Shown here: positions 1 to 28,255 of the stretch, in pieces | Layout of the letters: the number at the start of each line of letters is the position of its first letter | How positions within the stretch are numbered: position 1 is the stretch's first letter | Virus record (IMG/VR): IMGVR_UViG_3300023109_000094 | Location: 1-28,255 of that record | Strand: one strand, 5' to 3' | Length of the DNA stretch: 28,255 nt | Origin: a virus | Program-made: the position numbers and the translations under genes | The notes under the pieces: model-generated | Databases searched by the model: none | Told to the model about the DNA's origin: nothing | The model's input: only the letters and a program-made list of their open reading frames with translations

Positions 1-1
1 T

Positions 2-94
2 ATACGCGATATCCGCGGTAGAAAGGGTGTAGCGGTTTTTATAAATCGAGTACAACTCTCACCCATCGATTGTATATACTTATATCTAAGGTAG
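2..94 (+). CDS. possible 3' end of an upstream gene (partial)
   Basis: Only the frame beginning at base 2 is open at the left edge. It encodes 30 residues, including GRKGVAVFINRVQL, and stops with TAG at 92-94. The two other forward frames close within 33 bases. Codons such as CGC and GGT are richer in G+C than in most neighbours. The segment GVAVFINRVQ has the look of a beta strand near the end of a nucleic-acid-binding protein, but that is a weak impression and no family is assigned. It could also be non-coding. Confidence 0.3.
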   Translation: MRDIRGRKGVAVFINRVQLSPIDCIYLYLR

Positions 95-153
95 GAAGTA
101 TAACAAAATCTATGTATTATGTAGTATATATGAATATTTAAATATCCATCATT

Positions 154-243
154 ATGAAATCACCAGTAGGAGCATACACAACATTAAATGTTTTAATTCT
201 AATGATATTAATAACTCTCATGATGGGAGGCCCCGTATGGTAA
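154..243 (+). CDS. tiny hydrophobic peptide (29 aa)
   Basis: An ATG at 154, preceded by CATCATT, opens a 29-codon frame ending with TAA at 241-243. After a short polar start (MKSPVGAYTT) the product is almost wholly hydrophobic, with LNVLILMILITLMM as a likely single membrane-spanning helix. A 5-bp inverted repeat overlaps its stop codon. Small membrane peptides are common in early regions of large phages, but at this size chance cannot be excluded. No function is proposed. Confidence 0.35.
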   Translation: MKSPVGAYTTLNVLILMILITLMMGGPVW

Positions 244-250
244 AAGGGCC
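229..250 (+). other. small inverted repeat at the end of the 29-aa frame
   Basis: GGCCC at 229-233 is complementary to GGGCC at 246-250, with a 12-nt loop that includes the stop codon of the tiny frame. The G+C stem stands out in very AT-rich DNA. It is not followed by a T run on the + strand, so it is not a typical intrinsic terminator. It might separate the upstream transcript from the promoter at 322. Confidence 0.35.
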
Positions 251-321
251 AAATTTCCATAAAATTAAAAAAAGTGCTCTCGAAAAATCTCGCGAGTCGA
301 CAAAAGTATATACAAGGAGGC

Positions 322-352
322 TTGGATACCCAGGAAATCTTTCGTATATTTA
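322..352 (+). promoter_or_regulatory. early-class promoter P1
   Basis: TTGGATACCC at 322-331 and TTCGTATATTTA at 341-352 match two other sites (2248 and 2893) almost base for base. The gap between TTG and TA is exactly 20 nt in all three. This fits the known Bacteroidetes promoter, with TTG near -33 and TAnnTTTG near -7. The expected transcript starts near 356 and reads into the DUF932-like gene through an A/T-rich leader. Which sigma factor reads it is not shown. Confidence 0.8.
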
Positions 353-381
353 GGTATATTAATAATAAATAAATAAAAGTT

Positions 382-1191
382 ATGTTAGATTTAAATTCAA
401 GTAAATTTTTAAGTAAGAAAGAGTTAAGTGAAATCGCTCCAAGTATCTTCACAATGAAAGCTTCAGGTGAAGTTTCAGATAAATACACACATATCCCAAC
501 CGAAAGAGTTATTGATGATATGGAGTTATTAGGATGGAAGCCGGTTGATGCGAAAGAGGTTAAAACGAGAAAAGAAAGTACAAGTGGCTTCCAAAAACAC
601 TTAGTTGTTTTTAGAAATGATGATGTTGTTATTAATGGTCAAGATGGTGATCAGGTATATCCACAAATTTTAATTACTAACTCTCATGATGGTAAAAATT
701 CATTTCAATTTACCGCAGGATTATTTAGAATGATTTGTGAGAATGGCTTAGTTATAGCAACAGAAGAATTTGAAGATTTAAAAATGCGCCATATGGGTTA
801 TACATTTGAGGATTTGCAAGTATTAATTAAAGGTATGGTTGAAAAGCTACCTCTAACGGTTGAGGCGATGAATAAAATGAAAGCAGTAGAATTACAAGAA
901 GAAGAAATGTTTGATCTTGCTAAATCATTTTTAGATATTAGAGTTGAAGGAACTAAAAATACATTTAGTAAAGAAGCAGTTGAAGAAGTATTAATTGCTC
1001 AACGTAAGGAGGATGAAGGTAATATGCTTTGGGAAGTATTTAATAGAGTTCAGGAAAACATCATTGAAGGTAATTTCTTATATAATACCCCAAAAGGTAA
1101 ATCACGTCAAGCTCGAGTTATTAAGAACTTCAAACAAGATCAGGAAGTAAATAAAAAAATGTTTACAAAAGCACTTGAATATGCGAACTAA
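382..1191 (+). CDS. DUF932-like phage/plasmid protein
   Basis: This 269-residue protein resembles the DUF932 family found in phages and plasmids, whose function is not firmly known. The recognisable core is roughly residues 45-130: LGWKPVDA, then HLVVFRND, then TNSHDGKNSFQF followed by GLFRMICENGLVIA. The rest is helical and charged. The ATG at 382 follows promoter P1 and the leader AATAAATAAATAAAA (364-378), and the AAAGTTATG context recurs at other starts here. The downstream nucleotidyltransferase gene begins inside its last codons, so the two are probably co-translated. Family membership is judged by eye; no enzymatic role is claimed. Confidence 0.75.
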   Translation: MLDLNSSKFLSKKELSEIAPSIFTMKASGEVSDKYTHIPTERVIDDMELLGWKPVDAKEVKTRKESTSGFQKHLVVFRNDDVVINGQDGDQVYPQILITNSHDGKNSFQFTAGLFRMICENGLVIATEEFEDLKMRHMGYTFEDLQVLIKGMVEKLPLTVEAMNKMKAVELQEEEMFDLAKSFLDIRVEGTKNTFSKEAVEEVLIAQRKEDEGNMLWEVFNRVQENIIEGNFLYNTPKGKSRQARVIKNFKQDQEVNKKMFTKALEYAN

Positions 1192-1585
1192 AATAACATG
1201 GTTAAATGGTTGTTTTGATGTGCTCCACGCGGGGCACATCCAACTATTCAAAAAAGCTTGGGAGCAAGGAAATGATGTGGTAGTGGGAATAGACTCAGAT
1301 GAAAGAATTCGATCGATGAAGGGTGATTGTCGTCCAGTGAATTCTCTAGCAAACAGAATGATTTTCCTCCAAAGTATAAAATACATTCGTACGGTAATAC
1401 CTTTCAATACGGATGAAGAGCTAGAAGCTAATATTAAACGCTTGGCTCCCGAAGTATTTGTAATTGGTGAGGAGTATAGAGATAAACCCATTATAGGTAA
1501 GGAGTGGGCTAAAGAAATGGTGTATGTACCTCGCTATCAAGGTTTAAGCTCCTCGGGTATTATAAATGGAACCCACAACTCATGA
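1181..1585 (+). CDS. cytidylyltransferase-like nucleotidyltransferase (RfaE2/TagD type)
   Basis: This protein belongs to the HIGH-type nucleotidyltransferase superfamily. The N-terminal WLNGCFDVLHAGH carries the HxGH nucleotide-binding motif (HAGH, residues 16-19), followed by GIDSDERI, RP, and near the end GLSSSGII, which corresponds to the STTxII element of RfaE2/TagD enzymes. Such enzymes activate a phosphorylated sugar or glycerol phosphate with CTP or ATP. At 134 residues the protein is the usual length for a single-domain member. A TTG at 1175 would add two residues, but the ATG at 1181 is the better start and overlaps the DUF932 gene by 11 bases. The substrate is unknown; it may supply a precursor for sugar or nucleotide modification. 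Confidence 0.85.
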   Translation: MRTKITWLNGCFDVLHAGHIQLFKKAWEQGNDVVVGIDSDERIRSMKGDCRPVNSLANRMIFLQSIKYIRTVIPFNTDEELEANIKRLAPEVFVIGEEYRDKPIIGKEWAKEMVYVPRYQGLSSSGIINGTHNS

Positions 1586-1597
1586 TATTTATCATAA
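1586..1597 (+). promoter_or_regulatory. late-type motif (variant) before the gene at 1611
   Basis: TATTTATCATAA begins immediately after the nucleotidyltransferase stop codon, 25 nt before the ATG at 1611. It is the least perfect of six ATATTTATAAY-like motifs in the window: ATATTTAT is intact, and the following base is C rather than A. Confidence 0.5.
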
Positions 1598-1610
1598 AAC
1601 ATAACACATT

Positions 1611-1976
1611 ATGCCAACTTACTCAGCATCAGACTTAAATGGAAGCGGATCACTAGGTACCTCAGCAATGACGGCCGGTCAAACCTATACATTCGAATTA
1701 TCTAACACACCAACGACCATAGGTTCGGTAGCCTACTTTACGCTGGAGGCTAACTCAACCGCAAATCAAAATTTATCAACCCAAACCTCATGTGAAGGCA
1801 CATTCGGTGGGTTTTTAAATGAAGTTGATGAAGGCTCATTAATAGAAAATTTATATGGGTTTTCTATAAGCGTATATGGAGCGGGTGGAGCTTTTGAATT
1901 CACACCAACCACAACCATTCCCGCAAATTCATACTATCTTAAAACAACTGGAGTAGTAGGTTTGCAATTGACGTAG
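1611..1976 (+). CDS. unknown small beta-rich protein, possibly a virion component
   Basis: This 121-residue protein is rich in Ser, Thr, Gly, Asn and aromatic residues and has almost no charge. Predicted strands (TYTFELSN, VAYFTLEA, GFSISVYG, YYLKTTGVVGLQL) suggest an all-beta fold. That composition is typical of phage decoration or fibre proteins and unlike the charged early proteins around it. A late-type motif lies just upstream, so it may be a late gene lodged within the early block. It has no signal peptide or membrane segment. The codons are somewhat richer in C (ACC, TAC) than the neighbours. The family is not recognised. Confidence 0.7.
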   Translation: MPTYSASDLNGSGSLGTSAMTAGQTYTFELSNTPTTIGSVAYFTLEANSTANQNLSTQTSCEGTFGGFLNEVDEGSLIENLYGFSISVYGAGGAFEFTPTTTIPANSYYLKTTGVVGLQLT

Positions 1977-2094
1977 TATATACGTATGTATAGATAATGT
2001 GATGTATAAAGGGGAATTTTTGAAGCGACGCTTGAATAAATGTTATGAATAATAAAATTAAATGATATTGGATTTATTTAATAAAAAGAAAGTT

Positions 2095-2241
2095 ATGAAA
2101 TTACAACAAAAAAATAAATTGTTGGAAAACACTATTCTAGAAATGGGTAAACAAATCACTTATCTTAAAAAGCAATCTAAGCATTATAAGGAAGAAAATG
2201 AAGAATTGAAGTTTACCTTAAAACATCAAAGAACTTATTAG
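2095..2241 (+). CDS. small coiled-coil protein (48 aa)
   Basis: The ATG at 2095 sits in the AAAGTTATG context used by neighbouring genes and opens a 48-codon frame ending with TAG at 2239-2241. An in-frame ATG at 2062 would give 59 residues with MILDLFNKKKV in front. The product is highly charged and helical (LLENTILEMGKQITYLKKQ, then KEENEELKF), with heptad-like spacing of leucine and isoleucine that suggests a short coiled coil. Promoter P2 follows directly. The function is unknown. Confidence 0.55.
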   Translation: MKLQQKNKLLENTILEMGKQITYLKKQSKHYKEENEELKFTLKHQRTY

Positions 2242-2247
2242 AAATAT

Positions 2248-2278
2248 TTGGCTACCCGGAGGAGGGTTCGTATATTTA
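2248..2278 (+). promoter_or_regulatory. early-class promoter P2
   Basis: TTGGCTACCC at 2248-2257 and TTCGTATATTTA at 2267-2278 form the second member of the early promoter family, with the same 20-nt gap between TTG and TA as P1 and P3. It starts seven bases after the coiled-coil ORF ends. The expected transcription start, near 2282, coincides with the left arm of a hairpin. Confidence 0.8.
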
Positions 2279-2280
2279 GG

Positions 2281-2299
2281 TGTTCGAATGGTTCGGACA
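2281..2299 (+). promoter_or_regulatory. 5'-end leader hairpin of the P2 transcript
   Basis: TGTTCGAA (2281-2288) pairs with TTCGGACA (2292-2299) over 8 bp around a TGG loop, with one G-U pair. It lies at the predicted transcript start. A related hairpin sits in the same place behind P3 (2926-2944), and the differences between them keep pairing. The shared leader continues with CAATTA before the start codons. Confidence 0.55.
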
Positions 2300-2315
2300 A
2301 TTAAAAATTAAAGTT

Positions 2316-2687
2316 ATGTTGTTAGGTATTTTATTATTAATTATTTTTGGGTATTATTTTATATGGGGCATGCTTCATTTATTTGCTTTTTTATATGACC
2401 ACCCTAGGCTGTTTGTGGTTTTTAGTTTATCTTGTATTATATTCCCTTCATGGTTGTGGTATGATAACTGGGAAAGTGATATGAAGGTAATTGGATTTTT
2501 CATATTTCTCCCAGTTATATTAGGTGGAATTAGGTTATTACCTACGAGTTTAATAGAATTGTTGAAAGGAATGACACATAGAAAATTAAGAGATAAGCAA
2601 AATAGAAAATGGGAGAAACATTTACGGAAAAAAGTTGAAGATGGTAGGATGACTGAGAAAGAATTTATGAAACTTACAAAATTATAA
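2316..2687 (+). CDS. small integral membrane protein (about 123 aa)
   Basis: The protein has about three hydrophobic spans: roughly residues 1-25 (LLGILLLIIFGYYFIWG), 31-47 (LFVVFSLSCIIF) and 57-75 (VIGFFIFLPVILGG). A strongly basic, lysine- and arginine-rich C-terminal tail of about 40 residues follows. The open frame extends back to a GTG at 2280, but that stretch overlaps the end of promoter P2 and the leader hairpin shared with P3. The ATG at 2316, in the AAAGTTATG context, is therefore the more credible start. The basic tail probably faces the cytoplasm. No family is recognised; its early position would fit a host-envelope or takeover role, which is inference. Confidence 0.65.
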   Translation: MLLGILLLIIFGYYFIWGMLHLFAFLYDHPRLFVVFSLSCIIFPSWLWYDNWESDMKVIGFFIFLPVILGGIRLLPTSLIELLKGMTHRKLRDKQNRKWEKHLRKKVEDGRMTEKEFMKLTKL

Positions 2688-2692
2688 AAGTT

Positions 2693-2860
2693 ATGAAACG
2701 AATTTATGAAATGACCGATAAAGAATTAAGACAATCGGTAGGTGCAAACACTAGAGTTATGACTAATAGATTAATTTCTATTTCCAAATGGATAACATTT
2801 TGGTCTATATTACAAATTATTGCTTTAGTTATATTTGGGTTTGTATTAATAAACAGCTAG
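2693..2860 (+). CDS. small single-pass membrane protein (55 aa)
   Basis: The ATG at 2693, in the AAAGTTATG context five bases after the previous stop codon, opens a 55-codon frame ending with TAG at 2858-2860. The first 30 residues are polar (MKRIYEMTDKELRQSVG and on). They are followed by a C-terminal hydrophobic segment (WSILQIIALVIFGFVLI) that should span the membrane once, giving a tail-anchored protein. It is probably co-transcribed with the membrane gene before it. The function is unknown. Confidence 0.6.
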   Translation: MKRIYEMTDKELRQSVGANTRVMTNRLISISKWITFWSILQIIALVIFGFVLINS

Positions 2861-2892
2861 TGAAAAAAAATTAAAGACTCCCGCATAAAGAC

Positions 2893-2923
2893 TTGGATAC
2901 CCGGGATATCTTTCGTATATTTA
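2893..2923 (+). promoter_or_regulatory. early-class promoter P3 (sigma-70 gene)
   Basis: TTGGATACCC at 2893-2902 and TTCGTATATTTA at 2912-2923 form the third copy of the early promoter, again with a 20-nt TTG-to-TA gap. It lies 44 bases before the phage sigma-70 gene, so that gene may be controlled by the host sigma factor or by its own product. Confidence 0.8.
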
Positions 2924-2925
2924 CA

Positions 2926-2944
2926 TGTTCGAATGAGTTGAACA
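2926..2944 (+). promoter_or_regulatory. 5'-end leader hairpin of the P3 transcript
   Basis: TGTTCGA (2926-2932) pairs with TTGAACA (2938-2944) over 7 bp around ATGAG, with one G-U pair. Compared with the P2 leader, one T-G pair has become T-A and one G-C pair has become G-T. Both changes keep pairing, which supports an RNA structure rather than a DNA-binding site. Confidence 0.55.
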
Positions 2945-2966
2945 ATTAATTAAAAATAAAGGTTAT

Positions 2967-3740
2967 ATGGCAAATTATCAAAATCAGCAAGAATTACAAA
3001 TGTATTTTAAGGAATTGAATAACATTCCTGTAATGACTCCTAATAGAGAAAGAGAATTATCACTAATGATGCGTAATGGAGATACTACGCAAATTCAAAA
3101 AGATAGAATAGTTAAAGAATTACTTGAGGGTAATTTAAGATTCGTAATTAAAATAGCTAATAAGTATCAAAACCAAGGAATGGATTTGGTTGACTTAATA
3201 TCGGAAGGTAATTTAGGTTTAATGAAAGCTATTGATAATTTTGATTGGGAAAAAGAATTAAGATTTATTACTTATGCTGTTTGGTGGATTAAGCAATCTA
3301 TTTTAGAAGCTTTAAATGAAAATAGAACAATTAGACTCCCAATGAATATTCTTCAGGATATAAGTAATGCTAAGAAATTAGCCAGAGACACTAACACTGA
3401 AATTGATGATAAATTCACCAGCTATGCTAAAACCATCTCTGCTGATAATTGGATGAATGATGAAGGTGATACATTCTTTAACATTTTAGAAAATAAAGAT
3501 ACCCCATTACCAGATGAAGGGATTGATGATGAAAATCCTTTAAAATCCAAATTAAGAAACGCAATGTTAGTACTTAATGCTAAGGAAAAGGAAATTATAG
3601 AGAGATATTTTGGGTTTGATGGTATGCCTGATTCATTTGATACATTGAGTGAAGATTTTGGATTAACTAAAGAAAGAATCAGACAGATTAAAGAAAAGGC
3701 ATTACAAAAACTTCGTACTAGAAATTTAATTTTAAATTAA
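2967..3740 (+). CDS. RpoD-like sigma-70 factor
   Basis: This 257-residue protein is a clear sigma-70 family member, close to the primary sigma factor of Bacteroidetes in size and in lacking region 1.1. Region 1.2 spans about 7-40. Region 2 spans about 45-117, with GNLRFVIKIANKYQNQG, DLISEGNLGLMKAID and FITYAVWWIKQSIL, covering core binding, -7 recognition and melting. RTIRLPMNI at 120-128 corresponds to the start of region 3. A shortened, acidic linker follows, then region 4 at about 196-252 with the helix-turn-helix LTKERIRQIKEKAL. All core regions look intact, so it should direct RNA polymerase to promoters. It lies behind promoter P3 and a leader hairpin. It probably redirects host polymerase early or in mid-infection; that timing is inference. 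Confidence 0.93.
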   Translation: MANYQNQQELQMYFKELNNIPVMTPNRERELSLMMRNGDTTQIQKDRIVKELLEGNLRFVIKIANKYQNQGMDLVDLISEGNLGLMKAIDNFDWEKELRFITYAVWWIKQSILEALNENRTIRLPMNILQDISNAKKLARDTNTEIDDKFTSYAKTISADNWMNDEGDTFFNILENKDTPLPDEGIDDENPLKSKLRNAMLVLNAKEKEIIERYFGFDGMPDSFDTLSEDFGLTKERIRQIKEKALQKLRTRNLILN

Positions 3741-3897
3741 TATTCACGTAGGTGGTGCTTACGGCGATAAAAAATCAACGTTGGCGCGTTTTGTGGGTAA
3801 TTTTAGTCTATTGCGTAATGACACTAAAAAACGTTTAGTAATCGAAAATGATGACAGCCCAAATGAATATTCTGTTAAAGATTTAAGCGAATATTAA
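3736..3897 (+). pseudogene. 3' fragment of a UV-damage endonuclease (UvdE) gene
   Basis: The frame read from 3736 to the TAA at 3895-3897 encodes IHVGGAYGDKKSTLARF and then KKRLVIENDD followed by YSVKDL. This matches the conserved pattern of UvdE (UVDE family) endonucleases, in which HxGGxYGDK and RLxxENDD contribute metal ligands of the TIM-barrel active site. Only about 52 codons remain of a protein usually near 300 residues. There is no start codon, and the frame is closed by TAA at 3733-3735 inside the sigma gene. Codons such as GGC, ACG, GCG, CGT and TTG differ from the A/T-ending codons of the flanking genes. It looks like the tail of a foreign or formerly intact repair gene, joined directly to the end of the sigma gene. 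Confidence 0.8.
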
Positions 3898-3917
3898 TAA
3901 TTAAATAAATAGAAATT

Positions 3918-4091
3918 ATGACAAGAAGTACAAGAATTGAAAAGTTAAATGATTTAGCATTTTTAGTGGGATTACAAGGTAGAGTTTGGAAATACCATCC
4001 TGATAATCCAAAGGCTGTTGATGTTAAAGAGGAATATATATCACTCCAAAAAGAAATTGATGAAATAGAAAAAGAACTATCAGATAGTTAA
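3918..4091 (+). CDS. small unknown protein with a C-terminal helix (57 aa)
   Basis: The ATG at 3918 follows an AATAAATAGAAATT leader and opens a 57-codon frame ending with TAA at 4089-4091. The product begins MTRSTRIEKLNDLAFLVGLQ, has a short WKYHPDNPKAVDV linker, and ends in a charged helix (YISLQKEIDEIEKEL) that could form a coiled coil. A strong terminator begins 24 bases downstream, so this is the last gene of the P3 unit. No family is recognised. Confidence 0.6.
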   Translation: MTRSTRIEKLNDLAFLVGLQGRVWKYHPDNPKAVDVKEEYISLQKEIDEIEKELSDS

Positions 4092-4114
4092 AAAAATAGT
4101 TTTGTTTTACCCCT

Positions 4115-4151
4115 AAAAGGTGGATGGTTGAAAAACCATCTGCCTTTTTTT
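4115..4151 (+). terminator. intrinsic (Rho-independent) terminator
   Basis: AAAAGGTGGATGGTT (4115-4129) pairs with AACCATCTGCCTTTTTT (4134-4150) around a GAAA tetraloop. The pairing runs across the whole stem with two G-U pairs, and the right arm merges into a seven-base T run. It would end transcripts from promoter P3. Confidence 0.9.
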
Positions 4152-4180
4152 ATTGGTGTGAATATAATTTGGAATGGTGA

Positions 4181-4190
4181 TATTTATAAC
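4181..4190 (+). promoter_or_regulatory. late-type motif before the gene at 4226
   Basis: TATTTATAAC, preceded by GA, lies just after the terminator and 45 bases before the ATG at 4226. Upstream, AATATAATTTGGAAT (4161-4175) is repeated exactly before another copy of the motif at 21910-21924. Confidence 0.6.
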
Positions 4191-4225
4191 ATATATTATA
4201 GTTTTAACAATTAGTTTATTAAATA

Positions 4226-4411
4226 ATGAGTCTTAATTCTGAGGATAGATTACTAGAAGTTTATAATGAAATTGATAATTTAAATCTTTTTCCAAGTTTT
4301 TACTCGCAAATAGACAAAATGCAGACTCAACCCAAACATAAACATAAAACTGTCCCTGAAAAATGGGAGTATGCTTTAGATAAGGTAAAAGGAAACAATA
4401 TTAATGATTAA
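4226..4411 (+). CDS. small unknown acidic protein (61 aa)
   Basis: This 61-residue protein begins MSLNSEDRLLEVYNEIDNLNLF and has a central KMQTQPKHKHKTVPEKWEYAL. It has no membrane segment or recognised domain. Its last eight bases overlap the start of the next gene, which suggests co-translation. A late-type motif at 4181 and the terminator at 4115-4151 make it the first gene of a new unit. Three closely spaced histidine-lysine pairs are the only unusual feature. Confidence 0.6.
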   Translation: MSLNSEDRLLEVYNEIDNLNLFPSFYSQIDKMQTQPKHKHKTVPEKWEYALDKVKGNNIND

Positions 4412-4808
4412 CGTAGATAACTTATTTAATCTATTTCCCTCTGAGGAAGAAGATAGTGAAGTATACATAGGTTTTACTGAAAGGCCCATGTATAAGTTAG
4501 GTATGTATAAAAAATTAGTTTTAAACTTTCTTACTTTTAAAGAGAAGGTAGTTTCATTTTTAAAAGACGCCAATGCTGAATTAAGTGAAGATGAAATGGG
4601 GGAAGCTGGGGCTTTAATAGCATATACTAGAGCTTGGGGTTATATAGAACAAATAGAAATTAACAATCCAGAACACATTGAAGCTATAAAAGAATATAGC
4701 AATGATGAAATGGTACAATCCTTAAATTTAGGGATTTTCTACTATGAAAGACATGAAGAATACGAAAAATGTGCTTTCTTACTACAAATACTAAATCTTT
4801 CAAAATAA
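4404..4808 (+). CDS. unknown acidic alpha-helical protein (134 aa)
   Basis: The protein has 134 residues and is acidic, with mostly helical predicted structure (FLTFKEKVVSFLKDANAEL, IAYTRAWGYIEQIEI, then YERHEEYEKCAFLLQIL). The C-terminal half has a helix-pair look similar to small TPR-like adaptors, though no repeat consensus is met. It starts within the last codons of the preceding gene. It ends shortly before the unusual intergenic region that carries two promoter candidates. No family is recognised. Confidence 0.65.
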   Translation: MINVDNLFNLFPSEEEDSEVYIGFTERPMYKLGMYKKLVLNFLTFKEKVVSFLKDANAELSEDEMGEAGALIAYTRAWGYIEQIEINNPEHIEAIKEYSNDEMVQSLNLGIFYYERHEEYEKCAFLLQILNLSK

Positions 4809-4832
4809 TTTTTTAAAAATCTCAAAAGTAAT

Positions 4833-4863
4833 TTGGCTTTTGGAATTCACTCCGGTATATTAT
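4833..4863 (+). promoter_or_regulatory. candidate divergent early-class promoter
   Basis: TTGGCT (4833-4838), preceded by ATT as in P2, is followed by CGG and TATATTAT (4856-4863). The TTG-to-TA gap is exactly 20 nt, as in P1-P3, but the ACCC block is missing and the -7 element is imperfect. TATAAATA, the T4 late consensus, also occurs at 4861-4868. Confidence 0.4.
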
Positions 4864-4869
4864 AAATAC

Positions 4870-5021
4870 GGGGTTAAAAAGTATTGAGAATGGTTGAGAA
4901 AAATAGGGTATTGAGGTATATGGTATATGATGTGTGAGGGGGGTAAAGGTACCTTGGATATATGAGTATGGGGGTGTATATTGGAGTATATATAAAAATA
5001 ATTAATAAATAAATAAAATGG
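4870..5021 (+). other. C-depleted, G/T-rich intergenic leader
   Basis: Apart from two bases (4952-4953) there is no C on the + strand over about 150 bases, while G runs are frequent, including GGGGGG and GGGGG. GGTATATGG-like and TGAG-like words recur. No reading frame or stable hairpin is evident; without C the RNA could fold only through G-U and A-U pairs. It precedes the gene at 5018. Confidence 0.6.
4954..4984 (+). promoter_or_regulatory. candidate early-class promoter before the gene at 5018
   Basis: TTGGATA (4954-4960) and TATATTGG (4977-4984) have the same 20-nt TTG-to-TA gap as P1-P3. The first seven bases equal P1 and P3, while the ACCC and TTCG parts are lost. The gene's leader contains AATAAATAAATAAAA, as behind P1. 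Confidence 0.5.
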
Positions 5022-5215
5022 CATTTAGAAACAAACAAGGTATTGATAAAGGATTTACCAATGTAAAATCCGGAATTAAAACATTAGATTTAATGGTTTC
5101 CCGAGGAGGATCATCTGTTGAGGATTTTAGAAAAAAACTTAAAGAAGTTTACGAAAAACTAGAAAACCTAGAATCATTAGTAGAACGTGAAGCTAATGTT
5201 ATGAGAAACGGATAA
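5018..5215 (+). CDS. small unknown coiled-coil protein (65 aa)
   Basis: This 65-residue protein begins MAFRNKQGIDKGFTNVKSGI. After a SRGGSS turn it continues as one long charged helix (EDFRKKLKEVYEKLENLESLVEREANV) with heptad leucines and valines. It is probably an oligomerising or partner-binding small protein. It is the first gene of a unit that includes the HD hydrolase and the gp55-like sigma factor, all within a few bases of each other. No family is recognised. Confidence 0.65.
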   Translation: MAFRNKQGIDKGFTNVKSGIKTLDLMVSRGGSSVEDFRKKLKEVYEKLENLESLVEREANVMRNG

Positions 5216-5224
5216 AATATAATT

Positions 5225-5998
5225 ATGAAATTAACAGCAGAACAAATCCAGTCAAATTGGGAAATTTTCCTCAATAATATTGAAGTACATATTACTGGAG
5301 AGCGTAAGGACCAACTATTAAAATTTTATGAAAAGTATGGAGATCGTATTATGATGATGCCTGCTGCCCATAAAAAAGAATACCATTCAGCATTCCCAGG
5401 GGGATATGTTGATCATGTTAATCGTGTAGTTAGATGTGCTCTCAAGCAATCAGAATTATGGAGTTGTGAAGGTTGTGATATGTCAACATTTACAGAAGAG
5501 GAATTAGTATTCTCAGCTATAAACCATGATTTAGGTAAGATGGGGGATAGTGAAAATGATGCTTATATACCTCAGACAGATAAATGGAGGAAAGATAAAT
5601 TAGGTGAAGATTATATGTTTAATAAAAAATTAGCATTTGCTTCAGTTCCAGATAGAGGATTATTTCTACTCCAGCAACATGATATTAAATATACATTTAA
5701 TGAAATGATGGCGATTCAAACACATGATGGTTTATATGACTCAGCAAATGACAAATATTTAAAAGGATTTATGCCAGAGCAAAAGCCTCGTACATCTTTA
5801 CCTTATATACTACATCAAGCAGATATGATGGCCGCAAGAATTGAATTTGAAGTTGAATGGTTACCTAAGTTCAAAAATAACGTGGATGCTAGTAAAAAGA
5901 ATTTTACATTAGATGGTGTAAAGAAAACTTCAACTAAAAATAAGGCTTTAGGTTCTATTCAAAGTGAAGGTTTAAAAAACATTTTTGATAAATTATAA
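5225..5998 (+). CDS. HD-domain metal-dependent phosphohydrolase
   Basis: This 257-residue protein has the HD-superfamily metal-site pattern: PGGYVDHVNRV (about residue 58, first His), NHDLGKMG (about 99, the His-Asp pair), THDGLYD (about 166) and HQADMMAARIE (about 197, final Asp). HD enzymes hydrolyse phosphate esters such as nucleotides, cyclic dinucleotides or RNA 3' ends. The arrangement resembles stand-alone HD proteins of large phages and the C-terminal domain of YhaM-type exoribonucleases. The substrate cannot be told from sequence. A Cys pair (CEGC, about residue 81) is notable. The stop codon overlaps the next start by one base (TAATG). Confidence 0.85.
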   Translation: MKLTAEQIQSNWEIFLNNIEVHITGERKDQLLKFYEKYGDRIMMMPAAHKKEYHSAFPGGYVDHVNRVVRCALKQSELWSCEGCDMSTFTEEELVFSAINHDLGKMGDSENDAYIPQTDKWRKDKLGEDYMFNKKLAFASVPDRGLFLLQQHDIKYTFNEMMAIQTHDGLYDSANDKYLKGFMPEQKPRTSLPYILHQADMMAARIEFEVEWLPKFKNNVDASKKNFTLDGVKKTSTKNKALGSIQSEGLKNIFDKL

Positions 5999-6291
5999 TG
6001 GAAATTACAACAACAACAATACTTATTTCAGTTTTAAGTTTTATAGTCCTAATTTTAGGATATACAACTATTAATTTACTTAAGAAAAATGAAAGGGCAG
6101 AAGATATTGTAGTAGGTTACCTTGAATATTTAGATAAAATATCTAGAGTAATAGAGGTAGCAGATGAAAGAGTTAAAAAGATAGATATCAAGGGTTCATT
6201 CGAATCTGATGATGAAGTAGGATTTTTCTTCAAACAAATAAAACAAATCCAATCAATCTTAAATGATTTTCAGTTAAAAGGAGAAAAATAA
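5998..6291 (+). CDS. small membrane-anchored protein (97 aa)
   Basis: One N-terminal membrane helix, about residues 7-28 (ILISVLSFIVLILGYTTIN), is followed by KK and then a 65-residue charged domain that should lie in the cytoplasm. It contains ESDDEVGFFFKQIKQI and LNDFQLK. It is translationally coupled to the HD gene by a one-base overlap and lies three bases before the gp55-like gene. Small anchored proteins of this form are common in T4-like genomes but mostly unassigned. No function is proposed. Confidence 0.65.
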   Translation: MEITTTTILISVLSFIVLILGYTTINLLKKNERAEDIVVGYLEYLDKISRVIEVADERVKKIDIKGSFESDDEVGFFFKQIKQIQSILNDFQLKGEK

Positions 6292-6294
6292 TTC

Positions 6295-7107
6295 ATGGAT
6301 TATATAATAAAGAGAAAAAAATCCCAAAAGCAGGGAAGGGTATATTTCACAAAAGAAACAGAAGCAGCTATTGTTAAATACAATAATTCTACTAATGAGT
6401 TAGAACGAAGTGAATTATACCAAGACCACATCCATTGGCCATTTTATAAACTCACAGAAAATATAATCCACACTTTCAAATTTTATTATACAGATGGTGT
6501 TGAAAATTTAGAGGATTTACAACATGAAATAATTGTATTCCTTTTAAGTAAAATACACTTATTTAACCCTGAAAATGGAGCTAAAGCATATTCATATTTT
6601 GGTACTATTGTAAAGCGTTGGTTAATAGTGTATAATACCAAAAATTATGGTAATAAAATAAAAAACATCGCCATATCTGATCTTAATCATTATTCACAAT
6701 TAGACACATCAGATCCCGCATTTATTACATCAAGCAAACGTGAAGCAGATATTAGTACTGTTACTGAGTATGAAGAATTTAGTAATAAAAATCTAAATGA
6801 AACTAAAAATTACAAACATGAAGATCGTTTATCTATATTTATAGATCAATACACTGAATATGTTACTGATATAATTTATGATTTATTTCCTAAAGGTAAT
6901 GATGCTTCAATAGCTGATGCTATATTAGAATTATTTAGAAAAAGAGATGCTATTGATGTGTTTAATAAAAAGGCACTTTATATCTACATCCGTGAGATGG
7001 TAGATGTTAAAACCCCTAAAATCACTAAAATAGCTAATAAATTATATGCTATATTTAAAGAAAAATATATGTTCTATTTAGAGCATGGTTACTTCCCGCC
7101 AAAATAA
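6295..7107 (+). CDS. T4 gp55-like late sigma factor
   Basis: Residues about 70-125 fit the sigma region 2 pattern of phage late factors: NLEDLQHEIIVFLLSKIHLF, then NPENGAKAYSYFGTIVKRWL and a basic KNYGNKIK. This parallels the NPHAYITQACFNAF...KKERKE segment of T4 gp55. T4 gp55 binds the RNA polymerase core and recognises short late promoters, with help from gp33 and the sliding clamp. This protein, at 270 residues, is longer than gp55 (185). The extra C-terminal 100 residues include a possible helix-turn-helix near 225-255 (KALYIYIREM, TPKITKIANKL). It directly precedes the virion operon, whose first gene has an ATATTTATAAT motif. Confidence 0.78.
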   Translation: MDYIIKRKKSQKQGRVYFTKETEAAIVKYNNSTNELERSELYQDHIHWPFYKLTENIIHTFKFYYTDGVENLEDLQHEIIVFLLSKIHLFNPENGAKAYSYFGTIVKRWLIVYNTKNYGNKIKNIAISDLNHYSQLDTSDPAFITSSKREADISTVTEYEEFSNKNLNETKNYKHEDRLSIFIDQYTEYVTDIIYDLFPKGNDASIADAILELFRKRDAIDVFNKKALYIYIREMVDVKTPKITKIANKLYAIFKEKYMFYLEHGYFPPK

Positions 7108-7120
7108 TTTAAAGTTTACA

Positions 7121-7130
7121 TATTTATAAT
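7121..7130 (+). promoter_or_regulatory. late-type motif at the head of the virion operon
   Basis: TATTTATAAT, preceded by ACA, lies between the gp55-like gene and the first virion-operon gene, with 10 bases to the ATG. It is the cleanest placement of the ATATTTATAAY motif. TATTTATA is the reverse complement of T4's late consensus. Confidence 0.65.
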
Positions 7131-7140
7131 CAAAAGCATT

Positions 7141-7488
7141 ATGGGACAATTAGATTCACAAGTTTTTGGTAATAAAACCTTCTCAGATATTTTAGAGGAA
7201 ATTTATAACAACCAGAAAAAACGAGATGCTCAAGTAGTAGCATTAATATCAGAATTAAAACCATTAGTTCAAGAGATAGGAGATGCAACTCTTATTGTAC
7301 CTTTAATAAAAGAATACATGGAGATTGGAGTTAAAAATGATGAGGCTTTAATTAAAATGGCTACTATTATTCAAAGATCTCTTTCGAATATTAATGATGA
7401 GGGTGGTTTAGGGATAACAGATGAAGAAAAAGAAGCATTATTAGCTGAAATGGATAAGTTAAATAATAGTAAGGAAGAGAATGGCTAA
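7141..7488 (+). CDS. unknown helical protein, first gene of the virion operon
   Basis: This 115-residue, all-helical, acidic protein begins MGQLDSQVFGNKTFSDILEEIYNN and contains ISELKPLVQEIGDATLIVPLIKEYM and ITDEEKEALLAEMDKLN. Its last eight bases overlap the start of the spike gene, so it is co-translated with a baseplate component. That suggests a small structural or assembly role next to the tail hub. No family is recognised, and the absence of Cys or membrane segments gives no further clue. Confidence 0.65.
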   Translation: MGQLDSQVFGNKTFSDILEEIYNNQKKRDAQVVALISELKPLVQEIGDATLIVPLIKEYMEIGVKNDEALIKMATIIQRSLSNINDEGGLGITDEEKEALLAEMDKLNNSKEENG

Positions 7489-8716
7489 AAAAAGTGGGGT
7501 AGGATTAGGGATATTTTCATCTCCTAATTTAAATAAAGATATAAATCAAGTTTTTACCCATGGTAGGGTAAAATTTGCTATAACTAACTCTACAACTTAC
7601 CCTGATAGTTTTAAAAAATTTGGTGAGTGGGCTACTATAGGTGCTATATTTTTTGAAGATATAAATAACCCTCAATCAAACCCAAATTCATCAGCAAACA
7701 CCATAGCATATCCTTTAAATCCAAACTCATCAAATATTCCCCTTACAAATGAAATAGTTTACATAGTAAAATTACCTAATTCCCAAATTCAAGGTAATGT
7801 AAACTCATTTTCATATTATTATTTTAATCCTTTAAATATATGGAATAGTGCCCACCATAATGCTATACCTGATGGAATATATGCTGATACTATTCCTGAA
7901 TCTCAACAACAAGATTATATTCAAACTGAAGCTGGTATTGTAAGACGAGTTACAGATGGTAGTACAGAAATTAATCTAGGAGATACCTTTCAGGAATCGT
8001 TAGAGGTAAGAAATTTACAACCATTTGAAGGTGATATAATACATCAAGGTAGATGGGGTAATTCTGTTAGATTTGGTTCAACTATAATTAATTCAAACCC
8101 TTCTAATCCTTGGTCAAATTCCGGAGTAGATGGTGATCCAATTACTATTGTTAGGAATGGTCAACATGATGATGATAGAGATCCATGGATACCACAAGTA
8201 GAAGATATAAATGAAGATAAATCTAGTATTTATTTAACTTCTACCCAACAAATCCCTATTGAAGCATCAAGTAAAGAATATAGTTCATACTTCAATGCTC
8301 CTACACCTTTAAATCAATTTGATGGAGAACAAATAATATTAAATTCAGGACGTATAGTTTTTAATTCAAAAACAGACTCAATCCTCTTATCATCTTTTGA
8401 TACTATCAATTTAAATTCTCTTAATAGTGTAAATATTGATTCACCAAAAACCATTGTAGCATCTCCTGAAATATATTTAGGTGATAAAAATGCAACTGAA
8501 CCTGTAATATTAGGGGATACATTCCTAGATGATTTAAACAAATTATTAGTATCTTTAGTTAGTTTAAGTAATGCTTTAACAACACCCATAGCATCACCAG
8601 GACCAGGACCTTTAAATGGAGCTATAACAGCACCAGCTACAGATACTGTTATCAAAGCTCAAAATATGCTTAACAGAATTGAAGTTTATAAATCTAAAGT
8701 AAGTAAATCTAAATAA
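7481..8716 (+). CDS. gp5-like baseplate hub/spike protein without lysozyme domain
   Basis: The protein has 411 residues. DIIHQGRWGNSVRFGSTI at about residue 184 is the signature of the OB-fold part of gp5/VgrG-type spikes in marine T4-like phages. Residues about 285-345 form short alternating strands (IILNSGRIVFNSK, ILLSSFDTINLNS, NSVNIDSPKTIVAS, PEIYLGD), as expected for a trimeric beta-helical spike. Unlike T4 gp5, no lysozyme domain is visible between them. The C-terminal 70 residues are helical with a Pro-Gly-rich break. It stands before gp25 and gp6 homologues, which agrees with a baseplate hub role: the spike pierces the outer membrane during contraction. Confidence 0.78.
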   Translation: MAKKSGVGLGIFSSPNLNKDINQVFTHGRVKFAITNSTTYPDSFKKFGEWATIGAIFFEDINNPQSNPNSSANTIAYPLNPNSSNIPLTNEIVYIVKLPNSQIQGNVNSFSYYYFNPLNIWNSAHHNAIPDGIYADTIPESQQQDYIQTEAGIVRRVTDGSTEINLGDTFQESLEVRNLQPFEGDIIHQGRWGNSVRFGSTIINSNPSNPWSNSGVDGDPITIVRNGQHDDDRDPWIPQVEDINEDKSSIYLTSTQQIPIEASSKEYSSYFNAPTPLNQFDGEQIILNSGRIVFNSKTDSILLSSFDTINLNSLNSVNIDSPKTIVASPEIYLGDKNATEPVILGDTFLDDLNKLLVSLVSLSNALTTPIASPGPGPLNGAITAPATDTVIKAQNMLNRIEVYKSKVSKSK

Positions 8717-10056
8717 TGAATCCGTTAAATAAAGTAATTAATAAAGCAGTTATTAAGGTAGTTCAAAGTACATCTAAACTAGAACTATCTGTTGACTTTT
8801 TGATTAGTAAATTTAAGGAAGGTTGTCCTCCAAAGGCAGAAATATTAAAAATAGTACAACAAAAAAACCAATTACAAGAGGGATTAGATCAAGTTTTACA
8901 AGTATTTACTACCGTTCAAAAAAGTGCAGATATTACTAGTGATACAATTTCAGCAGTTCAAGGAGCTGTTAGTGTTATAAAAAGTATTCCTGTTCCTACA
9001 GCAATAATCCCACCTTCTGGGGGTGTAGGTATTCCTATAAATATCATTACAAAACTCTCAGATTCTTTAGATTCACTAGCAATAGTTTTAAGAGAGGCTA
9101 AAGGAGCTGTACAGGCAGTACCAACAGCAGCTAAAACCATTACTAGTGTTGTTGATAAAGCTATTACTAATTTATCCCAATTAGATTTTTTAATAACAGG
9201 ATGTATTGATGAATTAGCTGTAGATATGACTCAAGAAGAAAAAAATAATTTAATCCAAGAAGTCAATAACTCAGCAGCAACTTCTGGTACATTTTCAAAC
9301 CCAGCATTAAATATATTAGGTGAAGAAGAATTAATATCTCAATTATCAGCAAATTCATCAAAACCTTTTAAATATGCTAAACCTGGATTTTCAACAAAAG
9401 ATTGGCAATTTGTTTTAGAAGAAAATGCTGCTAATACTTTATCATTACCTCAAAGAAGAATTAAAGCAACTAATGTAAATTTTTCAAGCCAATTTAACCC
9501 CTTTATAGGTTATGTTGTTTATAATAGTAGATATGCAAAAACATATTCATATACAACTTCTATAAAAACTTTAATAGCAGAAACAAAACAAGTTATTGAT
9601 TCACTAAATGTAAGATGGGCATCATTAAATAATGAACAATATAAACCACCAACATCCGGTGGAGAATCTTCGGGACAACTTAAATTAAAAATACCCCCAG
9701 AATTATTAAAAATACCAGTAACATCAACAGCACCAAAATTTGTATTTGGTACTATTGAAAAAACCCAAACAAATCAAAAATTAGAACTTGTAATGAGTAC
9801 AGGTTTTTCAAATACATCAAATACTGGGAATAAGTATAGAGTAACAGTTTCAAGTGTTAAATCGGGGTCTACAGAAGCCCCAAGAGTAAAAAGTTATTTT
9901 ATAAGTAATAAAACCCCAGCAATTCAATCCGTATTTCTATATACAGAAGGTGAACCATCTTTAGGAGATTATAATGTTGTCATTAGTATAGAAGATATTG
10001 TATTTGGAACTCCTGTAGATAATGCATCGGTACAATTAAGGACAAAATATGTTTAA
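8716..10056 (+). CDS. virion structural protein, probably baseplate/hub-associated
   Basis: In this 446-residue protein the first 190 residues are helical with long amphipathic stretches (AEILKIVQQKNQLQEGLDQV, then ITKLSDSLDSLAIVLREAK), broken by a Pro/Gly-rich hydrophobic segment near 92-108. The middle contains GFSTKDWQFVLEENAANTL and an aromatic FIGYVVYNSRYAKTYSY. The last 110 residues look like a beta-sandwich (KYRVTVSSVKSG, NYNVVISIED-like strands). It overlaps the spike gene by one base. A helical N-terminus with a beta C-terminal domain between the spike and gp25 suggests a tail-hub or adaptor role, but no family is assigned. Confidence 0.7.
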   Translation: MNPLNKVINKAVIKVVQSTSKLELSVDFLISKFKEGCPPKAEILKIVQQKNQLQEGLDQVLQVFTTVQKSADITSDTISAVQGAVSVIKSIPVPTAIIPPSGGVGIPINIITKLSDSLDSLAIVLREAKGAVQAVPTAAKTITSVVDKAITNLSQLDFLITGCIDELAVDMTQEEKNNLIQEVNNSAATSGTFSNPALNILGEEELISQLSANSSKPFKYAKPGFSTKDWQFVLEENAANTLSLPQRRIKATNVNFSSQFNPFIGYVVYNSRYAKTYSYTTSIKTLIAETKQVIDSLNVRWASLNNEQYKPPTSGGESSGQLKLKIPPELLKIPVTSTAPKFVFGTIEKTQTNQKLELVMSTGFSNTSNTGNKYRVTVSSVKSGSTEAPRVKSYFISNKTPAIQSVFLYTEGEPSLGDYNVVISIEDIVFGTPVDNASVQLRTKYV

Positions 10057-10073
10057 AAAGAATAATAATTTAA

Positions 10074-10083
10074 TATTTATAAC
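10074..10083 (+). promoter_or_regulatory. late-type motif before the gene at 10089
   Basis: TATTTATAAC lies only five bases before the ATG at 10089. If transcription starts at a T4-like distance of about six bases downstream, the mRNA would begin practically at the start codon. It would give the gp25/gp6 part of the operon its own promoter. Confidence 0.6.
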
Positions 10084-10088
10084 AAAAA

Positions 10089-10427
10089 ATGAAGTCATCA
10101 GAATTAAAAAAATTAATTAAAGAATCCGTAAGAGAAGCAATTCAGGAAGAATTGAAAGACATCTTATTGGAAGCTGTTAAGACTCCAAGAGTTACAACCA
10201 TAGCCGAAACAGGCCCAGTTTTAGAAACAGTTAACCCCCAACAACCAACTATGACTGCTGAACAAAAAAGATCAGCATATCAAAATATTTTAGGAAACAT
10301 GAGTGGGCAATTTACATCAGCTCAAGTTCAACCAAAATTCCAACCTAAAGGAGGAGATTCAATTAATGGGTCCTTACCCCCAGGAGAAGTTGATATGTCT
10401 CAAATAGCAGGTTTAATGGGTAAATAA
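10089..10427 (+). CDS. unknown small structural-operon protein (112 aa)
   Basis: The N-terminal 30 residues form a charged amphipathic helix (MKSSELKKLIKESVREAIQE, then ELKDILLEAV). A Pro/Gln-rich, probably disordered middle follows (VNPQQPTMTAEQKRSAYQN), and the end is GEVDMSQIAGLMGK. Short proteins starting with this kind of helix occur in many T4-like genomes near baseplate genes, but their role is not established. It lies six bases before the gp25 gene and after its own late-type motif. It might be an assembly chaperone or a small baseplate part. Confidence 0.65.
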   Translation: MKSSELKKLIKESVREAIQEELKDILLEAVKTPRVTTIAETGPVLETVNPQQPTMTAEQKRSAYQNILGNMSGQFTSAQVQPKFQPKGGDSINGSLPPGEVDMSQIAGLMGK

Positions 10428-10433
10428 TAATAA

Positions 10434-10841
10434 ATGGCTAGAATATTAAGTAATAGATTTCCAATTGACTCCGTTGAGAGAAAAGCAGTAGGGTTTAGTT
10501 TACCATTTAATGGTCCCGCTGTTTTTAACCCTACATATACTGTTAGGGATCAAACTAAATCTAACTTAATTAACTACCTACTAACAAATAGAGGAGAAAG
10601 GGTATTTAACCCTAATTTTGGTGCTGATTTAAGAAATTTATTATTTCAAAATATTACAGAAACTACAACTGATGAATTATCAAATATTATACAATCTGAT
10701 ATAGGCAAATATTTTCCTCAAGTATCAATAAAAGAAATAAAATTTTTAAATGAACCTGATTTTAATCAAATAAATTTTTCATTAACTTACACCATAGCAA
10801 ATTTTGGTATAACTGATGACATACAAATATTACTACAATAA
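10434..10841 (+). CDS. gp25-like baseplate wedge protein
   Basis: This 135-residue protein fits the GPW/gp25 family, a conserved part of the inner baseplate wedge in contractile tails that also resembles a lysozyme-like fold. The hallmark lies at about residues 40-75: LINYLLTNRGERVFNPNFGADLRNLLF, followed by DELSNIIQSDIGKYFPQV. The segment NRGERVFNPNFG corresponds to the typical turn before the strand-helix core. Its length equals that of T4 gp25 (132). The stop codon overlaps the gp6 start by one base, which preserves the usual gp25-gp6 pairing. It nucleates sheath and wedge assembly in related phages. Confidence 0.9.
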   Translation: MARILSNRFPIDSVERKAVGFSLPFNGPAVFNPTYTVRDQTKSNLINYLLTNRGERVFNPNFGADLRNLLFQNITETTTDELSNIIQSDIGKYFPQVSIKEIKFLNEPDFNQINFSLTYTIANFGITDDIQILLQ

Positions 10842-12709
10842 TGGCTAAATTAAACAGAGATATAAGATATATTGATAAGGATTTTAATCAATTTAGAGAT
10901 GCTTTAGTTAATTACTCTAAAACTTATTTTCCTAACACATACAATGACTTCTCAGAAACTTCTACAGGGATGTTATTTATGGAAATGGCGTCTTATGTAG
11001 GTGATGTATTATCATTTTATTTAGATAACCAAATTCAAGAAACATTCATACAAAAAGCAAGACAGCAGGAAAATTTATACCAAATGGCTTATCTTTTGGG
11101 GTATGAACCTAAAGTAACAACAGTAGCCACTACAATGGTTGATTTTTACCAACAAGTTCCTGCTAAATTAGAAGGAGGAGAATATGTTCCTGATTATGAC
11201 TATGCTTTATTAATTCCTGAAAATACTCAAATTACTTCAAATGTTAATAGTAGTATTAAATTTTTAATTGAAGACCCAATTGACTTTTCAGCATCTGGTT
11301 CTTTAAACCCTACTACAGCTACTGTTTATCAAGTCTCAGGAAATAATCCAACATATTATTTATTAAAAAAATCACGTAAAGCTATATCAGCTACAATTAA
11401 TACAAAGCAATTTACATTTACAGCTGCCAAAAGATTTGATACTCGCGAAATAAATTCTTCCAATATTGTAGGTGTTTTAGATTGTGTTGATACAGATGGT
11501 AATACTTGGTATGAGGTACCCAATATGGCTCAAGAAAATGTATTTGATACAATAAGAAACACCAATGTAAACGACCCTACATATGATTTTGAAGCAGATG
11601 CTCCATATTTACTCCAATTAAAACAAGTACAAAGAAGATTTGTAACAAGATTCATAAACTCAGGATCATTACAAATTGAGTTTGGAGCTGGTTCTACTAA
11701 GAGTAATGATGAAGAAATAGTTCCTAATCCTGACAATGTAGGTTTAGGTTTACCATTTGAAAGAGACCAATTAACAACTGCTTTTTCACCTTTAAATTTT
11801 ATATTTACAAACACTTATGGGATCGCTCCTTATAATACAACTTTAAATTTTAGATATTTAACAGGAGGGGGAATTTCATCTAATGTTGAGGCTAATACTT
11901 TAACAGTATTGGATGATACTAACTTTACATTTATTAATCCTAATTTAGCTAATACACCCTTAGCAAATCAAATATTTGCTTCCATATCATCAAATAACCC
12001 ATTAGCAGCTGATGGGGGGCAAGATGGAGATACAGTTGAAGAATTAAGATTAAATGCTGTAGGTAACTTTCAAAATCAATTACGTACTGTTACAAAAGAG
12101 GATTATTTAATTCGAGCATTATCAATGCCTTCAAATTTAGGAACAGTTGCAAAAGCATTTGCTACACCTGTAAATGTAGCTGATAAAAGAAACAATCCTG
12201 GAGAATTACCAACAATATTAGATTTATATGTTTTAACTTATGATGTTAATGGTAATCTAGCAAAATCCTCTAATTTATTAAAACAAAACCTAGCAACATA
12301 TTTAGCAGAATACAGAATGATTAATGATTCAGTTAAAATTAAAGATGCATTTATAATTAATATTGAAGTTATATTTGATATAGTAGTATTACCTAACTAT
12401 AATAATAGCGAAACAATTACAAAATGTATAAGTTCTTTACAAAGCTATTTTGAAATTGATAAATGGCAATTAAATCAACCAATTTTAATGAAAAATTTAT
12501 ACATCCTTTTAGATAAAGTAGAAGGTGTTCAAACTGTTAAAAATGTAGTTATTAAAAATTTAACAGGTGATGCTTTAGGGTATAGTGATTTTGGTTATGA
12601 TATAGTTGGAGCTACTATTGATGATGTGGTTTACCCATCAATAGATCCAATGATTTTTGAAGTTAAATATCCTAATTCTGATATTAAAGGTAGAGTAGTA
12701 TCATTATAA
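10841..12709 (+). CDS. gp6-like baseplate wedge protein (baseplate J family)
   Basis: This 622-residue protein is close to T4 gp6 (660). The N-terminus is diagnostic: RDIRYIDKDFNQFRDALVNY, then SETSTGMLFMEMASYVGDVLSFYLDNQIQETF, in which a membrane-like but soluble helix pair packs in the wedge core. The central beta region includes GAGSTKSNDEE and TYGIAPYNTTLNFRYLTGGG. The C-terminal third (TVEELRLNAVGNFQNQLRTVTKEDYLIRAL) is the baseplate J-like part that forms the iris of the baseplate ring. It overlaps gp25 by one base. In T4, gp6 dimers join neighbouring wedges around the hub, and its rearrangement triggers sheath contraction. Confidence 0.9.
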   Translation: MAKLNRDIRYIDKDFNQFRDALVNYSKTYFPNTYNDFSETSTGMLFMEMASYVGDVLSFYLDNQIQETFIQKARQQENLYQMAYLLGYEPKVTTVATTMVDFYQQVPAKLEGGEYVPDYDYALLIPENTQITSNVNSSIKFLIEDPIDFSASGSLNPTTATVYQVSGNNPTYYLLKKSRKAISATINTKQFTFTAAKRFDTREINSSNIVGVLDCVDTDGNTWYEVPNMAQENVFDTIRNTNVNDPTYDFEADAPYLLQLKQVQRRFVTRFINSGSLQIEFGAGSTKSNDEEIVPNPDNVGLGLPFERDQLTTAFSPLNFIFTNTYGIAPYNTTLNFRYLTGGGISSNVEANTLTVLDDTNFTFINPNLANTPLANQIFASISSNNPLAADGGQDGDTVEELRLNAVGNFQNQLRTVTKEDYLIRALSMPSNLGTVAKAFATPVNVADKRNNPGELPTILDLYVLTYDVNGNLAKSSNLLKQNLATYLAEYRMINDSVKIKDAFIINIEVIFDIVVLPNYNNSETITKCISSLQSYFEIDKWQLNQPILMKNLYILLDKVEGVQTVKNVVIKNLTGDALGYSDFGYDIVGATIDDVVYPSIDPMIFEVKYPNSDIKGRVVSL

Positions 12710-12720
12710 AATAATATAAT

Positions 12721-13173
12721 ATGGCAGATTCATTAATAGATAGTTTTAATAAAACAAATTTAGATACTCAAAACCCAGAACCTTCTGGGGGTCCTATTAA
12801 TGACCCTAGTGCAAATTTTGAAACTAAGTATTCTATAACAAACCCATATTTTAATCAAGGAACACAATTACAAAATTCACCTTTAAGTTCTTCATTAACA
12901 ATAACAGCTTTGGATGTTGAAAGTGATGAAGCTGGAGTAAAACAAGGTGGGTCTGGAGGTCCTAATAGGACTAATTCAACAAACATCTCTAGTGGACAAT
13001 ATAAGGCAATAGGTTCAACCCCATTACCATTATCACCAACACCAGGAGGTGCAGCTTTAAAGACCAGAGAAGGAAAAGATAAAGATTTTACATTAAACGC
13101 TTATACCCCTGAAAACACATACATGCAGACTATGATAAAATTTAAAGATGAATCAGAAAACAATTTAATATAA
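12721..13173 (+). CDS. unknown low-complexity virion-operon protein (150 aa)
   Basis: This 150-residue protein is rich in Asn, Ser, Pro, Gly and Thr and is likely disordered (EPSGGPINDPSANFE, GGSGGPNRTNSTNISSG, PLPLSPTPGGAAL). There is little predicted helix except at the ends. Its C-terminus contains YTPENTYMQTMIKFKDE, which could be a short binding segment. It sits between gp6 and a beta-rich tail protein with only a few bases on either side, so it is almost certainly part of the virion operon. It might be a flexible linker or a minor baseplate component. No family is recognised. Confidence 0.65.
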   Translation: MADSLIDSFNKTNLDTQNPEPSGGPINDPSANFETKYSITNPYFNQGTQLQNSPLSSSLTITALDVESDEAGVKQGGSGGPNRTNSTNISSGQYKAIGSTPLPLSPTPGGAALKTREGKDKDFTLNAYTPENTYMQTMIKFKDESENNLI

Positions 13174-13179
13174 AAAGAA

Positions 13180-14322
13180 ATGGCTGTATATAAAATATTT
13201 CCTGAAAAAGATGCTACCATATATAGTGAATATCCTAGTAAGAATACTGGGTTAGATCAAATACTTGAAGCCTCTACATACCAATCAGATGGTTCAGGTC
13301 AAGTAAGTAGATACTTAATTAAATTTCCTACTAGTCAAATCTCTGAAATTATTACAGATAAAGTCACTAATGGGGAATATAAAGTATATTTAAGAAATTT
13401 TAATGCTGTAGTAACAGGATTAAACTTAGACCAAAAATTAGAATTTTACCCAACATCAGGTAGCTGGGGTATGGGAACAGGAAGGTATAATGACTCACCT
13501 ATAGTAACAAATGGTGTTAGTTGGGCATGGCAAAGTTATTCAGGTTCAAATAAATGGCCTACATCTGGATTTAATGATTTTGTAACAGCTTCTTTTGTAA
13601 CTGGTAAAGATGGTGGGGGAACTTGGTATACTGGTTCTAATTTACCATTAGATCCTATTACACAATCACAAACCTTTAGTTATTCTGATACTAAGGATAT
13701 TATAGTTGATGTAACTAATACAGTAGAAACATGGTATAGTAATTCATTAGATTCTAATAATGGGTTTACTAATGAAGGGTTTTTAGTAAAACAACCATCA
13801 GAAAACGAATTTATTAATAACCCAAATGATACAGCAACCTTTAGATATTTTTCAATTGATACTAACACAATCTACCCACCTCAATTAGAATTTAGATATA
13901 ATGATTATATATTTAATACTGGGTCTTCATCACATAGAATATTACCTCAAGTAGAAAGTTTTGTTTCTATATATAATAATAAAGGTACTTATTATTCTGA
14001 AAGTGTTCCTAGATTAAGATTCGCAGCACTTCCAAAATACCCAGATAGAGTATTTTTAACTGCCTCACTATACAACACTAATTTTTATCTTCCTGAATCA
14101 CAATCCTTGTATGCTGTTAAAGATACAGATACCAATGAATTTGTAATTGATTTTGATGATGAATACACTAGAATTAGTGCTGATGAAACTTCAAGTTATT
14201 TTGATTTATATTGTAATGGTTTAGAACCTGAAAGATATTATACAGTTTTAGTTAAAACATCAATAAATGGTGAAGTCAAAGTTTTAGATGAAGATATAAT
14301 GTTTAAAGTAGTTAAAGGATGA
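13180..14322 (+). CDS. beta-rich tail/baseplate structural protein (DNRLRE-like N-terminus)
   Basis: The N-terminal 200 residues resemble the DNRLRE/CBM96-type beta-sandwich seen in phage and cell-surface proteins: VYKIFPEKDATIYSEYP, then SRYLIKFPTSQI, EFYPTSGSWGMGTGRYND and DIIVDVTNTVETWYS. The remaining 180 residues (RLRFAALPKYPDRVFLTASLY, LEPERYYTVLVKT) form a second beta domain. Such proteins often sit on the outer baseplate or fibres and bind carbohydrate or other virion proteins. It is 380 residues long, is preceded by six bases and overlaps the next gene through ATGA. The domain match is by pattern only. Confidence 0.7.
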   Translation: MAVYKIFPEKDATIYSEYPSKNTGLDQILEASTYQSDGSGQVSRYLIKFPTSQISEIITDKVTNGEYKVYLRNFNAVVTGLNLDQKLEFYPTSGSWGMGTGRYNDSPIVTNGVSWAWQSYSGSNKWPTSGFNDFVTASFVTGKDGGGTWYTGSNLPLDPITQSQTFSYSDTKDIIVDVTNTVETWYSNSLDSNNGFTNEGFLVKQPSENEFINNPNDTATFRYFSIDTNTIYPPQLEFRYNDYIFNTGSSSHRILPQVESFVSIYNNKGTYYSESVPRLRFAALPKYPDRVFLTASLYNTNFYLPESQSLYAVKDTDTNEFVIDFDDEYTRISADETSSYFDLYCNGLEPERYYTVLVKTSINGEVKVLDEDIMFKVVKG

Positions 14323-14678
14323 GTGAAAACGGAAATAGGCAAGCAGGGTTAAAAAAGCAAGTATTTGATAAAGATGCTTTCGAAAAAACCTTTAATACAG
14401 AATTTACAGAGTTATTATCTTCTGATGATCCTAGTTTTTTTAGTCTCGATTTAGCTACTATAGGAGATTTTTTTGAATTATATCTTAGATTATTTAATGA
14501 AATACCTAAACTTGGAGTAGTAAATTCTCATGAGTATCTTGCTAGAACTAGTGGTGAATTTGTAGATTTCCAACCTCAACAAGCAGAAATAGACGAGTTA
14601 TTATCCGAAATAGACCAATTAAGAGAAGAAAATTTACAACTAAGAGTAGACTTTGCAGAGTCCCTTGATAATGATTAA
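14319..14678 (+). CDS. unknown coiled-coil virion-operon protein (119 aa)
   Basis: This acidic protein of 119 residues has an N-terminal DAFEKTFNTEFTELL and FFELYLRLFNEIPKLG, then a C-terminal coiled coil of about 40 residues (EIDELLSEIDQLREENLQLRV) with clean heptads. It is translationally coupled to the preceding beta-rich gene (ATGA overlap) and lies ten bases before the giant structural gene. A trimerising or adaptor role for that large protein is plausible but unproven. No family is recognised. Confidence 0.68.
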   Translation: MSENGNRQAGLKKQVFDKDAFEKTFNTEFTELLSSDDPSFFSLDLATIGDFFELYLRLFNEIPKLGVVNSHEYLARTSGEFVDFQPQQAEIDELLSEIDQLREENLQLRVDFAESLDND

Positions 14679-14688
14679 TAAATAATAA

Positions 14689-17600
14689 ATGAGTAAAATA
14701 TCAGAAACTTTTGGAATCGGTGTAAATAGTGGAGGTGCTAGTATTAGTGCTTCAATTACATATGCAGATCCTGCTTCTATAGCTAGTAGTGGGTTTCCAT
14801 TTGCATCCAATAATATAGTCCCTTCTCAAACTATTAGTGGTTCTTTTGACCCCGATTCATATCAATCTTATATAGAATTTTTCATTTATGATTATAATAA
14901 AAATATTGTTATAACAAACCATGATTACAAAGATTGGCAAATAGATGAGAATGTTAATACAGAATCAACTCAAATTAACACTACCTTTACAGATGATCAA
15001 GGAATACAACAATTAGAAACATTTACAGGTTCTATTAACACAGATTTTATAGAAGTAAATCCTATAGATGATGTTACAAAATATGGTATTAACACGGGTG
15101 ATGTTTACACATTATATAATTTCATTACTACTCATCTTGGATCTAATGCTGAAATTACTTTCTTTATTGATGAAATCTCTTCAAATAGAACTGAAGTAAG
15201 GTTAAAATCTAATGAAATAGATGATGCAACTATTGAATTTGGGTATAATAAGTTAAAAAGTCAATTAGATTCTCAACGTTATTTTGATGAATTTTATATT
15301 AATCTTTTTGCTAATGATTATGCTACAGGTGTTAATATTTTACTTGATAAGGATGAAGAAAAAGGATATTCTGTTTTAATAAAATTAGCAGAACCCCTTC
15401 AAGCTTTCCTCCAAGTAGGAGATCAATGTTTTGTTTGTACTAAACAAAGTGAAACTGTAGCTTATAGTGTTAATTTTATTGAAGATTTTTCCAATCTAAT
15501 AGATACAGCTACTTATATTAAAGGGCCTAACATTAATATTTCTTTACAAGAATTAGTAAACAATTCAACACCTCTTCAATCTAAACAAGATTTATTAAAA
15601 ACTAAATCATCATCATCCTTAGATAGTGTTTTAAATTATCTAAATAAAACTGGTGTTGCTATTACCCCAAATTACTCATATAATACTTTTAATGAGTTTA
15701 TTAACTTTTCCTCTGCAAAATCAAGAATAAATAACTTTTATGAAAAAGTATCTCAAATTCAATCATACCAGGCTGATATAGATACTATTACCACAGTAAC
15801 TCCTACAAACCCTAATGTAATCCCAGTTTCTACTAGTTTAGCTAGTTTACAGAATAATATTACTGATATAGTTTCAAATTTTGATGGGTATGAAAATTAT
15901 TTATATTATACTTCATCAGTATATGCTTACCCTAAAACTGGAGATTCATATCCTTTTGATTTATTACCTACAGGAAGTACAGAAGTATTAAAATGGATGG
16001 GTAGTGATGTTGAAAATTCTCAGTACTATGGGGGTTATGTTTTATCAGCTTCATTATATGATGAAGATAATCAAAATTGGTTATGGTATACAATCCCAGA
16101 ATTTATAAAAGAAAATTCAGATAATGATAATTATATTACTTTTGCAAATATGGTTGGTCAATCATTTGATGAAGTATGGCTATACACAAGAGCATTAAGT
16201 GAAAGGTTTAATACTACAAATAATCCTGAAACTGGATTACCTTTAGATTTAGCTGCAGAGGCTATTAAAGGTTTAGGATTTGAAACCTTTGGAAATAATT
16301 ATGATAACCAAAACAACTTTATAGGTTTAACAGGTGAAGATAATGAGTCTTATGTTCCTCCAACTGGGAGTGAATTAATTACTAAATATGTTGCTATAAA
16401 TGATGGTAAAATCCTTAATTATTGGGATTTTGGATATTCTTGGGCTGATTATGTTGAAGAAATCGTTACTAAAGGATTTCCATATGCCATAGATAAAGTA
16501 AGTAAAGAAATTTATAAACGTCTTTACCATAACATGGCTTACCTTACTAAGAAAAAAGGTACAATTAGTGGTTTAAGACAATTAATTAATATTTGGGGTA
16601 TCCCTAATACTATACTTCGAATTAATGAATTTGGAGGTAAAAATAGAGATAATACTGATGACTATGATTTATGGTATAAACGTTATAGTTATGCGTATAC
16701 TCCCGTAGGTAATTCATATATCGCTAGTTCATCTGTAAAGATTCCTTGGATGCCTTTAGAACGCAATTATATAGCAGAGGGAGCTGCTGCTTTTGTAGTA
16801 CCTGATGGGTTAGCTTTTAGATTTAAAACAACCGGTTATCCCACATCAAGTTATGCAGGAAATAATTTTACCCAATCATTAGCAGTTAAAAAATCAAATG
16901 GGGTTAATGATAATTCTATGGATTGGGGTATTAAATTATCCTATGAAGTACCACCAGTAGGAACTTACAACGGAGCGGGTGTTAGTGATTATATTAATTA
17001 TGGTAAAATAAACTTCTATATGTCAGCTTCAGTAGCTGATGGGGGGGTTCAAGAATCAAGTGATATTTATTTACCTTTCTTTGATGGGGGTTGGTGGACT
17101 ATTTTACTTCAAAGAGATAAACACGTATCTTATTTTAATAATACTAGTGATACTACTTATACCTTACGAGTTGCTAATAAGCAAGTTAATGGTTGGGATG
17201 GAAATTCAATAGGCTGGAGTGGTGATACTACTATTGCAAGTGTTAGCCAACCATCAGTAAATGATGCTTGGAATAAATTTGGGGTTACACCAAATGATGG
17301 GGTTTATTTAGGAGGGTATGTTTCGGGATCAATAATAGAAACTGAAATATTGAATGATTTTGGTAGAATATTTTCAGGCTCACTCCAAGAATTTAGATAT
17401 TATTCATTTGATATAGGTGAATCGGTATTTAATGATTTAGTTATGAACCCTGAAAGTATTGAAGGTAATAGTATTTCAGGATCACAATCATCCTTTGATA
17501 TTGTAAACTTTAGAGCACCTTTAGGTAACGAATTAGAATTTACCTACACAGCATCACAATATGATTACTATATAGAAAATATATCATCATCACACCCTGC

Positions 17601-20600
17601 AATTACAGGCTCAGCACCTTCAGTAATTACTGGATCTTTTATAAATCCATCTGATTTATCTACAACATCAAGTTATGAATTTATTCATTATTCTTCTTCA
17701 GTTAAAAGAACATATAGTAGACCAAATGTTGAAACATATTTCTTGGATCAACCTTCTATTGGAATTAGAAATAGGGTATCAAATAAAATACAAGTTAAAG
17801 ATGGGGAGGTATATGGTAATGTATTATCTCAATATAGAAGTATTCAACAAAATTATTTAATTAGTGAAAGTTATACTGAAGATATAACAAGTTTAGAAGT
17901 TGGTTTTTCACCACAAGATGAAGTAAATGATGATATAATTGCATCTTTTGGTTATGGTGTAATATCAGACACACTTGCAGATCCTAGATTTGCTTGGAGG
18001 GGAGATCAAGATTACTATCCTAAATTAAGAAGTATAGCTGAAGATTATTTTAGAAAATATACAGAAGGAAATGTTTGGGATTATATAAGATTAATAAAAT
18101 ACTTTGATAATTCAATATTTAAAGCAATTAAATCATATGTACCAGCTCGTACAAATGTTAATACAGGTGTTATTATTAAACAACACATGCTTGAACGTAA
18201 TAGACGAATTCCAGTAACAGTTGATCCTAATACCATAATAGCATATACTCCAGAAGAAGAAATTGTAGTTGGAGGTCAACCTACACTTTCAGGAATGAAT
18301 AGTCCTATTTCATATAGAAATTTAGAAATTACAGGAAGTATAAAAGTAGCATCGATAACTGGTGGTAATGGTGGTGTTCCTCCAGATTTAAAAGGAGAAG
18401 TATCAGGTAGTGGAGCAGGTTTTAATATTGTTGCTTTAACTCAAAGTTGGACTGGTAGTAATCCTTCTATAAGTGGATCAGTTCAATTTACAGATTATAC
18501 CCAAGATGAATTTTTTAATGGTGAATATAGTGGTAGTGAATTTATAGCAACTACACAATCATTATTAAATAACCCATTTGCATCCTCAACAGTCCCCGAT
18601 ACAAGATATGCTGTAGCTGTATCAACAAGTACAGGACAGTTTGATGGTTCTGATTTACGATTTATAAGCACATATCCTAAATATAATATTGCTATGCAAA
18701 CTTTTGCATATACTTGGGAAGATTATTTAGGAAATACTCCGGGTGTTGATATTGATGCAGATATAGAAGATTGGGCGATTGCACAAACCGGTGATGGTGA
18801 AAATAAAGCTTTAATTGTTATAGTTCAAGGTAATTCTACATCTGGTCCTAAAAATTTCTTCCCACATGCCTTGATACTTCCAGCAAAGGGAGCTATTAAT
18901 GCTAATACAGGTATTTTAGATACAGGTTCTTGGCAAAAATTATTTGGGATTAAACTCAATGCTGCCAATAATGTAGTCCAACAATATGGTATGAATGATA
19001 TCCCATTACCTCCAATTGCATCCGGAAATATGTGGGGTCTTACTGGTAATGCATTAGTTAATCAAGGTATTCCTATATATGAACCAAATAATACTGGCCC
19101 CTATTTTAAATTTGACCTTGATGCTGGTATAGGAGTAAATCGGTTTTTTGGAGATAACCCCACAGGTAATAATTGTAATTTTATTACATCACCTGCATTA
19201 GGTGATAAACCGAGTAGTGTAGTACTCTCTACTTTTTTAGGAAGAAAAGATGCTATAGAGACATCATTTTTAGATAAAAGTAGTATAGGAGTAACAACTA
19301 ATACCTTTGTTCAATATAAAAATAATAATATAGGAAATAGCACCTCACCAACTCTAAGAATCCAAAATGGAACCAGCGCACTCCCTCAAGATTCAACATC
19401 TTCAACATGGTTATTAGCTTTCAATCAATCGGATGCTCAACGACCTACATATTCAGTATATGTTTCAAACTTTGATGAAGAATTCGAAGGGAAAGGATCA
19501 TCATTAGGTATAGGGGGTTGGTACCAACAATTAAATAATGGTAATGGTCTTGATGTAGGTAGTGGTAGTTTATATTTAGCAGGCACAACATGGACTGGCT
19601 CTTTTGGAGATAGTGGTTATTATGTTCCTTATAGTTTAATGTTAAATAATTTAAATTATGAAGATGATAATACAACCATAGTTAACAACACATCAACTTT
19701 TAATAACCCATTTAATTTAAGTTTTAATTTTGATATTATAAATGATTTATCTACCGCAGGAACACCAGCTACTATAGATTTAGAAGGCCTTCCAGGTAAT
19801 AGATTTGTTCACCAAAGAAATGAAATATTAGGTAAAATATCATTAGGGAGTACTAATCCTAATAGAGTATCAACAGGATTTACATATGGTTATCAAGGAC
19901 AACAAGTTGAAGATTATTGGGAAGGTGCTGGTAGATATATAAGTGGTAGTATTGGATTTTATTCCCCATCATCAGGTTTTGGTACTTTATATGTTCCTGG
20001 AGGTCCAAACCCTACACAACTTCTTAATTTTTTCCCTAATTTAATTCCATTTTTTGAATATTATAATACACCTTTTAACCCCTTAATAAATAATGCAACT
20101 GAAAGTGTAAAAAATACTTATTTACAAGTGGTAGAGTATGATGATGGTCCTATACCTTCAAATATTGTACCTATAATAGAAAATACTGCTTTAAAAGCAA
20201 GAGTACCCGATAGTTTTTACACACAAAAAGCTTCAATACTTCCAAGATATGTAGGAAGTACTTTACAATCAGCTGATTATAATCTTCCAGCTGTAAAATC
20301 CCCAGCAAATTTAAAATATTCACCTGGAGGTGCTACAAACCAACCTATTACATTTTTAAATGCCTTCTTATCAGGTAGTGAGAATGATGGGTATTTCCCA
20401 ATTACTGGTAGTGATAATTGGGAAGGAGATTCTTCATATGGAACTATGAAGTCTACTAATACTGCTGTAAGTACAATATTTAAAGCACCAATATATTTTG
20501 CTCACTTTAAAACATCATATTATAACCAAAATAATGATGGTACTTATACATTCGAAATTGATGCTTTAATTGAATCTCCTTTAGAAAATATTAAAGGAGC

Positions 20601-21903
20601 CAAAGCCCCAAATCTACCAGAGATTATAAAAATTGATGGGAATGATACTTGGGTTACAGATGTAAGAAGTACATTTGAAGTAGATAGAAAAGTAAGTGTT
20701 GCTTACACTAATGCTCAATTTGCAGGTGTAAATTATGGAGATTTAAAAGTTGGAACTAATAAAATCTTTCAAGGAGCAGCTGAATATCTTACCATAGGTG
20801 CTACTACTACAGGAGATAATGGAGTAACATCTTCATATATAACACCAAGATCAACTCCTACAATGTCGTTTTTCCCTGCTAATTGGGGAAGCTTTGATAT
20901 TACAGACGGTGGTGAGGTTGAATGTTTTAACTTTGATGCAGCCTTATCTCCACCTGGTGATAGATCAGCATTCCCTGGTAATTTTGGTAATTTCTTACTA
21001 ACGGGTAGTGATGGTACTGATGGTTTTTTAATTTTAGGTGGTGATAATATAATTTGGAGTCAATCCTTCCAAGATGGAGGGGTAGGTGGTACTCAAGCTA
21101 AATATGGTTATTTTACTGGTGCTGGTTTAGGGTTAATAAATAGTATAAATCATGCTGTTAGTGAATCTACACAAATAATTTCAACTTATAATGTACCTCC
21201 TCTAATAGCAACCCTAGGAGTTCCAAAAATAACCCCACCTTCAAAATCACCAAACCCTTCAAATCGTAATAGTTATATTACTCAAAACTTTTCACAATCA
21301 TCATTCCCTGGTGAAAAATTGGGATTATATGGCTTCCCAGAATCAATTGAGAGTGGTTCACTTCCTTTTCTAATTCAAAAAGGAGATGAATTAGTTTGTA
21401 CTTTTAATACTAACCCAAGTGCTACAAATTACTTAGAGTACGTAGCATCTACTAAGGTATATACTGTAGTTGAAGTTTCAAGTTCAATAAATTTAGGACT
21501 TAATTTTACAAGCTTAAAAGCCGCTACAGCTTACTCAGCTTCAGTTTATAGATCATCTGATAATTTTCAAATATACAATGATCGGTTAGCAAATGTTCAA
21601 GGAGATGGAGAAGTAAATTTAAAAAATCTTTTAAAAGTATACCCAGACCCATCACGAGATGGAGTTATTAAGGGACAAATTAATAGTTTTATAGTCCGTA
21701 GAAGAAATAATGCAGGTGATAGGGTTATGGTTTTCCAAACCCCACCTAATAACGAAATAACATCTCTCACAGGTTCAGGTGAAGGTTATTTGATACCTGG
21801 AGATTTTACTCCCACACAAAAGAGAAATGTTCAATCATTAATTTCTCAATTAAAAGCTAAAAATACTTTCGAAGAAGATAACATAAATAAAAAAGATACG
21901 TAA
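14689..21903 (+). CDS. giant virion structural protein (2404 aa), tail/baseplate with a LamG-like domain
   Basis: The gene is more than a quarter of the window. Residues 1-280 are beta-rich with Gly-Ser-Phe strands; about 290-400 are helical (LDSVLNYLNKTG, SRINNFYEKVSQIQ). A motif at about 610-650 (LYHNMAYLTKKKGTISGLRQ, then GIPNTILRINEFGG) recurs in large structural proteins of environmental T4-like phages. Residues about 700-925 look like a laminin-G/concanavalin-like lectin fold (WWTILLQRDK, YLGGYVSGS, GRIFSGSLQEFRYYSF). At about 1075-1180 stands another conserved block (EVGFSPQDEVNDDI, YFRKYTEGNVWDYIRLIKYF, SYVPARTNVNTG). The last 1200 residues are Gly/Ser/Asn-rich beta structure. It occupies the T4 gp7 position after gp6, but homology to gp7 is not shown. 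It is probably a peripheral baseplate or host-contact protein. Confidence 0.8.
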   Translation: MSKISETFGIGVNSGGASISASITYADPASIASSGFPFASNNIVPSQTISGSFDPDSYQSYIEFFIYDYNKNIVITNHDYKDWQIDENVNTESTQINTTFTDDQGIQQLETFTGSINTDFIEVNPIDDVTKYGINTGDVYTLYNFITTHLGSNAEITFFIDEISSNRTEVRLKSNEIDDATIEFGYNKLKSQLDSQRYFDEFYINLFANDYATGVNILLDKDEEKGYSVLIKLAEPLQAFLQVGDQCFVCTKQSETVAYSVNFIEDFSNLIDTATYIKGPNINISLQELVNNSTPLQSKQDLLKTKSSSSLDSVLNYLNKTGVAITPNYSYNTFNEFINFSSAKSRINNFYEKVSQIQSYQADIDTITTVTPTNPNVIPVSTSLASLQNNITDIVSNFDGYENYLYYTSSVYAYPKTGDSYPFDLLPTGSTEVLKWMGSDVENSQYYGGYVLSASLYDEDNQNWLWYTIPEFIKENSDNDNYITFANMVGQSFDEVWLYTRALSERFNTTNNPETGLPLDLAAEAIKGLGFETFGNNYDNQNNFIGLTGEDNESYVPPTGSELITKYVAINDGKILNYWDFGYSWADYVEEIVTKGFPYAIDKVSKEIYKRLYHNMAYLTKKKGTISGLRQLINIWGIPNTILRINEFGGKNRDNTDDYDLWYKRYSYAYTPVGNSYIASSSVKIPWMPLERNYIAEGAAAFVVPDGLAFRFKTTGYPTSSYAGNNFTQSLAVKKSNGVNDNSMDWGIKLSYEVPPVGTYNGAGVSDYINYGKINFYMSASVADGGVQESSDIYLPFFDGGWWTILLQRDKHVSYFNNTSDTTYTLRVANKQVNGWDGNSIGWSGDTTIASVSQPSVNDAWNKFGVTPNDGVYLGGYVSGSIIETEILNDFGRIFSGSLQEFRYYSFDIGESVFNDLVMNPESIEGNSISGSQSSFDIVNFRAPLGNELEFTYTASQYDYYIENISSSHPAITGSAPSVITGSFINPSDLSTTSSYEFIHYSSSVKRTYSRPNVETYFLDQPSIGIRNRVSNKIQVKDGEVYGNVLSQYRSIQQNYLISESYTEDITSLEVGFSPQDEVNDDIIASFGYGVISDTLADPRFAWRGDQDYYPKLRSIAEDYFRKYTEGNVWDYIRLIKYFDNSIFKAIKSYVPARTNVNTGVIIKQHMLERNRRIPVTVDPNTIIAYTPEEEIVVGGQPTLSGMNSPISYRNLEITGSIKVASITGGNGGVPPDLKGEVSGSGAGFNIVALTQSWTGSNPSISGSVQFTDYTQDEFFNGEYSGSEFIATTQSLLNNPFASSTVPDTRYAVAVSTSTGQFDGSDLRFISTYPKYNIAMQTFAYTWEDYLGNTPGVDIDADIEDWAIAQTGDGENKALIVIVQGNSTSGPKNFFPHALILPAKGAINANTGILDTGSWQKLFGIKLNAANNVVQQYGMNDIPLPPIASGNMWGLTGNALVNQGIPIYEPNNTGPYFKFDLDAGIGVNRFFGDNPTGNNCNFITSPALGDKPSSVVLSTFLGRKDAIETSFLDKSSIGVTTNTFVQYKNNNIGNSTSPTLRIQNGTSALPQDSTSSTWLLAFNQSDAQRPTYSVYVSNFDEEFEGKGSSLGIGGWYQQLNNGNGLDVGSGSLYLAGTTWTGSFGDSGYYVPYSLMLNNLNYEDDNTTIVNNTSTFNNPFNLSFNFDIINDLSTAGTPATIDLEGLPGNRFVHQRNEILGKISLGSTNPNRVSTGFTYGYQGQQVEDYWEGAGRYISGSIGFYSPSSGFGTLYVPGGPNPTQLLNFFPNLIPFFEYYNTPFNPLINNATESVKNTYLQVVEYDDGPIPSNIVPIIENTALKARVPDSFYTQKASILPRYVGSTLQSADYNLPAVKSPANLKYSPGGATNQPITFLNAFLSGSENDGYFPITGSDNWEGDSSYGTMKSTNTAVSTIFKAPIYFAHFKTSYYNQNNDGTYTFEIDALIESPLENIKGAKAPNLPEIIKIDGNDTWVTDVRSTFEVDRKVSVAYTNAQFAGVNYGDLKVGTNKIFQGAAEYLTIGATTTGDNGVTSSYITPRSTPTMSFFPANWGSFDITDGGEVECFNFDAALSPPGDRSAFPGNFGNFLLTGSDGTDGFLILGGDNIIWSQSFQDGGVGGTQAKYGYFTGAGLGLINSINHAVSESTQIISTYNVPPLIATLGVPKITPPSKSPNPSNRNSYITQNFSQSSFPGEKLGLYGFPESIESGSLPFLIQKGDELVCTFNTNPSATNYLEYVASTKVYTVVEVSSSINLGLNFTSLKAATAYSASVYRSSDNFQIYNDRLANVQGDGEVNLKNLLKVYPDPSRDGVIKGQINSFIVRRRNNAGDRVMVFQTPPNNEITSLTGSGEGYLIPGDFTPTQKRNVQSLISQLKAKNTFEEDNINKKDT

Positions 21904-21906
21904 AAA

Positions 21907-21921
21907 CCAAATATAATTTGG
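21907..21921 (+). other. small perfect hairpin after the giant gene
   Basis: CCAAAT (21907-21912) and ATTTGG (21916-21921) form a 6-bp perfect inverted repeat with a three-base loop, four bases after the stop codon. The following bases are A-rich rather than T-rich, so it is a poor intrinsic terminator. It overlaps the 15-mer shared with 4161-4175. Confidence 0.35.
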
Positions 21922-21942
21922 AATAAAAATAAAAAAATCATA

Positions 21943-21952
21943 TATTTATAAT
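21943..21952 (+). promoter_or_regulatory. late-type motif before the gene at 21967
   Basis: TATTTATAAT, preceded by ATA, lies 14 bases before the ATG at 21967 in a 63-base gap, one of the few gaps in the virion operon. AATATAATTTGGAAT stands upstream, as it does before the motif at 4181. Confidence 0.65.
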
Positions 21953-21966
21953 TAAAATAATATAAC

Positions 21967-22644
21967 ATGGGATACTTAAATAATCAGGTAGTAACAGTAG
22001 ATGCTATCTTAACCACAAAAGGAAGGGAGCTCTTAGCAAGGGGTGATGGTTCTTTTAATATACAATCATTCGCTTTATCAGATGATGAGATTGATTATAC
22101 CCTCTACAACCCTACAAACCCATCAGGCTCAGCTTATTATGGAGAAGCTATCCAAAACATGCCTTTATTAGAAGCATTTCCTGATGAGAATCAAATGATG
22201 AAGTATAAATTAGTAACCCTACCTAGAGATACAGCTAAAATGCCTGTAGTAAGTATAGATACTTCAGTTATTTCATTAGCCCAAACAGCAACTACAACAA
22301 TAACTCCATCAACTCTAAATTATTTAGGTAGTAACCAAGTAGCAGAATCTTCAGGATATTTATTCACAGTAAGTGATGTAAGACAATTCGCAGCAAGATC
22401 TGGAGTAGTAGGTGTTGGAGTTCCAAGTTCACTCCAAACTACTGTAGATGAAAATTTACAAACTAATGGTACTAATGTATCAACTACCGTAACTGGAAGA
22501 AGTGTTAAATTAACAGCAACTGGTGTTAATACTTTATATGGTCAAAGCGGAAATTCATCAAGCATATTATATAGTACTCTAACAATAATAGGTAGAGATT
22601 CAGGAGCAAGAATACAAGTCCCTATCCAAATTAAAAAAACATAA
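21967..22644 (+). CDS. virion structural protein, conserved in T4-like phages
   Basis: This 225-residue protein has a strongly recognisable N-terminus: MGYLNNQVVTVDAILTTKGR, then ELLARGDGSF, FALSDDEIDYTLYNP and SAYYGEAIQNMPLLEAFPDE. This pattern recurs in structural proteins of environmental T4-like phages, usually near fibre or tail genes; the exact virion position is not settled. The second half has beta strands typical of an Ig-like or adhesin-like domain (TTTITPSTLNYLG, GRSVKLTATGVNTLYG, STLTIIGRDSGARIQVPIQI). It starts a sub-unit with its own late-type motif and is followed by two related tail proteins. Confidence 0.75.
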   Translation: MGYLNNQVVTVDAILTTKGRELLARGDGSFNIQSFALSDDEIDYTLYNPTNPSGSAYYGEAIQNMPLLEAFPDENQMMKYKLVTLPRDTAKMPVVSIDTSVISLAQTATTTITPSTLNYLGSNQVAESSGYLFTVSDVRQFAARSGVVGVGVPSSLQTTVDENLQTNGTNVSTTVTGRSVKLTATGVNTLYGQSGNSSSILYSTLTIIGRDSGARIQVPIQIKKT

Positions 22645-22655
22645 AATAAAAAGAT

Positions 22656-23759
22656 ATGGCAGTAGCTAATACAAATAATATTTCAACTTTTGCACCTTTA
22701 GATCAAGGAGACTTACTAATTAGTACTGAAAATGTAACTAGTACAGTTTGGTTGAATGATAGTCCAACTCTATTTGCATATTATACATCCTCTGTACAAG
22801 TTAATAGTGCAACTGGGCAATTTTATTATAACATATACCATAATGAAGAAGCTACAGGGTCTACACAATTTGCTATTGCTTATTGTGATGCTGATGGTAG
22901 TGGTAGTTTATTATATAACCCAAATGTAGATGGTTTATCTCCAACTAGAACAAATTATGGTCAATATAGAACATTAATTTTAGGAGATGAAACCTCAGCT
23001 TTTGTTTTTGGGAATAAATCATCATCATTTTTCTATGCCTTACCTGTTGAAAGATCAGGATATAAAGAATCATTATTGCCTGGGGTTATGACATTAGCTA
23101 TTTCAGGTTCATCAACTTCCACAGGTAAAACATTATACCTTACAGATGATAGTAGGTTAGGAGGAGCTGCCCAATACTCAGAAGCAGGTAGAGTTTATAA
23201 TTTAGTTTCAGGTTCAGCAGGTACTGTTTTTACTGGGGTAAATGAGAATGGTTGGTCAAAACAATCAGGGTCTTATGGTTGGTTCCTTCCAGACATTGGT
23301 ACTGTTATATTGAATGGAGAAGCATTAAGTCAATCTGTTGCTGATGGTGGTATTTGCCATAGTGGTGGTTTTCAAATTGATAGGGGATCGAATTTAGAAG
23401 CAAATAACCCTGAAGTATTATACACAGTTTTAAATACAGGAGGTAATGTACCATCACAAGGAGGAGTAGTTTCAACTAATCCAGGTTGGACATTAAATAA
23501 CCAAGAACAACTTTCATCAGATTATATATTTTGTAGAGCAAGAAGTCAAAACTTTAACTACTCAACTAATCCCTCATTTATATCAGGTTCAGATGGAGCT
23601 GTGTTGTATGATAATTTTATTAATGACCCTCAAGTGTATATTACTACAGTAGGTTTATATAATAATGATCAAGAATTAGTAGCAGTAGCAAAGTTATCAA
23701 GACCTTTACTTAAAGATTTTACAAAAGAATTATTAGTAAGAATTAAGTTAGACTTCTAA
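22656..23759 (+). CDS. tail/fibre-like structural protein, paralogue of the next gene
   Basis: This 367-residue protein is all-beta in appearance and rich in Ser, Gly, Tyr and Asn. The C-terminal 60 residues (DNFINDPQVYITTVGLYNND, then QELVAVAKLSRPLLKDF) match the end of the following gene product (EPYVTCVGLYNGNQDLVAVGKLSFPL), so the two share a terminal domain. An N-terminal STVWLNDSPTLFAYYTSSV and a repeated FYYNIYHNEE-like strand suggest a tail or collar/fibre role. The pattern VGLYN-x-x-x-x-LVAVAKLS is known from structural proteins of marine T4-like phages. It begins 11 bases after the previous stop codon. Confidence 0.72.
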   Translation: MAVANTNNISTFAPLDQGDLLISTENVTSTVWLNDSPTLFAYYTSSVQVNSATGQFYYNIYHNEEATGSTQFAIAYCDADGSGSLLYNPNVDGLSPTRTNYGQYRTLILGDETSAFVFGNKSSSFFYALPVERSGYKESLLPGVMTLAISGSSTSTGKTLYLTDDSRLGGAAQYSEAGRVYNLVSGSAGTVFTGVNENGWSKQSGSYGWFLPDIGTVILNGEALSQSVADGGICHSGGFQIDRGSNLEANNPEVLYTVLNTGGNVPSQGGVVSTNPGWTLNNQEQLSSDYIFCRARSQNFNYSTNPSFISGSDGAVLYDNFINDPQVYITTVGLYNNDQELVAVAKLSRPLLKDFTKELLVRIKLDF

Positions 23760-23762
23760 TGA

Positions 23763-24719
23763 ATGGGTGCATGGAAACAATTCACAAACAGGGATGTTAC
23801 AATAACATCATTTATAGCAGATAAAGGTTTTTCATTTGCTAGTGGTTCTATAACGGGATCTGAAAATGGTATTAACTTTTATGAAGGGTTAAATGTAAAT
23901 TATTCATCTTCTACCAATGTCCAATCAGGGTTTGAATACTCATCCTCAGTAAATTCTATATATAATAGTGCTAAACAACTTTATTATAAAAATTATTTAT
24001 CTTCAAGTATAGGAGATTATGCTAATACAGGTAGTATAGTTCCTGGGGTAACAAGAGAAGATGATGTTTTACAAGGTCCAGTAAATGGTACATTGTACGA
24101 TAATTATTTACAATCAACCCTATTACAAAAAAGATATTTCCCCACAGGTAGTAATGAAAGAATTTCAACAATCTCAATCCCTACTTATTTATATGGTGAA
24201 AAAATAGTTCCTTATACTTTTGAACTTGAGCTATCAGACACCTTCCATGTCCGTTTCCCCGGAGGACTTCTTTTAAAAGATGATGGTGATGGGAATATTA
24301 TTAGTGGATCTGAAGATATAACAGTAGGTCAAATATTTTATTCTCATGGTATTGCTGTATTGACAACTCATAGTTGTCAACTTATAGGAGCAACAGTTAA
24401 TGCATTTCCTCAAAGAATAGATAACATGCAAGTAAGATTTAGTTCTTCACTTACTATACATGAGCAGCAGTATAGGTGTACTATTTTAGAAAACGAATTT
24501 AATGTATCTACTAACCCAACTTTATTAACCCAATCAATTGCAGGAGCCTTAAATACTTCTTATTATGATTTTACAACAGGTTCATTTTTTGAACCCTATG
24601 TAACTTGTGTTGGGTTGTATAATGGAAATCAAGATTTAGTAGCTGTAGGGAAATTATCTTTTCCCCTACCTATTTCACAATTCACAGATACTACTATTGT
24701 AGTAAATTACGACGTATGA
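23763..24719 (+). CDS. tail/fibre-like structural protein, second paralogue
   Basis: This 318-residue protein begins MGAWKQFTNRDVTITSFIAD and contains SAKQLYYKNYLSSS and FELELSDTFHVRFPGGLLL. The C-terminus repeats the VGLYN...LVAVGKLS domain of the preceding gene. Their shared ends and tandem position indicate an old duplication with N-terminal divergence. The start at 23763 is preferred over an out-of-frame ATG at 23759. Its stop codon overlaps the nuclease gene (ATGA), so a nuclease is translated with tail genes. The exact virion location is unknown. Confidence 0.72.
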   Translation: MGAWKQFTNRDVTITSFIADKGFSFASGSITGSENGINFYEGLNVNYSSSTNVQSGFEYSSSVNSIYNSAKQLYYKNYLSSSIGDYANTGSIVPGVTREDDVLQGPVNGTLYDNYLQSTLLQKRYFPTGSNERISTISIPTYLYGEKIVPYTFELELSDTFHVRFPGGLLLKDDGDGNIISGSEDITVGQIFYSHGIAVLTTHSCQLIGATVNAFPQRIDNMQVRFSSSLTIHEQQYRCTILENEFNVSTNPTLLTQSIAGALNTSYYDFTTGSFFEPYVTCVGLYNGNQDLVAVGKLSFPLPISQFTDTTIVVNYDV

Positions 24720-25165
24720 TAAACTGGACACATCAAAATGAAGAAGTTACTGATATTAGTGACTTCCCAGATGACACTTATGGATTTGTTTATAAGATAA
24801 CTCATCTACCTACAGGAAAATCTTATATAGGTAAAAAAATTCTATATTTCACTCGCAAGGTAAAACTAGGAAAAAAAGACTTACTCAAATACGAAGGTGT
24901 TGTTGGTAGAAGACCATCATATAAATTAGCCATCAAAGAATCTGATTGGAAAACTTATTGGGGTTCAAATAAAGAATTAATGGAGTTAGTTAAAAATGAA
25001 CCTGAAGAAAATTGGGAACGTTGGATTATTGAAACAGCTTCTACAAAAAAGTTATTAACTTATTATGAAACTAAATACCTATTTGTTTACCAAACATTAG
25101 AAAAACCAGATGAGTTTTGGAATGATAATATCCTAGGAAAATTCTTTACGAAAGATTTTATTTAA
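24716..25165 (+). CDS. GIY-YIG-type nuclease, probably homing-endonuclease-related
   Basis: This 149-residue protein has the GIY-YIG core at about residues 22-41 (YGFVYKITHLPTGKSYIGKK), where GFVY and YIG are the two name motifs. It continues with a basic patch (RKVKLGKKDL), ESDWKTYWGSNKEL and a likely catalytic glutamate in YYETKYLF. Family members cut double-stranded DNA using a Tyr and Glu with one metal ion. The combination GFVYKIT...ESDWKxYxGS occurs in stand-alone nucleases of many T4-like phages, sometimes called Seg-like. No separate DNA-binding module is visible. It overlaps the tail gene through ATGA, so it rides on late expression; it may be a selfish element or a genome-processing enzyme. 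Confidence 0.8.
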   Translation: MINWTHQNEEVTDISDFPDDTYGFVYKITHLPTGKSYIGKKILYFTRKVKLGKKDLLKYEGVVGRRPSYKLAIKESDWKTYWGSNKELMELVKNEPEENWERWIIETASTKKLLTYYETKYLFVYQTLEKPDEFWNDNILGKFFTKDFI

Positions 25166-25182
25166 ACTTGTTTCTCGTACTT

Positions 25183-25190
25183 TAGTTTTG
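25183..25190 (+). promoter_or_regulatory. candidate host-type -7 element before the primase gene
   Basis: TAGTTTTG at 25183-25190 is an exact match to the Bacteroidetes -7 consensus TAnnTTTG, and the predicted start lies near 25194, ten bases before the primase ATG. No TTG is found at the expected -33 position; the nearest, at 25168, is only 12 nt away. CGTACTTTAG overlaps it and recalls the CGTATATTTA of the early promoters. Confidence 0.4.
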
Positions 25191-25203
25191 TATACTATTG
25201 CCT

Positions 25204-26136
25204 ATGAGAAATGAACTATTAGTAAGTTTAGTAAATTCTGTTTTAGGTGTTGGTAAGCGCACAGCTAGGGGAAATCAAGCCCATAGTTGTCCCTATTGTA
25301 ATCACCATAAACCTAAATTAGAAATAAACTTCTCAGAAAATAAAAAAGGATACAATCCTTGGCATTGTTGGGTTTGTAATAAAAAAGGTACTAGAATATC
25401 ATCTTTATTCAAACAACTTAAGGCTCAACCTGAAAAATTTACAGAATTATATAAATTAATAGGGAATGAAAAGGAATATAAAACTGTAGTAAATACTAAA
25501 TCTTTAAAACTCCCCCCAGAATACAAATCATTTAAAGAAATAACATCATCGGATATTGAAGGCAGACAAGCTGCTTATTACTTAAAAAATAGAGGAATTA
25601 CAAAAGATGATATTGAAAAATATAATATAGGTTACTGCACCTCAGGTAGATATGCTAAAATGGTAATCATTCCTTCTTATGATGAGCAGGGAAGTTTAAA
25701 TTATTTTACGGGCAGATCATTTGAAAAAGAACCATATATAAAATATCGCAACCCAGAAACATCACGCGATATAATACCATTTGAGTTATTTATAAACTGG
25801 AAATTACCATTAGTACTATGTGAAGGGCCATTTGATGCTATAGCTATTAAACGAAATGCTATACCATTATTAGGCAATAATATACAATCTAATTTGATGA
25901 AAAAAATAGTAACATCAACTGTAGAGAAAATTTACATAGCATTAGATAATGATGCGTTAAAAAAATCAATTAAATTCGCAGAAAAGTTTATAAATGAAGG
26001 TAAAGAAGTTCACTTAGTTGAACTTGAAGGAAAAGATCCTAGTGAAATGGGTTTTACCCAATTCACAAATTTAATCCAAAATTCAACTCCACTCAACCAA
26101 TACACCTTAATGGAGAAAAAATTATCATTGATATGA
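25204..26136 (+). CDS. DnaG/gp61-type DNA primase
   Basis: The N-terminus holds a zinc ribbon (CPYC at residues 29-32, CWVC at 55-58) as in CHC2-type primases. A middle region (YYLKNRGITKDDIEKYNIGYC) fits the DnaG catalytic-core N-terminal part. The TOPRIM segments are CEGPFDAIAI (about 205, catalytic Glu) and IALDNDALKK (about 245, metal-binding Asp-x-Asp), with RSFEKEPYIKYRNP in between. At 310 residues it is near T4 gp61 (342) and lacks a helicase domain. A TTG at 25198 would add two residues; ATG 25204 is preferred. It primes lagging-strand synthesis with a separate helicase. It overlaps the following nuclease gene by ATGA and may have its own promoter. Confidence 0.88.
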   Translation: MRNELLVSLVNSVLGVGKRTARGNQAHSCPYCNHHKPKLEINFSENKKGYNPWHCWVCNKKGTRISSLFKQLKAQPEKFTELYKLIGNEKEYKTVVNTKSLKLPPEYKSFKEITSSDIEGRQAAYYLKNRGITKDDIEKYNIGYCTSGRYAKMVIIPSYDEQGSLNYFTGRSFEKEPYIKYRNPETSRDIIPFELFINWKLPLVLCEGPFDAIAIKRNAIPLLGNNIQSNLMKKIVTSTVEKIYIALDNDALKKSIKFAEKFINEGKEVHLVELEGKDPSEMGFTQFTNLIQNSTPLNQYTLMEKKLSLI

Positions 26137-26921
26137 GTAAAAAAACAATTAAAAAATCTTATAATAGGATTTTAGAAATTAGCAAAGATGCTAAACAAAT
26201 CACCCTTCCAGATTCTAGGTATTATAGACGTAATGGTGAGTATTATCCATCTATAACTTATGTTTTAGGTTCTTATCCTAAAGGTAAATACTTTGAAGAC
26301 TGGTTAAAAAAAGTAGGATATTCAGCTAATTATATTGTAAAAAAAGCAGCTGGAGAAGGTACACAGGTACATGAAATGATTGAAGATTATCTAAATGGTA
26401 AAGAATTAAACTTTTTAATTAATGGGACCCCAATGTACAATCCTGATGTATGGCAGATGTTTTTACGTTTTGTTGATTTTTGGGAAGAATACAACCCAAC
26501 ATTAGTTGAAACTGAAGTGCACTTATTCTCAGATGAAATTAAAGTAGCAGGTACTTGTGATATGGTTTGTGAAATTGAAATTGATGGTAAAAAAGAATTA
26601 TGGGTTATTGATTTTAAAACATCTAACCATCTACAAACTACTTACGATTTACAAGGAGCCATTTATGCTAAATGTTATGAAGAATGTTATGGTAAAGCAG
26701 CAGATCGAGTAGGTGTTTTATGGTTAAAATCAAAATCCCGAGGTGCTGATAAAACAGGCAAACGCTTAAAAGGTAAAAATTGGGAAATATATGAATCTCC
26801 TCGCACACAAGAAGAAAATATTAGTATATTTAATACAGTTAAAACCTTATTTGATTTAGAAAACCCAAAACATAAACCTATATTTACTAAATTTAGAACG
26901 CAAGCTAAAAGAGATTTGTGA
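26133..26921 (+). CDS. PD-(D/E)XK superfamily nuclease
   Basis: This 262-residue protein has the RecB/Cas4-like exonuclease pattern: GEGTQVHEMIEDYLNG (about residue 73, conserved His), VAGTCDMVCEI (about 140, the metal-binding Asp), WVIDFKTSN (about 158, D-F-K being the D/E-x-K) and YDLQGAIYAKCYEE (about 170, the conserved Gln). All catalytic positions look intact. No cysteine cluster for an iron-sulfur centre is seen, unlike most Cas4 proteins. Phage members of this family act in recombination or host DNA breakdown. Coupling to the primase (ATGA overlap) suggests a replication or repair role. The exact substrate is not predictable. Confidence 0.83.
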   Translation: MSKKTIKKSYNRILEISKDAKQITLPDSRYYRRNGEYYPSITYVLGSYPKGKYFEDWLKKVGYSANYIVKKAAGEGTQVHEMIEDYLNGKELNFLINGTPMYNPDVWQMFLRFVDFWEEYNPTLVETEVHLFSDEIKVAGTCDMVCEIEIDGKKELWVIDFKTSNHLQTTYDLQGAIYAKCYEECYGKAADRVGVLWLKSKSRGADKTGKRLKGKNWEIYESPRTQEENISIFNTVKTLFDLENPKHKPIFTKFRTQAKRDL

Positions 26922-26931
26922 TATTTATAAC
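26922..26931 (+). promoter_or_regulatory. late-type motif before the collagen-like gene
   Basis: TATTTATAAC, preceded by GA, begins one base after the nuclease stop codon and 33 bases before the ATG at 26955. It would switch transcription back from replication genes to a virion gene. Confidence 0.65.
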
Positions 26932-26954
26932 AAAATACTAATTTATACCAATAT

Positions 26955-27995
26955 ATGGCAGCGCAGGAAGATAACGCAAACCCAGATGTTACCAATTTAT
27001 ATGGCTATGATAAAGCATATCAACTTTTAGCTACATATTTAACTAATGAAGCAAATAGCGAAAGTAGAGGAGTAGATACTCCAGATGCCCCAGATGACCC
27101 AGAATTAGCTATAGGGACATTTGATGTTACGGCTGATTATTTTTTCTATAAAGTTACTGATGAAATATTTAAAGCAACTGATAGTCCAAACCAAATTGAG
27201 ATTGACCCAGGTACATATACTATTAATGTTGTTGATGATACTGTAAATGGTACTTCGTCAACTAGTGGTTCATCCGGAACTTCAGGTTCAAGTGGCTCAT
27301 CTGGAACTTCAGGATCAAGCGGATCAAGTGGTAGTAAAGGATCAAGTGGAAGTAGTGGAACATCTGGTTCTTCAGGAAGCAGTGGTACAAGTGGTACAAG
27401 TGGTTCAAGTGGAAGTAGTGGTACTGACTACACTGAAGTTACTTTAAGTAACCAATCACCTAGCTCTTTTAATACAACATATATAAGACAATCTACAGGG
27501 TTTACTTTAGATAGTGGAACTGTTGCTAGAGGAGTAGATGGAACTTCAGGATCATCAGGTGGTGCTTCATTTAATGCAGATAGTAACTATTACTACTATG
27601 TGGCTTCAACAAGTGCTGATAGAGGAGTAGATGGAACTTCATCATCCTCCGGATCATCAGGAAATAGCTCAAATTCTAAAATGTTAATTTGGAGTGAGGT
27701 TGATAATAACTGGATGGCTGTTTTTGACTCTAATGGGGTAGATTTCACTGAAGGTAATGTGTTTAATGATCAAGCTCTCAATACAACTGGTATTATTGAT
27801 GGTGTAGTAACAGGTAATAGTATTACAGCTGATGGTAGATTTGTACCACAACCAAGCGCCAATATTGTTTATGGGACTAATGGAGGTGGTGGCTCATCTG
27901 GAACTTCAGGATCAAGCGGATCAAGTGGTAGTAAAGGATCAAGTGGAACTTCAGGAACTGGTGGGTCTAGTGGAATAGATTTAGGAGGAGGTTAA
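26955..27995 (+). CDS. collagen-like Gly-Ser-Ser repeat protein, probably tail fibre or virion surface
   Basis: The first 100 residues form a folded domain (YDKAYQLLATYLTNEA, FDVTADYFFYKVTDEIF, ATDSPNQIEIDPGTYTINVV). It is followed by about 18 consecutive Gly-x-y triplets, almost all GSS or GTS with one GSK, then a beta region and a second run of about nine triplets near the C-terminus. Collagen-like Gly-x-y repeats are known to trimerise phage fibres; here proline is absent and serine/threonine fill x and y. RGVD occurs three times (RGVDT, RGVDGTS, RGVDGTS). The protein ends GIDLGGG. A late-type motif precedes it. It is probably a trimeric virion fibre; the host ligand is unknown. Confidence 0.75.
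   Translation: MAAQEDNANPDVTNLYGYDKAYQLLATYLTNEANSESRGVDTPDAPDDPELAIGTFDVTADYFFYKVTDEIFKATDSPNQIEIDPGTYTINVVDDTVNGTSSTSGSSGTSGSSGSSGTSGSSGSSGSKGSSGSSGTSGSSGSSGTSGTSGSSGSSGTDYTEVTLSNQSPSSFNTTYIRQSTGFTLDSGTVARGVDGTSGSSGGASFNADSNYYYYVASTSADRGVDGTSSSSGSSGNSSNSKMLIWSEVDNNWMAVFDSNGVDFTEGNVFNDQALNTTGIIDGVVTGNSITADGRFVPQPSANIVYGTNGGGGSSGTSGSSGSSGSKGSSGTSGTGGSSGIDLGGG
27293..27351 (+). repeat. 59-bp direct repeat, copy 1
   Basis: A 59-base block coding for G-S-S/G-T-S/G-S-K triplets is repeated without a mismatch at 27890-27948, in the same reading frame. Perfect identity, including synonymous positions, points to a recent copy or ongoing recombination. Confidence 0.9.
27890..27948 (+). repeat. 59-bp direct repeat, copy 2
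   Basis: Identical to 27293-27351, 597 bp downstream. Recombination between the copies would delete 597 bp, a multiple of three, so the reading frame would be preserved. Confidence 0.9.
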
Positions 27996-28015
27996 TAAAC
28001 TTAATAAAAAATAAT

Positions 28016-28255
28016 ATGATCAAACTAATAGATCTCTTAAATGAGATAGATATACCAAAAAATACATGGACAACTATACCATCTTCAGAATTAGAAAAAT
28101 ATGATGATGAAATTTTTAAACTAATTTCTACAGCATATGCCCCAATTGGTGGACACCCTAATTATAAATCCCCAGATAATGTAGTAGGTAGCGAGTCAGA
28201 CGCAGAATATGAGGCAATAGATCTAGATGATGACCCAGAAATAGATGCTATATCA
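28016..28255 (+). CDS. unknown acidic protein, N-terminal part (runs off the window)
   Basis: The ATG at 28016, after an AATAAAAAATAAT leader, opens a frame that stays open for 80 codons to the edge. It begins MIKLIDLLNEIDIPKNTWTT, then ELEKYDDEIFKLISTAYAPI, GGHPNYKSPDNVVG and EAIDLDDDPEIDAIS. The block ISTAYAPIGGHPNY followed by IDLDDDPEIDA resembles a conserved phage protein of unsettled role that some annotations place near acetyltransferase-like proteins. The truncation prevents assignment. It lies 20 bases after the collagen-like gene and is probably co-transcribed with it. Confidence 0.65.
   Translation, partial: MIKLIDLLNEIDIPKNTWTTIPSSELEKYDDEIFKLISTAYAPIGGHPNYKSPDNVVGSESDAEYEAIDLDDDPEIDAIS

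Follow-up and report, generated by a model that had tools for sequence, protein, structure and literature searches.

A putative pre-late promoter family with rigid spacing in T4-like relatives of Flavobacterium phage immuto

The window analyzed here, a 28,255-base virus record that is probably a fragment of a genome, contains three copies of the motif TTGGNTACCC-N9-TTCGTATATTTA, which we propose as the promoter of the pre-late transcription units of one clade of immuto-related T4-like phages. Taken as a whole, the best explanation, to which we give a probability of about 0.7, is a pre-late promoter read by the host RNA polymerase, with a switch to a gp55-like sigma factor for the late genes. 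All three copies (Table 1) match the pattern with 0 mismatches, lie on the + strand 20-45 nt before an ATG, and have a TTG-to-TA gap of exactly 20 nt, confirming the first-pass annotation, which had described three near-identical copies with this gap. The base after TTGG varies: it is A, C and A in the window copies, and T occurs as well in the wider family. No fourth match was found in the window on either strand with up to 3 mismatches, no match occurred in 100 dinucleotide shuffles of the window (0 expected), and from mononucleotide frequencies 2e-8 exact copies would be expected. A weak candidate at 4833 (TTGG, 20-nt gap, TATATTAT) scored far below the three copies and was left uncounted.

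Table 1. Motif copies, flanking elements, sigma factor genes and late-type signals in the window
Feature	Position	Strand	Description
Promoter copy 1 (putative)	322..352	+	TTGGATACCC-AGGAAATCT-TTCGTATATTTA; exact match, PWM 44.8; upstream of DUF932 gene 382-1191
Promoter copy 2 (putative)	2248..2278	+	TTGGCTACCC-GGAGGAGGG-TTCGTATATTTA; exact match, PWM 45.8; upstream of membrane-protein ORF, ATG 2316
Promoter copy 3 (putative)	2893..2923	+	TTGGATACCC-GGGATATCT-TTCGTATATTTA; exact match, PWM 48.0; upstream of sigma-70 gene
A-rich block upstream of copy 1	302..321	+	AAAAGTATATACAAGGAGGC; family profile
A-rich block upstream of copy 2	2228..2247	+	AAAGAACTTATTAGAAATAT; family profile
Block upstream of copy 3	2873..2892	+	AAAGACTCCCGCATAAAGAC; family type AAAGnCTnCCGCnnAAAnAT
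Predicted transcription start, copy 1	356..357	+	Inferred, +/-1, from C depletion in the family
Predicted start and 5'-leader hairpin, copy 2	2282..2298	+	GTTCGAATGGTTCGGAC; fold -6.5 kcal/mol
Predicted start and 5'-leader hairpin, copy 3	2927..2943	+	GTTCGAATGAGTTGAAC; fold -4.5 kcal/mol
Phage sigma-70 factor	2967..3740	+	Regions 1.2, 2 and 4 (Pfam); target of copy 3
gp55-like sigma factor	6295..7107	+	Proposed late sigma; weak PF04542; conserved across phage group
Late-type signal	7120..7128	+	ATATTTATA; before ORF 7141, start of structural region
Late-type signal	21942..21950	+	ATATTTATA; before structural ORF 21967

The exact motif was found in at least 119 stretches of IMG/VR, and separate scans of IMG/VR for a spacer of 8, a spacer of 10, a final G or the reversed pattern gave 0 matches each. 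Among the matches listed, the spacer was 9 nt in 125 of 125 distinct sites in a re-scan that permitted 7 to 11. When TTGGNTACCC alone served as the anchor, 11 of 20 further sites showed a recognizable right box at spacing 9, and none of the 20 had one at another spacing within 3 mismatches. Every one of 50 carrier records, most of the records in the comparison being fragments, contained the motif at ≤3 mismatches, almost without exception on a single strand, and the reversed control gave 0. A weight matrix, trained on the same phage group that was scanned, produced 114 forward and 2 reverse matches with a score >8 in eight genomes (immuto, six large carriers and the window), immuto's share being 19 and 1. 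The GTDB species genomes searched contained 0 exact matches, and a host-borne promoter was rejected on that result. Since at least 100 related virus fragments carry this fixed-spacing switch and none of the bacterial genomes searched does, it points to a virus-specific transcription programme. The earlier claim that the element is phage-specific was borne out in this way, and related phages, where that annotation had proposed to look, carry the pattern upstream of genes in many cases.

The placement of the sites indicates that the motif is almost certainly a promoter family, as it had first been called. Sites in related phages sit on the coding strand, just before the ATGs of unrelated genes, and are mostly intergenic; in seven records, 69 of 82 sites were intergenic (intergenic DNA makes up 8% of the sequence), with a median distance to the next ATG of 26 nt, compared with 415 for random positions. 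An ATG ORF lies downstream of 339 of 352 sites, and several of the 13 sites lacking one stand before what look like tRNA genes. The downstream proteins form 140 unrelated clusters, 95 of them singletons, which led us to reject inheritance of the motif with one gene family; the larger clusters include DUF932 proteins, a gp32-like single-strand binding protein and a RecA/DnaB-like ATPase. In the base composition of the family, C is depleted from 5 nt past the last A of the motif, and because the loss of C begins there, the likely +1 is placed 5 nt after that A.

Sequence comparison indicates that the core of the motif is TTGG, a fixed 20-nt gap and TTCGTATATTTA. Across 336 non-redundant sites TTGG was 95-99% conserved and TTCGTATATTTA nearly as much, and the profile of these sites has A-rich positions 19-16 nt before TTGG. 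The last base of the -7 box was A in 315 of the 336 (94%) and G in 7 (2%), which corrects the initial description of this box as the plain Bacteroidetes TAnnTTTG. In a second common subclass found in IMG/VR, NTACCC is replaced by AGAAGC; among the matches listed, 521 sites consisted of 308 NTACCC-like, 146 AGAAGC-like and 67 other sites, a split skewed by the use of these two patterns to retrieve the loci. Both types of block occur in 27 gene clusters and in 49 loci, and they are found before homologous genes and inside one genome. TTGG, the gap and the right box of the first-pass consensus were thus retained, but TACCC is not invariant, as AGAAGC can stand in its place and the block is missing in immuto.

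Among cultured phages, the nearest is Flavobacterium phage immuto (MW353175, complete genome), and an immuto homologue is present in 113 of 119 motif loci among the matches listed. The carriers are probably a clade of T4-like phages related to immuto, with hosts that, by extension from immuto alone, would be flavobacteria. The pre-late sites of immuto resemble the motif in their TTG-20-TA spacing, in TTCnTATATTTA and in their position on the coding strand before small genes, but differ from it in having TTGC followed by other sequences, with neither TACCC nor AGAAGC, and in their many spacer hairpins. A BLAST search of cultured phages besides immuto returned only chance-level or short matches to the motif, the best being 28 bases of the AGAAGC form in LT996079, an unannotated record. 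In the literature searched, we found no description of the motif or of the immuto pre-late promoters, nor a described promoter code for T4-like flavobacterial phages.

Judging from the genes that they precede, promoters of this family very probably act before the late stage, as an early or a middle class. In the eight genomes, the motif was upstream of 2 of 204 structural genes (the two take in immuto PhoH, which is not structural) and of 100 of 925 other genes (p=3e-7), as counted with a crude gene caller and a crude structural label set by position in immuto. A late-type string (TATTTATAA or TATTTATAT) showed the opposite preference, being upstream of 44 of 204 structural and 79 of 925 other genes, and the contrast between motif and late-type string gave a Fisher p of 2e-11. 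Both signals, the motif and TATTTATAA, were recovered by a de novo word count. The motif is assigned to a pre-late class because it is near-absent before structural genes, which carry TATTTATAA instead; this agrees with the label "early" originally given to it, and fits early or middle transcription alike. The T4 late box is TATAAATA, and the late-type string is its reverse complement.

In the proposed layout, counted from the predicted start, TTGG would occupy -35 to -32, NTACCC or AGAAGC -31 to -26, the extended box TTCG -16 to -13 and TATATTTA -12 to -5. The reader would be the host RNA polymerase with a Bacteroidetes-type sigma-A, placing region 4 on TTGG and regions 2-3 on TTCGTATATTTA; the A-rich upstream DNA would aid this polymerase, the extra conserved bases would make the motif a strong competitor of host promoters, and the -31 to -26 block may offer a further contact to a phage factor. 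We lean slightly towards a host sigma-A holoenzyme that would read the motif with no phage activator being essential. The TTG/TAnnTTT frame and the spacing resemble host sigma-A promoters, and with the Bacteroidetes sigma-A/sigma-ABfr promoters (-33 TTTG / -7 TAnnTTTG) the motif shares a TTG-type -33 element, TAnnTTT and a compatible spacing. Unlike those promoters, it has a final A rather than G in the -7 box, a strong TTGG, a fixed gap, TTCG, and NTACCC or AGAAGC. The final G of the F. johnsoniae host -7 box, TAHHTTTG, is near-invariant and the -33 element is hardly visible (PMC6847099), and sigma-A motifs in F. psychrophilum vary around TAnnTTTG (PMC9723704). The final A at -5, where the host G is near-invariant, argues against host reading. 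So do the -33 box, much stronger than its host counterpart, and the more rigid spacing, both of which would fit a polymerase that had been modified.

T4 early promoters (UP / -35 / TGn / -10) have an extended consensus and A-rich upstream DNA and are read by the host polymerase (PMC2988021). The motif is likewise rigid and extended, with A-rich DNA upstream, and lies before pre-replicative genes, that is, before pre-late and not structural genes; the T4 promoters differ in their host sigma and their boxes, and host reading is something that we infer for the motif. In the eight phage genomes, the coding strand had 97 copies of intergenic TTG-N20-TAHHTTTA and the opposite strand 8; for intergenic TAHHTTTG the counts were 25 and 44, without a coding-strand excess. 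Because TAHHTTTA is coding-biased and TAHHTTTG has no such excess, a further early class built on the host box is not apparent, and for that reason the motif must be one from which either the host RNA polymerase or a factor injected by the phage is able to start.

A phage activator is a serious rival because the upstream box shares the geometry of the MotA box, which in T4 lies 12 +/- 1 bp before the -10 box (PMC2988021). The box at -35 to -26 (TTGGNTACCC or TTGGAGAAGC) lies 13 bp before the -7 box, as a MotA box would (PMC2988021), and the motif could be a middle-type promoter at which a phage DNA-binding protein would occupy this box, either replacing sigma region 4 or binding next to it, with host sigma region 2 on TATATTTA, comparable to T4 MotA/AsiA. 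Such a protein would be in keeping with two discrete, interchangeable blocks found before homologous genes and in one genome, a pattern which suggests that the -31 to -26 region is hard to explain by sigma-A alone, and with a -7 box that differs from the host consensus. The likeness to T4 middle promoters does not extend to the box sequence, which differs from the MotA box wwwTGCTTtA and comes in two alternative forms, and no MotA or AsiA family member was found, PF09114 and PF09010 having no match in ten records, although these may encode distant analogues. In a core-gene comparison no clear activator appeared among the shared genes, and with no second class of early promoter in sight, a phage protein needed at all pre-late promoters would have to be injected. 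We consider the middle-type reading unlikely; a little less so, though still doubtful, is a reprogrammed polymerase in which a phage factor with two specificities (NTACCC and AGAAGC) would act in a manner like sigma appropriation, outside the MotA/AsiA lineage. In the core-gene comparison, a 60-amino acid protein looks like a ribbon-helix-helix protein and has no Pfam match. The change from G to A where the host base is near-invariant, together with the two blocks that can replace each other, bears on how a phage captures Bacteroidetes RNA polymerase, and a rigid, host-distinct element may be of use for early-gene prediction and for assigning contigs to this phage group.

The window itself encodes a sigma-70 factor and a gp55-like sigma, and the first-pass annotation had suggested the phage sigma, or else another activator, as what might contact the TACCC and TTCG blocks. 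The sigma-70 gene stands directly after copy 3 and its product has regions 1.2, 2 and 4, so that the motif might be the promoter of this factor, autoregulated through copy 3. Searches of 50 other motif-bearing records did not find the gene, and none of nine related genomes, immuto among them, gave a sigma region 4 match in a search that did match in the window. The sole other viral contig found with this sigma-70 was 100% identical; the motif is older and more widespread than the gene. Because it was not found in the other carriers examined, this sigma-70 is unlikely to be the general reader, a role rejected on co-occurrence with the motif, and we regard the autoregulatory reading as very improbable, although the factor may use the motif locally, in this one phage.

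The gp55-like gene is far more widespread, being present in 28 of 51 records, including every record above 75 kb, and a weak match to phrog_234 late sigma was obtained in 7 of 13 relatives; its structure model is of low confidence (pLDDT 71), with non-significant sigma-factor matches, and the protein may hold an unrecognised region 4. That the motif is the promoter of this sigma is again highly improbable, since a strong -33 element belongs to the motif and structural genes are avoided by it, and since kilobases separate the gp55-like gene from the nearest early site, which is upstream of it. T4 late (gp55) promoters have a single -10-like box before structural genes, a description that does not apply to the motif but fits TATTTATAA, which is without a -33 element and is the better candidate for a gp55-type late sigma. 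Under the host-polymerase proposal, the late genes would be read by the gp55-like sigma at such sites without a -33 element.

A minority of sites have a strong hairpin across TTGG and the spacer, in some cases followed by T runs, as would be expected if the motif, instead of being a promoter, served chiefly as a transcription terminator or as a hairpin element of RNA or DNA. Stem values were 3.91 compared with 3.71 in re-paired controls (about 4.5 sd), and site folds were -6.7 compared with -4.7 kcal/mol in controls (-6.2 and -2.8 in immuto). Most sites are without such a hairpin, no single dyad register covaries, and a terminator needs neither the fixed 20-nt gap nor TATATTTA, which makes this the least credible of the alternatives. 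The simplest reading of the spacer hairpins is as upstream terminators that sit within the promoter. A conserved operator dyad was rejected as well, with no single register covarying, and the top pairs in a mutual information analysis of the sites were neighbouring positions. Some leaders, those of copies 2 and 3 among them, open with a hairpin at the predicted +1.

The window encodes two sigma factors (see table). The divergent gp55-like factor, which is weakly recognized by Pfam and PHROGs, is a core gene of the phage group related to Flavobacterium phage immuto, the nearest cultured relative. The full sigma-70-like factor was found in only one other viral contig, as an identical copy, and looks private to the phage of the window.

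A second promoter-like class, ATATTTATAA, is followed by an A-rich stretch, has no -33 element (the TTG-type box), and is positioned approximately 17 nt upstream of structural genes. The T4 late box is the reverse complement of ATATTTATAA. The pre-late promoter family itself includes a subclass, TTGGAGAAGC-N9-TTCGTATATTTA, found in the related phages G005 (10 sites), G007 and G037 and at motif-bearing loci from L241 onward. Single genomes hold both this subclass and the TACCC form, and homologous genes are preceded by either one.

Features and their coordinates
Feature	Window	Elsewhere	Alignment
gp55-like sigma factor, divergent	6295-7107		A1 alignment
Full sigma-70-like factor	2967-3740	L209	
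ATATTTATAA late-type signal	1585, 7120, 10073, 21942, 26921	immuto L169-L172	
Leader hairpins	2282-2298, 2927-2943	many loci	
Spacer hairpins with T runs		L037, L047, L091, L108; immuto 22069, 67962	
tRNA-like genes		L104, L058, L182, L083, L077	
60-aa conserved protein		immuto 48985-49167; homologues in G005, G006, G010, G027	
Repetitive coding region	27247-27995		

At several sites, terminator-like hairpins with T runs are nested in the promoter spacer, so that the end of one transcription unit may be the beginning of the next. Leaders, too, carry hairpins (e.g. GTTCGAATGGTTCGGAC, GGCGCGAAGCC) where the transcript is predicted to begin; folding energies of -3 kcal/mol or better were reached by 22% of leaders, versus 6% when shuffled. 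Genes that by appearance are tRNA-like stand immediately downstream of some promoter copies.

The 60-aa conserved protein had no Pfam match; it looks like a ribbon-helix-helix DNA-binding protein and is a candidate regulator. Close to the window end, a coding region is strongly repetitive, of the GSSGTSGSSGSSG type.

Follow-up and report, generated by a model that had tools for sequence, protein, structure and literature searches.

Late transcription in T4-like phages is known from E. coli, in which the sigma factor gp55 is coupled to the replication clamp, and T4 late promoters are described as requiring gp55, gp33 and gp45 (PMC6024815). Phages that carry two sigma factors have also been described: Enterobacteria phage CBB is a published case, with a sigma factor having regions 2, 3 and 4 (CBB_513), a gp55-like sigma factor (CBB_244) and two predicted promoter types (PMC5259590), and both minimal sigmas and RpoD-like sigmas were reported in Group 2 jumbo phages, the authors of that report suggesting that the RpoD-like ones could be of cellular origin (PMC7824862). 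Our searches found a sigma-70-type gene together with a phrog_234 match elsewhere in the same genome in VAP7, SCTP-2, LR756500 and Lak-B2. With CBB, VAP7 and Lak-B2 as precedents, a phage bringing its own primary-type sigma plus a late sigma is not the new scheme that the first-pass annotation of the DNA studied here had seen in it.

The stretch analysed here (the window, 28,255 nt in its whole length) comes from a T4-like phage with baseplate wedge genes, and its sequence supports the presence of two sigma factors in one Bacteroidetes-type T4-like phage, one of the sigma-A type and one gp55-like. The two genes, proposed to lie 2.6 kb apart, are real at their positions as judged by Pfam and PHROG profile matches, and the measured gap is 2.55 kb. 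The same part of the window holds a gene remnant and a candidate terminator:

2967..3740, + strand: RpoD-like (sigma-A-type) phage sigma factor, 257 aa, with regions 1.2, 2 and 4 (Pfam, phrog_351)
3736..3891, + strand: remnant of uvdE (UV-damage endonuclease), codons 149-198/200 (tblastn)
4115..4148, + strand: intrinsic-terminator-like hairpin with 15 pairs and a T tail, closing the RpoD-like gene run
6295..7107, + strand: gp55-like late sigma candidate, 270 aa, with a sigma-2 domain (about residues 1-118) and a conserved C-terminal domain

Four terminator-like sites were found in positions 1-8000 (2.9 expected), the hairpin at 4115..4148 having the longest stem. Judging only from promoter form and from the related Flavobacterium phage vB_FspM_immuto (Immutovirus; hereafter immuto), the hosts of the window phage are probably Flavobacteriia-like. 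This sets it apart from CBB, whose sigma factor is described with region 3, whose host is enterobacterial and whose promoters are of the E. coli type, a comparison made on the published description (PMC5259590); Group 2 jumbo phages are different phage groups as well, in which gp33 orthologues are reported (PMC7824862).

The 2967-3740 ORF passes Pfam Sigma70_r2 (8.4e-18; 64.4 bits, cut-off 24), Sigma70_r4 (3.2e-11; 43 bits, cut-off 24.1) and Sigma70_r1_2 (5.8e-5; 23.4 bits, cut-off 22), it matches phrog_351 'RNA polymerase sigma factor' at 6.6e-48, and its product passes the superfamily model TIGR02937 (105.7 bits, cut-off 42.9). Among the best 25 of 54 matches, it stays below the NCBIfam equivalog cut-offs for RpoD_Cterm (157.2 of 354 bits) and RpoS (175.5 of 378.7 bits), and its Pfam matches include no region-3 row; region 1.1 is lacking as well. 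About 20 residues of domain 3, corresponding to most of its helix-turn-helix, are deleted. The same deletion recurs in all 80 aligned members of this uncultured phage sigma family, each missing 18 or more of the 20 domain-3 columns of the hosts, and in none of five host sequences. Of the 'full RpoD-like sigma-70' proposed at first, the sigma-A type therefore stands and the word 'full' does not. Bacteroidota primary sigma-A (286-290 aa, no region 1.1) is 35-40% identical to the protein over long matches and has signatures in common with it (FI[ST]YAVWWI[RK]QSIL and the E[RK][VI]RQIKEKA type, present here as FITYAVWWIKQSIL and ERIRQIKEKAL); compared to it, the phage protein lacks the domain-3 residues and the C-terminal tail. 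The helices that read the -7 and -33 elements are largely kept. In a tree with long branches and a midpoint root, the family stands apart from the Bacteroidota rows (support 92/93), and the branch of the window copy measures 1.04 compared to 0.06-0.08 for its nearest relatives. This copy is changed at 31 of 116 near-invariant family positions, while the other 79 members are changed at four or fewer each, and seven consecutive near-invariant residues are changed at 222-228 in region 4.1; given the 31 changed positions, the copy may be in decay or may serve another purpose. The predicted structure (pLDDT 41) was useless.

Relatives of the RpoD-like protein are encoded on at least 536 IMG/VR stretches, of which the best 80 were examined, and relatives of both window sigma genes occur in 9 of 13 uncultured large records of at least 130 kb. 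A collection of 50,697 phage records gave 196 distant matches, all below 60% identity, the 40 best-ranked at 26-35%. The record L086 shares 5149 of 5155 bases with the window; the RpoD-like gene is identical in both, and the five coding differences, all synonymous, lie outside it. Besides L086, the nearest relatives are L355 and L358 at 60-61%. Apart from L086, none of 99 gp55-like-bearing records (50 and 49 in two sets) passes the Sigma70_r4 cut-off, one of the 49 (G059) having a single match below it; most records are fragments, so that a missing gene is no proof of absence. Several close relatives carry uvdE where the window has the RpoD-like gene, and the uvdE remnant follows the RpoD-like stop codon in a different frame, with 87-92% identity to uvdE of L005, L007 and L008 and 70% to that of L012 (tblastn, E 2.5e-19 to 1.1e-24). 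The intact relative in L005 passes PF03851 at 1.1e-54, and its leader ends in AATTAAAAATAAAGGTTATATG, as does the leader of the RpoD-like gene. The RpoD-like gene is accessory in the window phage and probably comes from large phages carrying both factors; this second, host-like sigma, which the nearest relatives lack, seems to have been gained from another large-virus group.

The 6295-7107 protein matches Sigma70_r2 at 0.0014 and TIGR02937 at 0.0029, both below cut-off (curated for Sigma70_r2), and phrog_234 'late sigma transcription factor' at 0.024. At E <= 1, Sigma70_r2 is matched by 46 of 46 aligned family members (best 1.9e-5) and phrog_234 by 34 of 46 (best 6.6e-4). Against a database of eight gp55 sequences, the family profile gave 1.4e-5 for ACG-2014f, 1.5e-4 for KVP40, 0.072 for T4 (hmmsearch) and 0.6 for VAP7; hhalign against T4 gp55 alone gave a probability of 1.2%, and 28% with a deeper profile. 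The protein is colinear with gp55 of T4-like phages, and the similarity is weak. The structure model has middling confidence (pLDDT 64.5); its residues 1-118 superpose on sigma-2 domains with deviations of about 2.5-3.5 A across 88-108 residues (Z about 8), which is no more than suggestive when the domain is helical. T4 gp55 has no counterpart of the conserved C-terminal domain, which is about 95 aa long. The C-terminal tail of T4-type gp55 binds the clamp and, by eye, the window protein ends unlike the T4-type tails aligned. Immuto encodes a protein 39.6% identical to it, with the same neighbours (phosphohydrolase, small ORF, baseplate genes) and, unlike the window, no RpoD-like gene. This gp55-like sigma is common to the whole phage group and probably serves virion-building genes.

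Two promoter-like motif classes, called early and late for their presumed timing, accompany these genes. The early class reads TTGG-N19-TATATTTA; TTGG-N19-TATATT has seven sites in the window, all on the + strand (0.32 expected), and TTCGTATATTTA three (0.03 expected). The late class is a lone ATATTTATAA without a -33 box, with five sites, all on the + strand (1.42 expected; 0 of 100 shuffles reached five). The candidates are:

322..352, + strand: candidate promoter of the early class, TTGG-N19-TATATTTA, ahead of the DUF932 gene at 382
2248..2278, + strand: candidate promoter of the early class ahead of ORF 2280, whose listed GTG start lies directly behind the box (in-frame ATG at 2316)
2893..2923, + strand: early-class promoter candidate before the RpoD-like gene
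4169..4197, + strand: early-like element TTGG-N19-TATATT enclosing the late box at 4180-4189
4180..4189, + strand: box ATATTTATAA of the late class, ahead of ORF 4226
4833..4861, + strand: early-like element TTGG-N19-TATATT in the gap ahead of the 5018 ORF and of the gp55-like gene run
4954..4982, + strand: early-like element TTGG-N19-TATATT before the 5018 ORF
7120..7129, + strand: box ATATTTATAA of the late class, ahead of ORF 7141, the first gene behind the gp55-like gene
10073..10082, + strand: box ATATTTATAA of the late class, ahead of ORF 10089 and upstream of the baseplate wedge genes
21918..21951, + strand: composite site TTGG-N19-TATATTTATAA, in which the elements of both classes have a common core, before ORF 21967
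26921..26930, + strand: box ATATTTATAA of the late class, ahead of the collagen-like ORF 26955

Both families named by the first-pass annotation thus exceed chance, but they are not the non-overlapping pair it described, since they share the core ATATTTA and merge at 21918-21951, and a late box lies within the early-like site at 4169-4197. The immuto gene related to ORF 21967 has a late box with TTG at the -33 position (at 90,660).

Bacteroidota sigma-A promoters have a -33 TTTG/TTG element about 19-21 nt before the -7 box. The Flavobacterium -7 box was published as TAnnTTTG (PMC9723704), and the early motif fits it; in the window's three TTCGTATATTTA sites the final base is A instead of G. 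A TTG lies exactly 20 nt before TATATTT in 29 of 48 early sites, and 17-21 nt upstream in 35 of 48 early sites compared to 22 of 189 late sites; its sequence form makes the early class a Bacteroidota promoter of the sigma-A type. Immuto, whose genome of 160,410 b is listed as complete, is related to the window phage but belongs to another species, and its early motif is a variant. It has no Sigma70_r4 match, and despite the missing RpoD-like gene this variant, TTG-N18..22-TANNTTTAGG, has 19 + strand sites. The exact early motif has 30 copies in 280 kb of eight window-group records without the RpoD-like gene, chosen because the motif had already been shown in them, compared to two in the 5.03 Mb that 42 records with the RpoD-like gene make up. 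In a genome scan, 49 of the 80 loci listed had Bacteroidota titles, and among the loci listed the motif lay inside an ORF at 7 of 51 sites at Bacteroidota loci versus 19 of 31 elsewhere (p 1.6e-5, with several loci from one genome). Of the Bacteroidota genomes sampled, few have the exact early motif (5 of 99, including the centre genome picked for having it).

The T4 late box is TATAAATA, and the coding-strand reading of the late box here, TATTTATA, is its reverse complement. In counts on the + strand of loci, pooled over related ones, an ATG follows the start of TATTTATA at 8-45 nt for 57 of 105 occurrences in L004-L029 (2.1 expected), 101 of 173 in L030-L082 (3.2 expected), 23 of 30 in immuto (0.6 expected) and 5 of 9 in the remaining fourth set, versus 12 of 72, 11 of 84, 6 of 15 and 0 of 3 for TATAAATA. 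The latter is also above expectation upstream, though less so, and across the four sets TATTTATA, not the T4-type box, is the orientation most enriched before genes. Among the upstream words of relatives with the gp55-like gene, the late motif is the main one. In immuto, 18 of 30 late boxes lie in virion segments and three in the 60-77 kb block, while 17 of 19 early sites lie in that block and none in virion segments (Fisher 4e-8, the segments having been drawn after the site lists were seen). Like T4, the window combines a small region-2 phage sigma with an extended -10-type box that stands alone ahead of virion genes; it differs in the box itself, ATATTTATAA, and in the extra C-terminal domain of the sigma.

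We favour, with a probability of about 0.55, a programme in which the host holoenzyme, with its own sigma-A, would read the early class (TTGG, 19 nt, TATATTTA). The gp55-like protein, made from early or read-through transcripts, would bind the host core via its sigma-2 domain and, ahead of virion genes, read the late class, an extended -7 box that stands alone with no -33 element. A second, accessory sigma would be the RpoD-like protein, which would descend from Bacteroidota sigma-A, belongs to a large-phage sigma family, and would most likely join the host core and keep host-type (early or middle) promoters firing during the competition of the phage with host sigma-A. The weak gp55 relation, the limited quality of both structure models, the upstream excess of the reverse complement of the late box, the departures of the window RpoD-like copy, the fragmentary state of most records, the variant early motif of immuto and the rarity of the exact early motif in Bacteroidota genomes count against this programme.

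The original proposal gave each sigma one class, the RpoD-like factor being a dedicated early sigma and the gp55-like one a late sigma. Both factors and both classes do occur in one 28 kb record, and large RpoD-like-bearing phage loci also have two motif classes (TATATTTG-type and TATTTATA), but phages lacking the RpoD-like gene still have the early class or, in immuto, a variant of it, and the exact motif is nearly absent from the 42 records that bear the gene. Moreover, an early-class site precedes the RpoD-like gene itself, so that something else must read this class first. We consider this pairing distinctly unlikely; of the earlier interpretation, the two-sigma phage and the link of the late class with the gp55-like gene and virion genes are supported, and the RpoD-like factor as reader of the early class is not. 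Unlikely, in our judgement, is a middle-class or host-directed role, in which the factor would serve a promoter subset or host genes, or titrate core polymerase from the host: the family-wide domain-3 deletion and the altered region 4.1 speak for it, but the promoter-reading helices are largely kept and the top upstream words of relatives comprise the two classes and an A-rich leader, with no third promoter-like class among them.

The gene could also be recently landed cargo heading for loss, without a role in the window phage, as its accessory position, the broken uvdE behind it, its long branch, its many changed positions and its not being found in relatives would suggest; yet its frame is intact across 257 codons, it has its own promoter-like site, it is identical in L086 and the coding differences between the two records are all synonymous, and we regard this as unlikely. 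As for the late box, its closeness to the ATG (median 7-16.5 nt from box end across four sets) would suit a translation or RNA-processing signal rather than a promoter, but it resembles an extended -7 box, and its concentration in immuto virion segments and rarity in the early block make such a signal quite improbable.

A search for gp45-type or DnaN-type clamps (PF02916, PF02768), in which T4 gp45 was detected at 2.9e-35 as a control, found none in immuto, Mel-JY01 and three large IMG/VR records, two of these five relatives being deposited as complete. Two immuto genes are annotated as DNA polymerase family A. Tentatively, and with more doubt than confidence, this large uncultured group of T4-like Bacteroidetes phages might use a late switch without the replication clamp, the C-terminal domain of the gp55-like factor replacing gp33 and gp45 and ATATTTATAA being the extended host -7 box minus the -33 box; a sigma-A derivative lacking domain 3 might circulate among large phages and take over host-type promoters, the window showing its move into a lineage formerly without it.

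Compared to the T4 system, a related-looking sigma would here serve phages of a phylum with differing promoters (TAnnTTTG), and a clamp match is absent from five large relatives. The gene immuto26A_153, annotated 'hypothetical protein', is the gp55-like gene of immuto and a late sigma candidate, and this cultured member, grown on Flavobacterium sp. LMO8, makes the gp55-like late switch testable. The RpoD-like family provides naturally occurring sigmas that lack most of domain 3, which may be useful for probing the function of this domain.

The ORF at 2967-3740 (+ strand, 257 residues) encodes an RpoD-like protein with sigma regions 1.2, 2 and 4, all above the Pfam cut-offs, that matched SigA, RpoS and RpoD among solved chains (best E 4.9e-40), and the same Pfam search returned no region-3 match. 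Alignment with Bacteroidota sigma-A shows that some 20 domain-3 residues and the C-terminal tail are missing and that the Bacteroidota signatures FITYAVWWIKQSIL and ERIRQIKEKAL are retained in its promoter-reading helices; a single-sequence structure model of this protein was too low in quality for use. The idea that this gene is unique to the window phage was rejected, as an IMG/VR scan that used an alignment of the window protein with six host sigma-A proteins as query found at least 536 stretches encoding a relative. A one-sequence pattern scan had found only L086, a record of the window's own population (5149/5155 bases), and nothing in genomes, which is an artefact because the patterns came from variable stretches.

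The best 79 of these at least 536 relatives, L086 aside, are 51-61% identical to the window protein over nearly its full length and lie on contigs of up to 318 kb. At least 18 of the 20 domain-3 columns are missing in all 79 and in the window, and these columns are kept in five host proteins. In a tree of 20 members including the window together with cellular sigmas, the family stood apart from the Bacteroidota rows (92/93), and the window fell on a long branch beside the related loci L355 and L358, a placement (90/95) that is not one of the best-supported forks. Removed before this tree was built were 60 of the 80 family members, five further phage sigmas, two cellular sigmas that are divergent and two partial cellular frames, which an earlier sigma tree also lacked. 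The window copy is altered at 31 of 116 near-invariant positions, compared with a maximum of 4 among the other members examined, in contrast to the gp55-like protein of the window, which departs at none of 95 positions. In a 270 kb phage (L356, ~9956-10771), the RpoD-like gene lies among genes for an SbcC-like protein, a PRPP synthetase and an amidase.

Five close relatives of the window (L005, L007, L008, L010 and L012) carry an intact uvdE gene at the place of the RpoD-like gene (PF03851, E 1.1e-54 in L005), and L013, L014 and L017 carry other small genes there. In the window, positions 3736-3891, which begin within the last bases of the RpoD-like ORF, encode uvdE codons 149 to ~200 with up to 92% identity. 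The leader before the RpoD-like ATG also agrees with that of the L005 uvdE over AATTAAAAATAAAGGTTATATG, which is weaker evidence since similar leaders precede other early genes. In the window phage, then, most of uvdE was replaced by the RpoD-like gene. By tblastn, which covered all 80 loci of a first gp55-like set, the gene was not found in any of the 26 loci whose sequence ahead of the gp55-like gene extends for 4171 bases or more. Searches for Sigma70_r4, covering 47/80 and 49/80 loci of two gp55-like sets, gave a match above the cut-off in 0/50 and 0/49 gp55-like-bearing records, L086 aside, and one match below it (18.5 bits, record G059).

The gp55-like ORF at 6295-7107 (+ strand, 270 residues) encodes a divergent region-2 protein that, alone, falls under the Pfam cut-off. 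In an alignment of its family, Sigma70_r2 matched all 46 members and phrog_234, the T4 late sigma family, matched 34 of them (E <= 1 for both); L005 and L079 were kept out of this alignment for internal stops in the gp55-like frame. The single internal stop codon in the L005 copy (6467-7276) may be a sequencing error. A structure model of middling confidence (pLDDT 64.5) overlays sigma-2 domains at ~2.5-3.5 A over 88-108 residues, and Foldseek with this model returned nothing at E <= 0.001. A 70-sequence profile searched against an 8-sequence database matched gp55 of cyanophage ACG-2014f (1.4e-5) and KVP40 (1.5e-4), both colinearly, and T4 gp55 at 0.072. A profile of the family had no match among solved chains, and hhalign support for the relation was weak; the SCTP-2 and LR756500 frames, taken from the wrong strand, were set aside in the gp55 alignment work. 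It is therefore likely that this protein works like gp55, and its identity with gp55 itself is not proven.

Unlike T4 gp55 (185 residues), the window protein has an added, highly conserved C-terminal domain of ~95 residues. Conservation of residues ~175-264 is close to that of the sigma-2 part, and they belong to no recognised family. That this is a sigma-4 domain is unsupported, with an hhalign probability of 0.2% and no region-4 family among the 46 members, although structural alignments of the model did extend into full-length sigmas at an rmsd above 14 A; matches to DUF2624 in 26/46 members (best 0.0071) were regarded as chance. Relatives of the gp55-like protein with 34-40% identity occur in Microcystis phage Mel-JY01 (L084) and LR756508 (L085), phages that are not tied to Bacteroidetes. 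The Mel-JY01 protein had no relative in the viral scan, and neither it nor its counterpart in Flavobacterium phage vB_FspM_immuto had a Pfam sigma match.

Immuto is the nearest named phage found, its gp55-like protein being 39.6% identical to that of the window. Both share a gene order of phosphohydrolase, 97-residue ORF, gp55-like gene and baseplate genes, and the window as a whole, an IMG/VR virus record of 28,255 bases, runs from small early-type genes through the gp55-like gene to baseplate wedge genes (phrog_261, phrog_219) and then primase and exonuclease genes. Other window genes encode a cytidylyltransferase-like protein present in only some relatives (1175-1585; PF01467 2.4e-16, phrog_7878 1.6e-40), a giant 2404-residue ORF between the baseplate genes and gene 21967 (14689-21903), a protein with matches to phrog_447 and to homing-endonuclease families (24716-25165), for which the phrog_447 name "NAD synthetase" may be a misannotation, and a Gly-rich collagen-like repeat protein in the tail region (26955-27995; PF01391 2.1e-10).

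Two classes of candidate promoters accompany these genes. The early class, TTGG-N19-TATATT with -33 and -7 elements, occurs 7 times in the window against 0.32 expected, and the late class, a lone extended -7 box (ATATTTATAA), occurs 5 times against 1.42 expected, all on the + strand; E. coli-type promoter matches in window 1-8000 numbered 31, below the 47.8 of shuffled sequence. The elements around the two sigma genes are:

Upstream of the RpoD-like gene: early-class site, a TTGG-N19-TATATT-type candidate
4115-4148: hairpin between the RpoD-like run and the gp55-like run
4833 and 4954: early-like elements before the gene run that contains the gp55-like gene
7120: late box before gene 7141, the next after the gp55-like gene

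In relatives, no word ranks higher upstream of genes than the late box, and it is directional. Counted on the + strand only and among loci related to each other, the start of TATTTATA lies 8-45 nt ahead of an ATG in 5/9 cases in the window, 57/105 in L004-L029, 101/173 in L030-L082 and 23/30 in immuto, and its reverse complement in 0/3, 12/72, 11/84 and 6/15, respectively. Outside the window, in L004-L029, L030-L082 and immuto, the reverse complement is thus above expectation upstream, yet less so than TATTTATA. The idea that the late box equals the T4 box as oriented in T4 was rejected, because upstream of genes this orientation is the rarer one, though likewise above expectation. A TTG lies 17-21 nt upstream of 22/189 late sites and of 35/48 early sites, so the -33 element is mostly missing from late sites. 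The first-pass annotation had called the two motif families non-overlapping, which does not hold: both contain ATATTTA, and 21918-21951 combines early and late elements. The immuto gene related to gene 21967 has a late box at 90,660 with TTG in the -33 position.

In immuto, 17 of the 19 early sites on the + strand lie among the small genes of the 60-77 kb block, and virion segments contain none of the 19. Of the 30 late boxes on that strand, virion segments contain 18 and the early block 3 (Fisher 4e-8, with segments set from annotation after the site lists had been seen); the - strand holds 15 more late boxes. Among the matches listed, titles and abstract starts gave no paper that deals with the late promoters of T4-like phages in Bacteroidetes, and no title concerned immuto's transcription.

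It had also been proposed that the RpoD-like sigma serves the early class and the gp55-like sigma the late class. The first half fails as a definition of the early class, which, exactly or as the immuto variant, is present without an RpoD-like gene. Immuto, listed as a complete genome, has no Sigma70_r4 match and does have the class, in a form (TTG-N18..22-TANNTTTAGG) that differs from the exact TTGG-TTCG form of the window. The exact motif has 30 copies in 280 kb of 8 window-group records without the gene (records picked for having the motif), compared with 2 copies in 5.03 Mb of the 42 RpoD-like-bearing records, those of the 79 new loci on contigs above 60 kb. The TTGG-TTCGTATATTT form was found in the window and in 12/83 other loci scanned, many of which end before the early genes.

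The early motif is instead a version of the Bacteroidota sigma-A promoter, whose -7 box has been published for F. psychrophilum as TAnnTTTG (PMC9723704). A genome scan found the motif at 80 loci or more; 49 of the 80 listed have Bacteroidota titles, and it lay within an ORF at 7/51 Bacteroidota sites and 19/31 sites elsewhere (several loci share a genome). Its rarity counts against this reading: exact matches occurred in 5/99 sampled Bacteroidota genomes, including the centre genome, which had been selected because it has the motif; a permuted pattern was found in 0 and a reversed one in 2. Among the matches listed, 12/51 Bacteroidota sites lie within 200 bases of a contig end, as in L110, L138, L140, L143, L144 and further contigs of Flavobacterium or Chryseobacterium, and one genome has identical copies. 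Both features would be expected for promoters of repeated operons such as rRNA. Contigs with the motif in a Flavobacteriaceae bin looked phage-like, but 11 such loci (the bin and others) gave one weak window-protein match, so no host claim is drawn from genome bins.

We infer the assignment of each sigma to a promoter class throughout. Host sigma-A would open early-class sites, among them the one that precedes the RpoD-like gene; the gp55-like protein would then read ATATTTATAA; and the RpoD-like protein is assumed to associate with host core and to act at host-type promoters. In T4, the late switch requires gp45, the replication clamp (PMC6024815). Searches of immuto, Mel-JY01 and three large IMG/VR records for clamps of the gp45 type (PF02916; T4 positive control 2.9e-35) and of the DnaN type (PF02768) gave no match, and two immuto genes are annotated as DNA polymerase family A. 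With no clamp match in these five records and family A polymerases, T4-type coupling is probably not used here, unless the clamp has diverged or that of the host serves.

Phages with two sigmas of such a general kind are already in print. CBB is described with one sigma that has regions 2, 3 and 4, another that is gp55-like, and two types of promoter (PMC5259590), group 2 jumbo phages are described with minimal and RpoD-like sigmas (PMC7824862), and a survey of 4,350 phage genomes reports two sigma homologues in 1.1% and three in 0.7% (PMC9429907). VAP7, SCTP-2, LR756500 and Prevotella phage Lak-B2 each have a sigma-70-type gene and a separate phrog_234 match (7.6e-38 to 6.4e-10), in a search that at a lax E <= 1 also matches 7/14 cellular control genomes. 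Within the RpoD-like family, 9 of the 42 large RpoD-like-bearing records also match the gp55-like protein (E 4e-19 to 4e-24), with 25-35% identity to the window copy in the best segment, and the same 9 were found by phrog_234 (1.3e-4 to 0.0094). Of the 13 RpoD-like-bearing records that reach 130 kb or more, these make up 9, so the larger phages of this set usually have both factors. Upstream regions of the 79 RpoD-like loci show a host-type TATATTTG class and a TATTTATA class, the latter in 50/555 regions compared with 18/555 for its reverse complement. Two things are new: a Bacteroidota-type sigma family that lacks domain 3 is paired with a gp55-like factor of long form that has a late box of its own, and one sigma gene is seen entering a lineage that lacked it.
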